From the NCBI RefSeq assembly GCF_032051675.1, contig NZ_CP116968.1:3162001-3226000 (forward strand): 64,000 nt of DNA, given 5' to 3'. The notes beneath the pieces were generated by a model that saw nothing but the letters and a program-made list of their open reading frames with translations, was not told the DNA's origin and made no database searches. Source of the DNA: Candidatus Nitrospira neomarina (GTDB lineage Bacteria > Nitrospirota > Nitrospiria > Nitrospirales > UBA8639). Made by a program: the position numbers and the translations under genes. Numbering within the stretch: the stretch's first letter is position 1; each line of letters begins with the position of its first letter. This document shows positions 1-64,000 of this stretch, one piece after another.

Positions 1-2
1 GG

Positions 3-776
3 TATGAAAAAGGATCGGCGGATTACGTGAATTGTCCTATGGACGAAGAAACCTATAACGCCTTCTATAACGCATTGATCGAAGCTGAACGCGTCCAGCC
101 AAAGTCTTTCGAGAAGGTGCCGTATTTTGAAGGATGTCTCCCGATTGAGGTCATGGCCGACCGTGGTCGCCAGACCTTATTGTTTGGCCCCCTCAAGCCT
201 GTGGGATTAATTGATCCCAAAACCGGCCAACGGCCCTATGCTGTGTTACAATTACGTCCAGAAAACGCTCATGGCTCCTGTTATAATCTGGTAGGGTTTC
301 AAACCAAACTCACCTATCCGGAACAACGCCGAATCTTCAGAATGATCCCTGGTTTAGAGCAGGCTGAATTTTTACGATGTGGAAGCATCCATCGAAATAC
401 CTATATCAATGCACCAATCCTTTTACAAAACACCTTGCAGGTGAAAAAACAGCCACGCATCTTTTTTGCCGGACAATTGGTTGGAGTAGAAGGTTATGTG
501 GAGGCTGCCGCCAGTGGAGGGATAGCCGGAATTAATGCCGCTCGCATCCTATCAGGGCGTGATCCGATCACCCCACCGCCCTCTACGGCTCATGGAGCAC
601 TGCTTCATTACATTACGACTTGTGAGCCAAAGTACTTTCAACCGATTAACTCAAACTTTGGGCTATACCCGCCACTTGATACACCGGTGCGAGACAAACA
701 GAAAAAACGACAACTCATCCAAGAACGGGCCACTACCCATTTCAAAGCATGGATGACGCAATCCGAGCTTTCGTAA
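3..776 (+). CDS. trmFO: TrmFO, tRNA (uracil-54-C5)-methyltransferase, 3' part
   Basis: This is the C-terminal part of the folate- and FAD-dependent enzyme that methylates U54 in the tRNA T-loop. The frame is open from base 3, so the gene starts before the window; about 258 of a usual 435-450 residues are present. Family marks are the DYVNCPMDE segment near the left edge, whose Cys probably corresponds to a catalytic Cys of the family (inference), the NLVGFQTKL block, and the FAD-binding [20 protein letters not shown] segment. The stop lies 28 nt inside xerC, so the two are probably co-transcribed. In Bacillus and many other bacteria trmFO, xerC and hslVU (codY) are neighbours, which supports the call. 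Confidence 0.93.
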
Positions 777-1723
777 TGTACCTTCAATTGGAACGGGGAG
801 TTTCGCCTGAAACACGCCGCAGTTACCAGTCCGACCTCAAACAATTCATGGCGCACATTCGAAACTCCCTTTCCGGGAACGATCTTTCAGAGCCTGGCGT
901 TATCGACTCACTCCATATTCGATCCTATCTCAAGAGCCTCAGCGATCAAGGGTTAAAAAAAGCCTCACTGGCCAGAAAACTGGCATGTCTCAAAAGCTTT
1001 TTTCGTTTTTTAGTTGAAGACGGACGGATTTCGCGTAATCCGGCCTCCACGGTTCGTTCGCCTCGACAAGGGACGCGTCTTCCCACCGTCCTCACCAAAG
1101 ACGAAGCCAACACCCTTTTAGACTCGTCAGCATCCCAGCAATGGATTGTGTTGAGAAACCACGCCATTCTAGAAACCTTGTATGCAAGCGGGGCTCGGGT
1201 ATCAGAATTAGTCGGGTTAAATTGGGCGGATGTGGATCTAGAAACCCGATCGATCCGACTGCGGGGAAAAGGGAAAAAAGAGCGGATGGTGCCTATTGGC
1301 ACAGTGGCTGCTGATGCCATCTTGGAATATCAACGTCATCCGCCCCACAAGAACAAGATTTTACAAACCGGAACAACGGCCCCACGGGTGCCCTACTCAG
1401 GATCGCAACCTCTTTTCCTCAATGCTCGAGGAGGACGGTTGACCGCTCGAAGCGTGGAACGCATGATGAAGCAAGAGACCGAACACCGCTTCACTAAGAC
1501 GGTCACTCCCCATACTCTGCGCCATTCCTTTGCCACCCACCTCCTCGATGAAGGAGCGGACCTGCGGGCCATCCAGGAACTCTTGGGCCATGCCTCGCTC
1601 GCCACAACCCAAAAATACACCCATGTGGCCACTGATCAACTCATGGCCGTTTATGACCGGGCACACCCCCGATCCGGCTCTTCTCACTCCATACCCCCAG
1701 AAGGAGACCCTCTCAAACGATGA
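749..1723 (+). CDS. xerC: Tyrosine recombinase XerC
   Basis: Site-specific recombinase of the Xer family, which resolves chromosome dimers at dif. The 324 residues show the N-terminal SAM-like core-binding domain (about 1-95) and the catalytic domain with the expected residues: R150 in SGARVSEL, K174 in GKGKKER, H255 and R258 in [11 protein letters not shown]281 in LLGHASL and nucleophile Y290 in TQKYTHV. The ATG at 749 overlaps trmFO by 28 nt. A second ATG at 776 overlaps the trmFO stop (TAATG) and cannot be excluded, but the longer start fits the usual XerC N-terminus better. The stop overlaps the hslV start by 4 nt. Confidence 0.95.
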
Positions 1724-2256
1724 AGATTCGATCCACGACGATTCTGTGCGTACGCAAGGGGCCTACAGTGGCCATGGGCTGTGACGGCCAAGTCACCGTC
1801 GGCAGCACCATTATGAAGAGTAACGCCAAAAAACTCCGGAAGATGCATCAAGACAAGGTGCTGACTGGCTTTGCCGGGGCCACCGCAGATGCGTTTACCT
1901 TATTTGAAAAATTTGACGCCAAGCTGGAAGAGTATCGAGGGAATTTGACCCGAGCTGCCGTTGAACTGGCGAAGGATTGGCGAACCGATCGGGTCCTTCG
2001 ACGATTAGAAGCACTGTTAGCGGTTGCCGACCGTGAGCATTCATTTCTTATTACCGGCACCGGTGATGTGGTCGAACCGGAAGACGGGATTTTGGCCATT
2101 GGATCAGGGGGACCTTACGCGTTATCTGCTGCACGCGCCCTCCTGGCTCACACCGAACTGCAACCGTCACAGGTTGTCGAACAAAGCATGCAAATCGCCG
2201 CTGGAATCGACATTTATACCAACCATCACATTGTTATTGAGGAGTTATCGTCATAA
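1720..2256 (+). CDS. hslV: ATP-dependent protease subunit HslV
   Basis: Proteolytic subunit of the HslUV (ClpYQ) protease, an N-terminal-threonine hydrolase that forms stacked hexamers in the cytoplasm. The protein has 178 residues. Mature proteins of the family begin with TT; here TTILCVRKG follows a five-residue leader MKIRS, so the catalytic Thr is predicted to be T6. Strongly conserved blocks include the [24 protein letters not shown] and AIGSGGPYA segments and the C-terminal [12 protein letters not shown]. The ATG overlaps the xerC stop by 4 nt (ATGA), indicating translational coupling, and hslU follows 3 nt after the stop. Confidence 0.97.
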
Positions 2257-2259
2257 CGT

Positions 2260-3663
2260 ATGGAACAAGAGACTTCACCAACACCCAAAAACCTAGACTC
2301 CCTCACCCCACGTCAAATCGTAGAGGAGTTGGACCGCTACGTCATTGGACAACGAGATGCCAAACGTATGGTTGCCATTGCCCTACGAAACCGCTGGCGG
2401 CGCCAACAGCTCAGCCCGGAACTCCGGGATGAAATCGTCCCGAAAAATATCATTATGATTGGTCCGACGGGGGTCGGGAAAACAGAAATTTCCCGACGAG
2501 TCTCCAAATTAGCAAATGCGCCATTCATTAAAGTTGAGGCTTCCAAATTTACCGAGGTAGGGTACGTCGGCAGGGACGTCGAATCTCTGATTCGTGACCT
2601 CACCGATCTATCCATTAATATGGTCAAGACGGCTTATCTGGAAAAGGTTCAAAAAAAGGCTGAAGAGATGGCCGAAGAGCGGGTCTTAGATATGCTGCTT
2701 CCGCCATCGCCGTCGAACCCCTCATTGGAGACCAGTGAGGAGTCAGCAGCCGCTCCTACACAACAAAAACAGGATCAACAGGACTCCACCCGCTCAAAAC
2801 TGCGCCTCCAACTGCGCGAGGGCAAACTGGATAATCGGATGGTGGAAATAGAAATTAAAGAACGAGGAGGGCTTCCGGTTGGAATCATTTCCAATATCGG
2901 AGGGATGGAAGATCTTGAGCACAACCTTCGGGATATGCTCGGCGGCATGATGCCGGGAAAAAAGAAAAATCGCCGAATGAAAGTCTCAGAAGCCCTGAAA
3001 TTCATGGCCCAGGAAGAAGCGCAAAAACTTATTGACATGGAAGAAGTCACCAAGGAGGCCATTACCCGCACGGAACAATCAGGTATCGTCTTCCTGGACG
3101 AGATTGACAAAATTGCCGGACGGGAGAAACACACAGGCCCCGATATTTCACGGGAAGGGGTGCAACGGGACCTTCTCCCAATCGTGGAAGGGTCGACGGT
3201 CAACACCAAGCATGGGCCGGTCAAGACCGATCATATTTTATTTATTGCCGCGGGAGCATTTCACGTGGCCAAACCTTCGGACTTAATTCCGGAATTACAA
3301 GGCCGGTTCCCTATCCGTGTAGAACTGGAGCCCCTCACAAAGGATGACCTCATCCGCATTTTAACCGAACCCAAAAATGCCCTGGTCAAACAATATCACG
3401 CTTTACTGAGCACCGAAGAAATCGCGTTGGAATTTACCAAAGACGGGATCGAAGAAATTGCGGCAACCGCTGTGCAGGTGAATGATCGAACCGAAAACAT
3501 CGGCGCACGACGGCTCTTCACCATCGTGGAACGGTTATTGGAAGATGTCTCCTTTGAAGCGCAAGATCTTCAGGAAAAAGAGGTCGTGATTAACGCGCAG
3601 TATGTGCGGGATCACCTTCAAAGTATTGTAAAAGACGAAGATCTCAGCCGGTACATTCTTTAA
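2260..3663 (+). CDS. hslU: ATP-dependent protease ATPase subunit HslU
   Basis: AAA+ unfoldase that feeds substrates into HslV. It has 467 residues. The N-terminal [17 protein letters not shown] motif, Walker A GPTGVGKT (68-75), the [10 protein letters not shown] pore-loop segment, Walker B VFLDEIDK and the conserved C-terminal tail DLSRYIL, which inserts into HslV, are all visible. The variable I-domain, about residues 145-180, carries a Ser/Gln/Pro-rich low-complexity stretch. The gene begins 3 nt after the hslV stop, so HslV and HslU are made from one message. Confidence 0.97.
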
Positions 3664-3747
3664 AAGCCACTCATCTGTTACTATGGTCATATTTCCCTTT
3701 CGCCTTTGCCATTCTCCCCGAAACCCTGGAACCCATGAGTAGGTTGC

Positions 3748-4641
3748 ATGAACAAACTGATTAAAAAAGCGGACATCCTGATTGAAGCGCTTCCCTATAT
3801 TCGGACCCTCGCCGGAAAAACCGTGGTCATCAAATACGGGGGGAGCGCAATGGTGCATGAAGAACTCAAGGAAGGCTTCGCCGAAGATGTCGTCTTATTA
3901 AAATATGTCGGGTTGCAACCGATTATCGTTCATGGCGGTGGGCCACAAATTAATGAAATACTGGATAAATTCGGCATTGAGGCAAAATTCCTGCATGGAG
4001 TTCGGGTCACGGATCACCCAACCATGGAAGTGGTCGAAATGGTCCTCGGTGGAAAAATCAACAAGGAAATTGTGTCGTTGCTGAACCAGCATGGCGCCAA
4101 AGCCGTCGGACTCACCGGCAAGGATGGTCGCCTCCTGACCACGAAACCATTTAATCCAAAGAGCCTGATTCACACCTACAGCGGATCAACCGACGTGCTG
4201 CACCCTGAGGACTATGGCCTCGTCGGCCAGGTCAGCCATGTCGACACCACGTTGCTGCATACGCTTCAAGAGGCGAATTTCATTCCGGTCATTGCGCCAA
4301 TTGGGGTCGACGCCAAATGGGAAACGCACAACATCAATGCCGATCTGGTAGCAGGCAGCGTAGCTGCAGCGGTTCAAGCCGAAAAATTACTGGTCTTAAG
4401 CGATGTCAAAGGGATTCGTGATGCCAATAATCGGCACGTCTCCACCCTCTCCAGAAAAGATATGGAACGCATGGTCAAAAAGCAGGTCATCAGTGCAGGC
4501 ATGCTCCCCAAAGTTCATGCCTGTTTAACCGCCCTTCAGGGTGGTGTCCGTAAGGCGCACATTATTGATGGACGGGTGCCACATGCGGTGTTACTCGAGA
4601 TTTTCACCGACAAAGGCATCGGGACAGAAATTGTGGCATAA
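3748..4641 (+). CDS. argB: Acetylglutamate kinase
   Basis: Catalyses ATP-dependent phosphorylation of N-acetyl-L-glutamate, the second step of arginine biosynthesis. The 297-residue protein has the amino-acid-kinase fold signatures: VIKYGGSAM phosphate-binding Lys-Gly-Gly near the N-terminus, HGGGPQIN, the NINADLVAGSVAAA segment of the acetylglutamate site, and a C-terminal KGIGTEIV block. An N-terminal helix precedes the kinase core (NKLIKKADILIEALPYI), a feature of hexameric, arginine-inhibited forms; feedback inhibition is therefore likely but inferred. It lies 84 nt after hslU and 5 nt before the nicotinamidase gene. Confidence 0.95.
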   Translation: MNKLIKKADILIEALPYIRTLAGKTVVIKYGGSAMVHEELKEGFAEDVVLLKYVGLQPIIVHGGGPQINEILDKFGIEAKFLHGVRVTDHPTMEVVEMVLGGKINKEIVSLLNQHGAKAVGLTGKDGRLLTTKPFNPKSLIHTYSGSTDVLHPEDYGLVGQVSHVDTTLLHTLQEANFIPVIAPIGVDAKWETHNINADLVAGSVAAAVQAEKLLVLSDVKGIRDANNRHVSTLSRKDMERMVKKQVISAGMLPKVHACLTALQGGVRKAHIIDGRVPHAVLLEIFTDKGIGTEIVA

Positions 4642-4646
4642 CGAAC

Positions 4647-5300
4647 ATGAAACTCTCCAAGCATTCCTCCCCATCGGATTCTTCCTCTACCCGAATCTCA
4701 ACCGTTCCTCAACCCGATCAGCATTCCGCGCTCCTCTTAGTCGACTTACAAAATGACTTCTTTCCGGGTGGGGCACTGGCCGTTCCCGAGGCAAACAGCC
4801 TCATTCCTCTCATCAACGCCTACATCAAACACTTCAGCCGTCAGGGTTGGCCCATACTGGCAACCAGAGATTGGCATCCGGCTAATCACAGCTCCTTCAC
4901 CGAACAACTAGGTCCCTGGCCGGTTCATGGAGTTCAAGGATCACGCGGTGCTCAATTCCATTCCGACTTGGTCCTTCCTCCCGGGATGCTGGTCATTTCT
5001 AAAGGAACCGACCCGAAGAAAGATTCGAGATCGGGCTTTGATGGTACGAGTCTGGCCGACCGACTGGAAGATCTCAACGTCCTAACATTGTATGTCCTGG
5101 GACTACCGACCGAACATTGCGTCAAGCACACGGTTCTCGATGGCTGTCAACGCGGGCTTCGAGTCGTCTTGCTCACCGATGCCACAAAAGGGAGCGACCT
5201 CCAACAGGATGTCTCTCCGCCTGTCCTCCAAGAAATGACCGATGCAGGCGCCCATCTCGCGAATAGTCGCGACATCGGAATCCCCGCCTCTTTCCGCTGA
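4647..5300 (+). CDS. pncA: Nicotinamidase (isochorismatase-like hydrolase)
   Basis: Probably deamidates nicotinamide to nicotinate in the NAD salvage pathway. The 217 residues show the cysteine-hydrolase triad: D33 in LVDLQNDF, K119 in VISKGTDP and C158 in GLPTEHCVKHT. Metal-binding candidates D75 and H77 (TRDWHPANH) and H94 (WPVHG) are present, as in PncA rather than in plain isochorismatases. The first 25 residues are Ser/Pro-rich and absent from most homologues, so the true start may lie slightly downstream. The gene starts 5 nt after argB, which suggests co-transcription. Substrate specificity is inferred from motifs only. Confidence 0.85.
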   Translation: MKLSKHSSPSDSSSTRISTVPQPDQHSALLLVDLQNDFFPGGALAVPEANSLIPLINAYIKHFSRQGWPILATRDWHPANHSSFTEQLGPWPVHGVQGSRGAQFHSDLVLPPGMLVISKGTDPKKDSRSGFDGTSLADRLEDLNVLTLYVLGLPTEHCVKHTVLDGCQRGLRVVLLTDATKGSDLQQDVSPPVLQEMTDAGAHLANSRDIGIPASFR

Positions 5301-5472
5301 ACAGTTTCTGCCCTCCTCCAAGTACCATACGGAGGGTGATTTCCCTATGCTTCGACTGGGGAAAATTGCGCTATCATCACATCCACGTTTTTCCTGCCCT
5401 TCTTTTGATCTTTTAACCGATGGTGCACATTTATCCTCAAGAGTTGTATGGAGAAATCCGAGAAGTGGATTC

Positions 5473-5940
5473 ATGAGACCAAAGGGGAGTGCAGCAAAAC
5501 TAGAATCGAGACGCCGATTGGCTGCCAGCCTGTTGGCTAGAGGTCGAGGCATTCGCGAGGTCGCACGAACTATCGGGGCAGCGCCCTCGTCCGTCAAACG
5601 ATGGAAAGATGCACTCGAACAAGGTGGGAAAAATGCCTTAAAGTCTAAACCACATACCGGTCGTCCATCCCGCCTTTCGCCCAAACAACGCCAACATCTC
5701 CTCCTTATGCTCCAACGAGGACCCCAAGCCGCAAAGATGCGTGGTGATCATTGGACCTGTCGCCTGATTGGCCGAATGATTCGCCAATGCTTCGGGGTAA
5801 AGTATCACCCCGACCATGTGAGTCGGATTTTGCGAGGATTGGGTTGGAAAAATAAAATGAAAATCAGCCCGATTAAAAAAAACAGTAGGACGACCCAACC
5901 ACGCCTTCGGCGCTCAGGCCAATCCCGACGCCATCGATAA
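5473..5940 (+). CDS. Orphan IS630-type helix-turn-helix protein (transposase N-terminal half)
   Basis: The 155 residues correspond to the DNA-binding half of IS630-family transposases: a first helix-turn-helix (RGIREVARTIGAAPSSVKRWK) and a second winged-helix region ending in FGVKYHPDHVSRILRGLGW. The DDE catalytic half, which should follow, is missing: the frame ends in an Arg-rich tail and the next 350 bases encode nothing similar. A run of eight A at about 5875-5882 lies where the sequence stops resembling the family, so the end may be a frameshift. The reading frame stays open upstream to 5242, but the ATG at 5473 marks the start of homology. It is either a remnant of an insertion sequence or a retained DNA-binding protein. 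Confidence 0.7.
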   Translation: MRPKGSAAKLESRRRLAASLLARGRGIREVARTIGAAPSSVKRWKDALEQGGKNALKSKPHTGRPSRLSPKQRQHLLLMLQRGPQAAKMRGDHWTCRLIGRMIRQCFGVKYHPDHVSRILRGLGWKNKMKISPIKKNSRTTQPRLRRSGQSRRHR

Positions 5941-6292
5941 GAAATTTTTCGATGGAGGTCACTTCAATGCGCCATGACCCAGAGGTCAGTTCGGCCTCCT
6001 GGCCATAATCTCATTCTTGGTTCATTTCTCGATAACTTCTTAACTTTCCTTAGAGATCGTCCTTCACCTGCCATTCACCACCACGTTCAGCTCAGAGGAC
6101 CGTTCTGTCTATTACCAGCTTTGGCCCCAAGGGAATGTTTCATGCAAACCCCCGCAAAATGTGCCGCTTTGCGGAGTACTGCAAGAAGATCCCTGACGCA
6201 CACCACGATTAACAACAACTTTAAGCAGGCCAGGGCCTCTGCCAGTGTGGCTGACTGAGTGCTGGGAAAAGCACGTTTTCACCTTCTTCGAT
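5941..6292. other. Region without a recognised gene
   Basis: About 350 bases between the orphan helix-turn-helix gene and the convergent histidine kinase. No coding sequence with family resemblance, no terminal inverted repeat and no clear terminator hairpin was seen. It could hold decayed insertion-sequence DNA, but no catalytic-domain residues could be recognised. Confidence 0.4.
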
Positions 6293-7120
6293 TCATTCTT
6301 TTTTCCCTTCTCCCTCCTCGACAATAATCGCCCGAGGAAAGTACACCCGAAAGGTGGAGCCTTGCCCAGGAATTGAATCGATTTCAATGTTTCCTTGATG
6401 CCGATCTATGATGCGACGCACAATGGCCAAACCCACCCCTTGACGACCCTCCGGCTCCACAGCAGGATGGGAGAGCCCTTCAAAAATTCCGGCATGATGG
6501 TCTTCCGCAATCCCGATACCGTTATCCCCAACAGAATAGACCGACCAACCATGCATCGTTTTACCGGAGATTATAATTTCTCCCGGACGTGCAGGATCAA
6601 GATATTTCTGGGCATTATCAATCAAAATCGAAAAAACTTGAGTCACTAACACCTCATCACCCATACAATCCGGAAGATCCTCAATCCGCACAAGAACTTC
6701 CCTGCTCTTGAGTTTCCTCTCCATGGAAGTCACGATTCCCATCACCAGTTGATTCACGTCCAGGCCTTCCCACCGAAGGCTAATCTGCCCAAGCCGGATA
6801 AACTGAAGAAGTCCCCACGTGATACCACGCACATGATCCACCTCCCCCTGAATATGCTGTACTGCCTGGGGAATATCTTCTGTGGGGAGAGGACCGAGTG
6901 GCTCCCGCGCATAATCGGCTAGCACCTCCTCCTCAAACAATGCATTCAGCCGACTGCATGCCATAGTGATTGTCTGACAGGCGTCCTGGATTGTTGTCAG
7001 TGAAGCAGGAAGATCCTGGGAGATCATCTGTACCAACAGATCCACATCTGTGGAGGAAACCGCCTCAGATTTTCCTTTCCTCTGAAAAGAAAAATCTCCT
7101 GGTTGTTTGGGTGGCTCCAT
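6293..7120 (-). CDS. Histidine-kinase-like protein with substituted phosphoacceptor
   Basis: A 275-residue soluble sensor-kinase-like protein. The C-terminal ATPase domain is intact: N box in ILIDNAQKYL, G1 box DNGIGI, G2 box GVGLAIVRR and the closing GQGSTFRVYFP. The dimerisation segment has SQDLPASLTTI where SHDLxxPLTxI is usual, so Gln35 replaces the expected phosphoacceptor His. No transmembrane helix or sensor domain is present. The ATG at 7120 has an upstream GGAG at good spacing. It may act as a phosphatase, as an ATPase of a partner-switching type, or phosphorylate through another His; the sequence does not decide. No response regulator is adjacent. Confidence 0.8.
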   Translation of the reverse strand: MEPPKQPGDFSFQRKGKSEAVSSTDVDLLVQMISQDLPASLTTIQDACQTITMACSRLNALFEEEVLADYAREPLGPLPTEDIPQAVQHIQGEVDHVRGITWGLLQFIRLGQISLRWEGLDVNQLVMGIVTSMERKLKSREVLVRIEDLPDCMGDEVLVTQVFSILIDNAQKYLDPARPGEIIISGKTMHGWSVYSVGDNGIGIAEDHHAGIFEGLSHPAVEPEGRQGVGLAIVRRIIDRHQGNIEIDSIPGQGSTFRVYFPRAIIVEEGEGKKE

Positions 7121-7658
7121 ACGGGGTAACTCCTTTTCCGCCCGCCATTTCAGTCAGTTAAGAAACCTGCCCGCCGGAACTAGGCAGGACATATGCCAAT
7201 AGAGAGGGACCACCATGTCTTTCTGAAAGCGTTGTCCTTCACATTCTAAAAGTACCGGAACAACCGCGAATGAGAAAAACAGGAGTGCCTCAGGGCGCCT
7301 CCCATTTTCACCAAAACAGAGATCTCGCCCTTAAAAATTTTAAACCATCAATCTTTGTGGTAATGAGGCCGAAAAATGAGGGGGAAAACCGATGGAATGA
7401 CCATCTTGGTCAGCCACCGCAAAGGAAAGAAAAAGGGAATGAAGAGAGAGATAAAAACTGTACAAGGAATGGAATAATGACAAACACAACATCAAGATAA
7501 AAATGAAGACAACAGACAAAGGCAAAGTCAGTTTCGCTCTATAACCTAAAATGGAAACACCATCATCTACATTAACCATTATAACAAGGATGACAGCATT
7601 CGTCCCAACAAAACAAAAGGGAACTGCGGTCCGGTTGGGCGATCCTGCTCTGTAGAAA
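7121..7658. other. Long intergenic region
   Basis: About 540 bases between two minus-strand genes, downstream of hppA and upstream of the histidine-kinase-like gene. A small 6-bp-stem hairpin (CCTGCC/GGCAGG, about 7167-7189) lies just before the kinase start. No coding sequence with family resemblance was seen; short open frames here are low-complexity and lack ribosome-binding sites. A weak, long-looped inverted repeat near 7600-7635 could serve as the hppA terminator but is not convincing. Confidence 0.35.
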
Positions 7659-9800
7659 TTACTTTATCAAGAGCCCCCCGTACTGAACGAAAAATGGCAC
7701 AAACACCAATGACAGGATAGCTGAAAGTTTGATCAGGATATTCAACGAGGGCCCTGAGGTGTCTTTCAGGGGATCACCCACGGTATCACCAACGACTGCG
7801 GCCTTGTGGGTGTCCGTACCCTTCCCCCCAAGATTTCCAGCCTCAATATATTTCTTTGCATTATCCCAAGCCCCACCACTATTCGATGAGGAGATGGCGA
7901 TGACCCCACCGGCGACAAGGGACCCGGCAAGCACACCAGCCACCGCTTGAATGCCAAAAAGGAATCCAGTGATCAGCGGCGTTCCCATGATCAGAATGCC
8001 TGGTGCAATCATTTCTTTCAGGGCAGCTTGAGTTGAAATGGCGACACATTGCTCATAATCCGCCTCGGCCTTTCCTTCCATGAGGCCGGGAATGGTGCGG
8101 AACTGCCGTCGGACTTCTTCGATCATCTTATAGGCCGCCGACCCTACCGATTTCATCGTCATGGCGGAAAAATAGGCCGGCAACACAGCCCCGATAAACA
8201 ACCCGGTAAACACGAGGGGATCCAATAAGTTAATACTGCCTAATAGATCATATTCTGGGCCATGTTGTTCCTTGAGCAGCAAGTCCGCCCGGGTGAGAAA
8301 GGCTGCGAACAGGGCCAATGAGGTCAGGATAGCCGCACCGATGGCAAACCCCTTCCCGATGGCGGCCGTCGTATTTCCGGCCGCATCCAACACATCCGTC
8401 CGCTTGCGGACGTGTTCCGGCATACCGGCCATTTCAGCGATACCCCCGGCATTATCAGAAACCGGCCCATAGGCATCGATGGTGAGTGCAATCACAAGCG
8501 TGCCCAACATACCTAAAGAAGCAATGGCCACCCCGTACATACCGGCTAACATCCACGGAATATAGATGGCAAGACCAATGGCGAGATAAGGACCCACGGC
8601 ACTCTTATAGCCGAGCGCCAGTCCAAAAATGATATTCGTAGCTGCACCTGTTTCACATGACTTCGCCAATTCCCGCACAGGCCCATAGTCATGGGCGGTA
8701 TAGTATTCAGTCATTAATCCCACGGCCAGCCCCGCAATTAAGCCTGACAGGAAGCAAAAATATACACCCAGATCGGTATACGCCTGCCCGCCAATCTCAA
8801 AAGTATCCGGAAGCATTGCCTTGGTGACAAACAGCATCACCACGGCCATCAACGCACTGGAGATGATCAGCATCTTTTTCAACGCCGGACCAACCTGGTC
8901 TTCGGAATTGACCTTGATCATCATTAGGGTGAGAAGGCTCACGGGGATGCCGATGGCAGAAATAAGGATTGGATATAACAACGCATCAACCATTCCTGAA
9001 AAGGCGACCGCGCTAATCACCATCGCAGCACAGGTGCTTTCCGCACAAGAACCAAAGAGATCGGCCCCCATTCCGGCTACATCGCCCACGTTATCGCCCA
9101 CGTTATCGGCAATCACCGCAGGGTTACGCGGGTCGTCTTCCGGAATGCCCGCTTCAACTTTCCCCACCAAATCAGCCCCAACATCCGCGGCTTTTGTGAA
9201 AATACCGCCACCCACACGAGCAAATAACGCAATAGACGAACCCCCCAGACCGAAGCCGGCAATGACTTCCATCAAAATATGCGTCGGGAGTTGAGCCGGC
9301 ATGATACTTTTGAGTCCAAGATAGATAATTAACAGTCCCAAGACCGCCAAACTGACTAATGCAAACCCCATCACGGAGCCGGAATGCAGGGCAACATTAA
9401 ATGCGGAAGAGAGGGATTGGTTGGCAGAGACGGTCGTTCGTACATTTCCTTGCGTGGCGATTTTCATCCCGATGAAACCCGAGGCAATCGAAATGATGGC
9501 GCCAAAAATGAAGGCAATAGCCGTGTACAGCCCTTCATTCACGTAGTCGGTGTGATGATCGTCAATTAACACCGCAATGATTGCGGCAAAAACCACCATG
9601 AAGATGGCCATGATTTTGTATTCCTGTTTCAGGAATGCCATGGCCCCGGTGGCAATAGCCGAATGGATTTTCGCCAGACGCTTCCGGGTTTCCGGATCTT
9701 CGACACCCATATCAATGGGGATCTTCAGGACCGATGAAGAGTAGTAAAACGCAACAGCTAATCCAAGAACAGACAAAGCCAGAATAATAGTTACCGACAT
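7659..9800 (-). CDS. hppA: Membrane-bound, ion-pumping pyrophosphatase (K+-dependent type)
   Basis: Couples hydrolysis of pyrophosphate to ion transport across the cytoplasmic membrane. The protein has 713 residues with about 16 membrane segments. The substrate-site motifs [11 protein letters not shown] and [19 protein letters not shown] are intact. The motif [10 protein letters not shown] has Ala where K+-independent enzymes carry Lys (GNTTKA), which by established family rules marks the K+-dependent class. Members of this class pump H+ or Na+; this cannot be decided here. The ATG at 9800 is chosen because the protein then starts at the family N-terminus and GGAG lies 11 nt upstream; the frame is open further to 9872. 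A tandem 12-bp repeat lies in its leader. Confidence 0.94.
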
Positions 9801-9824
9801 GTTAGGAATATCTCCATTCTTATG

Positions 9825-9848
9825 TAAGTGACCAATTAAGTGACCAAT
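9825..9848 (-). repeat. Perfect 12-bp tandem direct repeat upstream of hppA
   Basis: TAAGTGACCAAT occurs twice without a gap at 9825-9836 and 9837-9848 (plus-strand reading). It lies 25 nt upstream of the hppA start, on the leader or promoter side. Such a direct repeat could be an operator for hppA; the role is inference. Confidence 0.7.
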
Positions 9849-10302
9849 AGTGAATTGTTCGCACCGGCTCAAAAGAAACTATAGGATGAGACCGTCGAAT
9901 TCCGGCTATGGGCTAAGACCCTACGGCACAACCTAAGATCCGACCCTCTATTTGTCCACAGAGAAATGCCTCATTCTGGAATCAACTTCCTTCTATCGTT
10001 CTGGCTTGGGGACAAAACAGCGCGCGAGGGGTGGCCCTGGACCGACCAGACACCATCATGACATCGGCCTGATTTAAGTATGTGTCATGCCGCCGTTCCG
10101 CCGGTCATCAACTCATGTTCATTAGATGACGAGCGCTGAATTTTACCTGTCCGGGCAACAATGTTCAAGGTAAAAACCCTAATAAACATTTTTACCGGCA
10201 CCATTACCATGATCAAGGTCAAACATGAGGGATGGTTCAGGCTCCTGCCAATTATTTCATCCGAATGGCTTTTTCCCGTCCACGAACGCGACACAGAAAG
10301 CC
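9849..10302. other. Intergenic region upstream of hppA
   Basis: About 450 bases between the rluE-like gene, whose 3' end lies at the right border, and hppA. It should hold the hppA promoter, but no convincing -35/-10 pair was picked out by eye. Open frames here on either strand show no family resemblance. Confidence 0.35.
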
Positions 10303-10905
10303 CTACGACAACCCGCGCAATTCTCCTGCTCGAAGCTCCCTCCATTGTCCTGGCGCAAGAGAGCCCAACCGAATCGGCCCGATGGCGACACGAATGATCC
10401 TTAGAGTCGGATGTCCCACTTGAGCAGTCATATGTCGAATCTGCCGGTTCATGCCTTCCTGAATTTCCATCCGCAACCATGCCGTAGGAACGGATTTGCG
10501 AAAACGAATAGGGACCGGACGAGGATAGACGTCTGGCTCTTCATGAAGAAGCTGCACCTTAGCCGGTCGGGTCCTTTTGCCCTTGACCATAACGCCCTCC
10601 CGAAGCCCCATGAGGGCTGATTCATCCGGAATACGTTCCACTTGCACCAAATAGGTTTTGGAAACTTTTTGAAATGGCGAGGTCAGACGATGAGCCAGAT
10701 CTCCATCAGAAGTCAGCAGCAGAAGGCCCTCACTATCCATATCCAATCGACCGGCCGGATACACCCGTGCATCAGCCACATAGTCGGCTAACGTCGGACG
10801 TCCTTCTGAATCGGTAAATTTTGACAGGATCCCGTAAGGCTTATGCAGCATCAGATGTCGATGAGATGCTTGCGAGGATGTGCCAGCTTGAAATTTGGAC
10901 TTCAT
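10303..10905 (-). CDS. rluE: RsuA/RluE-family 23S rRNA pseudouridine synthase
   Basis: Isomerises uridine to pseudouridine in rRNA. The 200-residue protein has the catalytic motif GRLDMDSEGLLLLTSDG with D55 as the expected catalytic Asp, the N-terminal LMLHKPYGILSKF strand, and the EGMNRQIRHM motif typical of the RsuA/RluB/RluE/RluF group. It lacks the N-terminal S4 RNA-binding domain, as does E. coli RluE, so modification of 23S U2457 is the best guess. No clear Shine-Dalgarno site precedes the ATG at 10905. The gene stands alone between two minus-strand neighbours. Confidence 0.85.
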   Translation of the reverse strand: MKSKFQAGTSSQASHRHLMLHKPYGILSKFTDSEGRPTLADYVADARVYPAGRLDMDSEGLLLLTSDGDLAHRLTSPFQKVSKTYLVQVERIPDESALMGLREGVMVKGKRTRPAKVQLLHEEPDVYPRPVPIRFRKSVPTAWLRMEIQEGMNRQIRHMTAQVGHPTLRIIRVAIGPIRLGSLAPGQWRELRAGELRGLS

Positions 10906-10974
10906 TAATCTGCGCGTCCGGTCAATAAAAAAATGCCTCTCCTGACTTTCTACATGACCTTTCCTCTGCCTCCC

Positions 10975-11208
10975 TCAATTATTCCAGGAAGAACATCCGA
11001 CGGGAGTGATACCACAAAACTTCACCTTAGCTGACGCCGTATCTACCACAAACATTCCTCCCTGAACTCCCTCAACTCTAATCCCTTGGTAACGACCAGG
11101 AATAAGATCCTCATTGATAGAAACGACAGGACCTGAAAAAGCTCGGCTCACCCCCACAACACTCACAAGCATCAAACCAAAAATTAATAGTTTTCTCCAT
11201 GTCGTCAT
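10975..11208 (-). CDS. Small exported protein of unknown function
   Basis: A 77-residue protein with a signal peptide (positively charged start, hydrophobic LLIFGLMLVSVVGVS, likely cleavage after SRA). The mature part is about 52 residues, contains two Cys near the C-terminus (FCGITPVGCSS) and has no recognised domain. AGGAGGG lies at perfect distance from the second ATG (11208); the first ATG (11214) is too close to it, so 11208 is taken as start. It is probably periplasmic. Located 69 nt downstream of the start of rluE-like gene's upstream side; no functional link is apparent. Confidence 0.65.
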   Translation of the reverse strand: MTTWRKLLIFGLMLVSVVGVSRAFSGPVVSINEDLIPGRYQGIRVEGVQGGMFVVDTASAKVKFCGITPVGCSSWNN

Positions 11209-11675
11209 AAACATCCCTCCTAAAAAATAAAACCTATTTCATCGTTGTCATATTTCCAAGCTCTCTGCGACTATTGGATCAACATCAACCACTTATGGGC
11301 AAGTGAGAAACGTCTCCAACCTGACTACCGTATGAAGGCCTCTCACCGATCAACCCAGTCTCCTTTCACGCCAAATATCATAAGAAATGATCAGACCATA
11401 CAATGTTGATATTTTCTTCATTTAGTCCTAACAGGAATAAGAGATTTTTTATTCCTGAATGCCAATCTAGGTCTCTCATACGGCCCATTTAACAAAAAAG
11501 CAAATAGAACGAACTTCTATCCCATTAAGAGCTGCAGCGCTCCACTCTCTGCCTGTTTGGAATAGGATTCATTGATCTTTTATTGCCCCATCCAAAAATT
11601 TCTGTTACCGTGGCTCACGTAACTACAGTAATCACCTCGCACGTCCCGCTTGTAACTCAAATATAGGACTAACGT
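11209..11675. other. Divergent intergenic region upstream of hflK
   Basis: About 465 AT-rich bases between the small exported-protein gene (minus) and hflK (plus). It must contain promoters for both directions, and the AGGAGGG ribosome-binding site of the small gene at 11214-11220. No confident -35/-10 pair, riboswitch or further gene was recognised. Confidence 0.4.
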
Positions 11676-12716
11676 ATGGCATGGGAACCTAAAGATCCGT
11701 GGGGAGGAAGCGGTCAAGACCCCCTCGATGAAGCGCTTCGGAAAGCACAAGACCAACTCAATCGACTCGTGCCCGGCCGGGGTTTCAAATCAATCATTTA
11801 CATCGTCTTGGCAGTCCTGGCTCTCTGGCAATCGGTGTTTATTGTAGCCCCGGACGAGCAAGGTCTGGTGAAACGATTTGGCGATATTGTCCGCGAGGTT
11901 GAATCCGGCCCACATTTTAAAATTCCATTTGTAGAAACAGTCGACACTCCAAAAGTTGAAAAACTCCATCGAGTGGAGGTGGGATTCCGCCAAGACCGTG
12001 GACGCACCCAATTCGTTCCCAGAGAAGCCCTCATGTTGACCGGTGACATGAATATTCTGTCTCTTGAGTTCATCGTCCAATATAAAATCAAGGAAGCTAA
12101 AAATTATTTATATAAAGTCGCCGATGTCGAGTCCACGATTCACAACGCGGCTGAAGCAGCCATGCGGGAAGTCATCGGCAAAAGTAAAATTGATGAAGCG
12201 CTAACGATCGGCAAAGCCCAGATTCAACAGGAAGCTCAAGACCTGCTTCAAGGCATCCTCGATCAATACCTGGCCGGCGTACAAGTGGCCACAATCCAAC
12301 TTCAGGATGTGAATCCTCCGGATGCCGTCGCCGCGGCTTTTAAAGATGTCGCCAGCGCCAAGGAAGACCGTGAAAAACTCATTAACCAGTCTCACGGCTA
12401 CCGAAACGATCTCATCCCCAGAGCAAAAGGGGAAGCGGCTCAAGGCATCAACCAGGCCAAAGGGAGCGCACAGTCACGGATTGCACGTGCGGAGGGGGAA
12501 GCCAATTACTTTCTCCAGACTTTAAAAGAATACAAACTGGCCAAGGATGTCATCAGTAAACGGGTATACATTGAAACGATGGAAGAAGTCATGGCCAATA
12601 CGGAAAAAATCATTTTGGACTCGAAGGCCTCAGGCAATGTCCTGCCCTTTCTTCCGTTAGACCGCCAATCCCGCTCTAGGGGAGAAACAACCACGCAAGG
12701 AGGGGACTCCCGATGA
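11676..12716 (+). CDS. hflK: HflK, SPFH-domain membrane protease regulator
   Basis: With HflC it forms the membrane complex that surrounds and modulates the FtsH protease. The 346 residues contain a Gly/Asp-rich N-terminal tail, one membrane helix (about 38-57, IIYIVLAVLALWQSVFIV), the SPFH domain opening with the typical APDEQGLVKRFG, and a long charged coiled coil ending in an EVMANTEKIILD segment. It is shorter than E. coli HflK (419 residues), mainly at the N-terminal tail. Its stop overlaps the hflC start by 4 nt, giving a hflKC operon; hflX, which precedes these genes in E. coli, is absent. Confidence 0.94.
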   Translation: MAWEPKDPWGGSGQDPLDEALRKAQDQLNRLVPGRGFKSIIYIVLAVLALWQSVFIVAPDEQGLVKRFGDIVREVESGPHFKIPFVETVDTPKVEKLHRVEVGFRQDRGRTQFVPREALMLTGDMNILSLEFIVQYKIKEAKNYLYKVADVESTIHNAAEAAMREVIGKSKIDEALTIGKAQIQQEAQDLLQGILDQYLAGVQVATIQLQDVNPPDAVAAAFKDVASAKEDREKLINQSHGYRNDLIPRAKGEAAQGINQAKGSAQSRIARAEGEANYFLQTLKEYKLAKDVISKRVYIETMEEVMANTEKIILDSKASGNVLPFLPLDRQSRSRGETTTQGGDSR

Positions 12717-13570
12717 AACAAAATCTCCTCATTGGTGTCATATTAGTTTTTGGATTGCTTTTGGTATTAGGTCTTTCTCCGTTTTTTGTGGTCGATTTAA
12801 CCGAAACAGCTATCGTGGTCGCATTGGGGAAACCTGTCGAGACCATCACGGAACCAGGGCTGAAATTCAAGATTCCCTTTTACCATCAAGTCACCTTTTT
12901 TGATAAACGCTATTTGGACTATGACGCTCCCGTACGCGATGTCATTACTAGTGACAAGAAGTCTATGGTGATCGACAATTTCGCCAAATGGCGCATAGTG
13001 GACCCCTTAAAAGTCTATCAGGCCTTTCAGACACAACGAGGGGCCCTTCAGCGCCTGGACGATATCATTTACTCGGAATTGCGTGTTGAGTTGGGCCGGC
13101 ATGAACTGACGGAAATCGTTTCCGCAAACCGGGCGTTGATCATGAAAGTCGTGTCAGATCGTTCCAACGAAAAAGCCTCGGCCTACGGGCTGGAAGTTTT
13201 GGATGTACGGATCAAGCGGGCTGATTTGCCCGAGCAAAATGAAAAAGCTATTTTCCAACGGATGCAGGCCGAACGGGAACGGCAGGCCAAACAATATCGA
13301 GCAGAGGGAGAGGAAGAAGCCCAAAAGATTCGCTCCGAGGCCGAGAAAGACAAGCAGATCATTCTGGCAGAGGCCTATAAAACCGCACAGGAAATTCGCG
13401 GAGACGGTGAAGCTAAAGCCTACAAAATCTATGCGACCGCCTATCAACAAGGCCCGGAGTTTTTTGAATTTATCCGAACCATGGAAGCCTACAAGAAAAC
13501 CTTTGCGAACAATACGACGTTGGTTCTCTCCCCGGATTCGGAATTCCTCAAGTACCTCAAAAAACGGTAA
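12713..13570 (+). CDS. hflC: HflC, SPFH-domain membrane protease regulator
   Basis: Partner of HflK. The 285-residue protein has an N-terminal membrane anchor (about 5-27, LIGVILVFGLLLVLGLSPFFVV), an SPFH domain with ETAIVVALGKP and EPGLKFKIPF, and an Ala/Glu/Arg-rich coiled coil (about 170-240) followed by a FFEFIRTMEAYKKTF segment typical of the family C-terminus. ATGA overlap with hflK indicates coupled translation. The pentapeptide-repeat gene starts 66 nt after the stop. Confidence 0.94.
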   Translation: MKQNLLIGVILVFGLLLVLGLSPFFVVDLTETAIVVALGKPVETITEPGLKFKIPFYHQVTFFDKRYLDYDAPVRDVITSDKKSMVIDNFAKWRIVDPLKVYQAFQTQRGALQRLDDIIYSELRVELGRHELTEIVSANRALIMKVVSDRSNEKASAYGLEVLDVRIKRADLPEQNEKAIFQRMQAERERQAKQYRAEGEEEAQKIRSEAEKDKQIILAEAYKTAQEIRGDGEAKAYKIYATAYQQGPEFFEFIRTMEAYKKTFANNTTLVLSPDSEFLKYLKKR

Positions 13571-13636
13571 ACAGGCAAAAACCCACCACCTTCAGCCAGG
13601 CGATCCGGTTCGTCGTTCAATCCCGACACTCTCCTC

Positions 13637-14302
13637 ATGGCCAATCCTGAACATGTTGAACGCCTCATCAAGGGAGGGGTCGGGGAATGGAATAAATTTC
13701 GACGGACAAGCCAGTCCATTCAACCAGACCTGAGCGGAGCTGATCTTTCCGGGTACGACTTTACCGGGCTTGATTTAAGCCAGGCCAATCTGGAAGGGGC
13801 AGACCTTTCAGACGCCTATCTCTTTCATGCCAATTTAACAGAAGCCAACCTCTCCGGGGTGAACCTCACCGAAGCCGATGTGCAGGAAGCCAATCTGATC
13901 AAGGCTAATCTCTCACATGCCACCATGACCAGGATTGATTTGTCCGGAACCGGGCTCATTGCCTGCAACCTGGAGGGCGCGAATCTTGAGGGGGCCACCC
14001 TTACACGTGCTTCGCTTCCATGGGGAAATCTTACCCGTGCCAATCTGGCCAAAGCCAAGCTCAACTTAACTGATTTGCGTGAGGCTCAACTCATACAGGC
14101 TAATTTGGAAGGGGCTTCCCTTCAGGATACATCCCTGACCGGGACGAACTTACAGGGAGCCAATCTCCAAGGCGCCACTCATATCTCCATTGATCTGCTC
14201 GCCAAAGCCAAATCTCTGTATCAAACCATCCTTGATCCGGACCTAAAGGGAACCCTTCTGCAATCCCATTCTCACCTTTTCGAAAAACCAGTTGACCTAT
14301 AG
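13637..14302 (+). CDS. Pentapeptide-repeat protein
   Basis: 221 residues, nearly all of it (about 34-190) built of tandem A(D/N)LxX pentapeptides, which fold into a right-handed quadrilateral beta-helix. Two long runs are separated by an irregular turn around residues 110-125. No signal peptide and no other domain are seen, so it is probably cytoplasmic. Proteins of this shape include DNA mimics that protect gyrase, but the sequence gives no sign of that role here. It follows hflC by 66 nt on the same strand and may share its transcript. Function unknown. Confidence 0.85.
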   Translation: MANPEHVERLIKGGVGEWNKFRRTSQSIQPDLSGADLSGYDFTGLDLSQANLEGADLSDAYLFHANLTEANLSGVNLTEADVQEANLIKANLSHATMTRIDLSGTGLIACNLEGANLEGATLTRASLPWGNLTRANLAKAKLNLTDLREAQLIQANLEGASLQDTSLTGTNLQGANLQGATHISIDLLAKAKSLYQTILDPDLKGTLLQSHSHLFEKPVDL

Positions 14303-14521
14303 AAAATAGTTCCAAGCAATTTTAATTTTATTCCTAGGGACGGCTAATTTACGAAGTTTTATCCATGCCATTATTGTACGTATCGATGCAAGGCGGTAAG
14401 CATTTGAAATAGTCTTGTTCAGCAAGGCGGTGGCACTTTGGCAGGCGAAAGGTCAAGATTCGCAGGTAACAATGGACCAAGATCATGTATGAATGGCCAT
14501 TCCCCTGTATCAAGGATCCCG

Positions 14522-16657
14522 CTAAGGAAGAATTCCTTCTGGTTTCAAAATCTTTGGAGTCATCGGTAATTGGATGGTGAAGGTGGTGCCTTTCCGTGGT
14601 TCACTATGTACGCTGACCGTTCCTGAATGAGCATCAACCACATCCTTGACTATCTTCGTCCCCAATCCAGTTCCCCCGGCTTTACCGCTGATCGCATCTT
14701 TAGTAAATAATCTGTCACGGATTTCAGGGGGCATTCCCCCACCCGTATCTGCGACCGTTAACACCACGGTTCTTCCATCTAACCCTATTGACCCACCAAT
14801 GGTGACTGATCCACCGGCAGGGGTTTCCGGAATTGCATTATTGACCAGATTGTAGAGGGCGTTGAACAAACGGTTCTCATCCGCCTGAATGTGCGGAAGG
14901 ACGTCAAGACCTTGCGTGTTTAGGGAAACACCCATCTCCGTGGCATAGAAGCGAAGGATGCCGAAGACGCCTTCGACCACTTCCGACACCTGGCATGGAG
15001 CAAACCGTAGCGGGCTGGATATACCTTTGACCGTATCGGCAATCTCCCGCATGCGACCTTGAATCCGACGGGCATTCTTCACGATCATTTCGACCGCCTC
15101 GTTGGAAAATTTCCTTGAGGCCGACAATTCCTTCGGAGTAACGTCAGGTAACTTCTCAAACAATTCTTGAAGATCGTCGTCTAGCAATTTGGCGCCATTC
15201 AGCACCGGCATGAGCATATTCTTGATATCGTGAGCAATATCCCCTAGCATCACTGTCACGCCAGCGAGTTTTGTTTCTTCCAATAATTCGGCAGTCATTC
15301 GTACCCGCTCGCTAATATCCTTGAACGTCACCACAGCCCCAATTAAAATTCCATTTTCCCGGATCGGCGAAATGTAGTAGTCAACAGGGAAAGAGGTCCC
15401 ATTTTTGCGCCAGAGCACCTCTGTATCATCATGATAAACCGTTCCCTCCCTGAGCGCGGCATGAATAGGACAGGCTTCTCTGGGATAGGGTGACCCCTCG
15501 GGTTTCGTATGATGAATCAGCTCGTGCATCGGCTCGCCAATTAATTCCTCGACCTTGTATCCCAGCATAAGAGTCCCGGCCGGATTCACAAAAGTGGTTT
15601 TGCCTTCTCTATCCAATTCATAGATCCCCTCTCCCGAGGCGGCGAGGATTCGTGCGTAGTGCCTCGCGAGATTTTGGTGTGTTTCCATCACTCTTTGACG
15701 TTCAATGGCCGTGGCGATGCGATCAGCCACTAAACCAAGACTGTGCCACATGAAACTGGTCAAGGGTTGCCGGGAAAACACCGCCATAACCCCCACCACC
15801 TCCTGGTCGATCAGCAACGGATACCCCGCAAAGGACACAAGCCCTTTTTTCTTAGCCCATGCCCGTTCTGGAACCCCGGAATCATTGATGATCGCATTGG
15901 TCAGATAGGGCCTCTTCTCAAAGGCAATCTGACCGATTTGCGAATGGCCAAATGGCACGGAACCGGCCAAATGAGTAGAAAGCCCGGCACTAGCCTGCAG
16001 CTCCAAACCTTCCTCCATAGAATGCATCGTCCAGAAACCGGCCCAAGCCCCATCCAGATGACTTATGAACGAATCCGCACAACCCTGCAGGCGGACACTC
16101 AGCGTTTGGTCACAGTTCAGGACCTGCCCCACCTCCGCCTCAAAGGCCAACATTCGGTTCCGTTCCTCCAGCACCTTCTCCGCCAGTTTCCGCTCAGAAA
16201 TGTCGCGTATGATGCCACAATAAAATGTCTCATTTTCGAGGTCTGATTTTGAAGGAGCCATCTCAATAGGGAATTCCTCCCCGTTCTTTTTCAAACCATG
16301 TAGTTCGAGGGTTTTCACGATGCCGCCCCCATCGACTGCTGATCCCACCCGTTCCATTCCATAGCGATGCGCTTCGTGATACCGAGCCGGGATAATCCGA
16401 GTCAGTGGACTCCCCAGGATTTCCTCGCGGACATACCCAAACATCCTTCTGGCACCCTTATTCCAAGACAAGATGGAGCCGTGCTCATCCCACAAAATAA
16501 TGGCATCCGTGGCGGTCTGTACGACAGATTGAAACCGTTCTTCACTGGCTGTCAACTTCTGAGTCAATTCCCTGGATGAATTCCTGGAAGCCGTACCTTT
16601 TGATGTATGGGTGTGGGTTGTTATGATTTCGCTCCCTGTCGTTTGAGTGTTTTTCAT
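14522..16657 (-). CDS. PAS-GAF-PAS sensor histidine kinase
   Basis: About 711 residues. Order of domains: PAS with a PAC tail (SEERFQSVVQTATDAIILWD to RDISERKLAEK), a GAF domain (EVGQVLNCDQTLS to RIATAIERQRV), a second PAS (ILAASGEGIYELDREGK to FKDISERVRM), a dimerisation helix with phosphoacceptor His in GDIAHDIKNML, and an ATPase domain with N box LYNLVNNAIPE, DTGGGMP and GGTGLGTKIV. No membrane helix is predicted, so it should be cytosolic. The frame stays open upstream to 16753, but that extension overlaps a small gene with a strong ribosome-binding site; the ATG at 16657 is preferred. No response regulator is adjacent; the signal is unknown. Confidence 0.9.
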   Translation of the reverse strand: MKNTQTTGSEIITTHTHTSKGTASRNSSRELTQKLTASEERFQSVVQTATDAIILWDEHGSILSWNKGARRMFGYVREEILGSPLTRIIPARYHEAHRYGMERVGSAVDGGGIVKTLELHGLKKNGEEFPIEMAPSKSDLENETFYCGIIRDISERKLAEKVLEERNRMLAFEAEVGQVLNCDQTLSVRLQGCADSFISHLDGAWAGFWTMHSMEEGLELQASAGLSTHLAGSVPFGHSQIGQIAFEKRPYLTNAIINDSGVPERAWAKKKGLVSFAGYPLLIDQEVVGVMAVFSRQPLTSFMWHSLGLVADRIATAIERQRVMETHQNLARHYARILAASGEGIYELDREGKTTFVNPAGTLMLGYKVEELIGEPMHELIHHTKPEGSPYPREACPIHAALREGTVYHDDTEVLWRKNGTSFPVDYYISPIRENGILIGAVVTFKDISERVRMTAELLEETKLAGVTVMLGDIAHDIKNMLMPVLNGAKLLDDDLQELFEKLPDVTPKELSASRKFSNEAVEMIVKNARRIQGRMREIADTVKGISSPLRFAPCQVSEVVEGVFGILRFYATEMGVSLNTQGLDVLPHIQADENRLFNALYNLVNNAIPETPAGGSVTIGGSIGLDGRTVVLTVADTGGGMPPEIRDRLFTKDAISGKAGGTGLGTKIVKDVVDAHSGTVSVHSEPRKGTTFTIQLPMTPKILKPEGILP

Positions 16658-16721
16658 TGTCTTATGAAATCCATTACAAAATCCTATAAATAAAACCCTT
16701 AAAACTGTATTGAAATACGCT

Positions 16722-16892
16722 TTACGGTGCAGAAGCCCGCCATTTGCGATCAAGAAACCATATGATCCCGTCAGACAACCCCAAAATGACAGTCATGACC
16801 ACCCACCAGGTCCCGACCACTAATACCGGAATCAACAAAAGGCCCACCAATCCCATGACGATCCCTAAAACGGCCCACATGACCAGTTCCAT
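16722..16892 (-). CDS. Small membrane protein (56 residues)
   Basis: A short gene with an excellent ribosome-binding site (GGAGGTG, 5 nt before ATG at 16892). The protein starts MELVMWAVLGIVMG and is almost wholly hydrophobic, with two predicted membrane helices separated by a Pro (LLLIPVLVV) and a charged end (FLDRKWRASAP). No family was recognised. It lies 64 nt upstream of the start chosen for the PAS-GAF kinase and could be its membrane partner, but that is only positional inference. Confidence 0.6.
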   Translation of the reverse strand: MELVMWAVLGIVMGLVGLLLIPVLVVGTWWVVMTVILGLSDGIIWFLDRKWRASAP

Positions 16893-17118
16893 GTTTCACC
16901 TCCATGCAATAAGCTCAGACAAGTTTAGATATGAGGCAGGGGGATCTCCCATTGGACGCTCTCACCTCACCCTTCCCTTCCGAGGGAAACGGTGAGGCGA
17001 AAGAGCCATACTCAAAACCGGCAGGGATTCAACTTCACACTGCTCCGAGCCAGTCGTGAGACACTTTCCTCAGGAAGACTCCCGGGACACCAACAAGCAG
17101 GGGCACCCGGATCGGGCC

Positions 17119-17415
17119 TCAGAAAGTCAGTGACGTCTGATTGATTGTCCTGGCAGTCTCAACTTGTTGGCAGCTTTCTTCCGCCAACATAAGTTGCCCG
17201 CTACTGGCATTTTGGGGAATTCTTCCCAGACAGGCTTTTAAAGTGTCCTGGACACTTCCCACCGCAATTTGCGTGAGACCTTGAGCCTGCGCCTCGGCAG
17301 AAGACATCGGTTCTGTTCCTTGTGGGGCGGCTAAAGTCAGTCCCGGCAGGATCAAAGGAACGAGCGCCATGGAGGCAACAAGAATGGTGCGTTTCATCAA
17401 TAAAGTGTGTTTCAT
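17119..17415 (-). CDS. Small periplasmic protein of unknown function
   Basis: 98 residues with a signal peptide (MKRTILVASMALVPLILPG core, likely cleavage after TLA). The mature part is about 70 residues, Gln/Ala-rich, with two Cys (KACLGRIP and EESCQQVE) that could form a disulfide. The ATG at 17415 has GGAG at good distance; the longer open frame to 17502 has no support. No domain recognised. It lies between two other small membrane or exported proteins, all on the minus strand. Confidence 0.65.
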   Translation of the reverse strand: MKHTLLMKRTILVASMALVPLILPGLTLAAPQGTEPMSSAEAQAQGLTQIAVGSVQDTLKACLGRIPQNASSGQLMLAEESCQQVETARTINQTSLTF

Positions 17416-17546
17416 GGTTATTCTCTCCTTCTTTAAAAAAAAGGTAAAAAAAGTGTCTCCCACGTCACATGGGGCCATATGACGTGGCAAACAAGATGGC
17501 AACCTGCCTAGAAAGTAAAGGTCCTTACTCCTTCAAAGGCAGTTCC

Positions 17547-17642
17547 CTACACAGCGGATGTTGGCCTCTCGATAAAAGACGCATAAATGGCCGCACCCCA
17601 AAAGAGAAACATGAGGCCTAAGAGAGCTTCCAATGGATACAT
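17547..17642 (-). CDS. Very small membrane protein (31 residues)
   Basis: A 31-codon open frame with a plausible ribosome-binding site (GAGGTG, 6 nt before the ATG at 17642). It starts MYPLEALLGLMFLFWGA and ends IERPTSAV: one hydrophobic helix followed by a short polar tail, the architecture of single-span membrane microproteins. No family recognised. It lies upstream of the small periplasmic protein gene on the same strand. Confidence 0.45.
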   Translation of the reverse strand: MYPLEALLGLMFLFWGAAIYASFIERPTSAV

Positions 17643-17995
17643 AGTGTTCACCTCTTTCCTGGGACCGCAGGGGTCAGGAATGAACTCTCCCGGAACCTGA
17701 TCTGACGACCAGCGTTACAATCGAAGCCGTTGATCGGCACCGATTGGTGAGAAGAGTTTAGGCGTAGGCTTGCGGAGACAGAGGAATCAGACGCGCAGGA
17801 AGGAAAGTTGAAGCGCGAGGGATAGGAGAGTCAACGTAGATTCATACGTCATATATCCACGCTATACCTTAAACAGGAGGGTGTCAAGGCTACACCATGT
17901 GCGTCTTTGAGTTAGTCGACAATTAAAGTTGAATTCCCACAAGTCCTGCATGAATGAGAACCCGATCCGTGGAGAGATGGGCAAGGCCGGAGTGT
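17643..17995. other. Region without a recognised gene
   Basis: About 350 bases downstream of the COG0523 GTPase gene. It was examined for a cobalamin riboswitch or a zinc-regulator (Zur-type) palindrome because of the neighbouring CobW-like GTPase; neither was seen. No coding sequence with family resemblance was found. Confidence 0.35.
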
Positions 17996-18925
17996 CTATT
18001 TTCGGCGGATGGCGACCAGGCGGCCAAGCATTTCTTTGGGAAATTGCGAGGGAGGCGAGCTCAGATCAATGCGGGGGCCAACGCCTTGAACCAGCTTCGG
18101 ACCTTCTGAGGTGTTCACGATGCCTTTGATGCGAAGAGTGTTAAGGGGTTGAAGTTCTTGGATGAGCTGTTCGGGCGTGAGGTCGTCAGGAAAGGAGAGT
18201 TCCTCTGCTTCAAATTCCTCATGCGTGTGAGGAAGGAGTTCGGGCTTTCGTTGAGAGTTGGGTGAACCCTTTTTGGCGGGGAGGGAAGGAAAAACAATCG
18301 CCGTATCGATTTCCCCCTGAATGCTTCGAATCACTGGAGCACCAGGGGCCATGTCCTGAAGAAGGTTTTCCAATCGACCGATTGAGTCTGATGGAACTAA
18401 ATCGACTTTATTGAAGACCAACAGATCTGCCGAAGAGACTTGTTGCTCAAACGTGCCCTCCAAGTCCCGCCCGTGTGCCACTTGTTCCGCATTGACGACA
18501 ACCACCGCTAAACTCTCACCCACCCACTCCGTGACGGGCTCACGCCAAAATGTCAGGAGCGTTTCGAAGGGTAAGGCCACGCCGGATGTTTCCACCACCA
18601 CTCGATCCGGACGAATAGTTTCCCACAGATTCTGCAACGTGTTGAGTAATTCACCGGAAAGCTGGCAGCACACACACCCTCCTTCCAGTTCCACATACCC
18701 TGGACCGCCTTCTTCTTGAAGCAGAGCCCGATCAATGCCTAATTCACCAAATTCATTGGAGATCACAGCCAATTTCAGCCCCTGTTGTTGAGCATCCGCA
18801 ATCAAATGCTTGACAAGCGTCGTCTTACCAGCCCCAAGGAAGCCGGACACCACCAATGCCGGAACGCCAAGATCTGCTCCAGCTTTTCCAGTACGTGCAA
18901 CAGCTTCTGGTTTTTCATTGTTCAT
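17996..18925 (-). CDS. CobW/COG0523-family metal-chaperone GTPase
   Basis: A 309-residue G3E-family GTPase. Visible are Walker A GFLGAGKTT (about 28-36), the family signature ELEGGCVCCQL with the metal-binding CxCC, the switch/Walker B region VVVETSGVA, the NKVDL guanine-specificity motif, and a His/Glu-rich linker (HTHEEFEAEEL). Such proteins insert or deliver metals such as Zn, Co or Fe; which metal is served here cannot be told. The ATG at 18925 is preferred because AGGAG lies upstream; the frame also opens with a GTG at 18946 that lacks a ribosome-binding site. Confidence 0.85.
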   Translation of the reverse strand: MNNEKPEAVARTGKAGADLGVPALVVSGFLGAGKTTLVKHLIADAQQQGLKLAVISNEFGELGIDRALLQEEGGPGYVELEGGCVCCQLSGELLNTLQNLWETIRPDRVVVETSGVALPFETLLTFWREPVTEWVGESLAVVVVNAEQVAHGRDLEGTFEQQVSSADLLVFNKVDLVPSDSIGRLENLLQDMAPGAPVIRSIQGEIDTAIVFPSLPAKKGSPNSQRKPELLPHTHEEFEAEELSFPDDLTPEQLIQELQPLNTLRIKGIVNTSEGPKLVQGVGPRIDLSSPPSQFPKEMLGRLVAIRRK

Positions 18926-18985
18926 GGAGGGAATGCTCCTGAGCACTATGGGCCGGGGACCAGAGTCAGATAAAGACAGAATTGA

Positions 18986-19747
18986 TTACTTCTGACTGAT
19001 TTCATACACCAGGAGGACGGAACCACGTATCGAGATTTCACCTGCCGACACCGATGCTTCTCCTCCGCTATCCATCGCCATCGCCATGCGGTATCGACCC
19101 TCAGGAGGGGATGGAGAAACGCCACCTTCCGAGACATTGATCATCCGAACCAATTTGAGGTTCAAGGCCTGAGCCAACGCCTCAGCCTTGGATTGGGCTT
19201 GGGCAGAAGCCTGTTTCAAGACTTCAAGCTTGGTGGGTTGTTCATTTTGCAAGCCCCAGGCAATGCCTGAAAATCTGTTGGCTCCAACCTGTAAAAGCCG
19301 GTCAACGACCTTTCCCACCACCTCAAGATTACGCACCTCCACATTGACCTGGTGGACGACACGATAGCCAATGATACGGGGAACACTGTTCTCTAACGTT
19401 CCATCGGTTGGACGTCGCGGGGGTGGTGGATATTCAGGAATGACGTTCAAGGACGTCGTTTGAATGAACTCAGACGGAATATTAAACCCTCGGCACTCCT
19501 CCAAGACCTTCGCTACCCGCTCCTGATTCTCCTGTTGAACATCGGACAGCTTTTCTCCGACTGTTTCGACCGCAAAACTCAACACCGCTTTATCAGGAGA
19601 CACATTGATCATCCCCTCTGCGGAAACCGTTAATCGTGGAAGATCCTCATCATTCGTTTCCGCCCACCCGGATACCGGGAGCAACAGCAATAAAAATCCC
19701 AGCACCACACCATTCACTAATGTTGAGGCATTCATGGTCGTAGACAT
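18986..19747 (-). CDS. SIMPL-domain (DUF541) periplasmic protein
   Basis: 253 residues with a signal peptide (VNGVVLGFLLLLLPVSGWAE, cleavage likely after the WAE/Ala region) and a SIMPL domain. Family marks are the opening LTVSAEGMINVSPDKAVLSFAVET, the IQTTSLNVIPEY segment, GYRVVHQVNVEVRNL, and the QAQSKAEALAQALN helix near the end. Members include BP26/OMP28-like periplasmic proteins of unknown function, some forming channel-like oligomers. The ATG at 19747 has AGGGGG upstream and gives a proper signal peptide; the frame extends to 19855 without support. Neighbouring genes give no functional clue. Confidence 0.85.
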   Translation of the reverse strand: MSTTMNASTLVNGVVLGFLLLLLPVSGWAETNDEDLPRLTVSAEGMINVSPDKAVLSFAVETVGEKLSDVQQENQERVAKVLEECRGFNIPSEFIQTTSLNVIPEYPPPPRRPTDGTLENSVPRIIGYRVVHQVNVEVRNLEVVGKVVDRLLQVGANRFSGIAWGLQNEQPTKLEVLKQASAQAQSKAEALAQALNLKLVRMINVSEGGVSPSPPEGRYRMAMAMDSGGEASVSAGEISIRGSVLLVYEISQK

Positions 19748-19787
19748 TGACAAACCCCCTGAATGTTTTTGAGAATGGCTTCTAGTT

Positions 19788-19970
19788 ATGACCAACACTG
19801 ATTCTATTCCTCCTTTGACGCCCTCTGCCTCGGATCTGCCGGACCGTCTCTGCACCTGGTGTCAAACTGCTATGCTGAAACGTCTCGTAGGCGATGGTCG
19901 ATTTATACACTATACCTGCCCGAAATGTATTTTCCAGCATACGTCAAAAGTCTCCGCGCCCCAACCCTAA
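19788..19970 (+). CDS. Small zinc-ribbon-like protein
   Basis: A 60-residue open frame with two CxxC pairs, CTWC and CPKC, separated by 18 residues, as in small zinc ribbons. The rest is polar with no membrane segment. It is divergent from the SIMPL-domain gene if that gene starts at 19747, so no overlap is required. The ribosome-binding site is weak, and the antisense strand is also open, so the call rests mainly on the paired cysteines. Confidence 0.45.
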   Translation: MTNTDSIPPLTPSASDLPDRLCTWCQTAMLKRLVGDGRFIHYTCPKCIFQHTSKVSAPQP

Positions 19971-20002
19971 CCTCACCGTGCGTTGCTTTGTTGGGGTCCT
20001 GA

Positions 20003-21238
20003 TTAAAACAAATTGGAAACAATGCGGGTGCCCCCTACCCACGTACCGATGAGACTTCCAATCGTGGGAAGGAGAAAGGCTAAAAATACACGGAGGAGCC
20101 GACTTTTCCACCACTTTCGTGGAATGGCAATATCTTCCGCCACCGTTTGAAACTCCCGCACCAGAGGCGGTTGCATATAGGCCTGGACAAACGCCGTGAC
20201 ATACCCGACTCCAATTACGGGGGTGAGACTGGTAAACGGTGCGGAGATAAATGCAGCGGCGATGGTGAGCGGATGAGCCATGGCCAACATCCCGCCAATC
20301 CCGCTGGGAATACCATTGGCCAAAATCCAAAACAATAAATTCTCTCCGGCAGCACTTAACCCCTTTTGCCATCCAATCCAGGCAATGGACCCCACAATTA
20401 GAACCGGGATACTCCAACCCACGGCTTTCCAGACCGGAGAGACGGGCTGGATGCTTTCCAGCTCCTCCAAGTCCACCGGCTCCCGGCCATGCAATGTGCG
20501 GCAAATGCCTTCCACATGCCCGGCGCCAACCACGGCGACAATCCTGGACCCTGCCGCATCGGCAATTTTTTCAGCTAAATAGTGATCCCGCTCGTCAATG
20601 AGCACCGTTTTGAGCGTCGGCACCTCTTTCCCTAAGTCCTTCATCATTTCTGAAAGCACATCCTGCTTTTTAAGGTTCCGAATCTCCTCTTCGGAGACTT
20701 CAGTGGTATCAAAGATACTCAGCATGAGCGAGGACATTAACAGACTTTTTCGCCAAAATGGGGTGTTGCGCCAGGCACGACGCATCGTCACCCGCACGTC
20801 TCGGTCGGCGAGAGTCACGGGAATATCATGCTTGTCGGCCATTCGAATGGCCTCCAGCATTTCGGTACCTGGAATAACGCCCAATTTATCTCCCAACCGT
20901 TTTTGGAAGGAAGACAAAATAAGATTGACCATCAGCGTACTGAGCTGCTGCTTGCGGATGATTTCCTTGATGTCCAATGATTCCCATCGATTGGGATGCG
21001 AAATGGCTTCAAACCGCTTGGCATCCAATTCTACACAAACACGGTCTGGATGCTCCTGTTCAATGACGAGTTTGACCAAATCCACAGATTCTTGTGACAC
21101 ATGGGCCGTGCCAATAAGAATCACGGTCTTCCCATACACGGACAGACACAAAACATCAGTCTCGTACTGTCCCACCAAGCCTGTGGATGCTTCCGACACA
21201 ATTCCTGGTGGGGTATAATCTGAATTTTTCATGGGCAC
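20003..21238 (-). CDS. TraB/PrgY-family membrane protein
   Basis: 411 residues. The N-terminal soluble part carries the family motifs LIGTAHVSQESV and VVGAGHVEGI and conserved acidic residues (VCVELDAKRF), forming a Tiki/TraB-type fold related to metalloproteases. The C-terminal 140 residues hold about four membrane segments, with a Gly-rich IPSGIGGMLAMAHP region. Enterococcal TraB/PrgY limits pheromone activity; bacterial members outside conjugative systems have unknown substrates. Signature residues are intact, so an active enzyme is plausible. It stands alone, with no plasmid genes nearby. Confidence 0.85.
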   Translation of the reverse strand: MPMKNSDYTPPGIVSEASTGLVGQYETDVLCLSVYGKTVILIGTAHVSQESVDLVKLVIEQEHPDRVCVELDAKRFEAISHPNRWESLDIKEIIRKQQLSTLMVNLILSSFQKRLGDKLGVIPGTEMLEAIRMADKHDIPVTLADRDVRVTMRRAWRNTPFWRKSLLMSSLMLSIFDTTEVSEEEIRNLKKQDVLSEMMKDLGKEVPTLKTVLIDERDHYLAEKIADAAGSRIVAVVGAGHVEGICRTLHGREPVDLEELESIQPVSPVWKAVGWSIPVLIVGSIAWIGWQKGLSAAGENLLFWILANGIPSGIGGMLAMAHPLTIAAAFISAPFTSLTPVIGVGYVTAFVQAYMQPPLVREFQTVAEDIAIPRKWWKSRLLRVFLAFLLPTIGSLIGTWVGGTRIVSNLF

Positions 21239-21359
21239 ACCATGGCATATCCGGCAAGGAACTTGTCAAGCCTCATAGTTATGGATCACAATACTTTCAT
21301 TAAAATTGAATTCAGCGCCTACCAAAAGACCCTTTCAGCAAGACGACATGGAGTTTTGA

Positions 21360-21563
21360 GTGCCATCCGAATCTCAACGACCCGTTCAACGTCCTCCCGT
21401 CTGGATGTGGATCAGTGCCGATGGAGGACGATGGCGGATTAATCATACACCGAACGGTGTGTGGTCCTGTCGGATTGGTCTCGGGGGAAAACGCCTTGGA
21501 TCCTGGAAAACCGGACTTCCTCCTAGCCTGGATTCCTGGCCCAAAGGCAACAATCAGGAATAG
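21360..21563 (+). CDS. Small hypothetical protein, GTG start
   Basis: A 67-residue frame with a GTG start preceded by GGAG at 6 nt. The sequence is rich in Trp and Gly (six Trp, for example VWMWISADGGRWR and GVWSCRIGLGGKRLGSWK), with a look of alternating beta strands. No family recognised and no signal peptide. Moderate support only: composition and ribosome-binding site. Confidence 0.4.
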   Translation: MPSESQRPVQRPPVWMWISADGGRWRINHTPNGVWSCRIGLGGKRLGSWKTGLPPSLDSWPKGNNQE

Positions 21564-21598
21564 GGGAATCCCCTTGCATTGAGATTCTCCTGTGAAAA

Positions 21599-21910
21599 TT
21601 ACAAGTCAAACAGGAAGTTGACATTATCCCCGCCAAAGGCTTTAACCGTTCCCTCAATTACTTTTTCGTTCTCTGAATACACCCACACCGCCACATCCGA
21701 TAATCCGGTGAGTCGCTTCATCTGTTCCATGAGGACCAGGATAATTTTCCGCCCTCGTTCGCGATCGGCTGACAAACGATGAAACAGTCCCTGCGTGACA
21801 TGGAGTTGGAGAAGATGACCCTTCACGATCACATTGGTAATCTCAGGATTTTGTCCCATTTGGGTTTTAATGGCATCCACGATCTCTTCATTCGATTTTT
21901 GGGTTTTCAT
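21599..21910 (-). CDS. Hypothetical protein (DUF2294-like, tentative)
   Basis: 103 residues starting MKTQKSNEEIVDAIKTQMG. The order of elements, an N-terminal helix, a strand with VIVKGHLLQLHV, an RGRKIILVLMEQM helix, and a final VAVWVYSENEKVIEGTV strand, is compatible with a small alpha/beta fold; resemblance to DUF2294-type proteins is a tentative impression. The ATG at 21910 has GGAG 11 nt upstream; the longer frame to 22126 overlaps the M24 peptidase gene and is not credible. It follows that peptidase by 56 nt on the same strand. Confidence 0.6.
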   Translation of the reverse strand: MKTQKSNEEIVDAIKTQMGQNPEITNVIVKGHLLQLHVTQGLFHRLSADRERGRKIILVLMEQMKRLTGLSDVAVWVYSENEKVIEGTVKAFGGDNVNFLFDL

Positions 21911-21965
21911 ATAATAAATAGCTCCAGTTTGACTATGTTGCGTAGCATGGAAGGAATTGGCGGAT

Positions 21966-23750
21966 TTAGCTGAGAGATTGCGTCGCCTGCTCCAACCAAG
22001 CACGCGTATCCGTATCCAGAACAGATTGGAGTTCCGCCCACACCCGAGCATGATAGGTATCCACCCACTGTCGTTCGTTGAGCGATAACACCTCCATGGC
22101 AATGAGGGCTCGCTCGAATGGCACAATCGTCAGGGTATCAAAGGCAAGAAACCTCCGCGATGAGTTCTTGAAAGACTCATCCTCCACCACCGTCACCAGG
22201 TTTTCCAAGCGAATCCCATAGGCACCGGTTTTGTAATAACCCGGTTCATTTGACACAATCATTCCAGGCTTCAGAGCGACCGCATTGGCAGCTTTCCCGA
22301 TTCTTTGTGGACCTTCATGGACCCCTAAAAAACTCCCGACACCATGGCCTGTCCCATGATCGTAATCCAACCCCATTGCCCATAGGGGCGCACGTGCCAG
22401 CGCATCCAATTGGCTCCCTGTGGTCCCCTCAGGAAATCTGGCCGTGGCCAGAGCAATATGACCTTGTAACACGCGTGTATAACGATCACGATGTTCGTCC
22501 GAAGGACGTCCAATCGCAATGGTCCGGGTGATATCGGTCGTTCCGTCTAAATATTGCCCGCCGGAGTCAACCAGATACAATGTCCCCGGCTCCAGGCGCC
22601 TATTCGTCTCCGGGGTCGAATGATAATGCACAATGGCGCCATTTGACCCTGCACCCGAAATGGTAGGGAAGCTGCAATCCTCCCACAACGCCTGTTTTCG
22701 CCGACAGGCATCGAGATAGTCCACGGCCCCTAATTCAGTCACCAGTCCCTTGGGTCCTTCCCGGGCCAGCCACGCCAGAAATTGACACATGGCCACTCCA
22801 TCCCGTTGATTCGCCGCGTAGGCTCCTGCAATTTCCACCGGATTTTTACAGGCCTTTGGCAGCACACAGGGATCATTTTTATGTACAATGTCAGCCCCAC
22901 TCTGGCTTAATGTGGTGAAAATCCAGGAATTGGTCTTGGCTGGATCACACAGCACCCGATTCCCATGGGCTCCCAACTGTTGTAAGCCAGCTTCAAATTC
23001 CTCTGGTCGTGCAAAGGAAATGTCCGGACCCAAATGCGCTTGCAAGCCCGGGGTGATTTTTTTCTGATCCACAAACAGGGCGACCCGTCCTGTGGCATAT
23101 AGAATAGCCCGGCACAGGGGTAATGGAGTATGGGCTACATCCGATCCGCGAATGTTCAACAACCAGGCAATGGAATCCGGTGCGGTAATGATAGCCGCAT
23201 CGATCCGGTCTTCTAAACACCTCCGGCTTAATACCTCACGCTTAACCTGGGAACTTTGACCGGAAAACTCCAGGAGATGAGGCTTGATCACACCTGAGGG
23301 TGGTTGAGGCCGATCATGCCAGACCATATCGATAGGATTCGATACACAGGGGACGAGTTGTGCACCGACTCGTTCGGTTGCTGCCTGAAACCGTTCGAGA
23401 TCCTGCGGAGTATGCAGGGAGGGATCATAACCGATTCGATCGGTTGGTGCTGCACGAAGCGCCAACCATTCATCCGGTAACGTTTCCCCACTATTGTGAA
23501 GCGTGAAGCTTTTCTCATCAACCTGGTCAGCCACTTGAAGCGTATACCGGCCATCCACAAACATTGCGGCTTCATTCGGTAAGACAATCGCCGTCCCCGC
23601 CGAACCGGTAAACCCGGTCAACCAGGCAAGCCGCTCTGCGCAGGCAGGCAGATATTCATTCTGATATTCATCCGTATGCGGCACCACAAAACCCGTCAAT
23701 TGCTGACGGACCAGTTCCGCTCGCATCGCCAGAAGCTTCTCACATGCCAT
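21966..23750 (-). CDS. M24-family Xaa-Pro aminopeptidase
   Basis: 594 residues with the three-part build of large aminopeptidase P: two creatinase-like N-terminal domains (opening MACEKLLAMRAELVRQQLTG, with VDGRYTLQV) and a pita-bread catalytic domain. The dinuclear metal ligands can be picked out: Asp in LVDSGGQYLDGTTD and the second Asp of that block, His in GTGHGVGSFLGVHEGP, Glu in VSNEPGYY and Glu in IRLENL. It removes N-terminal residues before proline from peptides in the cytosol. The ATG at 23750 has AGGAAAG upstream and matches the family N-terminus; the frame extends to 23879 without support. Confidence 0.92.
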   Translation of the reverse strand: MACEKLLAMRAELVRQQLTGFVVPHTDEYQNEYLPACAERLAWLTGFTGSAGTAIVLPNEAAMFVDGRYTLQVADQVDEKSFTLHNSGETLPDEWLALRAAPTDRIGYDPSLHTPQDLERFQAATERVGAQLVPCVSNPIDMVWHDRPQPPSGVIKPHLLEFSGQSSQVKREVLSRRCLEDRIDAAIITAPDSIAWLLNIRGSDVAHTPLPLCRAILYATGRVALFVDQKKITPGLQAHLGPDISFARPEEFEAGLQQLGAHGNRVLCDPAKTNSWIFTTLSQSGADIVHKNDPCVLPKACKNPVEIAGAYAANQRDGVAMCQFLAWLAREGPKGLVTELGAVDYLDACRRKQALWEDCSFPTISGAGSNGAIVHYHSTPETNRRLEPGTLYLVDSGGQYLDGTTDITRTIAIGRPSDEHRDRYTRVLQGHIALATARFPEGTTGSQLDALARAPLWAMGLDYDHGTGHGVGSFLGVHEGPQRIGKAANAVALKPGMIVSNEPGYYKTGAYGIRLENLVTVVEDESFKNSSRRFLAFDTLTIVPFERALIAMEVLSLNERQWVDTYHARVWAELQSVLDTDTRAWLEQATQSLS

Positions 23751-23924
23751 CACAACTTTCCTATTACCATAAGCATTCGGGTTTAAGTCCTTTCCTTTAG
23801 CGAGCCCATGCGAGGATAACACATTGACTTCTGTCTGCCGATTATTTAAACACACGTACCCCGCGTCGGAAAAATCCAACTACATTATTTTAAACGATGG
23901 AAACAAGGAAGCGCACCAGGGAAT

Positions 23925-24260
23925 CTATTGGATGGCTTGCAAGGCAGTCTCTTCAGTGGGATATGTCGGAACCAGTTCGGGAAAGTTTGCGTCTTCGAGT
24001 AAAGTTTTCACCGGCTGTTGGGGTTCTACGACACTCATGACCATATGATTGTCATTCAAGTCAAGGTAGGCGAGCATTAATCCCCCCAACCCAATGGTGT
24101 CCATGAACGTCACGCCCTCCATATTAAAAATGATATGCCTGGCGCCGGAGAATCTGGCGGATTTCACCATCCCCTGGAACACTTTCCGTGAGTACGCAGT
24201 CACCCGTCCAGAAATCATCAAGACCAGCGTTGTATCTTGCATTCGTTCGGCTACTTGCAT
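23925..24260 (-). CDS. STAS-domain anti-sigma-factor antagonist
   Basis: 111 residues forming one STAS domain. The phosphorylation loop reads FMDTIGLGGLM, where the residue after Asp is Thr rather than the usual Ser. Such proteins act in partner-switching: dephosphorylated antagonist binds an anti-sigma kinase. No serine kinase or sigma factor gene is adjacent, so the partner is unknown. The degenerate histidine-kinase-like protein at 6293-7120 is not a convincing partner on sequence alone. Confidence 0.85.
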   Translation of the reverse strand: MQVAERMQDTTLVLMISGRVTAYSRKVFQGMVKSARFSGARHIIFNMEGVTFMDTIGLGGLMLAYLDLNDNHMVMSVVEPQQPVKTLLEDANFPELVPTYPTEETALQAIQ

Positions 24261-24617
24261 CTCGACACCAGGGGTTATTTTGTTATTTTCGGCAATTTCC
24301 TCCGATTCTTGCTGAATGCCCCCGATTTCCTCATGATGTCGAGGGTCTTGTGCCTACACAGGTAGACAGTCACATTATGGAAAGAGCATTATGACGGATC
24401 TTGGGCCGCCCACTGGCAAACATTATACTGAATTGACGAAGAAACTGAGAGAAAATATAGAATATCGCGCCTGAGCGGCAGAAAACCGTCGGAGTGGGCA
24501 AGGAGAAGGTAACCGAGGCTCACAGGGGAATGCCCCCCAAGATGAGCCTCGTGTCAGATCAGAATCTCCCTATCAAACTCTTCAGCACCATCTCCTACAT
24601 TTGCGACAACTTCAATT
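24261..24617. other. Divergent region between STAS gene and recQ
   Basis: About 355 bases. A possible recQ promoter is TTGGGC (24401-24406), 17 bp, TATACT (24424-24429). Open frames here have no family resemblance. No operator palindrome (for example a LexA box) was noticed. Confidence 0.35.
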
Positions 24618-26918
24618 GTGAAGAACAACCTATCCCCTCAACAGACCAACTCCCGGCACCTGTCCCCCTCAACACAATCTCACCTCCTCTCTCTGTTAAA
24701 AGAACATTTTGGTTTCACGGCCTTTCGGCCTTTACAAGAAGAGATCATTCGGGATGTCCTCGCTAAGCGCGACGTGGTGGCCCTGTTGCCCACGGGAGGA
24801 GGGAAATCCCTGTGCTTTCAGTTACCGGCGCTGGCCCGCTCGGGCCTGACGATCGTTGTCTCGCCGCTCATTGCGCTGATGAAAGATCAAGTGGATGGGC
24901 TCCGTGCCAATGGCATTGCTGCAACATATCTCAACTCATCTCTGACCGCGCAGGAATCCCAGGCACGGTTACGGGGGCTGCATCAGGGTGACTATCGCCT
25001 GCTCTACATGGCGCCGGAACGCCTCATGGTCCCCGGATACCTCAGCCTGGTCCGGAATTTTCAGGTCAATCTGCTGGCCATTGATGAAGCCCACTGTATC
25101 AGTGAATGGGGCCATGATTTCCGGCCGGAATACCGGCGACTTGTGGAACTCCGAGATCAGGCCCCGAGTCTCCCGATCATCGCACTCACCGCCACCGCCA
25201 CGGAGCGGGTGCAAAAAGACATCGTCACACTTCTACGATTGCAGGATCCGGCCTGCTACGTGGCCAGTTTCAACCGTCCCAATCTGACCTACCATGTGCA
25301 GCCTAAGGACAACCCGTTTGGACAAGTCCTCGCCTTTCTCCGGAAACGCCACAAGGACTCAGGAATTCTTTACTGCCAGAGCCGGAATACCACGGAAAGT
25401 GTGGCGGATCGTTTACAGCAAAATGGGCTGAAGGCGCTGCCCTATCATGCCGGCCTGAGTGCCGAAGAACGTACACGTCATCAGGAATTGTTCCTGCGAG
25501 ATGAAATCCAGGTGATTTGCGCCACCATTGCCTTCGGCATGGGAATCAACAAGCCTAACGTGCGATTTGTCATTCACTACGATTTACCAAAAAACCTCGA
25601 AAGTTATTATCAGGAGACCGGCCGCGCCGGGCGCGATGGTTTGCCAAGCGAGTGTGTCCTGCTCTTCAGCGCCGGGGATACGGTCAAGCAGCAGCGCTTT
25701 ATCAATGAGAAAACCAACTTCCAGGAACAGCAGATTGCCAACAGGCAATTACAGGAAATGGTGCACTATGCGGAATGCGGCACATGCCGACGTCGCACCT
25801 TGCTCCAATATTTTGGAGAACAGGTTGAATCAGAAAACTGTGGCGGATGCGACAACTGTCTCTCGCCCAGAGATACCTTCGACGGCACAGATGCCGCACA
25901 GACCGTGCTCTCTTGCGTTGAAGAAATTCGTGGGACAAGTGGATTTAGCGTCGGACTCAATCACGTCATCGCCGTACTCACGGGAGCCAACACCGAGAAA
26001 ATCCGCAGATGGCGTCATGACCATTTAACCAGCTACGGGAAAGGGGAAGGCCACCGGAGGCCCGAATGGGCCGCCATTAGCCGGGAACTCATCCGGCTGG
26101 GATATCTCCAGCAAACGGTAGACCCATTCACAGTGTTGGAAGTTACCGACCAGGGTCAGCATTTTCTTCAAGACCCCAAGACGCTCATGCTCACAAAGCC
26201 CATGAGCACACCGGAACGCAAGGCGCTCTCTGTCGAAGACCTGGGTCACGACGAGATGCTCTTCACTCGCCTCCGCCAACTACGAAAGACATTAGCCGAT
26301 GAGGGTGATGTCCCGGCCTACGTCATATTCTCCGATGTGGCACTACGGCAGATGGCACGAGACTATCCGACCAATGAACAGGAATTCCTCCAGATTAGTG
26401 GAGTCGGGAATCGGAAATTACAGGAGTTTGGCCCCAAGTTTCTGGCAGTCATTGCGGCACATCTGGAGAATTACGCTCCCCTGAGTATTCCCAAGGAATC
26501 GAATCCCCCTTCCACGCCCTCTCTAAGAAACCAGAACCCGGCGAACAATCAAAGAGGTGTTGGGTGCAGGCAGGATTTAGAAGTCAATGAAGAAACGGCC
26601 ATAAAAAAAAAGCCGCTTGGAGATACCGTCCATCAAACCTTGCGCTATTTTCGGTCGGGGCATTCGATCGAACAAATCGCCAGTGAGCGCGGTTTGGTCA
26701 CCAGCACCATCTATGGACACCTGGAACAAGCCATCCAAGCCGGTGAACCGGTAGACCTTACACAACTGTGGACATCGGAGCAGGAATTAGAAATGGCAGA
26801 AGCCTTCATGAAAACGGGTTTTGGCAATCTCACCGGCGCCAAAGAGCTCCTCGGCAATCTCTACGATTATGGCCAACTTCGGCTCTTCCGTGCCGTTCAT
26901 GGGAAAAAGTGGCAATGA
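24618..26918 (+). CDS. recQ: RecQ ATP-dependent DNA helicase
   Basis: 3'-5' helicase for recombination and replication repair. The 766 residues show helicase motif 0 (FGFTAFRPLQEEII), Walker A LLPTGGGKS, the IDEAHCISEWGHDFRP motif II, motif VI QETGRAGRDG, the zinc-binding Cys set in CGTCRRRT to CGGCDNC, a winged helix, an HRDC domain (FTRLRQLRKTLADE to KLQEFGPKFL) and an extra C-terminal helix-turn-helix tail after about residue 650 (LGDTVHQTLRYFRSGHSIEQ onward) of the helicase-tail type. That tail has a decayed copy at 28208-28426. The start is a GTG at 24618; no strong ribosome-binding site is seen. Confidence 0.95.
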   Translation: MKNNLSPQQTNSRHLSPSTQSHLLSLLKEHFGFTAFRPLQEEIIRDVLAKRDVVALLPTGGGKSLCFQLPALARSGLTIVVSPLIALMKDQVDGLRANGIAATYLNSSLTAQESQARLRGLHQGDYRLLYMAPERLMVPGYLSLVRNFQVNLLAIDEAHCISEWGHDFRPEYRRLVELRDQAPSLPIIALTATATERVQKDIVTLLRLQDPACYVASFNRPNLTYHVQPKDNPFGQVLAFLRKRHKDSGILYCQSRNTTESVADRLQQNGLKALPYHAGLSAEERTRHQELFLRDEIQVICATIAFGMGINKPNVRFVIHYDLPKNLESYYQETGRAGRDGLPSECVLLFSAGDTVKQQRFINEKTNFQEQQIANRQLQEMVHYAECGTCRRRTLLQYFGEQVESENCGGCDNCLSPRDTFDGTDAAQTVLSCVEEIRGTSGFSVGLNHVIAVLTGANTEKIRRWRHDHLTSYGKGEGHRRPEWAAISRELIRLGYLQQTVDPFTVLEVTDQGQHFLQDPKTLMLTKPMSTPERKALSVEDLGHDEMLFTRLRQLRKTLADEGDVPAYVIFSDVALRQMARDYPTNEQEFLQISGVGNRKLQEFGPKFLAVIAAHLENYAPLSIPKESNPPSTPSLRNQNPANNQRGVGCRQDLEVNEETAIKKKPLGDTVHQTLRYFRSGHSIEQIASERGLVTSTIYGHLEQAIQAGEPVDLTQLWTSEQELEMAEAFMKTGFGNLTGAKELLGNLYDYGQLRLFRAVHGKKWQ

Positions 26919-27110
26919 TTGAATCAAATCCCATTTCAGGCATTTAGTATTCCAAGTGGGTGCCTATTACAAGCGTATTGGGGAGTAGTGGAAAAGGTGT
27001 TTACCTTGGCTGCAAGTCGTAATCTCCTAGGAGGGCCCCCCGGAAGGCGCGGCTGGTTTATGTTGCCCCGAGTTTGATGCGGGTACATGAAAAAGATCAT
27101 ACCCGGACGA

Positions 27111-27137
27111 GCCCTTTTATCCGCAGGATAAAAGGGC
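27111..27137. terminator. Perfect 12-bp hairpin between convergent genes
   Basis: GCCCTTTTATCC (27111-27122), a GCA loop, and GGATAAAAGGGC (27126-27137) form a perfect stem. It sits between recQ (plus, ending 26918) and the exported-protein gene (minus, ending 27165), and could end both transcripts. There is no T-run outside the stem, so efficiency as an intrinsic terminator is uncertain. Confidence 0.55.
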
Positions 27138-27164
27138 CCGCTCATGGGCAATCCTACTATGGGG

Positions 27165-27941
27165 CTATGGGACGAGGTTGATTTCGACGTTGAAGAAGTA
27201 GTCGTTGGCGCCGTTTCCTGTCCTCAAAATATCTACGGCATCACTCGGATCGGCTTCCCCTCCTAAGGGAATTTTAATCGCATCATTCGGTTGATCAAGA
27301 AAACTATCATATAGTATTTGCTCGGGTATTGTTCCTAACCGTACTATTTCCAGTCCAGCTGGAGTTTCCCAGTTGAAGAGAGAACCTGAAGCCGATTGTA
27401 CAATGACGGCAGTGGGCGTGGCGGAAAAAACGTGGGTAACCACCACTGAAGTCGGGTTGAGATTGCCAAGATCTGGACAATCGGCGTCGGGGGGAAGTGA
27501 GCAAGGGGCAAAGGTCTTGGGGTATTGGCCGAATTCAACGGTGTCACCCGCATTAATCACGCCGTCCATGTTGGCATCAACAAGCTGCGAGATTTCAACG
27601 TCGACTTGCGGGTCGTACGTTCCGTCCCGGTCTATATCGATATATGCCCGGGAAAAAACGTGCCGCGCGATGACCTCGTTGCATTCTGCATCCAGAGTGA
27701 TCGTTCCAGCACCATTTGAATTTTCGGGGAATATGTCCCCGTGGTTGGCTTGGTGATTCTGGACTGCGTTACCACTAACGGAAATTTTCTTAAAAACCCC
27801 TTCATCCGCGTCAAAATGGCAAATCTCCACTTTAGGCATCTTGGCAGCTTCAACTTGACCCGTTCCTAGAATACACGCACCTGCAAAAGCTGCACTGAGC
27901 CATACCGATGTTCTTTGCCTTCTTCGATCGATCAAATTCAT
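27165..27941 (-). CDS. Exported protein with ICH...HGD motif and calcium-loop-like segments
   Basis: 258 residues with a signal peptide (VWLSAAFAGACILGTGQVEA, likely cleavage after VEA). The mature protein opens with KVEICHFDADEG and a later NHQANHGD, a pairing of ICH and HxxHGD seen in many secreted bacterial proteins of unknown function. Two acidic loops, DIDRDGTYDPQVD and DANMDGVINAGD, resemble EF-hand or dockerin calcium loops. The ATG has an excellent GGAGGTG site. Probably periplasmic or released to the surface; binding of calcium is inferred. Confidence 0.75.
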   Translation of the reverse strand: MNLIDRRRQRTSVWLSAAFAGACILGTGQVEAAKMPKVEICHFDADEGVFKKISVSGNAVQNHQANHGDIFPENSNGAGTITLDAECNEVIARHVFSRAYIDIDRDGTYDPQVDVEISQLVDANMDGVINAGDTVEFGQYPKTFAPCSLPPDADCPDLGNLNPTSVVVTHVFSATPTAVIVQSASGSLFNWETPAGLEIVRLGTIPEQILYDSFLDQPNDAIKIPLGGEADPSDAVDILRTGNGANDYFFNVEINLVP

Positions 27942-28207
27942 AACACCTCCAAATGTGTGGTTATGAATAATACATCGGCTGGTTATTCAAAAAGGAAAGT
28001 ACCACGGAGCAAAATAATTTCACCCATGGCCGCAAACCGTTAACACAAGGGGACCCTCCCACTATTAATTCGCATACGTCCTGGCTTGAGATGCTTCAAT
28101 CAATGGTCAAGGCCAAAATCCTGAGAGGCATCATCAGAAATTAATACTACGCTTAAAGGGGATTTTCTGTAGGCGGTATGGCCTATCAACGGGGATGAGC
28201 GGCCAGT

Positions 28208-28426
28208 GCTATCAATGGGGACCTGGGACAAGCTATCCAAGCTGGTGAGCCCGTAGACCTCACTCCTCTCCGGAAACCAGAGGAGGAATTAGATATGACA
28301 GGGGCTTTTGAGAAACTAGGGCTTGAAAATCACACCGGCGCCAAAGGAATCTTCAGTGACCTTTACGATTACAGCCAACTCCGCCTCTTTCACGCCGCCA
28401 CAAGCTGCGCCCAAGCGTTCGTCTAG
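28208..28426 (+). pseudogene. Decayed copy of the recQ 3' end
   Basis: Translation of this stretch gives QAIQAGEPVDLTPL, ELDMTGAFEKLGLENHTGAK and DLYDYSQLRLFHAA, which match the last 70 residues of the RecQ encoded at 24618-26918 (QAIQAGEPVDLTQL, NLTGAKELLGNLYDYGQLRLF). The frame is open to a TAG at 28424-28426, but upstream of 28208 the resemblance fades quickly and no helicase domain is present. It looks like the remnant of a second recQ-type gene or of a partial duplication. Confidence 0.75.
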
Positions 28427-28521
28427 GTTCATGGCGGCCAACCCCTTGTCGAGCAGCGGTGCGGCGAAACCGCGTCCTTCTAAATTGCCTTGTTAGAGTT
28501 TCCCATCATTTATATCTAATC

Positions 28522-28650
28522 CTGCGGGATGTTCAAAAAGGCTCGCCCAGCAAGGCCGCAGGTGATTGGGCGAGCGGAGCGTACGCTAAGTACGTGAGCA
28601 CGACCAAGCGCCGAGAACGCCGCTGGCGACCTTTTTCAACGTCCTGCTAG
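28522..28650. repeat. Imperfect palindromic repeat of about 130 bp (REP/MITE-like)
   Basis: The outer ends are inverted copies: TGCGGGATGTTCAAAAAGGC at the left against the reverse complement AGCAGGACGTTGAAAAAGGT at the right, continuing inward with CGCCCAGCAAGGCCGC against CGCCAGCGGCGTTC. An inner palindrome surrounds GTACGCTAAGTACGTGAGC. From memory, sequence of this type recurs between genes in Nitrospira genomes; only one copy was found in this window. The right end overlaps slyD, supplying its TAG stop codon (28647-28649). Confidence 0.75.
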
Positions 28651-29135
28651 TGGTCATGCCCGTGCTCATGGGTATGCCCATGCTCAAGTTCTTGCTTTGT
28701 CGCTTCCCGTACACTCAGAACGTTAATATCAAAGTTGAGCGCGATACCGGCCAGTGGATGATTGGTATCAATGGTGACTTTATCCTCATCTACTTTCACC
28801 ACCATAATTTGCTGCGTCGTGCCGTCCGGCGCCTGGGCCTCAAAAACCATTCCCGGTTCAACCGACTCTACCCCCTCAAACGCAGCCTTTTCGATGCTCT
28901 TAATCCCGTCAGGAATGACCTCTCCATAGGCATCGGCAGGCTCAATCCTGACCTTCAGAGCATCACCCTCTCCTTTACCTGCCAGCGCTTTCTCCAGCCC
29001 TGGGATGATATTTCCCGCACCATGCAGATATACCATGGGCTTTGACCCATCTGAACTATCCAACACCTTACCAGAATCGTCCGTGAGCTTATAATTGACG
29101 CTGACTACCGAATTCTTCCCAATCAATACAGACAT
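28647..29135 (-). CDS. slyD: SlyD-like FKBP-type peptidyl-prolyl isomerase
   Basis: 162 residues. It has the FKBP core opening VVSVNYKLTDDSGKVLDSS, the inserted-flap chaperone domain (about 70-125), the NHPLAGIALNFDINVLSV block, and a His-rich tail (HGHTHEHGHDH) that in SlyD binds nickel or other divalent metals. It is cytoplasmic, acting as prolyl isomerase, chaperone and possibly metal store. The ATG at 29135 has AGGAG; the frame extends to 29168 without support. The stop codon lies inside a palindromic repeat. The exonuclease gene upstream is 63 nt away on the same strand. Confidence 0.9.
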   Translation of the reverse strand: MSVLIGKNSVVSVNYKLTDDSGKVLDSSDGSKPMVYLHGAGNIIPGLEKALAGKGEGDALKVRIEPADAYGEVIPDGIKSIEKAAFEGVESVEPGMVFEAQAPDGTTQQIMVVKVDEDKVTIDTNHPLAGIALNFDINVLSVREATKQELEHGHTHEHGHDH

Positions 29136-29197
29136 AATCTCTCCTTCCTTTCCTATTTCAATGACCACTCACACACGCAAAGGTGTATCTTCCACGC

Positions 29198-29899
29198 TCA
29201 CCACCATACCGTAAACTTTGATCGCGGCCATGGCTTATCCATCCATGACGTGTCAGGCAGAGGTAACTTGGAGGCTTCTTGAACGGTCAGCCATCCACCT
29301 GGCAATTCAAAATGGGATGTTGTGCCACGTCCGGTAATCCAACTAATTTTTTTCGCTTGTTCACTGGCTTCAGCCACATCCAACGTTAACCGACAATCCT
29401 GAGCCACATAATCCAGGACCGTTTGGAAGTCGCCATCTTTCCACAGCTTGGGGGCGACGGAGCCATCCACATTCGCAGGCTTACTCACACCAATGGCCTT
29501 CGCCGCGGCATTGAGCTTAACAGGGAACCCTTTTCCGCAAAAGAAGTGATACATCATGTCCACGTGGCTCATCGCCAGTTCACGGCAATCATCAAGCTGA
29601 CCGCATTCTTCCGCCACAATCACGAAATCGAATCCCAATCCATTGTGGGTGATGATGGTATAGCCTTCCTGCAATTTGGTTTTGAGATGCTGGACAAAGG
29701 CGGCAACATCCACTTTGGTCATTTGCGGCGCAGGAGATCCATCTGGATTTTTCGAATAAAACGTCACCGCCGAGGATTCATCGCTACACCAGCTCGCCAT
29801 ACAGGTGATGCCGAGGGGCCGATGATCATGTAAGTCAACGAAATTTTCGGGCAAAATCTTTGCCGTTTCGATATCAAAGGCCAGATATTTACGGGACAT
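29198..29899 (-). CDS. DnaQ/PolB-like 3'-5' exonuclease
   Basis: 233 residues with the DEDDy exonuclease motifs: D9 and E11 in LAFDIET (Exo I), the NGLGFDF segment (Exo II), and YVAQDC with Tyr and Asp four residues apart (Exo III). It resembles the predicted PolB-like exonucleases found as stand-alone proteins. It would remove nucleotides from 3' ends of DNA or RNA; the substrate is unknown. The C-terminal 50 residues are Trp/Pro-rich. It precedes slyD on the same strand. Confidence 0.85.
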   Translation of the reverse strand: MSRKYLAFDIETAKILPENFVDLHDHRPLGITCMASWCSDESSAVTFYSKNPDGSPAPQMTKVDVAAFVQHLKTKLQEGYTIITHNGLGFDFVIVAEECGQLDDCRELAMSHVDMMYHFFCGKGFPVKLNAAAKAIGVSKPANVDGSVAPKLWKDGDFQTVLDYVAQDCRLTLDVAEASEQAKKISWITGRGTTSHFELPGGWLTVQEASKLPLPDTSWMDKPWPRSKFTVWW

Positions 29900-30009
29900 T
29901 GGTCAACCCTCCCCACGATTGAGCCGGATGGCTTGATTAAGGGTCAAATCCCGCACCATCCCACGGTTGTTTGGGTTTTCTGGAACAATGCGGTGTGAGT
30001 GATTTTTGA

Positions 30010-30315
30010 TCAACACGCCGGTTCAGCAACGGCTTTTTGAATGATACCTTCGGCATCGAGTTCAAACGTTTTATGACACTCATACGATGTGCCATACACT
30101 TCACCACCCAATGGATGGCGAGTGATCCGTTGAATAAATTCCAATCGTTGTCCGCCATTAGGCATGGCCGTTTGCCTAGTCGGCGGCCCCATCACCCGAA
30201 TAAGCTCCTCACGATGCACGCCCTTCCATCCATTCATTTGTTCCTGAGGGAACGAACCGCAACCCATTGCGAAAAACCCTAAAATGGCTAAAAAAACAAA
30301 CGACAATCTTCTCAT
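30010..30315 (-). CDS. Small lipoprotein of unknown function
   Basis: 101 residues with a lipoprotein signal (hydrophobic FVFLAILGFFAMGC; the Cys in MGC-G would be lipidated). The mature part contains HREELIRVMGPPTRQTAMPNGG, reminiscent of BamE/SmpA-type folds in which a helix is followed by a Gly-Pro-Pro turn, but the resemblance is weak. Two Cys occur near the C-terminus. Probably attached to a membrane facing the periplasm. The promoter region upstream (30316-30473) was not resolved. Confidence 0.7.
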   Translation of the reverse strand: MRRLSFVFLAILGFFAMGCGSFPQEQMNGWKGVHREELIRVMGPPTRQTAMPNGGQRLEFIQRITRHPLGGEVYGTSYECHKTFELDAEGIIQKAVAEPAC

Positions 30316-30473
30316 TCGTACTTTCCAATTTCAAGTTCGACAGGATGGTGCTGTCTCACCATTTCCCTAATACCGACAAAGCTTCATTGGCGGCTTTTGA
30401 CGGATTCGACATTTGGGTCGGAATTGTCCATCTGCAATCCATCTTTAAAACCTGAATTTTCTCACATCTAAAA

Positions 30474-31073
30474 TTAACAGGTTAAATGGCGGCAAAACCA
30501 CCATACCCGAGGATAAGGAGATATTTCCACTAAACGCGTTTCCGAATCCTTGGGTGTCGGGAGTTGCGATTGAATTGGAAGACCGGCTAAATCGGGATAA
30601 AGTGAACGAACTTCGGCTTTTGCGTCCTCTAAATCAGATTCCACGGAAACTTCAACCAATCGAAGATACGTGGGGGGGTGTATTTTCACTTCCCATTTTC
30701 CCAGATAATTCAATTCACCCTTCCTCACCTGGAACGTCGAATTCAATTGGGCCATAGATCGGAAAGCCCCTTCATTAATCTGTAGCCGCACCAACTCATA
30801 TTCACCCGGCGGAAGTGCGAGAAAAAATGGCGAGTCCGCAGACTCGATATCCACCCGGAACCGTTCCGCCGTGGAGTGATTCATGAGCTCAAAAAATCGA
30901 ACCTGCGGAGTATACCATCGGGTGGTAGGTCCGGTGAGACTTGCTTGAACCTTCCCAAACACGATGGTTTGATCGGCGGAAAGACTGGCAGGCAACGGCG
31001 CCATTTTCGTGGCACATCCTAAAAAAGTAAAGACTATTCCGAGGACTAACATCAGGCTTCTGATTTCTTTCAT
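30474..31073 (-). CDS. Lipoprotein of unknown function
   Basis: 199 residues from the ATG at 31073. The N-terminus is a lipoprotein signal (MLVLGIVFTFLGC, Cys expected to be lipidated). The mature part appears to be a beta-rich domain: ADSPFFLALPPGEYELVRLQI is the type of strand-turn seen in carboxypeptidase-regulatory-like or DUF2846-like lipoproteins. The frame is open to 31133, with another ATG at 31100; neither upstream start has a clear ribosome-binding site, and the shorter form gives a standard signal length. Function unknown. Confidence 0.7.
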   Translation of the reverse strand: MKEIRSLMLVLGIVFTFLGCATKMAPLPASLSADQTIVFGKVQASLTGPTTRWYTPQVRFFELMNHSTAERFRVDIESADSPFFLALPPGEYELVRLQINEGAFRSMAQLNSTFQVRKGELNYLGKWEVKIHPPTYLRLVEVSVESDLEDAKAEVRSLYPDLAGLPIQSQLPTPKDSETRLVEISPYPRVWWFCRHLTC

Positions 31074-31369
31074 GACCAAATAGTTTCTCGGGGTTTTCAT
31101 CAATCGGTCTGAAAAGAAAGATTTGGCCTCCAAACAGAACTACTTCTTTTTTGTATGAACGAAATCGCATGGAACACATACTGAAAAAAAGCGATCTCTC
31201 GGCTTCAGCTGGGCGCTCGAAGGAAGTATCACTCTAAAACAGCCAACGAACACCGACCGAAGAGATACTCTTTCGCTATCTGATTATATCAGAGGGATGA
31301 TGGGTACCTGCCATGACGATGATACCAACCGAGGCCGATTTTTCTTCATGGTGAGGGAAGACCATCATC

Positions 31370-31546
31370 ATGAACGATACACTCATCAAGATATTCGATA
31401 ATGTGCGCCAATTTCTCAAATCAGGGGCGTTGAACTCAACCGGAATGCAGGCCAGCCCGCTATACCGAATTTCAAGCCATGCGGATTTGTTTGCACGGCT
31501 CCAGGCCGGCAAAGCCTTGAAAGGGCTACTGCTCGATTTTCCATAA
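31370..31546 (+). CDS. Possible small protein or gene remnant (58 residues)
   Basis: Frame MNDTLIKIFDNVRQFLKSG ... AGKALKGLLLDFP. Composition is protein-like (amphipathic helices, no low complexity), and GAGG lies 12 nt before the ATG, which is rather far. It may be the 3' end of a decayed gene, since the last residues resemble a domain terminus. Listed because nothing else explains the stretch. Confidence 0.25.
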   Translation: MNDTLIKIFDNVRQFLKSGALNSTGMQASPLYRISSHADLFARLQAGKALKGLLLDFP

Positions 31547-31748
31547 ATCAACGGCTATTCGGCGATTCAATAGCTAGCCAGCCATCTCTACGCGTGGAAA
31601 CGACTCACCAAAAAGACTTTGATGATATGAATGGGATGTACGAAAACAATGCCGCCGGAGGTGATCAAATTTGAGATCAGGCGGTCTGATGGAGGAGACG
31701 CTCCGCATCACTTATGGAATAAAAAAACTGCGGAAACCTGAAAGGAAT

Positions 31749-31766
31749 GGGCATATGAGAATGCCC
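31749..31766 (-). terminator. Hairpin downstream of the rTCA operon
   Basis: GGGCAT and ATGCCC pair around a six-base loop, 20 nt beyond the sucD stop. On the minus strand it is followed by ATTCCTTTC, a poor T-tract. It may end the aclB-to-sucD transcript. Confidence 0.4.
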
Positions 31767-31785
31767 GGACAGAAATATCGACCGA

Positions 31786-32655
31786 TCAACCCAACACTGA
31801 CTTCACCGTCTCGCCAATTTCAGCAGGGTTTTTTACCACTCGCACTCCAGCCGATTCGAGTGCGGCCATTTTATCGGCTGCGGTGCCCTTTCCTCCCGTG
31901 ATAATGGCGCCGGCATGGCCCATCCGCCTTCCGGGAGGTGCCGTAATTCCGGCAATGAAACTCACGACCGGCTTAGTCATCTCTTTTTGAATATAGGCCG
32001 CAGCCCGTTCCTCGGCATCGCCACCAATTTCCCCAATCATCACGACGGCTTCCGTTTCGTCGTCCTCCTGGAACATGTGCAACAAATCGATATACCCGGT
32101 TCCGATGAGAGGATCGCCACCGATGCCGACACAGGTCGTTTCGCCAAGACCTAAATTGGTCAGCTGATTGACGGCTTCGTAGGTTAGGGTGCCACTTCTT
32201 GAAATCACGCCGACCCGCCCTTTTTTATGAATGAATCCTGGCATGATCCCAATCTTGCACTCCTCGGCCGTAATAATTCCCGGACAATTTGGGCCAATCA
32301 GACGCGTGGTCTTCCCATAAAGCGCCCGCTGGACACGAACCATATCATTGACAGGAATCCCCTCTGTAATGCAGATGATCAGCCATATGCCGGCATCGGC
32401 GGCTTCTAAAATGGCATCGGCCGCAAAAGGAGGTGGCACAAAGATCAATGAGGTGGTGGCTTCAGTCTTTTTGACGGCTTCACGAACGGTATTAAACACC
32501 GGAATGCCTTCGACTTCCTGACCGGCTTTGCCAGGCGTCACGCCGGCCACGACTTGCGTTCCGTACGCCTTGCACTGGGTCGCGTGAAATGACCCTTCTT
32601 TGCCGGTAATCCCTTGAACGACGACCCGGGTATTCTTATTGACCAAAATGCTCAT
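31786..32655 (-). CDS. sucD: Succinyl-CoA ligase, alpha subunit
   Basis: With SucC it forms succinyl-CoA from succinate, CoA and ATP in the reductive direction of the cycle. The 289 residues have the CoA-binding N-terminal Rossmann domain ([17 protein letters not shown]), GPNCPGIIT, and the phospho-histidine loop [17 protein letters not shown], with the catalytic His at about residue 246. Full family length. It is the last gene of the rTCA operon, 50 nt after sucC. Confidence 0.96.
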
Positions 32656-32705
32656 GCCACATCACCTTTCACCAATCAAGGAGAATATTTCCACGACCAG
32701 GTTAG

Positions 32706-33881
32706 CTATTTCTTTTTTCTGAGAGCGACAATCCGTTGAGCGGCTTCCCAGAGGTCAGCGACCCCTTCCACTTTCAAGCCTGATTCAGCCAGAAGCTTTC
32801 GGCCTTCTTCCGCATTGGTTCCTTGAAGTCGCACAACAACAGGTAGCTTGATGCCGACTTCCTTCGCTGCATCAATCACTCCATGAGCAATACGCTCGCA
32901 ACGCACAATCCCGCCGAAAATATTAATGAATATGCCCTTGACCTTTTTATCTTTCAACAGAATGCGAAATCCGGCTGCGACCGTCTCTTTTGTCGCCCCA
33001 CCGCCCACATCTAAAAAATTCGCCGGTTCGGATCCCGCCAATTTAATGACGTCCATGGTTGCCATCGCCAAACCCGCTCCGTTAACCATGCAACCGATGT
33101 CTCCATCAAGTTTGACATAGTTCAGATTATTGCTACCCGCTTCAATCTCCAACGGTTCCTCTTCGTGCAAATCTCTAAACTTTTGAATATCAGGATGTTT
33201 AAATAGTGCACTGTCATCAATTGAGACTTTTCCATCCAACGCGACCAGACGCTTATCCGTGGTGATGACCAATGGATTAATTTCCACGAGCGATGCGTTT
33301 TTTTCCATGAACAGGCGGTACAGGTTTTCCAACATTTGAAAAAACGGCTTCACCACCGCCGGCTCAAGCTCTGGAAGTCCCAAGCCGAAGGCCAAATTTC
33401 TTCCATTGTACCCTTGGAATCCCACTGCCGGATCAATGGACTCTTTCAGCAATTTGTCCGGCGTATGTTCGGCCACTTCCTCAATGTCCATGCCACCTTC
33501 TGTACTGGCAATAAATGTCGGAAAGCCTGACTCACGGTCTACCAGTAAACTCAAATACAATTCCTTCGCAATCCCTGCACCTTCTTCAATCAGTAGGCGC
33601 CGAACTTTTCGGCCCTTGGGACCTGTCTGATGGGTCACCAGAGTTTTCCCGAGAATTTCCTTAGCCAGTTCCGGTACTTCAGTTTTATTTTTGGTTAATT
33701 TGACCCCACCGGCTTTGCCACGTCCACCCGCATGAATCTGCGCTTTCACCACAAATACGGGGGTATCAAGAACTGAGGCCCACTTTTCAGCCGCTTTGAC
33801 GTTTTTGATTTCCTTGCCTTTGGGTACAGGAATCCCAAACTGTGCAAAGAGCTGTTTGGCTTGAAACTCGTGAATATTCAT
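32706..33881 (-). CDS. sucC: Succinyl-CoA ligase, beta subunit
   Basis: 391 residues with the ATP-grasp domain: N-terminal MNIHEFQAKQLFAQFGIPVPKG, VVKAQIHAGGRGKAGG nucleotide-binding strand, VEINPLVI metal-binding segment, and C-terminal CoA-ligase domain with FLDVGGGATKE and GIFINIFGGIVRCERIA. It provides the nucleotide and succinate-binding half of the enzyme. It starts 83 nt after frdA and precedes sucD. Confidence 0.96.
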   Translation of the reverse strand: MNIHEFQAKQLFAQFGIPVPKGKEIKNVKAAEKWASVLDTPVFVVKAQIHAGGRGKAGGVKLTKNKTEVPELAKEILGKTLVTHQTGPKGRKVRRLLIEEGAGIAKELYLSLLVDRESGFPTFIASTEGGMDIEEVAEHTPDKLLKESIDPAVGFQGYNGRNLAFGLGLPELEPAVVKPFFQMLENLYRLFMEKNASLVEINPLVITTDKRLVALDGKVSIDDSALFKHPDIQKFRDLHEEEPLEIEAGSNNLNYVKLDGDIGCMVNGAGLAMATMDVIKLAGSEPANFLDVGGGATKETVAAGFRILLKDKKVKGIFINIFGGIVRCERIAHGVIDAAKEVGIKLPVVVRLQGTNAEEGRKLLAESGLKVEGVADLWEAAQRIVALRKKK

Positions 33882-33964
33882 AAATCCTCTTCGTAGGTTC
33901 TACCGCTCAAACCGGAACATTCGGCGATGACAATATCCCGTTTGGTGATCAATCGACTTGATAA

Positions 33965-35542
33965 TTACTTGTTGGTGTAAGACGGCAAGACCATAGGTGA
34001 AATGATACCAGCAGACACATGATGCCGTTTGGCTTCGGCTCGAAATCTCTTCAGATGGTCTAAGGTCAACGAGCTTTTCGGCAGAGATTTTGACCGCTCT
34101 GCAGCAAGAATACCTGTTCGCTTGCCAAACACCATTAAGTCCAACAAGGAATTCCCCATGAGCCGGTTTCGCCCATGTAATCCGCCGGAAGCCTCTCCCG
34201 CCACGAACAAATTGGCCACAGGCGTTTCTCCATTCACATCAATTTTGACGCCCCCGTTTTGATAATGCAGCGTGGGATAGATCAGCACCGGGTCTTTCCG
34301 AATATCGACCTGGTAGCGCTCATACTGCCGAACCATCGCGGGAAAATGTTTGTCCAATGTTCCCGGTCCATGTTCCACATCTAACAACGGCGTATCCAGC
34401 CAGACGCCCACCCTTCCTGATGGTGTTCGAACGCCCCGCCCCTCTTCACATTCCCGAATGATCGACGAGGACACAACATCACGGGTATCCAATTCATTCA
34501 CAAAGCGCTCGCCCTTCCCATTCACCAAATGGCCGCCTTCAGAGCGAATGCCTTCTGTCACCAGCGCACCGACTAATTGCTCAGGATACACCCCACCTGA
34601 AGGATGGTATTGAAAGGTATCGATTTGAACGAGAGGCACGCCGAGACGATAGGCCAGGACCAGGGCATCCCCTGTCGCCCCGAAATGATTGCTGGTTGGA
34701 AATCCCTGAATGTGCAACCGGCCAATTCCGCCTGTTGCCAGGATCACCGTTTTAGCGGAAACGACGATGAACCGATTGTTGTCTAAATCTTTCAGCACCG
34801 CTCCCGTGCAGGCCCCATCGGCATCGCTTAACAATTCCACCGCAGCGACAAATTCCAGCAACGGAACCTTCTGGTTCAGTACTTCGTCCTTCAACACTCG
34901 CATGATTTCCAAACCGGTGTAATCGGAGCAGGTTAACAGCCTGGCCTTTGAGCTTCCTCCCCCTTTTTTCACATGCAGATTTCCATCGGCATCCCGATCG
35001 AATAAGACACCCAATTCCAACAGCCATTTCGCAATAGACGGTCCCTCTTCCACCATGACCTTCAACAACTGGTGGTCATTTTTCATGTGCCCGCCCTTTA
35101 AGGTGTCTAAGAAATGCTGGACAGGCGAATCGTCCGAGCCGACGGCAATTTGCATCCCGCCTTGGGCCATGACCGAGTTGGAATCCCCCAGGCGCAACTT
35201 GGTGGCCAGTAACACATTGGCTCCCTGGGCATGGGCATGGAGCGCCGATGCGCACCCTGCCCCTCCTCCACCAACGACCAGGACATCCACGGTGTAATCG
35301 GGAGTGAGATTAAGATCGGCCGGAACCGGGCTCTCCCCTTCTAATAGGGTCGCCACTTCGGTCACGGTTGATTGACCGGCATTCGGCCCAAAGATAATCG
35401 GCCGGTAGGCATGAGCCCGATGATCAGGATGGTATTGCTTGATAAGGCTATCCCGTTCGGCTGGAGAAAGCTTGGGAAAACTTTTAGACCGACGGGCGTC
35501 CCTGGTTTGATGAACTAAATTTCTCTGATCGGTAAGTTCCAT
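33965..35542 (-). CDS. frdA: Fumarate reductase-type flavoprotein subunit, without covalent-FAD histidine
   Basis: 525 residues of the succinate dehydrogenase/fumarate reductase flavoprotein family. The FAD dinucleotide fold opens VDVLVVGGGGAGCASA (about 85-100). Active-site residues are visible: H313 in QYHPSGG, R333 in EGIRSEGG, the HYQNGG segment and RLMGNSLLDLMVFGKR. Where E. coli FrdA has RSHTVAAEGG with the His that carries FAD covalently, this protein has DSNSVMAQGG, so N122 replaces it and FAD should be bound non-covalently. An extension of about 80 residues precedes the FAD domain. In this operon it most likely reduces fumarate for the rTCA cycle. It lies 21 nt after frdB; no membrane-anchor gene follows. 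Confidence 0.88.
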   Translation of the reverse strand: MELTDQRNLVHQTRDARRSKSFPKLSPAERDSLIKQYHPDHRAHAYRPIIFGPNAGQSTVTEVATLLEGESPVPADLNLTPDYTVDVLVVGGGGAGCASALHAHAQGANVLLATKLRLGDSNSVMAQGGMQIAVGSDDSPVQHFLDTLKGGHMKNDHQLLKVMVEEGPSIAKWLLELGVLFDRDADGNLHVKKGGGSSKARLLTCSDYTGLEIMRVLKDEVLNQKVPLLEFVAAVELLSDADGACTGAVLKDLDNNRFIVVSAKTVILATGGIGRLHIQGFPTSNHFGATGDALVLAYRLGVPLVQIDTFQYHPSGGVYPEQLVGALVTEGIRSEGGHLVNGKGERFVNELDTRDVVSSSIIRECEEGRGVRTPSGRVGVWLDTPLLDVEHGPGTLDKHFPAMVRQYERYQVDIRKDPVLIYPTLHYQNGGVKIDVNGETPVANLFVAGEASGGLHGRNRLMGNSLLDLMVFGKRTGILAAERSKSLPKSSLTLDHLKRFRAEAKRHHVSAGIISPMVLPSYTNK

Positions 35543-35563
35543 GAGAGAAACAAGAAAAACTGA

Positions 35564-36280
35564 TTAGGTTGTGGCGGCGGAGGTATTTTGTAATTCCTCA
35601 TCGGACAACTTGAGGACCCGATCCCATTCCTGCTGAAAACGTCCATCGGTAATCTCTTGAATACGTTTCGAGAGGCCTTCAGGTTTTTCGGTGAAATGCA
35701 CGCCTTGAGCCCGGCTGGCATAGAGCGCGACAAGATTGGGAGCAATATCAGCGATACAGACGGGCGCACACATTCCACACATGACACAATCCATAAACAT
35801 TTCAGAGACCGCTTTAAAATCCCCAAACACCGCTTTCCACACCCCTTCCCGCACATCAATAGTTTGCGGGCAGGCTTCCGTGCAGGCATTACAGTTCCGA
35901 CATAAGGGAGCTTCAGGATAGAGTGTAAACAAGTCCTGCTTAGGATCTTTGAGCTCCAGAAGGTTGTAGGTCGCTTTTCTCGCCGGAAAAGCCGGCATAA
36001 ACGAAAAGGACATGCCATCCTCGACTGCCATCGAACAGGCCAAACAGGTTTTGACCTTGGGATCGTCTTTCGTACGGTAATAGGTCGCACAGGCTCCACA
36101 GAAGCCGCCTAAGCATCCAACTCCACGAATCACATCCTGCCCTGCATACCACAAGGCCTTGATCAGGGTGATACCTGCGGGAACCTGGAACGGTTTCCCT
36201 TCAATCTCCACGGTAACCATCTTGGGTTGGAGACGCTCTTCTTGGTCCAGAGTATTTTTTTTATCCAATGTGTCAGGCAT
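35564..36280 (-). CDS. frdB: Fumarate reductase-type iron-sulfur subunit with two [4Fe-4S] motifs
   Basis: 238 residues. A ferredoxin-like [2Fe-2S] domain (about 21-100) has C56, C61, C64 and C79 or C82 in GVGCLGGFCGAC and KTCLAC. A helical domain carries two CxxCxxCxxxC motifs, C127-C130-C133-C137 and C165-C168-C171-C175. Classical SdhB/FrdB has one [4Fe-4S] and one [3Fe-4S] site; here both look like [4Fe-4S] sites. It would pass electrons to FrdA. It has no membrane segment, and no anchor subunit lies in the operon, so a soluble enzyme with an unknown electron donor is likely. Start at 36280 lacks a strong ribosome-binding site. Confidence 0.88.
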   Translation of the reverse strand: MPDTLDKKNTLDQEERLQPKMVTVEIEGKPFQVPAGITLIKALWYAGQDVIRGVGCLGGFCGACATYYRTKDDPKVKTCLACSMAVEDGMSFSFMPAFPARKATYNLLELKDPKQDLFTLYPEAPLCRNCNACTEACPQTIDVREGVWKAVFGDFKAVSEMFMDCVMCGMCAPVCIADIAPNLVALYASRAQGVHFTEKPEGLSKRIQEITDGRFQQEWDRVLKLSDEELQNTSAATT

Positions 36281-36357
36281 AGCTTAGAAATAGTACCTTA
36301 TACGATCGACAAATTTCTCGTCGTGCGCTTCCACCACCCGGCCCACTTAAATGGGAA

Positions 36358-38604
36358 TTAATTTAGCGCGTTCAACGCGGAACCAGCCTTAAACCAGGTG
36401 ATCTGTTGTTCGGTCATACTATGATTGGCCTGAATGACCACTTCCTGACCGTCCTTCTTGTGAAGGACAACTTGCACTGGCTTGCCTGGTGCAAGTCCAC
36501 TTAACCCTTTCACACTGATCCGGTCTTCTTGTTCAATTTGATCATAATCCTTCGGATTCGCAAACGTCAGCGGAAGAATGCCTTGCTTCTTGAGATTGGT
36601 CTCATGAATGCGAGCAAAACTTTTTGTCAGAACAGCTTGGACACCCAAAAATCTCGGAGACATCGCCGCATGCTCACGGCTGCTCCCTTCACCATAGTTT
36701 TCATCCCCCACGACAAACGACCCCAAACCTTTTTCTTTATACCTTCGGGCAATTTGCGCAAGAGTCAATCCCGACTCTCCGGTTAAAACATCATTGCCTT
36801 TTCCGGCCTCATCTGAAAAGGCATTGTTGGCTCCAAGAAACATGTTGTCACTGATCTTGTCCAAATGTCCCCGGAATTTGAGCCACGGACCGGCGGGAGA
36901 GATATGATCCGTTGTGGTTTTCCCCTTGGTTTTAATTAATAACGGCAACTTTTCAAAATCTTTTCCATCCCATTTTGGGAAAGGCTTTAATAATTGCAAT
37001 CGCTCACTGGTAGGAGGAATGTCCACTTGAAGCTTCGAACCATCCTCAGCAGGTTGAACTAAACCTTCTTCGCCTTTAGCAAAACCCTTGGCCGGCAATT
37101 CATCTCCCTGAGGCGCCTCAAACTTGAACTCTTTCCCATCTGCGGTTTTCAAGGTCCCCTTAATCGGATCAAAGCCCAGATCACCTGAAAATGCATAAGC
37201 CGTGACCACTTCAGGACTGGCCAGGAAAGATAAGGTCTCACTCACCCCATCATTCCGCCCAGGGAAATTTCGGTTAAACGTACTGACAATAGAGTCGGCT
37301 TTGCCTTTCACGGCATCCGCTCGTTTCCATTGACCAATGCAGGGTCCACAGGCATTTGCCAGGACGGTGGCCCCCATGCTTTCAAAGGTCTCCAAAAATC
37401 CTTCGCGCTTCATGGTGTGGTAAATCCGTTCTGATCCCGGGCTGACCAGAAAAGCCGTTTTGGCTTTAAGTCCAGCTTGTAACCCTTGCTTGGCAATATG
37501 CGCCGCGCGACCGATATCTTCATACGAAGAATTCGTACAGCTTCCGACTAATGTTGCTTTTAATTGAACGGGATAACCTTTTTCTTTGGCTTCCGCTGCC
37601 ATCTTTGAAATGGGCCGCGCCAAATCAGGGGTATGCGGTCCCACAACATGCGGCTCTAGAGTGGACAGATCGATTTCGACGATTTCATCAAAGTATTTTT
37701 CCGGAGACTGATAGACTTCAGGGTCTGCAACCAACATGCTCCGGTTGGCAGCGGCCAATTTGGCAATGTCAGCCCGCTCCGTGATATTCAAGTATGCCAC
37801 CATTTTTTCATCGAACGGGAAAATAGAAGTCGTGGCGCCAAGCTCAGCTCCCATATTGGTAATCGTGCCTTTGCCTGTCGCACTGATGGTTTCCGCGCCA
37901 GGGCCAAAATACTCCACGATCTTATTGGTCCCACCCTTCACGGTCAGAAGCCCGCAAATATACAAAATGACATCTTTTGGCGAAGCCCAGCCACTCAGCT
38001 TTCCGGTTAACTTTACGCCGATGAGTTTAGGATGGAGGACCTCCCATGGGAGACCTGCCATTACTTCCCCCGCATCGGCTCCACCCACGCCAATGGCCAG
38101 CATTCCCAACCCGCCACCGTTTGGCGTGTGTGAATCGGTTCCAATGATCAATCCGCCTGGAAATGCATAATTTTCCAACACCACCTGATGGATGATCCCG
38201 GCCCCAGGCTTCCAAAATCCGATCCCATATTTTTTCGCGGCCGAGGCAAGAAAATTATAGACTTCTCGGTTTTCATCACATGCGCGCAGAAGATCCTTTT
38301 CCGACCCGACTTCAGCCCGGATCAGGTGATCGCAGTGAATGGTACTTGGAACAGCGACTTGATCTTTCCCCGCTTGCATAAACTGCAACATGGCCATTTG
38401 GGCTGTCGCATCCTGCATCGCGACTCTATCGGGACGGAGCGCCAACATGGCCTTTCCACGTTCCCATACTTGTGAATCGAAATCATCGGCATGGCTGACC
38501 AGGATTTTTTCCGTCAGCGTGAGAGGCCGCCCAAATTTTTTGCGAGCTTTGTCCACGATTCCCGGCATTGAAGCATACAGTTTTTCGACCATTTCTAGGG
38601 ACAT
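36358..38604 (-). CDS. acn: Aconitate hydratase, mitochondrial type
   Basis: Interconverts citrate and isocitrate through a [4Fe-4S] cluster. The 748 residues match the mitochondrial-aconitase branch very closely: RPDRVAMQDATAQMAMLQF, PSTIHCDHLI, IGTDSHTPNGGGLG, SGWTSPKDVIL-like SGWASPKDVIL, and FARIHETNLKKQG. Cluster ligands are the Cys in VGSCTNSSYED and the two in ACGPCIGQW; the substrate-binding DENYGEGSSREHAA is intact. The ATG at 38604 has GGAG at 8 nt; the frame extends to 38646 without support. It lies 67 nt after aclA in the rTCA operon. Confidence 0.95.
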   Translation of the reverse strand: MSLEMVEKLYASMPGIVDKARKKFGRPLTLTEKILVSHADDFDSQVWERGKAMLALRPDRVAMQDATAQMAMLQFMQAGKDQVAVPSTIHCDHLIRAEVGSEKDLLRACDENREVYNFLASAAKKYGIGFWKPGAGIIHQVVLENYAFPGGLIIGTDSHTPNGGGLGMLAIGVGGADAGEVMAGLPWEVLHPKLIGVKLTGKLSGWASPKDVILYICGLLTVKGGTNKIVEYFGPGAETISATGKGTITNMGAELGATTSIFPFDEKMVAYLNITERADIAKLAAANRSMLVADPEVYQSPEKYFDEIVEIDLSTLEPHVVGPHTPDLARPISKMAAEAKEKGYPVQLKATLVGSCTNSSYEDIGRAAHIAKQGLQAGLKAKTAFLVSPGSERIYHTMKREGFLETFESMGATVLANACGPCIGQWKRADAVKGKADSIVSTFNRNFPGRNDGVSETLSFLASPEVVTAYAFSGDLGFDPIKGTLKTADGKEFKFEAPQGDELPAKGFAKGEEGLVQPAEDGSKLQVDIPPTSERLQLLKPFPKWDGKDFEKLPLLIKTKGKTTTDHISPAGPWLKFRGHLDKISDNMFLGANNAFSDEAGKGNDVLTGESGLTLAQIARRYKEKGLGSFVVGDENYGEGSSREHAAMSPRFLGVQAVLTKSFARIHETNLKKQGILPLTFANPKDYDQIEQEDRISVKGLSGLAPGKPVQVVLHKKDGQEVVIQANHSMTEQQITWFKAGSALNALN

Positions 38605-38670
38605 AGCACCATCTCCTGGGTTCAGTTCAACATGGATAAGATTCAATCAAAAAGTCCACTTACACCATCA

Positions 38671-40497
38671 TTACTTTAACGGTGGCACCTCGCGACGCTT
38701 TGGGGAGGCATAATTTACCAGATAGTCAAATAATCGTATGAGCCGACTCCCTTGCCGCTTTTGATCGGTCCAATGTCCAATCATTCCGATGGTTCGCGAC
38801 AAAATGAAGAAGCCATTGAGGCTATCTACCGGAAACCCGATATCAACCAACACCGCCGCCATGGTTCCATCAACGTTGAGAATCAGATTATCTTTTTTGA
38901 CAGCGGTTATTTTTTCGACTTCCAATGCAAAATCCAAGTGCGGAGTGGCCATGTTCAAACTTTTCACGTACCCAACCAACTCCTTCACCCGCTTATCGGG
39001 ATTTTTCAAGCTTTTGACTCGATGACCGATTCCCGGAACCGGTCCCACATTTTTCTTCATGTAGACGAGGAAATCATCGACCGAAAGTTTGTTGTCGATC
39101 GCGTATTTGAACCATCGTCCCGCGTCTGTCACCGCCCCACCAAAGCGCGGACCGATCATTATCATACCGGCCGCGACCGCTTGAGATAATCCGATTCCAG
39201 CACAAGCGGCGATAATCGTCGTCAAGGCTCCACTCACGCAAGGACCATGATCGGCCGACAGCATGATAATTCGTTTGATGATTTCTGCTTCCTGTTTGGA
39301 GACAAGACGATTGTCCCATAGCAAGCCGATAATATGGGGGATGTCATATCCGTTATTGATCAGTTCAGAAGCCGGATAACCTTGATAAAGCGGTTCATCA
39401 CCACGGTCGTCACTGATTGTGGAACGAATCAGCGGCGTCACCAGCACTTCCCCTTCCTTCATGCTCTCTTGAACCGTTTTGGGAAGCCTTGGCACATCTG
39501 CTGGAGCCAAATCCGGTATGGGCTTGACCTGTCCGCTTTTCAGTAACTCCTCGTGGGTGGCCTTGATAGCCGGCCCTAGAGCTCCGAAGGTATCCGGTAC
39601 AATCGCGCCGGCCTTTTTCAAAGCTTCAGACTTTGCCCGCGCAGACCCTTCGCCCTTCAATCCTTCTTTTGCCCCGGCATGCCCGAATTTCATACCCTTT
39701 GGAAGACTCTCTTGACAGAACCCTGATACGACCGCGAGTAATTTAATCCGGCGCTTCTTGGCGCCGTACCATTCGGCGGCCCGTTCTTCCAAATCTCCAC
39801 CCATTTCCCCGACAATGACCACCGCTTTGGTTTGCGGATCGTTTTCAAACATTTCCAGGTAGCTGACATAGTCCGTTCCTGGGTAGGCATCACCGCCGAT
39901 ACCGATCGCCGTCGTGATGCCGTCTGCAAATTGGGAACAAATCCAAATAATCTCGTTCGACAATCCCCCGGACTTGGTGACGACGCCGAAGGAACCGGGA
40001 CGATACAGTTTGCACGCCACCAAATTATCAAACGCCCCCCCGATCACTCCGAGGCGGCATTCTCCTGCCGACACTACCCCAATTGAGGAAGGGCCATTAA
40101 AAGTCTTCCCAAGCTTACGAGCATGCTTCCCCAAAAGTTTGGCATCTTTTTCCGGCACCCCTTCGGTAATCATGGAGACCGTTTTAATATGCGGGTCATT
40201 CAAGGCCTCCATGGTTCCGGCATAGGCCCGGTCTGCTCCGATATAAACCAGACTCGTGTTAATCTCCGGGTGCTTGGCCGTCGCTTCGGCGACGGTTTTA
40301 TAGATGGGGATCATTATTAACTCGGTTCCACAAATGATCTCGTTGGTCTTCCCCGCATCAGGGGGATACACGAACGCAGAGACATTTAATGGTTGCTTAA
40401 TCATGTACCGGAACTCTGCCATACGGCGAGCGGCATTCACCCCGGCCACCCCACCTTGAATGACGACATGCGTGTCTTTCGTTGCAAGAATACTCAT
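38671..40497 (-). CDS. aclA: ATP-citrate lyase, AclA (large) subunit
   Basis: Cleaves citrate to acetyl-CoA and oxaloacetate, the defining step of the rTCA cycle, together with AclB. The 608 residues comprise a succinyl-CoA-ligase-alpha-like part with phospho-His H273 in FGHAGAKEG, and a citrate-synthase-like part (about 345-608) with SADHGPCVSGALTT, GIGHRVKS and NVDGTMAAVLVDIGFP. Start at 40497 follows aclB by 35 nt. The two-gene arrangement is that of Chlorobium and Nitrospira rather than the fused animal enzyme. Confidence 0.96.
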   Translation of the reverse strand: MSILATKDTHVVIQGGVAGVNAARRMAEFRYMIKQPLNVSAFVYPPDAGKTNEIICGTELIMIPIYKTVAEATAKHPEINTSLVYIGADRAYAGTMEALNDPHIKTVSMITEGVPEKDAKLLGKHARKLGKTFNGPSSIGVVSAGECRLGVIGGAFDNLVACKLYRPGSFGVVTKSGGLSNEIIWICSQFADGITTAIGIGGDAYPGTDYVSYLEMFENDPQTKAVVIVGEMGGDLEERAAEWYGAKKRRIKLLAVVSGFCQESLPKGMKFGHAGAKEGLKGEGSARAKSEALKKAGAIVPDTFGALGPAIKATHEELLKSGQVKPIPDLAPADVPRLPKTVQESMKEGEVLVTPLIRSTISDDRGDEPLYQGYPASELINNGYDIPHIIGLLWDNRLVSKQEAEIIKRIIMLSADHGPCVSGALTTIIAACAGIGLSQAVAAGMIMIGPRFGGAVTDAGRWFKYAIDNKLSVDDFLVYMKKNVGPVPGIGHRVKSLKNPDKRVKELVGYVKSLNMATPHLDFALEVEKITAVKKDNLILNVDGTMAAVLVDIGFPVDSLNGFFILSRTIGMIGHWTDQKRQGSRLIRLFDYLVNYASPKRREVPPLK

Positions 40498-40532
40498 CGA
40501 AACGGTCTCCTACATCCTCAAGGTCTAATAGG

Positions 40533-41729
40533 TTATTTTGCGGCCATGGCCATATCGACAATGTCCGTTAACGGCGTTTTGCGGTCAAATACCTGAATAT
40601 CAAAACCCTCATCCTGAAGCGCACGCATAGCCGCTAATCCCTGCAATTCGTTTGGACCACCCCGGCGCACCCAAATCTTGACACCCTCTAGCTTGCCTTC
40701 CGCTTTGGCCTTTCGAAACGCGTTGATAATGCCCCCAAAGGTCTTTTTGACATCGGTAAAATTCGCAATCGCTCCGCCCACAATAATATGCTTGATACCA
40801 GGCAACGAGCAGACTTTTTCCGTCAGAACTTCCACTGCCCAGTCCGGTGGATCACCTGAATATTCTGCATAATTCGCAAGTTTGCCACCACGGGCCACCA
40901 CCGCATCTGAATAATAAACGCTGGCTCCTCCACCGGCAGGTAACATCGCAATATTGCCACCGGGAATCTCAATGAGCTTGACGGAGCCTTTTACCTTGGC
41001 ATCAACCGCCATGACTTCCTCTTCATTTTTGGTATAGGCACGCCCAAACTCAGCCGCAAACGGAAAAGTCCAGTCCTTATGCCGGAACTTGGCATCACCG
41101 TCCAGAAGGGTCACCGCATCCAGAGCCACAAGTTCTCCCTGGCCACTGAGCACAACCGGATTTACTTCTACATATTGAGCATCTTCATTATCAAAACAGG
41201 CATATAATTTCTTCAAAAATTCCGCCATTTTAGCGGCCGTATCGCCGGAAAACCCCGCATCCTTCACCAGGGAGGAAAGCGCTGAATCCGAGAGGGTCTC
41301 ACCGGTCTCAATGGATACATGCTTGACCTTATCCCAATTAGATTCCACTTCGATGCCACCACAGGTCGCCACTAAGAGGTCCACTCCATCGCGCGTCGAT
41401 TTGGCCGCGGCATAATATTCTTCTTTGTGATCAACCGCTTCGGAAACAATCACCTGCCTAATCGTGAGGGTTTCCAATTCTTTACCAAGCATCTCCCGCA
41501 CAGCCGCTTTTGCCGCGGCTAAATCCAATCCCACCTTGACCAACCCCAATTTAAAACGAGAGCCAAGTGCTTCATGCGCTTTGACTACCAGTTTATTTTT
41601 TTGGAGCCAATCATTGACCTGAGACAATTGGTCAAATTCCTCACTCGAGGTCACGACAGCATAGTTGGGAGTTGAAATCCCCCATTTTCGCAATAAGCCC
41701 ATACCCGGGCCTTCAAGAACTTTTGCCAT
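40533..41729 (-). CDS. aclB: ATP-citrate lyase, AclB (small) subunit
   Basis: 398 residues, corresponding to the N-terminal, ATP-grasp and CoA-binding part of the animal enzyme. Visible are the LVVKAHEALGSRFKLGLVKV nucleotide strand, YVEVNPVVL metal-binding segment, LPAGGGASVYYSDAV and the GGAIANFTDVKKTF block. It is the first gene of the rTCA operon. A promoter with near-identical counterpart before icd lies about 80 nt upstream (41810-41838). Confidence 0.95.
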   Translation of the reverse strand: MAKVLEGPGMGLLRKWGISTPNYAVVTSSEEFDQLSQVNDWLQKNKLVVKAHEALGSRFKLGLVKVGLDLAAAKAAVREMLGKELETLTIRQVIVSEAVDHKEEYYAAAKSTRDGVDLLVATCGGIEVESNWDKVKHVSIETGETLSDSALSSLVKDAGFSGDTAAKMAEFLKKLYACFDNEDAQYVEVNPVVLSGQGELVALDAVTLLDGDAKFRHKDWTFPFAAEFGRAYTKNEEEVMAVDAKVKGSVKLIEIPGGNIAMLPAGGGASVYYSDAVVARGGKLANYAEYSGDPPDWAVEVLTEKVCSLPGIKHIIVGGAIANFTDVKKTFGGIINAFRKAKAEGKLEGVKIWVRRGGPNELQGLAAMRALQDEGFDIQVFDRKTPLTDIVDMAMAAK

Positions 41730-41809
41730 AATCCAACCCTTCCTTCAGGGACCCATCATAATGGTTAAGGACAAACGTAGCACAACCCGCCTGCCGCGCG
41801 GAACGGTGC

Positions 41810-41838
41810 ATTGTACGAATGCCCTCATCCCGCTGCAA
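41810..41838 (-). promoter_or_regulatory. Sigma-70-type promoter of the aclB operon
   Basis: On the minus strand TTGCAG (41838-41833), 17 bp, TACAAT (41815-41810). Transcription would start near 41803 and leave a leader of about 74 nt before aclB. The -35 hexamer, the -10 hexamer and the spacing are the same as in the icd promoter at 45361-45389. Confidence 0.75.
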
Positions 41839-41877
41839 TCAATCAAAAGACCCATGAACCCCTTTCAAAAGTCCCAG
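41839..41877 (-). promoter_or_regulatory. Putative shared regulator site upstream of aclB promoter
   Basis: On the minus strand, CTTTTGA occurs twice (plus-strand TCAAAAG at 41843-41849 and 41865-41871), 22 bp apart and just upstream of the -35. Together with ATTGATTG and CATGGGTC this block is conserved upstream of icd (45390-45430). Position and repeat spacing suit a transcription activator; the regulator is unknown. Confidence 0.6.
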
Positions 41878-42176
41878 TGCCCCCACGTGAAATGCCCATA
41901 AGAACTCCACCACACTCTTAAAGAGAAAATCTATTTAAAATTAATTAGTTGAGATGATAAGACCCCACATCCCCACCCTTAGCCCCAGGCTTTATTAAGC
42001 TAACCCCCAAAAGACGACGCTCTCTCCTGCTATAAGAAAAACCCCTGCCATGCCCTAGCCATCCATCTTGTTGCTTTAAAAAGCCATGGACTTTACTCGA
42101 TAAATTTTGTATTTGTGACAACCTTAGGTTTAAGGGTCTCGTCATCATTCATAAATAGCCCCTCAAACATAGCCCC
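41878..42176. other. Spacer between the methyltransferase gene and the aclB promoter
   Basis: About 300 bases. Apart from the promoter block to its left, no hairpin with a T-tract, no gene with family resemblance and no riboswitch was recognised. Confidence 0.35.
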
Positions 42177-42878
42177 TCAAACACCTGGAAAAGGATTTTG
42201 GCAGAATGCCTCCTGACTCCTGCGACTTAATTGGTAAAGAAACCCCTTCTTTTCTACTCCAGCATCTTTTCGTGGAGGCCAGTTGAGCGGGACTTCTTCT
42301 ATTGCCACAATAAATTTCTCTTTAAATCCATGTTCGACGGTATCGAGCCCCAGTCTATTTGGATCACAAAACATGGCTTTCCCCTTCTGGGTAAGCACCT
42401 GTTCAAGAATATGAGAAATACCGGCTAAAATTCCTTCGTCATAAAAAACTTCACTGCCTATTACCAAATCATAAAAAAACTTTTTTGGTCCAATCTGTTC
42501 CGTCCAATTCAACAGGCATGTGTCAAATTTGCTGATGTGATTCAGACGACAGGACTCCTTTGTTGCTTCAAGGGTAATAGGCACCATATCTGAAAATATG
42601 GTAAATGCCCCGAGCCGAGCAGCAACCACTCCGGCCAACCCTGTTCCGCAGCCAATTTCCAGAACTTTGACGCCTTGTAGTTTTGATGGGAAAAACCGAT
42701 GAATGAGACATTCGGATAAGGCCACCTCAGAAGGCCAAATTCGATCCCAGTACCCCCATCCGAGGGATTCGTCATCCCGTGCATCTAATGGGGTTTCACT
42801 AGAGATGTCTCGCTTGGTCTTACAGACAATGGGAACATTCCCGATTTTGGGAAGTGTCACAACTTTCACATGACTCAC
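42177..42878 (-). CDS. Class I SAM-dependent methyltransferase (METTL20/ETFB-lysine type, tentative)
   Basis: 233 residues from a GTG at 42878. The SAM-binding motif reads KVLEIGCGTGLAGVVAARLGA, followed by FSDMVPITLEATKESC; the later segment DLVIGSEVFYDEGI occupies the place of the D/E-x-x-Y/F motif of METTL-type protein lysine methyltransferases. The target is unknown. The frame is open to 42944, but that extension is just the translated icd terminator hairpin; the GTG has AGGAG at 9 nt. The gene lies between icd and the aclB promoter, suggesting that it serves a protein of this pathway, but that is inference. Confidence 0.8.
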   Translation of the reverse strand: MSHVKVVTLPKIGNVPIVCKTKRDISSETPLDARDDESLGWGYWDRIWPSEVALSECLIHRFFPSKLQGVKVLEIGCGTGLAGVVAARLGAFTIFSDMVPITLEATKESCRLNHISKFDTCLLNWTEQIGPKKFFYDLVIGSEVFYDEGILAGISHILEQVLTQKGKAMFCDPNRLGLDTVEHGFKEKFIVAIEEVPLNWPPRKDAGVEKKGFLYQLSRRSQEAFCQNPFPGV

Positions 42879-42896
42879 ACAAATTATCTCCTCCCC

Positions 42897-42934
42897 AAAA
42901 AAGGCGAGCCGGGCTCCGTTTGGAACCCGGCTCG
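42897..42934 (-). terminator. Intrinsic terminator of icd
   Basis: CGAGCCGGGCTCC (42905-42917), GTTT loop, GGAACCCGGCTCG (42922-42934): 12 of 13 pairs. On the minus strand the stem is followed by six T (42902-42897). It lies 56 nt after the icd stop, between icd and the methyltransferase start. Confidence 0.85.
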
Positions 42935-42989
42935 TTGCACACATCCCCAGTATAAGAATAATACCGGAAGATCAGCCTACGTTGAGAAC

Positions 42990-45245
<2,256 letters not shown>

Positions 45246-45360
45246 TTAACTAAGAACACGTTTTTCCTGGAAAGAACTCGCCTCACACACGCCATGGGGA
45301 ACTCTACAGGCGGTTAAATTGAAATTTGTAAACCAATCCCCATGCCGTGACAAGAAAACT

Positions 45361-45389
45361 ATTGTAAGAATGGTGTCACCCTTCTGCAA
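45361..45389 (-). promoter_or_regulatory. Sigma-70-type promoter of icd
   Basis: On the minus strand TTGCAG (45389-45384), 17 bp, TACAAT (45366-45361). Transcription would start near 45354, giving a leader of about 130 nt. It matches the aclB promoter in both hexamers and in spacing. Confidence 0.75.
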
Positions 45390-45430
45390 TCAATCAAAGG
45401 ACCCATGTCGCCACGAATCAAAAGTCTCAG
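45390..45430 (-). promoter_or_regulatory. Putative shared regulator site upstream of icd promoter
   Basis: Plus-strand TCAAAGG (45394-45400) and TCAAAAG (45418-45424) flank CCCATG, as in the aclB block. The ATTGATTG next to the -35 and a distal TCAAAAGTCTCAG (aclB: TCAAAAGTCCCAG) are also conserved. The middle differs and is 2 bp longer than at aclB. Regulator unknown. Confidence 0.6.
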
Positions 45431-45582
45431 GAAAGATGCGGAAAAAGGGGAAGTTTGCAAAAACTTTACCTGAAAAAGTCATCTCAACTAGAAACTGGAA
45501 GTTGGAGGAATTATTGAGAGTTAGCCTTGCATGCGAATTTCTTAAGATTTTTCAGTCGAGTAGTAGAAATTCTTGATAGAGT

Positions 45583-46902
45583 CTAGAGAAGTTGTTGCCA
45601 ACTGAGGGTCGCAACAGGAAGTACTCGAAGGGACGCGGCGATCGGACAGGTATCCAGAGTCATCTTCACCTCGCCATTCAGTATTTGCAACTGGTCTGCC
45701 AAGAGGGCACCCTGAATGACTGAACTCCCAATTCCACCATCAAACGTCACTTGTCCAGCGACAATGATGAGTCCTTCCCAATGAAAAGGCGCGGAAATGT
45801 TTAGATTTCCCGCTACCAAAAGTATGCCATATCCATAGAGATTCTGAACGACAAGGGGGCTCGAAAATTTCCCTGCAAGCGATCCGGCATACAATAAGGC
45901 AGGATCCCCAGGCGTCCCAAGATTCATACCGACAAGATCTCCCGAAATGACCTGAGCGCCTCCCTTGAGGCTATCTAAAGCCTTAACTAAATCCAGGAAT
46001 TCCGAGCCCACTTGTGGCGTCGGGGGATTTCCTGTGAAAGTGGCGGTTCCTGCCAACGCACCTGCAGGCCCCAACTGCACCGGGGGTCGACCTCCTGGCA
46101 GAAGCCCACAATTATCAAATCCTTCTACGGCTGTGGTTCCGCCAGCAAATACGACCTGACTATTCGCATATACGGCGGCCAACAATGGCGGCCCAGACGG
46201 GTGTGCAACCTCCACTTGAATCAGGGACGTGGCACCTTCTACCTGACCCTGGCTGATGATGATTTCGACGGGGGAATATGGAGTTGGATTTGCTGACGTA
46301 AATGACGTGGGGATGAGTTCACTTTCTGATGGAAATCCAAAATAAACAAGGCTACCTCGATAATTTATTGAATGCGTCGCGCCTGTTCCATCCCCATCCT
46401 GATAGTGAGGGGTCAGAGAACTGTGTCCCGCCTGTTCCGCATCATACTCGGTTTTATGACGAATTTTAGTCCAGTAAGGGAGAACAGTTTGCACACTATT
46501 TTGAAGAACTGCCGTATTGGTGAGATTTCCACTCAAAGGAAAATAGTTGGTGAAACCCCCTGAATATTCAGGATCATACTGTGGTTTCCACTCAGGGGAG
46601 GACAACACATAGGCGGACCAATTTGCTTGCAGAATGGGAGAAGGATCGCCGAGATATCCTGGATTTGACAAGGAAGATCCACCTAAACGAACGACGGTTT
46701 CTGCGATGCCCGCCTCTGCGGCATAGAAGGTAGCCATTGCCCTTCGGAAATTTCCACTGATTTGTAGATCGGTTGACGTGGCAAACAGAATCGTCGCACC
46801 CATAATTGTGGAAATAGCGACCAATAACAAGGCTGCAATGAGCGCTCCACCCATGGAATTATGACAAGACCTTATTCCTTCCTTGCTAGTGAATCCGATC
46901 AT
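45583..46902 (-). CDS. PilX-like type IV pilus assembly protein
   Basis: 439 residues. The N-terminus has a short leader and a hydrophobic helix, GGALIAALLLVAISTIMGATI, followed by the PilX_N-type TDLQISGNFRRAMATFYAAEAGIAE. The rest is a long beta-rich region with Pro/Gly/Asn-rich repeats (GNLNISAPFHWEGLIIVAG) similar in tone to bactofilin-like or adhesin strands. It would sit at the pilus tip or help to assemble it. ATG at 46902 overlaps the upstream pilW-like stop by 4 nt. Confidence 0.8.
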   Translation of the reverse strand: MIGFTSKEGIRSCHNSMGGALIAALLLVAISTIMGATILFATSTDLQISGNFRRAMATFYAAEAGIAETVVRLGGSSLSNPGYLGDPSPILQANWSAYVLSSPEWKPQYDPEYSGGFTNYFPLSGNLTNTAVLQNSVQTVLPYWTKIRHKTEYDAEQAGHSSLTPHYQDGDGTGATHSINYRGSLVYFGFPSESELIPTSFTSANPTPYSPVEIIISQGQVEGATSLIQVEVAHPSGPPLLAAVYANSQVVFAGGTTAVEGFDNCGLLPGGRPPVQLGPAGALAGTATFTGNPPTPQVGSEFLDLVKALDSLKGGAQVISGDLVGMNLGTPGDPALLYAGSLAGKFSSPLVVQNLYGYGILLVAGNLNISAPFHWEGLIIVAGQVTFDGGIGSSVIQGALLADQLQILNGEVKMTLDTCPIAASLRVLPVATLSWQQLL

Positions 46903-47507
46903 GATTGGCCATTTCTCATCGTGATTCGGGAATGGAGAGTCACCGTTCGATATCCACCGTTTTTGGCATAGTGTGGATCAGGCTGTGACGTTCGGGCTGT
47001 CACCGAAATTCTCACTTGTCGAATAGCTTTGGAATTTGTGGTCGGGTTCCCAGCCTGATCAAGATAGGCTATGACAAACGCTTCAATATCCTCACCAAAT
47101 GGTTGATTTCCTCCACCGGTATTTCGCCGGAGCATGTGGGTCGAGGCATCATAGACAAAGACAATCGATTCATTGGCATCACCGGTGACACCATTACCAT
47201 TTAAGTCAGCCTTGATAGAGAGCTTTTGGGGATCATACGTAATCCCCTCAAAATCATTAGTAAGATCGGAATCACGATTCACTCCGCGAGGATCATAACC
47301 GGCCATCAAAATTTCTCTGGTCACCAAATCCACCACCACGCGAGCCTGTTGCTGCATGTCCAAAATATGCTCTCGCACACCCTGGGCTTTGAGTTCTTGA
47401 ATATACAGAGCATAGACCACACTCACTGTCAGGAGACTCAAGCTCAGGGCCACCACGACCTCAACGAGGGTATACCCCTGTGGGGACCCTATCGAAACAT
47501 GTGGCAT
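46899..47507 (-). CDS. PilW-like minor pilin
   Basis: About 202 residues with a class III (type IV prepilin) signal: SPQG-YTLVEVVVALSLSLLTVSVVY, with cleavage expected after Gly and Glu at +5. The mature N-terminal helix continues into QQARVVVDLVTREILMAGYD, the standard PilW pattern. The start may be the ATG at 47507 or a GTG at 47519; the frame is open to 47573 but would overlap pilV. It lies in an operon of four minor pilins. Confidence 0.82.
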   Translation of the reverse strand: MPHVSIGSPQGYTLVEVVVALSLSLLTVSVVYALYIQELKAQGVREHILDMQQQARVVVDLVTREILMAGYDPRGVNRDSDLTNDFEGITYDPQKLSIKADLNGNGVTGDANESIVFVYDASTHMLRRNTGGGNQPFGEDIEAFVIAYLDQAGNPTTNSKAIRQVRISVTARTSQPDPHYAKNGGYRTVTLHSRITMRNGQS

Positions 47508-47521
47508 CTGCGTATTCACTT

Positions 47522-47938
47522 TTACTTTGTGAGATATGTGGTAAGTGTGGTGGTATGTGCATCGTGATCCCACCGCACTGCGACCGTGACAGTGTGTAAC
47601 CCGGATATTGGAAAATGCGGTTGAATCGTGAGCATCCGTTGATGTTGACTCGCACCATCAATGGAGCCATAGGGTTCCGTGGTGGTCCATGTACCGGTTA
47701 ACGAACTTGGCACTCCATCCCGGCGCACATCTTCCAATTTTTCCTGGGCGAGGGTGACGGCTCGGGTCATTTTTTCACTCGCGGTCATGCCGGTATGAGC
47801 GACAACGGAATAGGATGCAAATCCAAGGAGCGCCAGGAAAACCACCACCAGGGCCATTAGCACTTCTAACAATGAGAACCCTCGTTGATCTCGCAGGCAA
47901 CTCGTCAGTCGATATCTCTCATGAATCATGATGTTCAT
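47522..47938 (-). CDS. PilV-like minor pilin
   Basis: 138 residues with the prepilin signal QRG-FSLLEVLMALVVVFLALLGFA and Glu at +5. The following SEKMTRAVTLAQEKLEDVRRDG helix is typical of PilV. Its ATG at 47938 overlaps the stop of the fimT-like gene (TAATG). Confidence 0.82.
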   Translation of the reverse strand: MNIMIHERYRLTSCLRDQRGFSLLEVLMALVVVFLALLGFASYSVVAHTGMTASEKMTRAVTLAQEKLEDVRRDGVPSSLTGTWTTTEPYGSIDGASQHQRMLTIQPHFPISGLHTVTVAVRWDHDAHTTTLTTYLTK

Positions 47939-48522
47939 TAAGACTTCACTTTTACCCGTCCGGTTATGCTAACCGTAATGATCCGTTTTCCGGCTGAATT
48001 GGACAGGGTAATAGAAGCTAAGCTGGACGCCGTTCCTCTTGGCAGAAAGGAGGGATTGTTGGTGGCCGTCATCATGACATCTCGAAAACTCTCCTGAATA
48101 TCGCGAGCTACAAGATGCTCGCCCGGGTCGGACTTTCCATTATTATTATCATCATCCAATAACACATACCGATGATTATCCTGAAAGAAGACTCGTTGCC
48201 TATTCCGCTCCATCACGGCCTTCATTTTTGACCCTAAAAGGTCAGAGGCCACCTGTCTGGCTGCTCCATTCAATCGCCAATGAGGTAACTGGGATACCAA
48301 CCAGGTCTGAGCTAACATTAAGACTACCCCGATAATGCCAAGCACGATGATTAATTCAGTGAGGGTAAAACCTCTGGCACACAAAAGAGATCTCTTTAAT
48401 CGTCTTGTCCCTGTTAGACTAACGTCTTGAACCGGCTCCGTGTGATCGCACCTGCCTTGCTGAATTCGTTGAGTACTTATAACAAGCCATGAAAATACCA
48501 GTGCCATATCTCCGTTCCCCAC
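47938..48522 (-). CDS. FimT/GspH-like minor pilin
   Basis: 194 residues as drawn. The prepilin signal is ARG-FTLTELIIVLGIIGVVLML with Glu at +5, followed by RLNGAARQVASDLLGSKMKAVMERN, the GspH/FimT pattern. The leader of about 50 residues before the cleavage site is unusually long, and the start overlaps the pilD 3' end by 46 nt (ATG at 48507 is an alternative). No credible start lies closer. Confidence 0.8.
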   Translation of the reverse strand: MGNGDMALVFSWLVISTQRIQQGRCDHTEPVQDVSLTGTRRLKRSLLCARGFTLTELIIVLGIIGVVLMLAQTWLVSQLPHWRLNGAARQVASDLLGSKMKAVMERNRQRVFFQDNHRYVLLDDDNNNGKSDPGEHLVARDIQESFRDVMMTATNNPSFLPRGTASSLASITLSNSAGKRIITVSITGRVKVKS

Positions 48523-49259
48523 ACCACCGCGATCAGACCGCCAAGCGCTAAGTATGGTCCGAAAGGAATATATTGACCTTTTTCAAGGACCTTCGTGGCC
48601 AGCAATATTATCCCGACAACCGCTCCCACCACTGATCCCACCATCAGGATAAGAATGGCCTGCTGCCACCCCAAAAAGGCTCCAACCATAGCCAAAAACT
48701 TAATATCACCACCTCCAATACCTTCTTTCCCGAACAAGAAGGGACTGACCCAGGCGAGAGCTAGTAAAATCCCCCCTCCCACCAATAGACCGATAAGCGA
48801 ATTGACCCAGCCCGTCGGTAGCAGAAAGGATGCGCACAAAAAGCCAACTACAATTCCAGGTAAGGTAATCACATCCGGAATAATTTTGTGGTCCCAATCA
48901 ATCCAAGCCACCACAAGGAACACCGACACCAATCCCGCATACACGATCGTGGGCCACGTGAGCCCAAACCGCCAGACCACCAGGAGATAACCTAAGCCAT
49001 TTGCCAACTCAATAATGGGGTATCTTCGCGGAATACCGGCATGGCAAGCTCGACACCTCCCTAGTAGCCAGATAAAACTCAAAAGTGGAACATTGTCGTA
49101 CCAGGAAATCTGGCTGCCGCAATGGGGGCATGTCGACCGAGGAGCCACTACCGATTGTCCCTTTGGCACCCTATGCACACATACCGTCAAGAAACTCCCA
49201 ATGATCGTTCCCAGAATAAAGACGCTCGGCCAAACAATCCAGTGAGACATATAAGTCAC
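48477..49259 (-). CDS. pilD: Prepilin peptidase (leader peptidase/N-methyltransferase)
   Basis: 260 residues with about eight membrane segments. It cleaves the leader of type IV prepilins and methylates the new N-terminus. Visible are the GSFLTVCVHRVP motif, the zinc-type pairs CPHC and CRAC in the first cytoplasmic loop, and both catalytic Asp sites: WIDWDHKIIPD and GGGDIKFL. It is the first gene of the minus-strand pilin operon, directly matching its function to the four prepilins that follow. Confidence 0.93.
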   Translation of the reverse strand: MTYMSHWIVWPSVFILGTIIGSFLTVCVHRVPKGQSVVAPRSTCPHCGSQISWYDNVPLLSFIWLLGRCRACHAGIPRRYPIIELANGLGYLLVVWRFGLTWPTIVYAGLVSVFLVVAWIDWDHKIIPDVITLPGIVVGFLCASFLLPTGWVNSLIGLLVGGGILLALAWVSPFLFGKEGIGGGDIKFLAMVGAFLGWQQAILILMVGSVVGAVVGIILLATKVLEKGQYIPFGPYLALGGLIAVVWGTEIWHWYFHGLL

Positions 49260-49375
49260 ATATTCCGTAGTTAATTCGACTAGGGTGAGTTTACGTATTC
49301 TTTCGGTTTACAATCCTAAAATGACCTGATATTCTCCCTTAGATAATTCGCCTAGAGGAAATGCCTGAGGTACCC

Positions 49376-49636
49376 ATGACCAACCAACTAAAATCGGACA
49401 AATTGGACATGCCACCTATTAAGCGAAAACGCCCAGAGGCCCTGACTCAACGCGAGCAAGAAATCCTGCAACTCATCTGGTCAGGATTGAAGAATAAAGA
49501 GATTGCACAGCAATTGAAAATTAGCGTCAAAACGGTTGAAGCCCACCGGGCCAATATGATGAAGAAGGTTCGGGTTTCTAATGCCGCCCAACTGCTCAAT
49601 GCCGCAATTCAGGAAGGCCTGATTCAGATAAAATAA
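49376..49636 (+). CDS. Stand-alone LuxR/GerE-type DNA-binding regulator
   Basis: 86 residues, essentially one LuxR-type helix-turn-helix: LTQREQEILQLIWSGLKNKEIAQQL, ISVKTVEAHRANMMKKVRVSNAAQL. There is no receiver or ligand domain. The ATG at 49376 has GAGG at 5 nt; an upstream ATG at 49361 is too close to its AGAGGA. It is divergent from the pilD operon by about 115 nt and may control it; that is inferred from position. Confidence 0.85.
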   Translation: MTNQLKSDKLDMPPIKRKRPEALTQREQEILQLIWSGLKNKEIAQQLKISVKTVEAHRANMMKKVRVSNAAQLLNAAIQEGLIQIK

Positions 49637-49650
49637 TTTCCCCATGGCTC

Positions 49651-50415
49651 TTATGGTTTCCGAGTCCGTTGCCGAACTGCTTCAAAGAGCGTCACTGCTA
49701 CGGCAACTGACAAGTTGAGCGAGTTCATGCTTCCAAACATTGGAATCCTAACTTGTTGATCGCATTTTTTTAGCACAATCGGCCGGATGCCTTCTCCTTC
49801 ACTTCCAAACACCAGCGCAACGGGTTCTGTGAAGTCTACCTCTGAATAGGATTCAACTCCTTCCGGGACTAATGCTACAGTCCTGATGTCCCGCTTCTGA
49901 CATGTTTCAAGAAACTTTCCCGTATTAGCTACACGGGCAATGGAGACATGCTCTAAAGCTCCAGCCGATGCTTTGGCCACTCCACCCGTCAGACCCACGG
50001 CACGATGCTTGGGGATGACAATCCCATCTCCACCGGCCGCCTCTACCGAACGGATAATCGCGCCTAGATTATGTGGATCCTGGATTTGGTCTAACACTAC
50101 TAATAAAGCAGGGATAGGGTTAAGAGAAAGTTGGTCCAGAAACTCCTCTCCCTCCAGATACTCTTTGGCGGAAATCTGAGCCACCACGCCCTGATGATGT
50201 CGATCACCAGCTAAGCGATCTAATCGCTCCCTTGATTCGACCGCCAGGGAAATACCGCGTTCCCTTGCCAGTTTTACAATGGGAAGAAATCGGCCATCAG
50301 CTCGAAGAGTCCAAATTCGTTGGACGGGCCGAGACTGCGAGTGGAGAGATTCTAGAACCGCATGAAACCCGTACACCGTTGCGGGGGATTCATCGCTTCC
50401 ATCGTGTGGTGCCAT
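49651..50415 (-). CDS. rlmB: 23S rRNA (guanosine-2251-2'-O)-methyltransferase
   Basis: 254 residues of the SpoU/TrmH family. The N-terminal substrate-binding domain (YGFHAVLESL) is followed by the knotted SAM domain with VVLDQIQDPHNLGAIIRS (motif 1), LVFGSEGEGI (motif 2) and IPMFGSMNSLNLSVAVAV (motif 3). It methylates a G in the peptidyl-transferase loop of 23S rRNA. It overlaps the 3' end of cysS by 26 nt. Confidence 0.93.
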   Translation of the reverse strand: MAPHDGSDESPATVYGFHAVLESLHSQSRPVQRIWTLRADGRFLPIVKLARERGISLAVESRERLDRLAGDRHHQGVVAQISAKEYLEGEEFLDQLSLNPIPALLVVLDQIQDPHNLGAIIRSVEAAGGDGIVIPKHRAVGLTGGVAKASAGALEHVSIARVANTGKFLETCQKRDIRTVALVPEGVESYSEVDFTEPVALVFGSEGEGIRPIVLKKCDQQVRIPMFGSMNSLNLSVAVAVTLFEAVRQRTRKP

Positions 50416-51892
50416 CGGGTCGGTCTTCCAGGATAATGCCTTGTTCGGCTAATTCATTTCTGATGGTATCAGCGGTAGAAAAATCTTTCTGAGCACGGGC
50501 TTCATTGCGAAGACGAACTTGTTTTTCAATAAATTCTGATTCATCCAGAGGAGTAATCTCCAGGCTTTCGGAAAATTTCGCGGGAATTTCTTCAGAAGTC
50601 TCAATTACTCTTAGTTTTCCAGACCAAATATCTGGAGAAATTTGGAACAATCCAAGAGGCTTCCCAAGTTTTCTGAAAATTTCCTTAACTTTTTGTTTCG
50701 TATTATGGGATAAACCTTTCGCTAACAACTTGTTGACTACCCCTCGAAACTCATGAAAGGCGGCAAGCACCTTTGGAGTATTGAAATCATCGTCCATCGC
50801 CTCCTCAGATTTTTGGGCAAGGCCTTCAAGAAGTGAATTCAGATCATGGTCTCCCACAAACACGGGACTAGCAACATTGGATGTCCCCTCTTCCTCCAGG
50901 CGCTGAATTAACCCATACACACTATCCAATGCGGCTTTAGCCTCGGCAATCGACTGATTCGAAAAATTGATATCGCTCCGGTAATGCGTGGAGAGGAGGT
51001 AATAGCGAAGACATTCCCCGGTTACGATTTCTGAATACGGTGACTTCTCAAAGATCTCTCGAATCGTGAAAAAATTCCCCAAGGACTTGGACATTTTCTC
51101 TTGATCAATCGTCACAAACCCGTTGTGAATCCAATACCGGGCAAACTCTTTTCCCGTGTAGGCACAGGACTGAGCCACTTCATTTTCGTGATGAGGGAAA
51201 ATGAGATCCTTTCCTCCCCCATGGATATCGAATGTTGGACCCAAGTGCTTAATCGACATGGCCGAACATTCGATATGCCATCCCGGTCGACCTTTACCCC
51301 AAGGGCTCTCCCATCCTGGCTCATCCGGCTTTGCTGATTTCCAGAGAGCAAAATCCATGGGATCTTTTTTCCGATGGTCGACTTCAACGCGAGCACCGGC
51401 CAATAATTCTTCCAGATTCCTACCGGATAATTGGCCATACTGACTGAACTTTCTGACTTCAAAATACACGTCACCTTCCACCTCATAGGCAACGTCCTTC
51501 TCAACTAATCCGGCAATCATGTCCACGATATCCTGGATATGGTGAGTCGCCCGAGGCTCTATTGTAGGGGGAATTATTCCCAACCGCCCCATGTCGCGAT
51601 AAAAGGCTTCGATATATTTTTCCGTCACCTGAGTCCAGGGAATACCTTCTTTGTGAGCTCGTTGGAGAATTTTATCGTCCACATCGGTAAAATTTCTGAC
51701 ATAGGTTACCTGGTAACCGCTGTACTCCAAATACCGCCTGATGGTATCGAAAACTAACGCACTCCTGGCATGTCCAAGATGACAATCATCATATACCGTG
51801 ACTCCGCAAACATACATCTTAACCTGATTCGGCGTCAGCGGGAGAAACAGTTCTTTCTTTTTTGTTCGGGAGTTATACAGGGTGAGAGGCAT
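50390..51892 (-). CDS. cysS: Cysteinyl-tRNA synthetase
   Basis: 500 residues. HIGH-type signature is HLGHARS, KMSKS is intact (KMSKSLGNF), and zinc ligands include CGVTVYDDCH region Cys and the WHIECS / HGGGKDLIFPHHENE blocks. It charges tRNA-Cys. It is shortly followed by rlmB, a common pairing, and preceded by the YqaA-type gene with a 3-nt gap. Confidence 0.96.
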   Translation of the reverse strand: MPLTLYNSRTKKKELFLPLTPNQVKMYVCGVTVYDDCHLGHARSALVFDTIRRYLEYSGYQVTYVRNFTDVDDKILQRAHKEGIPWTQVTEKYIEAFYRDMGRLGIIPPTIEPRATHHIQDIVDMIAGLVEKDVAYEVEGDVYFEVRKFSQYGQLSGRNLEELLAGARVEVDHRKKDPMDFALWKSAKPDEPGWESPWGKGRPGWHIECSAMSIKHLGPTFDIHGGGKDLIFPHHENEVAQSCAYTGKEFARYWIHNGFVTIDQEKMSKSLGNFFTIREIFEKSPYSEIVTGECLRYYLLSTHYRSDINFSNQSIAEAKAALDSVYGLIQRLEEEGTSNVASPVFVGDHDLNSLLEGLAQKSEEAMDDDFNTPKVLAAFHEFRGVVNKLLAKGLSHNTKQKVKEIFRKLGKPLGLFQISPDIWSGKLRVIETSEEIPAKFSESLEITPLDESEFIEKQVRLRNEARAQKDFSTADTIRNELAEQGIILEDRPDGTTRWKR

Positions 51893-51895
51893 GGC

Positions 51896-52507
51896 TTACT
51901 GTTCTCGAGTGGGTGTGGGATGTGTGATTCTTTTCCCATGATGTTGGACCAGCCAAAATCCAAGAACCAACATCACCACAAAGATGATGGAAAATAAGTT
52001 GAAATACTTCTCTATGAGTTCTTTGACCCATGGGCCCATGAATTGGATAGCACCTGCAACCAGAAAAAACCGACCGCCCCGACTGATAAGTGAGGCCACC
52101 ATAAATGTTCGAAAGTTCACATAAAACGCTCCAGCCCCAATGGTAAAAATTTTGTACGGAATGGGGGTGAACCCTGCGATGAGAATGGCCCAGGCTTCAT
52201 ACCGTTGAAAATACTGATGCACCAAATCCATTCTGGCTTGCCCCATAAATTTAAGCAGAAGAGGCCGACCCCCAAACCATCCGATTCCATATCCAAAAGC
52301 TCCTCCAAGCACAGATCCGATTGTCGCAACCGTTGCGTACCACCAGCCCAGGCTTGGATTGCCAAAAGTAAGCGCAATGACTAACACATCAGGAGGCAGT
52401 GGGAAAAATGAAGATTCGGCGAAAGCGAGACAGAACAAGGCCGGGACTCCATAGGGAGAGTCAGACCACGATAACATCCACTCGTATAATTGTTTGCCCA
52501 ATTCCAT
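51896..52507 (-). CDS. YqaA/DedA-family (VTT-domain) membrane protein
   Basis: 203 residues with about five membrane segments or re-entrant helices. Family marks are AESSFFPLPPDVLVIALTF with FxxxP and the GFTPIPYKIFTIGAGAF motif with conserved Arg/Lys and Pro. DedA-type proteins serve as lipid flippases for undecaprenyl phosphate or phosphatidylethanolamine and for envelope homeostasis; YqaA itself is little known. It lies between surE and cysS in a minus-strand row. Confidence 0.85.
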   Translation of the reverse strand: MELGKQLYEWMLSWSDSPYGVPALFCLAFAESSFFPLPPDVLVIALTFGNPSLGWWYATVATIGSVLGGAFGYGIGWFGGRPLLLKFMGQARMDLVHQYFQRYEAWAILIAGFTPIPYKIFTIGAGAFYVNFRTFMVASLISRGGRFFLVAGAIQFMGPWVKELIEKYFNLFSIIFVVMLVLGFWLVQHHGKRITHPTPTREQ

Positions 52508-52541
52508 AATTTTTCAGTAGAAGTTGCTGGTTATCAGTCTC

Positions 52542-53393
52542 TTATAGACGTTTTGGTTTTACTGGAGATCGCTTACCTTTCCCAGAACTTTTGATTGGTT
52601 TTCGCAGGGATTGTTTTGAGGGAAAAAGAGACTTCTCCCACCCCTTCAGCTCCTGCATGGCAGAATAATCGGTCAAATCCAAATGAAGTGGAGAAATTGA
52701 AACCATTTGATTGGAAACGGCGTCATGATCAGAATGCTTACCTCTAGCCCATGATTCTCGTTGTCCCGCAATCCAAAAATATCGATTACCCCTCGGATCT
52801 GTCTTTTCGACTACGGGATTGAGATAACGTCGCTGGCTCAAACAGGTTATTTGAATACCGGCAATGTTCTCCAATCGACGACTCGGAACATTCACGTTCA
52901 ATATGGTTTCTTCAGGAAGCCCACATTCTAAAACCCGTTTGCCAACCAAAAAGGCAAAATGGCCTGCGACGGCATATTGGCATTTTGGTAAGTCTTCCAG
53001 GGAAATGGCAATAGAAGGGATACCATGAAGCATACCTTCAATAGCTCCGGCAACCGTTCCGGAATTAGTAACGTCATCACCCAAATTCCATCCATTATTG
53101 ATACCTGATACCACCAATTTTGGCAGGCACGCCGGTAGAAGATGACACACGGCTAGTGTCACGCAATCCGCTGGGGTCCCATTAACGGCATACCATCGTT
53201 TTTTCAGAGGACGCAGTCTTAATGGTTTATGCAATGTCATCGACCGCCCAACGGCATTTTGGGTTTTCTCTGGGGCCACAACCCAAACTTCCCCTAATGG
53301 GCTCAGAGCCTCAGCCAACACCTTGATACCAGGAGCATTTATTCCATCATCATTGGTAACCAAGATGATTGGCCCGGCAGAAGAAACGATCAT
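52542..53393 (-). CDS. surE: 5'/3'-nucleotidase SurE
   Basis: 283 residues. The metal site NDDG is visible (ILVTNDDGINAPG), followed by VAPEKTQNAVGRSMT, NGTPADCV, SGINNGWNLGDDVTNSGTVAGAIEG. It is a stationary-phase survival phosphatase acting on nucleoside monophosphates. About 20-30 Lys/Pro-rich residues extend the usual C-terminus. The preceding terminator (53478-53513) separates it from the oxidoreductase operon. Confidence 0.93.
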   Translation of the reverse strand: MIVSSAGPIILVTNDDGINAPGIKVLAEALSPLGEVWVVAPEKTQNAVGRSMTLHKPLRLRPLKKRWYAVNGTPADCVTLAVCHLLPACLPKLVVSGINNGWNLGDDVTNSGTVAGAIEGMLHGIPSIAISLEDLPKCQYAVAGHFAFLVGKRVLECGLPEETILNVNVPSRRLENIAGIQITCLSQRRYLNPVVEKTDPRGNRYFWIAGQRESWARGKHSDHDAVSNQMVSISPLHLDLTDYSAMQELKGWEKSLFPSKQSLRKPIKSSGKGKRSPVKPKRL

Positions 53394-53477
53394 CTAATAG
53401 ACCTTTTACTTTATCAGGAGCTTGTAGTAACCGACAGCCTCTCCCTTTATCAATCCTCATTTTTCCTGATGGCAAAG

Positions 53478-53513
53478 AAAAGCCCGCCCCAATTATTCTT
53501 GGGACGGGCTTTT
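53478..53513 (-). terminator. Intrinsic terminator of the 2-oxoacid oxidoreductase operon
   Basis: AAAAGCCCGCCCCAA (53478-53492), six-base loop, TTGGGACGGGCTTTT (53499-53513): 14 of 15 pairs with one C-A mismatch. On the minus strand the stem ends in TTTT followed by CTTT. It lies 31 nt after the alpha-subunit stop. Confidence 0.85.
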
Positions 53514-53543
53514 GGTATTCCTATCTTGGCTACTTTACTGATT

Positions 53544-54896
53544 CTAAATGCTCTTCATAAAATGAGCAACCGCTGCTGGATCCACCGTTCCCATAATATG
53601 AGACTCTGGAACCGTGTTCGACTTCTTACCGGTTAAACCACATTCCACTTCATCCGTAATCATCTCTACTGGCATGGACATCCCGCCGTAAACATGTGGG
53701 CCGGCCACAATCTTTGCATTGGAGAAACCATAAATTGCCGTAGCCACATCTTTGGCCAACCATCCGACATAGTTAAATTCCGGAATAACAATAAGCTTGG
53801 CTTTGCCACACAGCTCTCTTAGTTCGTTTGTTGGGAAAGGTCGCAAGGAACGAATTTTGATTAATCCTGCCTTGATGCCTTTCTCTTTACATTGACGAAC
53901 CGCTTCGCGGGATTGTGCCGCAGCACTCCCCGAAGCAATAAGAAGAACATCTGCATCTTCCACATCCTGAGCTTCTAACAATCCATCCATATATTGATTA
54001 ATATATTTCCGTGAACGTTCTACGCCAGCCCACACTTCCTGCTGCCACACCGCATGAATGTTGTAGGCCATAAAATTAGATTTTTGCACTGGAGCATCAC
54101 GGGACAATCGAGCTGGCGGGTTCTCCGCATCTAAGACCGGGACCGACCCTCGGTAAGGGTCTCGAGGCGGGAGCTTGAGACCACGATCCTGCATCGCACA
54201 ATACCCTCGAGCATGAGTCACAAAAAAACCATCACAACAGACACCCACCGGAAGGGTCACATCATTTTTTTCGCTGATGATAAAACCCTTCATGATAAAG
54301 TCGAACAGATCCTGTTGATTTTCCGCATGAAAGACCAACATTCCGCTATTTAAAAGGTAGGCAATTTCAATATTATCAGGTTGGATAGCCAATGGAGCAT
54401 TCACGACCCTGCACGTAAACATGCAAACAGCGGGAAGGCGGTGACCTGCCCATGAGACAATGGGCTCAAGACCTCGCAATGTTCCGGGACCAGCTGTGGC
54501 CGTAAAAGCTCGAACACCTGCACGGGAAGCGCCAGCAATTGCCGACATGACGCCATATTCTTCCTCACCTCGATAGAATTCCTTCACATACCCTTCCCCA
54601 TACAAGACTCCGATTAATTGCAAGGTTTCGCTTTGAGGAGTAATGGGATAGGCCACGGACATATCTACATTTGAGCGCCTCACCGCCTCTTTTGCACATT
54701 CACTCCCGGTAATAAATTCCCGTTCACGGGGAGCCTCAAAAAACATATACTCTGGAGAGACAACCCTCTGGCGCTTGGCTTCTCCATGAGGATCCTTTCT
54801 TCCCTTTCCGCTATCAACCGATGGTGCAGCCGGCGCACTCGTAATTGGATCACCTTGGGGATTGGTTTTAACTTCTGATTCAAGGGCTTCGCTCAT
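53544..54896 (-). CDS. 2-oxoacid:ferredoxin oxidoreductase, alpha subunit (porA/forA type)
   Basis: 450 residues. After an extension of about 50 Ser/Pro/Ala-rich residues comes the pyrimidine-binding domain with ITGSECAKEAVRRSNVDMSVAYPITPQSE, and AFTATAGPGTLRGLEPI. The C-terminal transketolase-like domain contains ASGSAAAQSREAVRQCKEKGIKAGLIKIRSLRPFP. It forms the catalytic dimer with the beta subunit. Whether pyruvate or 2-oxoglutarate is the substrate cannot be told from these motifs. Last gene of a five-gene operon. Confidence 0.9.
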   Translation of the reverse strand: MSEALESEVKTNPQGDPITSAPAAPSVDSGKGRKDPHGEAKRQRVVSPEYMFFEAPREREFITGSECAKEAVRRSNVDMSVAYPITPQSETLQLIGVLYGEGYVKEFYRGEEEYGVMSAIAGASRAGVRAFTATAGPGTLRGLEPIVSWAGHRLPAVCMFTCRVVNAPLAIQPDNIEIAYLLNSGMLVFHAENQQDLFDFIMKGFIISEKNDVTLPVGVCCDGFFVTHARGYCAMQDRGLKLPPRDPYRGSVPVLDAENPPARLSRDAPVQKSNFMAYNIHAVWQQEVWAGVERSRKYINQYMDGLLEAQDVEDADVLLIASGSAAAQSREAVRQCKEKGIKAGLIKIRSLRPFPTNELRELCGKAKLIVIPEFNYVGWLAKDVATAIYGFSNAKIVAGPHVYGGMSMPVEMITDEVECGLTGKKSNTVPESHIMGTVDPAAVAHFMKSI

Positions 54897-54939
54897 GGTT
54901 TGACCCCCTTATTACTTGAATGAAAATTTACAAATATAC

Positions 54940-55701
54940 TCATGCTTCCTTTTTCATATGTTCAGCTTTATGGCCAAACGCTGCGGCGTTTCCATCAACC
55001 GGGCTTTCAATACTAAAATCCAAAGGATTGGTGTGTGTTTTGCCACCGTGGACTTTGGACTGTAGTCCAGTAAAACGAACATTATTGCCACTTTCTGGTA
55101 ATTTTATCCCCATTTCTTCTCGTACCCGCTTAAAAACTGCTGCAACCCTTCGGATCTTTGCAGCATCAGAATCTCGAACTGTAAACATGGCATCCTCATG
55201 CCCTTGTTCCGCACAAATAGCAGATGTCCAGCAATTGGTTCCAGCTCGAATCATTTTGAGAGTCAGGTTAGCATAGTGACAATGGACTCCGATAAAAATA
55301 CAGGCTTCAATCTTATTTCCCCATATTGTCAGATTGGGATGATTCGGATTGATCACTTCCTCCGGTTCAACTTTGGGGTACTTGGGACGATAATCCGGCA
55401 TGGGAATGACGAGCACATCGGGTAATTGCGCTGCTAGCTCTAATACAGCCCTAGCCTTATCGGCCGCATGATCATTCCAATTCCACAAAACCATCGGACC
55501 AGGGAAAATGGTTGCATTCTTTCGAGTCAACATCGTACGCGCCATGGCTTCCATTGCCAGCTCTTCCGCAACAACATGGCCAAACTTCAAACCGTACCCT
55601 TGTTCAGGCGTCAGGACACCAAGCTCCGCTGCAGATGGTGGATGGAAACCTTGTGGCCCTGGGGCCACGATTGCTTCTTCTAACTCTTTCGTTAATTCCA
55701 C
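54940..55701 (-). CDS. 2-oxoacid:ferredoxin oxidoreductase, fifth (epsilon-type) subunit, CODH-beta-like
   Basis: 253 residues without the Cys motifs of ferredoxins. It contains TRKNATIFPGPMVLWNWNDHAADKARAVLELAAQLPDV and CIFIGVHCHYANLTLKMIRAGTN. From memory, such proteins are annotated in Nitrospira as carbon monoxide dehydrogenase beta subunit family proteins and correspond to the extra subunit of the five-subunit enzymes of Hydrogenobacter. Its biochemical role is unknown; probably structural or involved in electron transfer by the complex. It lies between the delta and alpha genes. Confidence 0.82.
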   Translation of the reverse strand: MELTKELEEAIVAPGPQGFHPPSAAELGVLTPEQGYGLKFGHVVAEELAMEAMARTMLTRKNATIFPGPMVLWNWNDHAADKARAVLELAAQLPDVLVIPMPDYRPKYPKVEPEEVINPNHPNLTIWGNKIEACIFIGVHCHYANLTLKMIRAGTNCWTSAICAEQGHEDAMFTVRDSDAAKIRRVAAVFKRVREEMGIKLPESGNNVRFTGLQSKVHGGKTHTNPLDFSIESPVDGNAAAFGHKAEHMKKEA

Positions 55702-55757
55702 GTTGGACTCCGATTGATGAGTATGAGATGACTGGAGAATAAAAAACTGTTATTAGA

Positions 55758-56081
55758 TTATCCCCTCAGCGGACTAGCAAGAACCGCTTTGGTATTTTTT
55801 TCCAAGTATGAAATATTTTCAGTAAGTGCCGCATCCCCTATTTGATCGATCATTTCCATTTTAATGGCATGATGTTTGGCCATATTGTCACACACCCACA
55901 CACATTGTGCGCAACCTTTACAACGATCAACGGCGACATAAGCCGACCCATACTTTAAACCCCTGTCCTTTCCCGCCTCCGTATCATACTGAATTGTGTT
56001 GGCCTCCGGGCAGTACTGTGTGCACAACTTACAGCTGGTTGCAGCACAAATATCTATATCTATATTTGCAACAAGATACAT
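55758..56081 (-). CDS. 2-oxoacid:ferredoxin oxidoreductase, delta (ferredoxin) subunit
   Basis: 107 residues with two [4Fe-4S] sites. The first has an unusual spacing, C12-x4-C17-x2-C20-x3-C24-P; the second is regular, C54-x2-C57-x2-C60-x3-C64. It is the internal electron carrier of the enzyme. Gaps of about 35-55 nt separate it from its neighbours in the operon. Confidence 0.9.
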   Translation of the reverse strand: MYLVANIDIDICAATSCKLCTQYCPEANTIQYDTEAGKDRGLKYGSAYVAVDRCKGCAQCVWVCDNMAKHHAIKMEMIDQIGDAALTENISYLEKNTKAVLASPLRG

Positions 56082-56116
56082 TGCTCTCCCCTTTCAATTC
56101 CTTCTTTTTTTCGTTT

Positions 56117-56851
56117 TTAGACCGACGCCTTTGCTGCTTTATTTGCTGCACTGGTTGTTTGGTCCGCCATTGAGGACGCTCCCAATGTCCATCCATTATC
56201 GACAGCGTAATCCCAACCAGCCTTTACTACCGCTAAGTTTTTCTCAATCAATTCTGCCTTCTTTTTAAACTTTCTTTCCACCACACTATCCAATGCAGCA
56301 GTTCCACCTGACACCACAAAGCCCTTTCCGAGAAATCGATCTTTCACAGCCTCTCCTGTGGCCTCGATAGTCGAAAGTCCCGTAATCGCGCCAATGGCTC
56401 CTACCATCGCCATGTTGGTGGCCAAATCAATTCCCGCCACATCTAGAGACATTTGGGTAGCTGGGAGGTAATATATTTTTGCACCTAGGTCTTTCAATTC
56501 GGCAGCTTGATCCGGCTCAAGATTCATGGGGGTGTTGCTATTGATAAGAACGACTCCCTCTTTTTTTAATCCATAATAAAATGGATTCGTGTAGCTCTTT
56601 CCATGGGTAATGCACTGTGGATGAAAGACCATGAGAATATGGGGAAAGGTAATTTCTCCAATTTCATAAATCGGTTCATTTGAAACACGAACATAACTTT
56701 CTACGGGAGCCATTCGCTTTTCAGACCCATAAAACGGAACGATGGTGCTCTCGCCACCAGCATTAATGACCGCTGTGCTAAATATGTGGGATGCAGTCAC
56801 CACACCTTGACCACCAACGCCTGCCATACGAATGTTATAACGAATAGCCAT
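56117..56851 (-). CDS. 2-oxoacid:ferredoxin oxidoreductase, gamma subunit
   Basis: 244 residues. The N-terminal IRMAGVGGQGVVTASHIF motif and VPFYGSEKRMAPVESYVRVS block are typical of gamma subunits, which bind CoA or stabilise the dimer. The ATG at 56851 is preceded by a perfect AGGAGG; an open TTG two codons upstream is not needed. It follows the beta gene by 69 nt. Confidence 0.9.
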   Translation of the reverse strand: MAIRYNIRMAGVGGQGVVTASHIFSTAVINAGGESTIVPFYGSEKRMAPVESYVRVSNEPIYEIGEITFPHILMVFHPQCITHGKSYTNPFYYGLKKEGVVLINSNTPMNLEPDQAAELKDLGAKIYYLPATQMSLDVAGIDLATNMAMVGAIGAITGLSTIEATGEAVKDRFLGKGFVVSGGTAALDSVVERKFKKKAELIEKNLAVVKAGWDYAVDNGWTLGASSMADQTTSAANKAAKASV

Positions 56852-56920
56852 TTTCAACCTCCTCCATTTTCATACCTTTAAGAGCATCCCAACCAAGCAC
56901 GCAAACTTTTGCAGGGAAAA

Positions 56921-57811
56921 CTACCCTTTTGTTACTGCAGCTGCAGGCTTCGGTAGATATTCTTTGTACCCATACAGTTCCCCTAAATACTGCTTGGCTT
57001 CGTCTGTAAGATATTCAGAAAATGCATAACGATCATTCTCGACATCTTTGGCATCTTCCATCACTTTATCTGTTGGAATCGCATATTCAATATTACATGA
57101 GGTATAGGCTTGGATATACGTTGGGCCAACTTCTCGTGCAATCAAGACCGCCTTTTTAATGACACTTTCCACTCTTCTTGGGTTATTGGGAACCACTGTC
57201 GCCACATACGCACACCCGGCAACCTTGGCCATTCCTAACATATCCATCTTTTCAAATTTTTTCCCTAAGGGCGCCATCTTCAAAACTTGACCCTTGTTGG
57301 TCATGCCACTTTCTTGACCACCGGTATTCCCATAAACTTCGTTATCCAACATGATGGTCGTGAATTTTTCTTTTCGAAACCAGGAATGCAAAGTCTGAGC
57401 AAAGCCAATGTCTGCCATTCCACCATCTCCCGCCATCACAACAACATCTTTAGGGCGATCTCCAAATCTCAAGCGAAGTCCGCGTGACAATCCACTGGCC
57501 ACCCCATTTTGATCGCCGTAATTTCCATAGACAAAAGGAATAGCTGCCTGAGAAATGGCTAGTCGTCCACATCCTGCAGTACCAACTGTAATCGTGTCTT
57601 CTGGATTAGGGAATGCAATAATAGCCAATCGGATAAACAAGGTCATCGCGCATCCTGCACACATAGGATGTTCCTCTAAAATCTCCTTAAATGTTCCCAC
57701 TTGCGAAACAGATGTTTTTTTCCCAAATGGACCATGCTCGACCATATCCCTATATTCTTTTGGCATAAATTTTCCGAAACCGGGCGTGAATTTTACGTAA
57801 TCGAGACTCAT
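56921..57811 (-). CDS. 2-oxoacid:ferredoxin oxidoreductase, beta subunit
   Basis: 296 residues. The thiamine-diphosphate site is GDGGMADIGFAQ (about 129-140) with LDNEVYGNTGGQ downstream. Four Cys for the proximal [4Fe-4S] cluster are C51 and C54 (MCAGC), C81 and C200. The reductive reaction fixes CO2 onto acetyl-CoA or succinyl-CoA using reduced ferredoxin. It is the first gene of the operon; a strong AGGAGG precedes the ATG at 57811. A near-consensus promoter lies at 57903-57931. Confidence 0.92.
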   Translation of the reverse strand: MSLDYVKFTPGFGKFMPKEYRDMVEHGPFGKKTSVSQVGTFKEILEEHPMCAGCAMTLFIRLAIIAFPNPEDTITVGTAGCGRLAISQAAIPFVYGNYGDQNGVASGLSRGLRLRFGDRPKDVVVMAGDGGMADIGFAQTLHSWFRKEKFTTIMLDNEVYGNTGGQESGMTNKGQVLKMAPLGKKFEKMDMLGMAKVAGCAYVATVVPNNPRRVESVIKKAVLIAREVGPTYIQAYTSCNIEYAIPTDKVMEDAKDVENDRYAFSEYLTDEAKQYLGELYGYKEYLPKPAAAVTKG

Positions 57812-58230
57812 ATCGGGCCTCCTCCTTGGTTAAAAGCAAATGTCATCACCATCATTTTTAGAACCAACTTTCGGCTAGGTAAAATACCCCAACCAAACAA
57901 GAAATTAACAAAGAAAACAAATTATTGTCAATTTAACTCATAAACTTAAATTTCCAATAATATTTACTTGAATGTCCTGAGGATTTTTTTAGTTTTTCCA
58001 CAAAACAAAAATTCCCCAACATCTTCAAGGTTAATCTATGCAATCCCTATAGATAATTCAACACAAAAGAAGGCCCACCCTCTATAAAAGAAGACCCAGT
58101 CTCGAACGAAACGGCTTAGGTCTTTTGTCCCAGATTTTAGAAAAGAAGGTGAAAGTGGAAGTGTAGCAAAAAAAAATCACGAAGAGACCTTGTGGATATC
58201 TAAGAAATCTCCAAGGCCTGAAATGGCAGG
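57812..58230. other. Intergenic region with the oxidoreductase promoter
   Basis: About 420 AT-rich bases between the beta-subunit gene and the M23 peptidase gene, both minus strand. Besides the promoter listed at 57903-57931, there is a weak inverted repeat (AAGACC/GGTCTT, about 58087-58120) that could end the M23 transcript. The block shared by aclB and icd is absent here. No gene was recognised. Confidence 0.4.
57903..57931 (-). promoter_or_regulatory. Near-consensus sigma-70 promoter of the oxidoreductase operon
   Basis: On the minus strand TTGACA (57931-57926), 17 bp, TTAATT (57908-57903). Expected start near 57896, leaving a leader of about 85 nt. It differs from the aclB/icd promoter pair, so this operon is probably under separate control. 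Confidence 0.65.
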
Positions 58231-59232
58231 CTAATCCAAAATGTAATGAATAGGATCTACAACCCTATCATTCACAGCCACTTGATAGTGAAGATGGGGT
58301 CCCGTAGAAAACTTTCCCGTGCTCCCGACCAGACCGACAAGATCCCCTCTTTGAACTTTATCCCCATATTTCACATTAATTTTAGACATATGACCATAGG
58401 TCGTTTCTATGCCGTAACCATGGTCAATACGAACAAATTTTCCCATACGCCCATCATAGGCAGCTACAACAACTTTCCCCGCTGCAGGAGAACGAACTTC
58501 AGTACCAGTAGGAGCACCAATATCAATACCTGCATGCAAGGCTTTTTTACCTGTAAAGGGGGAGACCCGTGGACCAAACTTTGAGGTTAAAGCGCCTTTA
58601 ACTGGCCAGATGGAAGGAATAGATGCCCATTGATCGGCTTTTTGCTGGGCTGCGGCAGAAAGCTCTTCCAGAATTTGACTTTCCAATTCAGTTTGTTGAT
58701 TTAGCCACTCTAGTCCAGCCTTAATCTCGGTTATTTTTCGGTCCATGGTCGAATTTAAACCAGAGACCTCAGGGGACGTCCCGATTTTTTCAATTGAAGT
58801 CTTTAACTCCCAAGACGCCTCTTCTTGGACCCCATCGTATGGCATCTCCTCATATGGCAGTTCCTCTCCCCCCTGCCCAGGTAGACCAGAAGGCAACCCC
58901 TGAATCTCATCCGCCTCAAGACCAAACATGGTTTGGAGCTTCCGATTAAGGGTCTCTAGCGCTAACATCCGCTTTTTCATTCCATCTACTTCGGTTGAAA
59001 AATTACTGGTTCGAGCACGCGAGGTCGTTAATTCCTGTTTTATTTCGCCTAATTCACTCAGTTGGCTCCACTGGTAAACATAATGGGTAATAACCCCACC
59101 CTGAACGAGCAGCAACACTAACCCCACAATCATTCCATACTTCACAAGAGATTTTCGGAATTTTAGACGCCAGGGATTTGAGCGGGCCCCACGAAAGATT
59201 ATGACCGTCAACGTATCTTCAGACTCTTTCAT
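58231..59232 (-). CDS. M23 (LytM-type) peptidoglycan endopeptidase, membrane anchored
   Basis: 333 residues: a cytoplasmic N-terminus, one membrane helix (about 33-55), a coiled coil (about 58-100 and 160-195), and a C-terminal LytM domain with LHAGIDIGAPTGTEV (H and D ligands), DHGYGIETTYGHMS and the closing HLHYQVAVND. All zinc and catalytic His/Asp are present, so it should be an active peptidoglycan endopeptidase facing the periplasm. It may act in cell elongation or division. Confidence 0.92.
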   Translation of the reverse strand: MKESEDTLTVIIFRGARSNPWRLKFRKSLVKYGMIVGLVLLLVQGGVITHYVYQWSQLSELGEIKQELTTSRARTSNFSTEVDGMKKRMLALETLNRKLQTMFGLEADEIQGLPSGLPGQGGEELPYEEMPYDGVQEEASWELKTSIEKIGTSPEVSGLNSTMDRKITEIKAGLEWLNQQTELESQILEELSAAAQQKADQWASIPSIWPVKGALTSKFGPRVSPFTGKKALHAGIDIGAPTGTEVRSPAAGKVVVAAYDGRMGKFVRIDHGYGIETTYGHMSKINVKYGDKVQRGDLVGLVGSTGKFSTGPHLHYQVAVNDRVVDPIHYILD

Positions 59233-59306
59233 AATTCACCTAAATTATAAAATTAAGAGCATCAAGGTTTTCATTCATGCAGACATTGAGCCCAAAACAC
59301 TTTCCC

Positions 59307-59645
59307 TTACTCTTCAGTCATGCCGACTCGACTCTTGGTTGAATCTCGAATCCAGGCTAAATATTCTTCGCTTCCAAACTGAATAGGGAGAGCAATGATT
59401 TCAGGAACCTCATAACTATGATTGGCTTTCACCATGGTAACCAATTGGTCATACGACCGTCTCACAGTTTTTGCCAATAGCAAAAATTCCTGTTCCTCAG
59501 CAATTTTCCCATCCCAATGAAAAATTGATCGCACGCCTGGAATGATATTGACGCAGGCGGCTAATCCGTTCTTCACCAAAATTCTTGACAGTCCTATAGC
59601 CTCTCCCTCAGAACCTACCGTCACCATTACGACCATTTCTTCCAT
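59307..59645 (-). CDS. cutA: Divalent-cation tolerance protein CutA
   Basis: 112 residues of the CutA1 trimer family. Signatures are MVTVGSEGEAIGLSRILVKNGLAACVNIIPGVRSIFHWDGKI and KANHSYEVPEIIALP with conserved His and Tyr. The proposed role is metal tolerance or signalling; direct function is unsettled. Lies alone on the minus strand, 74 nt upstream of the M23 peptidase start. Confidence 0.93.
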   Translation of the reverse strand: MEEMVVMVTVGSEGEAIGLSRILVKNGLAACVNIIPGVRSIFHWDGKIAEEQEFLLLAKTVRRSYDQLVTMVKANHSYEVPEIIALPIQFGSEEYLAWIRDSTKSRVGMTEE

Positions 59646-59866
59646 ATAAAAATACCACCAAGTGCCTGAATTCTTGAATGAAAGAAAAAGATCTCATAAA
59701 TTCATGAGAGACGACAACGAACGTCCTTGCAAGATATCAGTGTTTCCTAATCATTATCGGCCGTTTTTTCAATTCCTGAAGCTTAAAATAATCTTCTGCT
59801 TACCAAATATCAACCAGATATTTCATATTTTTTTTCGATACTTTACATGGCAATAATTTCAATCAC

Positions 59867-60619
59867 TTAGCGTGGCATTAGGCGGGCTGGGTCCTCGTTG
59901 GCCAAGCCAATTAAATCTGCAATTGCGGGTTTTAAGGCCTCTTGCATAGCTTCAGGATAACTTTCGACAGCATTCTCAAGACCATAATATGGTCCATCAA
60001 GCTGCTTCCCTTCAAATTCCATTGTCATGTTCCATAACACCTTCGACGGATCATTCAGGGGTGTTAATCGAAGATCAAGCTCCAGAGCAGTGGTGGTTTC
60101 ACTCATAGGAAGGCCTAACATCCAAAAAACTACTCCCACGGGAGCTAATAGATACGAGTATAATCGACGGCTCCAGTCAGTAGAACGGAGACGACCTCGA
60201 AAGGCCAAATCCGCCGGGTGTTGTCCTTCATCTTTGGCAAAATCAACCGAGGAAAAAATTTCTGCATGCCTTAATTCCGCAACGATGGATTGGGCCAGAT
60301 CATTAGCCGGATCAAATTTGACGACATCGACCTCTTCAGGGTTGGGTGCGGCCTCAGGGCGTTGATATCGTGTGTCTCCATAGGGAACTAGAGGGATGGC
60401 GGCCTTCCAATATTCCTCTTTTACCTCGTTTCCCCTCAAATCTTCTAAGGGAAGAACAATGGCTTTTGCCGGGATGGGCGCGGCGGCTTTTTCATTCAGA
60501 AATGACCCCGTAGAGGCCGGGGGGTATTGCCACTCCCGCTTCCCAAGACAGCCGGTTACGGCAGAGAGACAGAGCAATACCATTACCATTAGAGACAGGC
60601 GAATGCGAGAGACCCCCAT
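59867..60619 (-). CDS. Lipoprotein of unknown function
   Basis: 250 residues with a lipoprotein signal (LSLMVMVLLCLSAVTGC, Cys to be lipidated). The mature part has VLPLEDLRGN near the start and a later hydrophobic LLAPVGVVFWMLGLPM that could be a buried or membrane-associated segment. The pattern of an early VLP strand followed by a helix that would sense other components is typical of envelope-assembly lipoproteins, but no named family was recognised. Confidence 0.75.
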   Translation of the reverse strand: MGVSRIRLSLMVMVLLCLSAVTGCLGKREWQYPPASTGSFLNEKAAAPIPAKAIVLPLEDLRGNEVKEEYWKAAIPLVPYGDTRYQRPEAAPNPEEVDVVKFDPANDLAQSIVAELRHAEIFSSVDFAKDEGQHPADLAFRGRLRSTDWSRRLYSYLLAPVGVVFWMLGLPMSETTTALELDLRLTPLNDPSKVLWNMTMEFEGKQLDGPYYGLENAVESYPEAMQEALKPAIADLIGLANEDPARLMPR

Positions 60620-60942
60620 GTAAATGCTCCTTTCAAGTTTGTCAGTGCTCTTGGCATAAAAACTTTGCAGCCAACAGCCCTAGAGGATCCAGAAAAATTT
60701 TCTGGCAATTTTTTGAGGATTACATCTCTTATTTCTTCAAAAATGATTCTTTGAACATCTTTCCCCTTTATCATCAGCACCCTTCTTCAGCCACTCATAA
60801 AACGCCATACATCTAGCAAGTACAATTTGGAAACGCAACAATGCTTCCCTCAGAAATCTCTTCATAAATTTTGGCATTAGCCAGCGGCCTCTTGAACGAA
60901 ACATGGGGGGAAGGAAATTCAAACCTACCCAGCATGACCAGG
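60620..60942. other. Region without a recognised gene
   Basis: About 320 bases between the lipoprotein gene and thrH. Short minus-strand frames here have no ribosome-binding site or family resemblance, and no terminator hairpin stands out. Confidence 0.35.
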
Positions 60943-61566
60943 TCAGGAAGGGAACCCGCCTGCCCGACCCAGGTGCTCCTGGAATTCTGCATACGAACGA
61001 GCTACAGGGAATTGGGGAAATTCCTGGATAATTGAATCAGGAGGACAGAAAAAAAATCCGGCGTCGGCTTCCTTTAACATCGAAACATCATTATAGGAGT
61101 CTCCTCCGGCCAAGACTCTAAACCCGATACCTTTTAATGCACTGACAGCATGTCGCTTTTGATCATGTTGGCGCAAGAAATAATCCGTAATAAACCCATG
61201 GGAATCAACTCCCAATGTATGACAAAAAATCGTAGGGAATTCGAGCTTCTTCATAAGTGATCCGACAAACTCATAATACGTGTCCGACAAGATAATAATT
61301 TGACATCGTTCACGCAGCCAGGCAATAAAGTCAGGAACGCCCGGAAGGGGAGAAATCGTATTGGCAACTTCCTGAATATCCCGAAGAGTAATGCGATGCG
61401 CTTTCAGGACTTCCAGTCGTTTTTTCATTAAGACATCATAATCCGCAACATCCCTGGTGGTGAGACGTAGCTCTGGTATCCCGACTTTATCCGCCAAAGC
61501 TAGCCAGATCTCAGGAAATAACACTCCTTCCATGTCCAAACAGGTAACAACCGGCTGCGCCATCAA
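60943..61566 (-). CDS. thrH: ThrH-type phosphoserine phosphatase / homoserine phosphotransferase
   Basis: 207 residues of the HAD superfamily. Nucleophile motif is VTCLDMEGVLFPEIWLALADK (DxE variant, as in Pseudomonas ThrH, instead of DxD), motif II IILSDTYYE, motif III Lys in QKRHAV, and motif IV GGDSYNDVSML. ThrH dephosphorylates phosphoserine and can transfer phosphate to homoserine, linking serine and threonine synthesis. It does not lie near other amino-acid genes. Confidence 0.88.
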   Translation of the reverse strand: MMAQPVVTCLDMEGVLFPEIWLALADKVGIPELRLTTRDVADYDVLMKKRLEVLKAHRITLRDIQEVANTISPLPGVPDFIAWLRERCQIIILSDTYYEFVGSLMKKLEFPTIFCHTLGVDSHGFITDYFLRQHDQKRHAVSALKGIGFRVLAGGDSYNDVSMLKEADAGFFFCPPDSIIQEFPQFPVARSYAEFQEHLGRAGGFPS

Positions 61567-61731
61567 GACCTCTTCTGGTGATTATGAATCAAAAATGTAG
61601 TTAGCCATCAAAAATATCAATGGATCATAAAAGAATTCCTTGGTTGGCCACAACTAGAAAAAATCACGGGGTGACCTAGCCACTTTTCCTGTATGCTGTC
61701 ACTCGCAGAAATGAATTAGAGGTGGGAGGAA

Positions 61732-62379
61732 TTAAAACAACCCAAGAAGATCTTTCGGATTTTCACAATAAAAGTCAGGCCGTAGTGCTGCAACTTTTTC
61801 TCGATTTCCATATCCATACCCTACGGCACAAGCTCGAATGCCCGCCGCCTGAGCTGCTCGAACATCATTCGTACTATCCCCAATCATCACCGTATCAGAG
61901 GGATCGACCCCCAATCCCTCAAGTGCCCGCAACAACATTACAGGTTCTGGTTTCAATTCCATCGTATCTCGAGGAGCTTCAACATGATGAAAGAGATCCT
62001 GGGCATGTAACCCATCCACAATTGAAAGGGTATACTCCAAAGACTTGTTGGTCACAATAGCTTTTCTTCGGTCCTGATAATGATGAAGCACTTCCCAAAT
62101 CCCAGGGTAAAACCGTGTGGTTTCCACGCAATGCTCTAGATAATGTTTCCGAAAAATCTCCAAGGCTTTTTCATATTGATCAAAATTTTCTTCTCCCACC
62201 GATAACCGCAATAGCCGCTTCACCCCGTCACCCACAAAACTAAATATTTCTTCCCGTGATCGTAAGGCCAATCCCAAATCCCTTAGCGTAAGGTTTACCG
62301 AGGTGGCAATATCTATTTTCGAATCGATCAAAGTTCCGTCAAAGTCAAAGAACAACACTTCCGCACGCCATGTAGTCAT
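61732..62379 (-). CDS. gph: HAD-family phosphatase (phosphoglycolate-phosphatase-like)
   Basis: 215 residues with HAD motifs: FFDFDGTLIDS (nucleophile Asp), VTNKSL, Lys in KPEPVML and VMIGDSTNDVRAAQAAG. The helical cap begins IDIATSVNLTLRDLGL and includes SFVGDGVKRLL, as in Gph. It may remove 2-phosphoglycolate, which is relevant where oxygen damages DNA ends or in autotrophs, but substrate range is broad. Its start overlaps the next gene's stop by 4 nt. Confidence 0.88.
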   Translation of the reverse strand: MTTWRAEVLFFDFDGTLIDSKIDIATSVNLTLRDLGLALRSREEIFSFVGDGVKRLLRLSVGEENFDQYEKALEIFRKHYLEHCVETTRFYPGIWEVLHHYQDRRKAIVTNKSLEYTLSIVDGLHAQDLFHHVEAPRDTMELKPEPVMLLRALEGLGVDPSDTVMIGDSTNDVRAAQAAGIRACAVGYGYGNREKVAALRPDFYCENPKDLLGLF

Positions 62380-62990
62380 TTTTGAACATCTTTCTCATTT
62401 GTAAGCTCTAATTGTTGTATCAAAGAATTGAGCAGATTTTTTCTTTCCGGCCCAGATTCATTTAACTCCGCCCAACGAACAAAATCGACCAGACGTTGAC
62501 GGCCCACATGTGGAGGCAATTGAGGCCCAACAATTTGCCACCGGTCCCCAACCGCCTTCAGATGAAAATATTGTATTTCACGATGTGGATTGGTCACAAA
62601 CGTTGCTCGTTCCCAGTGCATCGTTCCAAACACCTCGAAGATTACGGGTATTTTGGCCTCTAACCCATTAATAACTTCCCATTGCGACACATCGTCCACC
62701 ACATCATATCCAGAAATCACGACTACGTGTCCCCAGACCGGTTCTTCCAGCCAGGCCACAAAGGGTCTCACCACCTGCCAGGAATGCGCCTCCAACCGAA
62801 CCCCTTTTTTATCGAGGGAAAGATATTTCTGTAAAATTTTGGTGGGATCTTCAGTGATATGGCCGCCAATGGCTTGAAGAGAGCTTGCACTGAACACCAC
62901 CATACCCAAAACACACAGTAAGACCCGCATGAACCACGACAACAGACTCACAATGAATTTGGGATTGGCGATTGAGCCATGACCACACAA
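62376..62990 (-). CDS. Exported protein of unknown function
   Basis: Up to 204 residues. A signal peptide is clear from MRVLLCVLGMVVFSASSLQA; the start could be the ATG at 62990, a GTG at 62951 or the ATG at 62930, none with a good ribosome-binding site. The mature protein has a compact set of strands (WGHVVVISGYDVVDDVSQWEV, KIPVIFEVFGTMHWERATF) and no named domain. Stop overlaps gph by 4 nt, indicating co-translation. Confidence 0.7.
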   Translation of the reverse strand: MCGHGSIANPKFIVSLLSWFMRVLLCVLGMVVFSASSLQAIGGHITEDPTKILQKYLSLDKKGVRLEAHSWQVVRPFVAWLEEPVWGHVVVISGYDVVDDVSQWEVINGLEAKIPVIFEVFGTMHWERATFVTNPHREIQYFHLKAVGDRWQIVGPQLPPHVGRQRLVDFVRWAELNESGPERKNLLNSLIQQLELTNEKDVQK

Positions 62991-63012
62991 AAACCACTGA
63001 AGGAAACAGCGA

Positions 63013-63489
63013 TTATCCTTTGAACAGGATAACCAGAATTATCCCCAATAAGAGCCAAAGAGGAATGGACAACATTAAACCCCAGGCCAAGCCTTGCGCT
63101 GTTTTTAAGCGGCCTTTTAGGGTTTGTTTTTCCAACGCTTTCGTTACCCGCAACCTGACGTCCTCGAGATGGAAGGGTTTGGTAATATAATCATCGGCCC
63201 CACGATTAATAGCCTCCACAGCTGTGCCAATGGAGGGATGTCCAGTGATCATCAGAAAAATCACCTCATCATTTTTAACCTCCCGGATACGCCTCAACAA
63301 TTCCATGCCATCCATATTGGGCATAATCAAGTCCGCCATTATTACATCAAAGTCACCCTTACGATATTGTTTCAGGGCCTCTTCACCATTTTCGGCCATG
63401 ATGACGGTATAACCCAATGATAGCAAGAACTCTGACAAGGCTTCCCGAACTCCCTTGTCGTCATCCACCACCAAGATGCGCTCAGCCAT
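63013..63489 (-). CDS. Response regulator with C-terminal membrane helix
   Basis: 158 residues. A complete receiver domain (1-120) has acidic D9-D10-D11, phosphoacceptor D53 (IMADLIMPNMDG), T82 (LMITGHP) and K104 (YITKPF). Instead of an output domain, about 10 polar residues are followed by a hydrophobic helix of about 24 residues (133-156, GLAWGLMLSIPLWLLLGIIL) and KG. The protein should thus be tethered to the membrane with the receiver in the cytosol. No kinase is adjacent. Confidence 0.88.
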   Translation of the reverse strand: MAERILVVDDDKGVREALSEFLLSLGYTVIMAENGEEALKQYRKGDFDVIMADLIMPNMDGMELLRRIREVKNDEVIFLMITGHPSIGTAVEAINRGADDYITKPFHLEDVRLRVTKALEKQTLKGRLKTAQGLAWGLMLSIPLWLLLGIILVILFKG

Positions 63490-63550
63490 TTCTTTCCACC
63501 TTTTCCTTATCTGAGAATACCAACTAAAACGACAGACCTGAATGTTGAAA

Positions 63551-64000
63551 TTATGGTAATTCGATCACCACAACATCCGGCGGGATATCGAACGTCAGCT
63601 GACTGGACGAAAGACCCGTATTCGCCTGAATGTGGTCAAACATCACATGAGAGATATTCCCGCTCATCTCAAACAAGGTAATTCCCTGAATAAAATACGT
63701 ATCAGGAAAGAGTTTGAGCACAATTTTCTTGATAGTTGGAGGCGTTTGGCCAACAGGCTTAGGGACTAAGGTGAGACTAGGGAACTTTTCATTATCTTTC
63801 GAGCCCTCAGCGGATTCCAGAATCGTAAATTGCTGAGATAGATTTCCTGCCCCCTGCAAAAGAGCTAGAGGACCCTTGGACGCGGCCATTTGCGTAAGCG
63901 CCCCTTTGACTACCTGCTGATGCTCAGGGACATACATCATGACCTGATCACCATTCACATAAATCTGCTCCTCCGATGGGTGAAGATAATCCCATCGAAG
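63551..64000 (-). CDS. lolA: LolA-like outer-membrane lipoprotein carrier, C-terminal part
   Basis: Runs off the right edge of the window; 150 residues of the C-terminal part are present. In frame the sequence at the edge reads LRWDYLHPSEEQIYVNGDQ and continues VMMYVPEHQQVV, which matches the WxYxxPxExxxxxxGxxxWxYxPxxxQV pattern of LolA. LolA shuttles lipoproteins across the periplasm. The internal GTG at 63958 is not the start. Confidence 0.82.
   Translation of the reverse strand, partial: LRWDYLHPSEEQIYVNGDQVMMYVPEHQQVVKGALTQMAASKGPLALLQGAGNLSQQFTILESAEGSKDNEKFPSLTLVPKPVGQTPPTIKKIVLKLFPDTYFIQGITLFEMSGNISHVMFDHIQANTGLSSSQLTFDIPPDVVVIELP

What the first reader, a model, noticed from the sequence alone, without database searches (positions are those of the whole stretch)
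33965..36280. Atypical, apparently soluble fumarate reductase: no covalent-FAD histidine and two [4Fe-4S] motifs
FrdA has Asn (N122, DSNSVMAQGG) at the place of the FAD-linking His of classical enzymes, while catalytic His and Arg are kept. FrdB has two regular CxxCxxCxxxC motifs, where classical subunits have one [4Fe-4S] and one [3Fe-4S] site. No membrane-anchor gene is in the operon. Together this suggests an enzyme that does not use the quinone pool and takes electrons from ferredoxin, NAD(P)H or thiols, like the soluble fumarate reductases of Hydrogenobacter or methanogens (family knowledge). This would fit a reductive cycle in an aerobic nitrite oxidiser.
Basis: partly seen in the sequence, partly recalled or inferred. 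Interest (0 to 1): 0.65.

Follow-up and report, generated by a model that had tools for sequence, protein, structure and literature searches.

The report
Quinone-free fumarate reductase in Nitrospira
The carbon-fixation gene cluster of these nitrite-oxidising bacteria encodes an unusual, apparently soluble fumarate reductase that most likely draws its electrons from NADH instead of from the membrane quinone pool that published models assume, which would change how the cell's reducing power is accounted for and can be tested directly.

Summary
FrdA (33965-35542, -) has Asn122 where classical enzymes link FAD to His, and keeps the other catalytic residues. FrdB (35564-36280, -) has two regular CxxCxxCxxxC motifs. 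No anchor gene lies in the operon (acl-acn-frdB-frdA-sucC-sucD).

Better evidence supports the conclusion. FrdA forms a fully supported clade apart from SdhA/FrdA and NadB, with an N-terminal extension, no C-terminal domain, and Gly/Pro/Ala where fumarate reductases have Phe. Elsewhere these frdBA genes sit beside NADH-dehydrogenase genes: frdB-frdA-nuoF in proteobacteria, frdBA-sucCD-nuoF in other Nitrospirota, and Flox or Hdr-Flox modules in Ilyobacter and two Nitrospirota families. Nitrospirales encode a NuoF of that clade (32/32 genomes) beside a ferredoxin and malate dehydrogenase.

Best explanation: a soluble NADH:fumarate reductase (FrdAB plus separately encoded NuoF) for the reductive TCA cycle, working like the Hydrogenobacter enzyme but with a different subunit set. 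The partner assignment is inferred and no assay exists. Main rivals: the NuoF serves the 2M-type complex I, or an unknown membrane anchor exists.

The parts
33965..35542 (-). frdA: 525-aa flavoprotein, fumarate-reductase-like, non-covalent FAD predicted
   Evidence: translation; PF00890 276 bits, no PF02910; tree
35564..36280 (-). frdB: 238-aa Fe-S protein, one [2Fe-2S] and two CxxCxxCxxxC sites
35297..35542 (-). N-terminal extension of FrdA (residues 1-82) with conserved HPD...GxN signature, absent from SdhA/FrdA/NadB of E. coli
   Evidence: P39, D40, G52, N54 invariant
35177..35179 (-). codon of Asn122, at the place of the FAD-linking His
34961..34963 (-). codon of Gly194, where E. coli FrdA/SdhA have Phe and NadB has Glu
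34604..34606 (-). codon of His313 (E. coli FrdA His232)
34481..34483 (-). codon of Arg354 (E. coli FrdA Arg287, proton donor)
34265..34267 (-). codon of His426 (E. coli FrdA His355)
34163..34165 (-). codon of Arg460 (E. coli FrdA Arg390)
36035..36115 (-). [2Fe-2S] site of FrdB, Cys56, Cys61, Cys64, Cys82
   Evidence: invariant columns
35870..35902 (-). first [4Fe-4S] motif of FrdB, Cys127-Cys137
35756..35788 (-). second [4Fe-4S] motif of FrdB, Cys165-Cys175; Cys168 is Val in E. coli FrdB ([3Fe-4S])
32706..33881 (-). [quoted passage not shown]
31786..32655 (-). [quoted passage not shown]
36358..38646 (-). aconitase
   Evidence: conserved neighbour
38671..40497 (-). ATP-citrate lyase subunit A
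   Evidence: conserved neighbour
40533..41729 (-). ATP-citrate lyase subunit B
   Evidence: conserved neighbour

Best explanation
FrdAB is a soluble, quinone-independent fumarate reductase that runs the fumarate-to-succinate step of the reductive TCA cycle. NADH is the most likely donor. A NuoF-type NADH-binding subunit (FMN plus one [4Fe-4S]), encoded elsewhere in the genome beside malate dehydrogenase and a [2Fe-2S] ferredoxin, hands electrons to the distal [4Fe-4S] of FrdB. They then pass through the second [4Fe-4S] and the [2Fe-2S] to the non-covalent FAD of FrdA and on to fumarate. Shown: the genes, residues, motifs, phylogeny and gene linkages. Inferred: fumarate as substrate (from operon and active site), NADH as donor, the physical FrdAB-NuoF complex, the cluster order, and solubility. 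By textbook potentials, NADH to fumarate is about 350 mV downhill, so the step would be irreversible in the reductive direction. That would keep it independent of a quinone pool that is expected to be oxidised during nitrite respiration and could otherwise drive succinate oxidation.
For: Tree: 23 FrdA rows form one clade (100/100), apart from quinone-linked SdhA/FrdA (100/99) and NadB (100/100). The same genome holds a separate type-E SdhA-SdhB-SdhE set beside citrate synthase that could serve the oxidative role. Gene linkage: frdB-frdA-nuoF in Cupriavidus, Paraburkholderia and Pseudoroseomonas replicons; frdB-frdA-sucC-sucD-nuoF in Nitrospirota family f10, where contigs C104 and C105 of G025 overlap inside sucD and G006 has sucC-sucD-nuoF; Flox NAD(P)H modules beside frdBA in family f5; HdrABC-MvhD-Flox-frdB-frdA in Ilyobacter and in the second f10 copy. 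The Nitrospirales NuoF groups at 100/99 with these Frd-adjacent NuoFs and apart from complex I NuoF. It is present in 32 of 32 Nitrospirales genomes, next to the ferredoxin in 30 of 30 loci and with malate dehydrogenase visible in 26 of 30. Published transcriptome: a lone SdhA/NadB-like flavoprotein gene and an orphan nuoF beside a ferredoxin gene are both highly expressed in N. moscoviensis, while complex II genes are below the median (PMC6606698).
Against: No assay exists. In Nitrospirales nuoF is not in the frd operon. NuoFs of the same broad clade also occur in families f6 and f12, which lack FrdA; there they sit beside a cytochrome b, so the module is not exclusive to FrdAB. The 2M-type complex I of this genome lacks NuoE/NuoF and could use the orphan NuoF. 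Phe-to-Gly at residue 194 departs from the fumarate reductases known to me, so the substrate is not beyond doubt. The transcriptome gene NITMOv2_0695 could not be matched to this FrdA by sequence.
Confidence: 0.6

Rival explanations
1. FrdAB is a quinol:fumarate reductase of a type-E-like kind, held at the membrane by a small subunit encoded elsewhere (for example a PsiE-like protein such as orf1 of Leptospirillum).
For: Levican et al. 2008 called the L. ferriphilum FrdAB type E and proposed orf1, in the same operon, as its anchor (PMC2607301). I find such a gene in that position (L156:11430-12038) and distant homologs (38-41%) elsewhere in Nitrospirales genomes, including this one. Type-E anchors need no transmembrane helix.
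Against: orf1 has no match in G100, G112 and G016, which have FrdAB. In this genome and in G071 the homolog sits by CBS-domain genes. FrdA does not group with type-E SdhA. All CCG (SdhE-like) genes of this genome are accounted for: one beside sdhAB, and two others (open frames of 425 and 937 aa) at unrelated loci. Bioenergetically, an oxidised quinone pool favours succinate oxidation.
Confidence: 0.15
2. The orphan NuoF belongs to the 2M-type complex I for ferredoxin reduction, and FrdAB takes electrons directly from reduced ferredoxin or another unlinked carrier.
For: The NuoF-2M idea is published for N. moscoviensis (PMC6606698). The 2M complex of this genome (L266) has no NuoE/NuoF.
Against: All three family f10 genomes carry the same NuoF clade, in G006 and G025 directly after sucCD of the frdBA operon, yet have only one complex I NuoD (581-583 aa frame, fused NuoCD type) and no second, 2M-like one. 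Proteobacterial frdB-frdA-nuoF operons point the same way.
Confidence: 0.15
3. FrdA acts on a different C4 or larger enoic acid, or works as an iminoaspartate-forming enzyme, and the operon position is incidental.
For: The Phe that covers fumarate in FrdA/SdhA is Gly, Pro or Ala in this clade. The proteobacterial homologs are flanked by dicarboxylate transporters and not by TCA genes.
Against: frdBA with sucCD downstream is kept in Nitrospirales, f3-f5, f10 and f13. Fumarate-binding and proton-transfer residues are intact. A separate canonical NadB is present. The Ilyobacter copy lies by aspartase, a fumarate producer.
Confidence: 0.07

Closest known systems
Soluble NADH-dependent fumarate reductase of Hydrogenobacter thermophilus (Miura et al. 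2008, cited in PMC12743299 and PMC10521678; subunits FrdA-E listed for Aquifex in PMC10052474)
   Same: Soluble, NADH donor (proposed here), reductive TCA cycle, practically irreversible direction
   Different: Five subunits, with a 63.9-kDa FrdA in Aquifex and a protein annotated nox as FrdD. The window enzyme has a 525-aa FrdA without C-terminal domain and a candidate NuoF donor subunit. Sequence homology beyond the superfamily could not be tested.
FrdAB of Leptospirillum ferriphilum (Levican et al. 2008, PMC2607301)
   Same: Same kind of rTCA gene cluster; family f13 loci with the ccs/ccl cluster carry orthologous FrdA at 50-55%
   Different: Filed there as type E, quinol-linked, with orf1 as proposed anchor. 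The Asn at the FAD site and the separate clade argue against that filing.
Thiol:fumarate reductase TfrAB of methanogens
   Same: Best NCBIfam match of FrdA (350 bits); soluble (family knowledge)
   Different: Far below the family cut-off (718 bits). FrdB lacks the CCG domain of TfrB, with 23.6 bits against a cut-off of 385. CoM/CoB thiols are not expected in Nitrospirota (family knowledge).
Type-E succinate:quinone oxidoreductase (SdhABE), as in this genome's L096
   Same: Two CxxCxxCxxxC motifs in the Fe-S subunit
   Different: SdhA has the FAD-linking His and a longer C-terminus, with an adjacent SdhE; separate clade
L-aspartate oxidase NadB
   Same: Non-covalent FAD; Asn also in this genome's NadB
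   Different: NadB has Glu where this clade has Gly194, has no Fe-S partner subunit, and forms its own clade
HdrABC-FloxABCD NAD(P)H-linked bifurcating modules
   Same: Adjacent to frdBA of this clade in Ilyobacter and Nitrospirota f10
   Different: No HdrA in the window genome; its single strong Flox-like hit belongs to a hydrogenase gene cluster

Membership tests
FAD_binding_2 / fumarate reductase-succinate dehydrogenase-NadB superfamily | Significant match over the FAD and capping domains | tested here: met
   PF00890 276.5 bits, residues 86-466
FAD_binding_2 / fumarate reductase-succinate dehydrogenase-NadB superfamily | Catalytic His, Thr, Glu, Arg, His, Arg set | tested here: met
   All six kept
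Classical quinone-linked SdhA/FrdA (types A-E) | FAD-linking His | tested here: not met
   Asn122, Asn in all 97 orthologs
Classical quinone-linked SdhA/FrdA (types A-E) | Grouping with SdhA/FrdA in a tree | tested here: not met
   Separate clades, 100/100 and 100/99
Classical quinone-linked SdhA/FrdA (types A-E) | C-terminal domain PF02910 | tested here: not met
   No match; only about 65 residues after the substrate Arg
Classical quinone-linked SdhA/FrdA (types A-E) | Anchor subunit (SdhC/D, SdhC, or SdhE) | tested here: inconclusive
   None in the operon; CCG genes accounted for; an unknown anchor elsewhere cannot be excluded
Thiol:fumarate reductase TfrAB | NCBIfam TfrA equivalog cut-off | tested here: not met
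   350.3 bits against 718
Thiol:fumarate reductase TfrAB | TfrB with C-terminal CCG domain | tested here: not met
   FrdB 238 aa, no PF02754
L-aspartate oxidase | NCBIfam NadB cut-off and active-site Glu | tested here: not met
   291 bits against 452.75; Gly194 at the Glu position
Hydrogenobacter-type NADH-dependent fumarate reductase | NADH:fumarate activity in the soluble fraction | not testable with these tools
   Needs biochemistry
Hydrogenobacter-type NADH-dependent fumarate reductase | Homologous FrdC, FrdD, FrdE subunits | not tested
   No Aquificota sequence was reachable; the original paper is not held
FrdAB-NuoF NADH-linked clade (proposed here) | NuoF of the same clade encoded in the genome | tested here: met
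   G000:C1:2918007-2919299; tree 100/99
FrdAB-NuoF NADH-linked clade (proposed here) | NuoF in the same operon as frdBA | tested here: not met
   In Nitrospirales it lies with mdh and ferredoxin instead; operon linkage only in f10 and proteobacteria

The most novel reading that the evidence does not exclude
The FrdAB-NuoF system couples NADH oxidation both to fumarate and to a low-potential ferredoxin (flavin-based electron bifurcation), so that the exergonic fumarate step of the cycle helps make the reduced ferredoxin that Nitrospira needs for CO2 fixation and whose origin is unknown. The HdrABC-Flox-linked relatives in Ilyobacter and family f10 would be the clearer bifurcating cases.
Probability: 0.05. 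Interest if true: 0.9.

Novelty: new variant of a known kind. Interest (0 to 1): 0.52.

Why it matters
Published flux models of Nitrospira send quinol electrons through succinate dehydrogenase to reduce fumarate (PMC8407350). If the enzyme of the carbon-fixation operon is NADH-fed instead, the electron and proton-motive-force budget of one of the main nitrite oxidisers changes. A reason also appears why a reductive TCA cycle can run in an aerobe whose quinone pool is oxidised. It also gives a function to an orphan, very highly expressed nuoF gene that has so far been tentatively tied to complex I.

Tried and rejected
AlphaFold models of FrdA (mean pLDDT 55) and FrdB (43.5) were too poor to use, probably because the permitted alignments were too uniform. 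No flavin-site geometry or fold search was attempted on them. A scan of viral contigs for further FrdA relatives found none. A search of the own genome with a 25-residue HdrA fragment was uninformative and was replaced by a full-length search with positive controls. The Flox-like protein of the own genome was rejected as partner because it lies in a hydrogenase gene cluster and is not conserved in the related genomes G071 and G049. Genes between frdA and sucC in L138 were rejected as part of the system, being on the opposite strand and unrelated in look. The membrane protein between mdh and nuoF in the Nitrospira genus was not taken as an anchor, since there is no room for it in the window genome.

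Full report
Setting. The window lies in a single-contig genome of the order Nitrospirales (G000, C1:3162001-3226000), close to the NPIRA03/NPIRA06 MAGs. The minus strand carries IDH, aclB, aclA, acnA, frdB, frdA, sucC and sucD. The order acn-(IDH)-frdB-frdA-sucC-sucD is kept in about 80 Nitrospirales loci, with no additional conserved gene seen between frdB and frdA.

Observation. FrdA (525 aa) and FrdB (238 aa) are intact. Asn122 stands at the FAD-linking His. H313, T329, E330, R354, H426 and R460 match the catalytic set of E. coli FrdA. Asn is invariant in 97 orthologs. FrdB has one [2Fe-2S] and two regular CxxCxxCxxxC motifs in 107 of 107 sequences. E. coli FrdB has Val in place of the second Cys of the second motif. 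A hydropathy scan finds no membrane segment in FrdA. The single weak peak in FrdB is the cysteine-rich motif itself.

The same genome has a second, type-E set: SdhA with the FAD-linking His, SdhB, and an SdhE-like CCG protein, beside citrate synthase. Its SdhB also has two regular [4Fe-4S] motifs, so that feature alone does not speak against quinones. Asn at the His place is shared with this genome's NadB, so that feature alone shows only a non-covalent flavin.

Family position. FrdA is below every curated NCBIfam cut-off among its 25 best matches; the nearest is TfrA (350 bits against 718). A maximum-likelihood tree of 49 sequences puts 23 FrdA rows in one clade (100/100), away from SdhA/FrdA (100/99) and NadB (100/100). 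One haloarchaeal long branch joins weakly (58/31). The clade is not confined to Nitrospirota: near-full-length relatives occur in Ilyobacter polytropus (53%), Cupriavidus, Paraburkholderia, Caballeronia and Pseudoroseomonas, each with the matching FrdB.

Electron donor from gene neighbourhoods. In the proteobacterial replicons the order is frdB-frdA-nuoF, flanked by what look like C4-dicarboxylate transporters in Cupriavidus and Paraburkholderia. In Ilyobacter it is aspartase-hdrB-hdrC-hdrA-mvhD-flox genes-frdB-frdA. In Nitrospirota family f10 one copy has the same Hdr-Flox arrangement, and the other is frdB-frdA-sucC-sucD-nuoF. In family f5 the order is frdB-frdB-frdA-sucC-sucD followed by the Flox genes. 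By domains, the NuoF and Flox parts are NAD(P)H-oxidising inputs. No membrane quinone module was seen beside the FrdAB copies inspected, apart from orf1 in Leptospirillia-like family f13.

The Nitrospirales partner. The window genome has two NuoF proteins: one in complex I (L160) and one orphan (G000:C1:2918007-2919299). The orphan lies with malate dehydrogenase, the enzyme two steps before fumarate reductase in the cycle, and with a [2Fe-2S] ferredoxin. It is present in all 32 Nitrospirales genomes examined at 68-100% identity, beside the ferredoxin in 30 of 30 loci and with malate dehydrogenase visible in 26 of 30. In the NuoF tree it falls in an 18-row clade (100/99) with the Frd-adjacent NuoFs, apart from complex I NuoF and formate dehydrogenase beta subunits. 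FrdA was found in 31 of the 32 genomes. In the exception, G018, FrdB sits at a contig edge, so the gap is probably an assembly effect. Family f5, which has Flox beside frdBA, has no NuoF hit better than complex I ones (E about 1e-106 at best), as if the two input modules replace each other.

Published data. In N. [quoted passage not shown] A lone SdhA/NadB-like flavoprotein gene is far more expressed than the SDH genes, which are below the median (PMC6606698). The nuoF-ferredoxin-insertion-protein order matches what I see in a Nitrospira-type genome. I could not match the locus tags by sequence. The published flux model uses quinol and succinate dehydrogenase for fumarate reduction (PMC8407350).

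Rivals. The anchor hypothesis of Levican et al. (PMC2607301) rests on orf1. My candidate for it has a PsiE match just under the Pfam cut-off, no match in G100, G112 and G016, and homologs by CBS-domain genes in this genome and G071. The 2M-complex hypothesis for the orphan NuoF is real: the 2M complex of this genome has no NuoE/NuoF. But the f10 genomes link this NuoF clade to frdBA-sucCD and have no second complex I. NuoFs of the clade also occur beside cytochrome b in families without FrdA, so the module is reusable. That is the main weakness of the partner assignment.

Mechanism and confidence. Fumarate reductase role in the reductive cycle: about 0.9. Not quinone-linked: about 0.75. NADH through this NuoF: about 0.6. 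With textbook potentials (NADH -320 mV, fumarate +30 mV) the reaction is about 350 mV downhill. That fits a one-way reductive step in an aerobe and costs more reverse electron transport than a quinol-linked enzyme.

Novelty. Soluble NADH-dependent fumarate reduction in a reductive TCA cycle is known from Hydrogenobacter. What is new here is a distinct FrdA clade with its own architecture, exchangeable NADH-input modules, and its place in Nitrospira carbon fixation, where quinol had been assumed. I found no experiment or paper on this in the open literature searched; subscription papers could not be searched.

Noticed in passing
L134:715-9617; L141:1190-10551; L143; L144: HdrC/HdrB-HdrA-MvhD-Flox-FrdB-FrdA clusters in Ilyobacter (beside aspartase) and in Nitrospirota family f10: candidates for an electron-bifurcating NADH:fumarate reductase.
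   Followed up: partly
L139:7530-8989; L145-L147 around 7300-8950: Two different frdB genes in tandem before a single frdA in families f4 and f5 of Nitrospirota.
   Followed up: no
L194:156-3502; L197:1816-5233: NuoF proteins of the same clade encoded directly beside a large cytochrome b gene in families without FrdA, perhaps a small NADH:quinone or NADH:cytochrome system.
   Followed up: partly
L266:6678-18751 (G000:C1:3850677-3862750): 2M-type complex I of the window genome (NuoA,B,C,D,G,I,J,K,L,M,M by look) without NuoE or NuoF.
   Followed up: partly
L156:11430-12038; G000:C1:624039-624431: PsiE-like membrane protein (orf1) in the Leptospirillia-like rTCA operon, with distant homologs by CBS-domain genes in Nitrospirales.
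   Followed up: partly
L215:368-2394 (G000:C1:4777084-4777899): Genes that look like a group 3b hydrogenase in the window genome; the Flox/HydG-like subunit was not found at comparable strength in the related genomes G071 and G049.
   Followed up: no
L202:6541-7128: Membrane protein with a urate-oxidase-N (PuuD-like) match between mdh and nuoF in a Nitrospira genome, missing at that place in the window genome.
   Followed up: no
window 42177-42944: ORF of 255 aa between IDH and aclB that is poorly conserved among close relatives (42-84%) and of unknown function.
   Followed up: no
window 45583-49259: Run of overlapping genes that look like type IV pilus minor pilins and a prepilin peptidase upstream of the carbon-fixation operon.
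   Followed up: no
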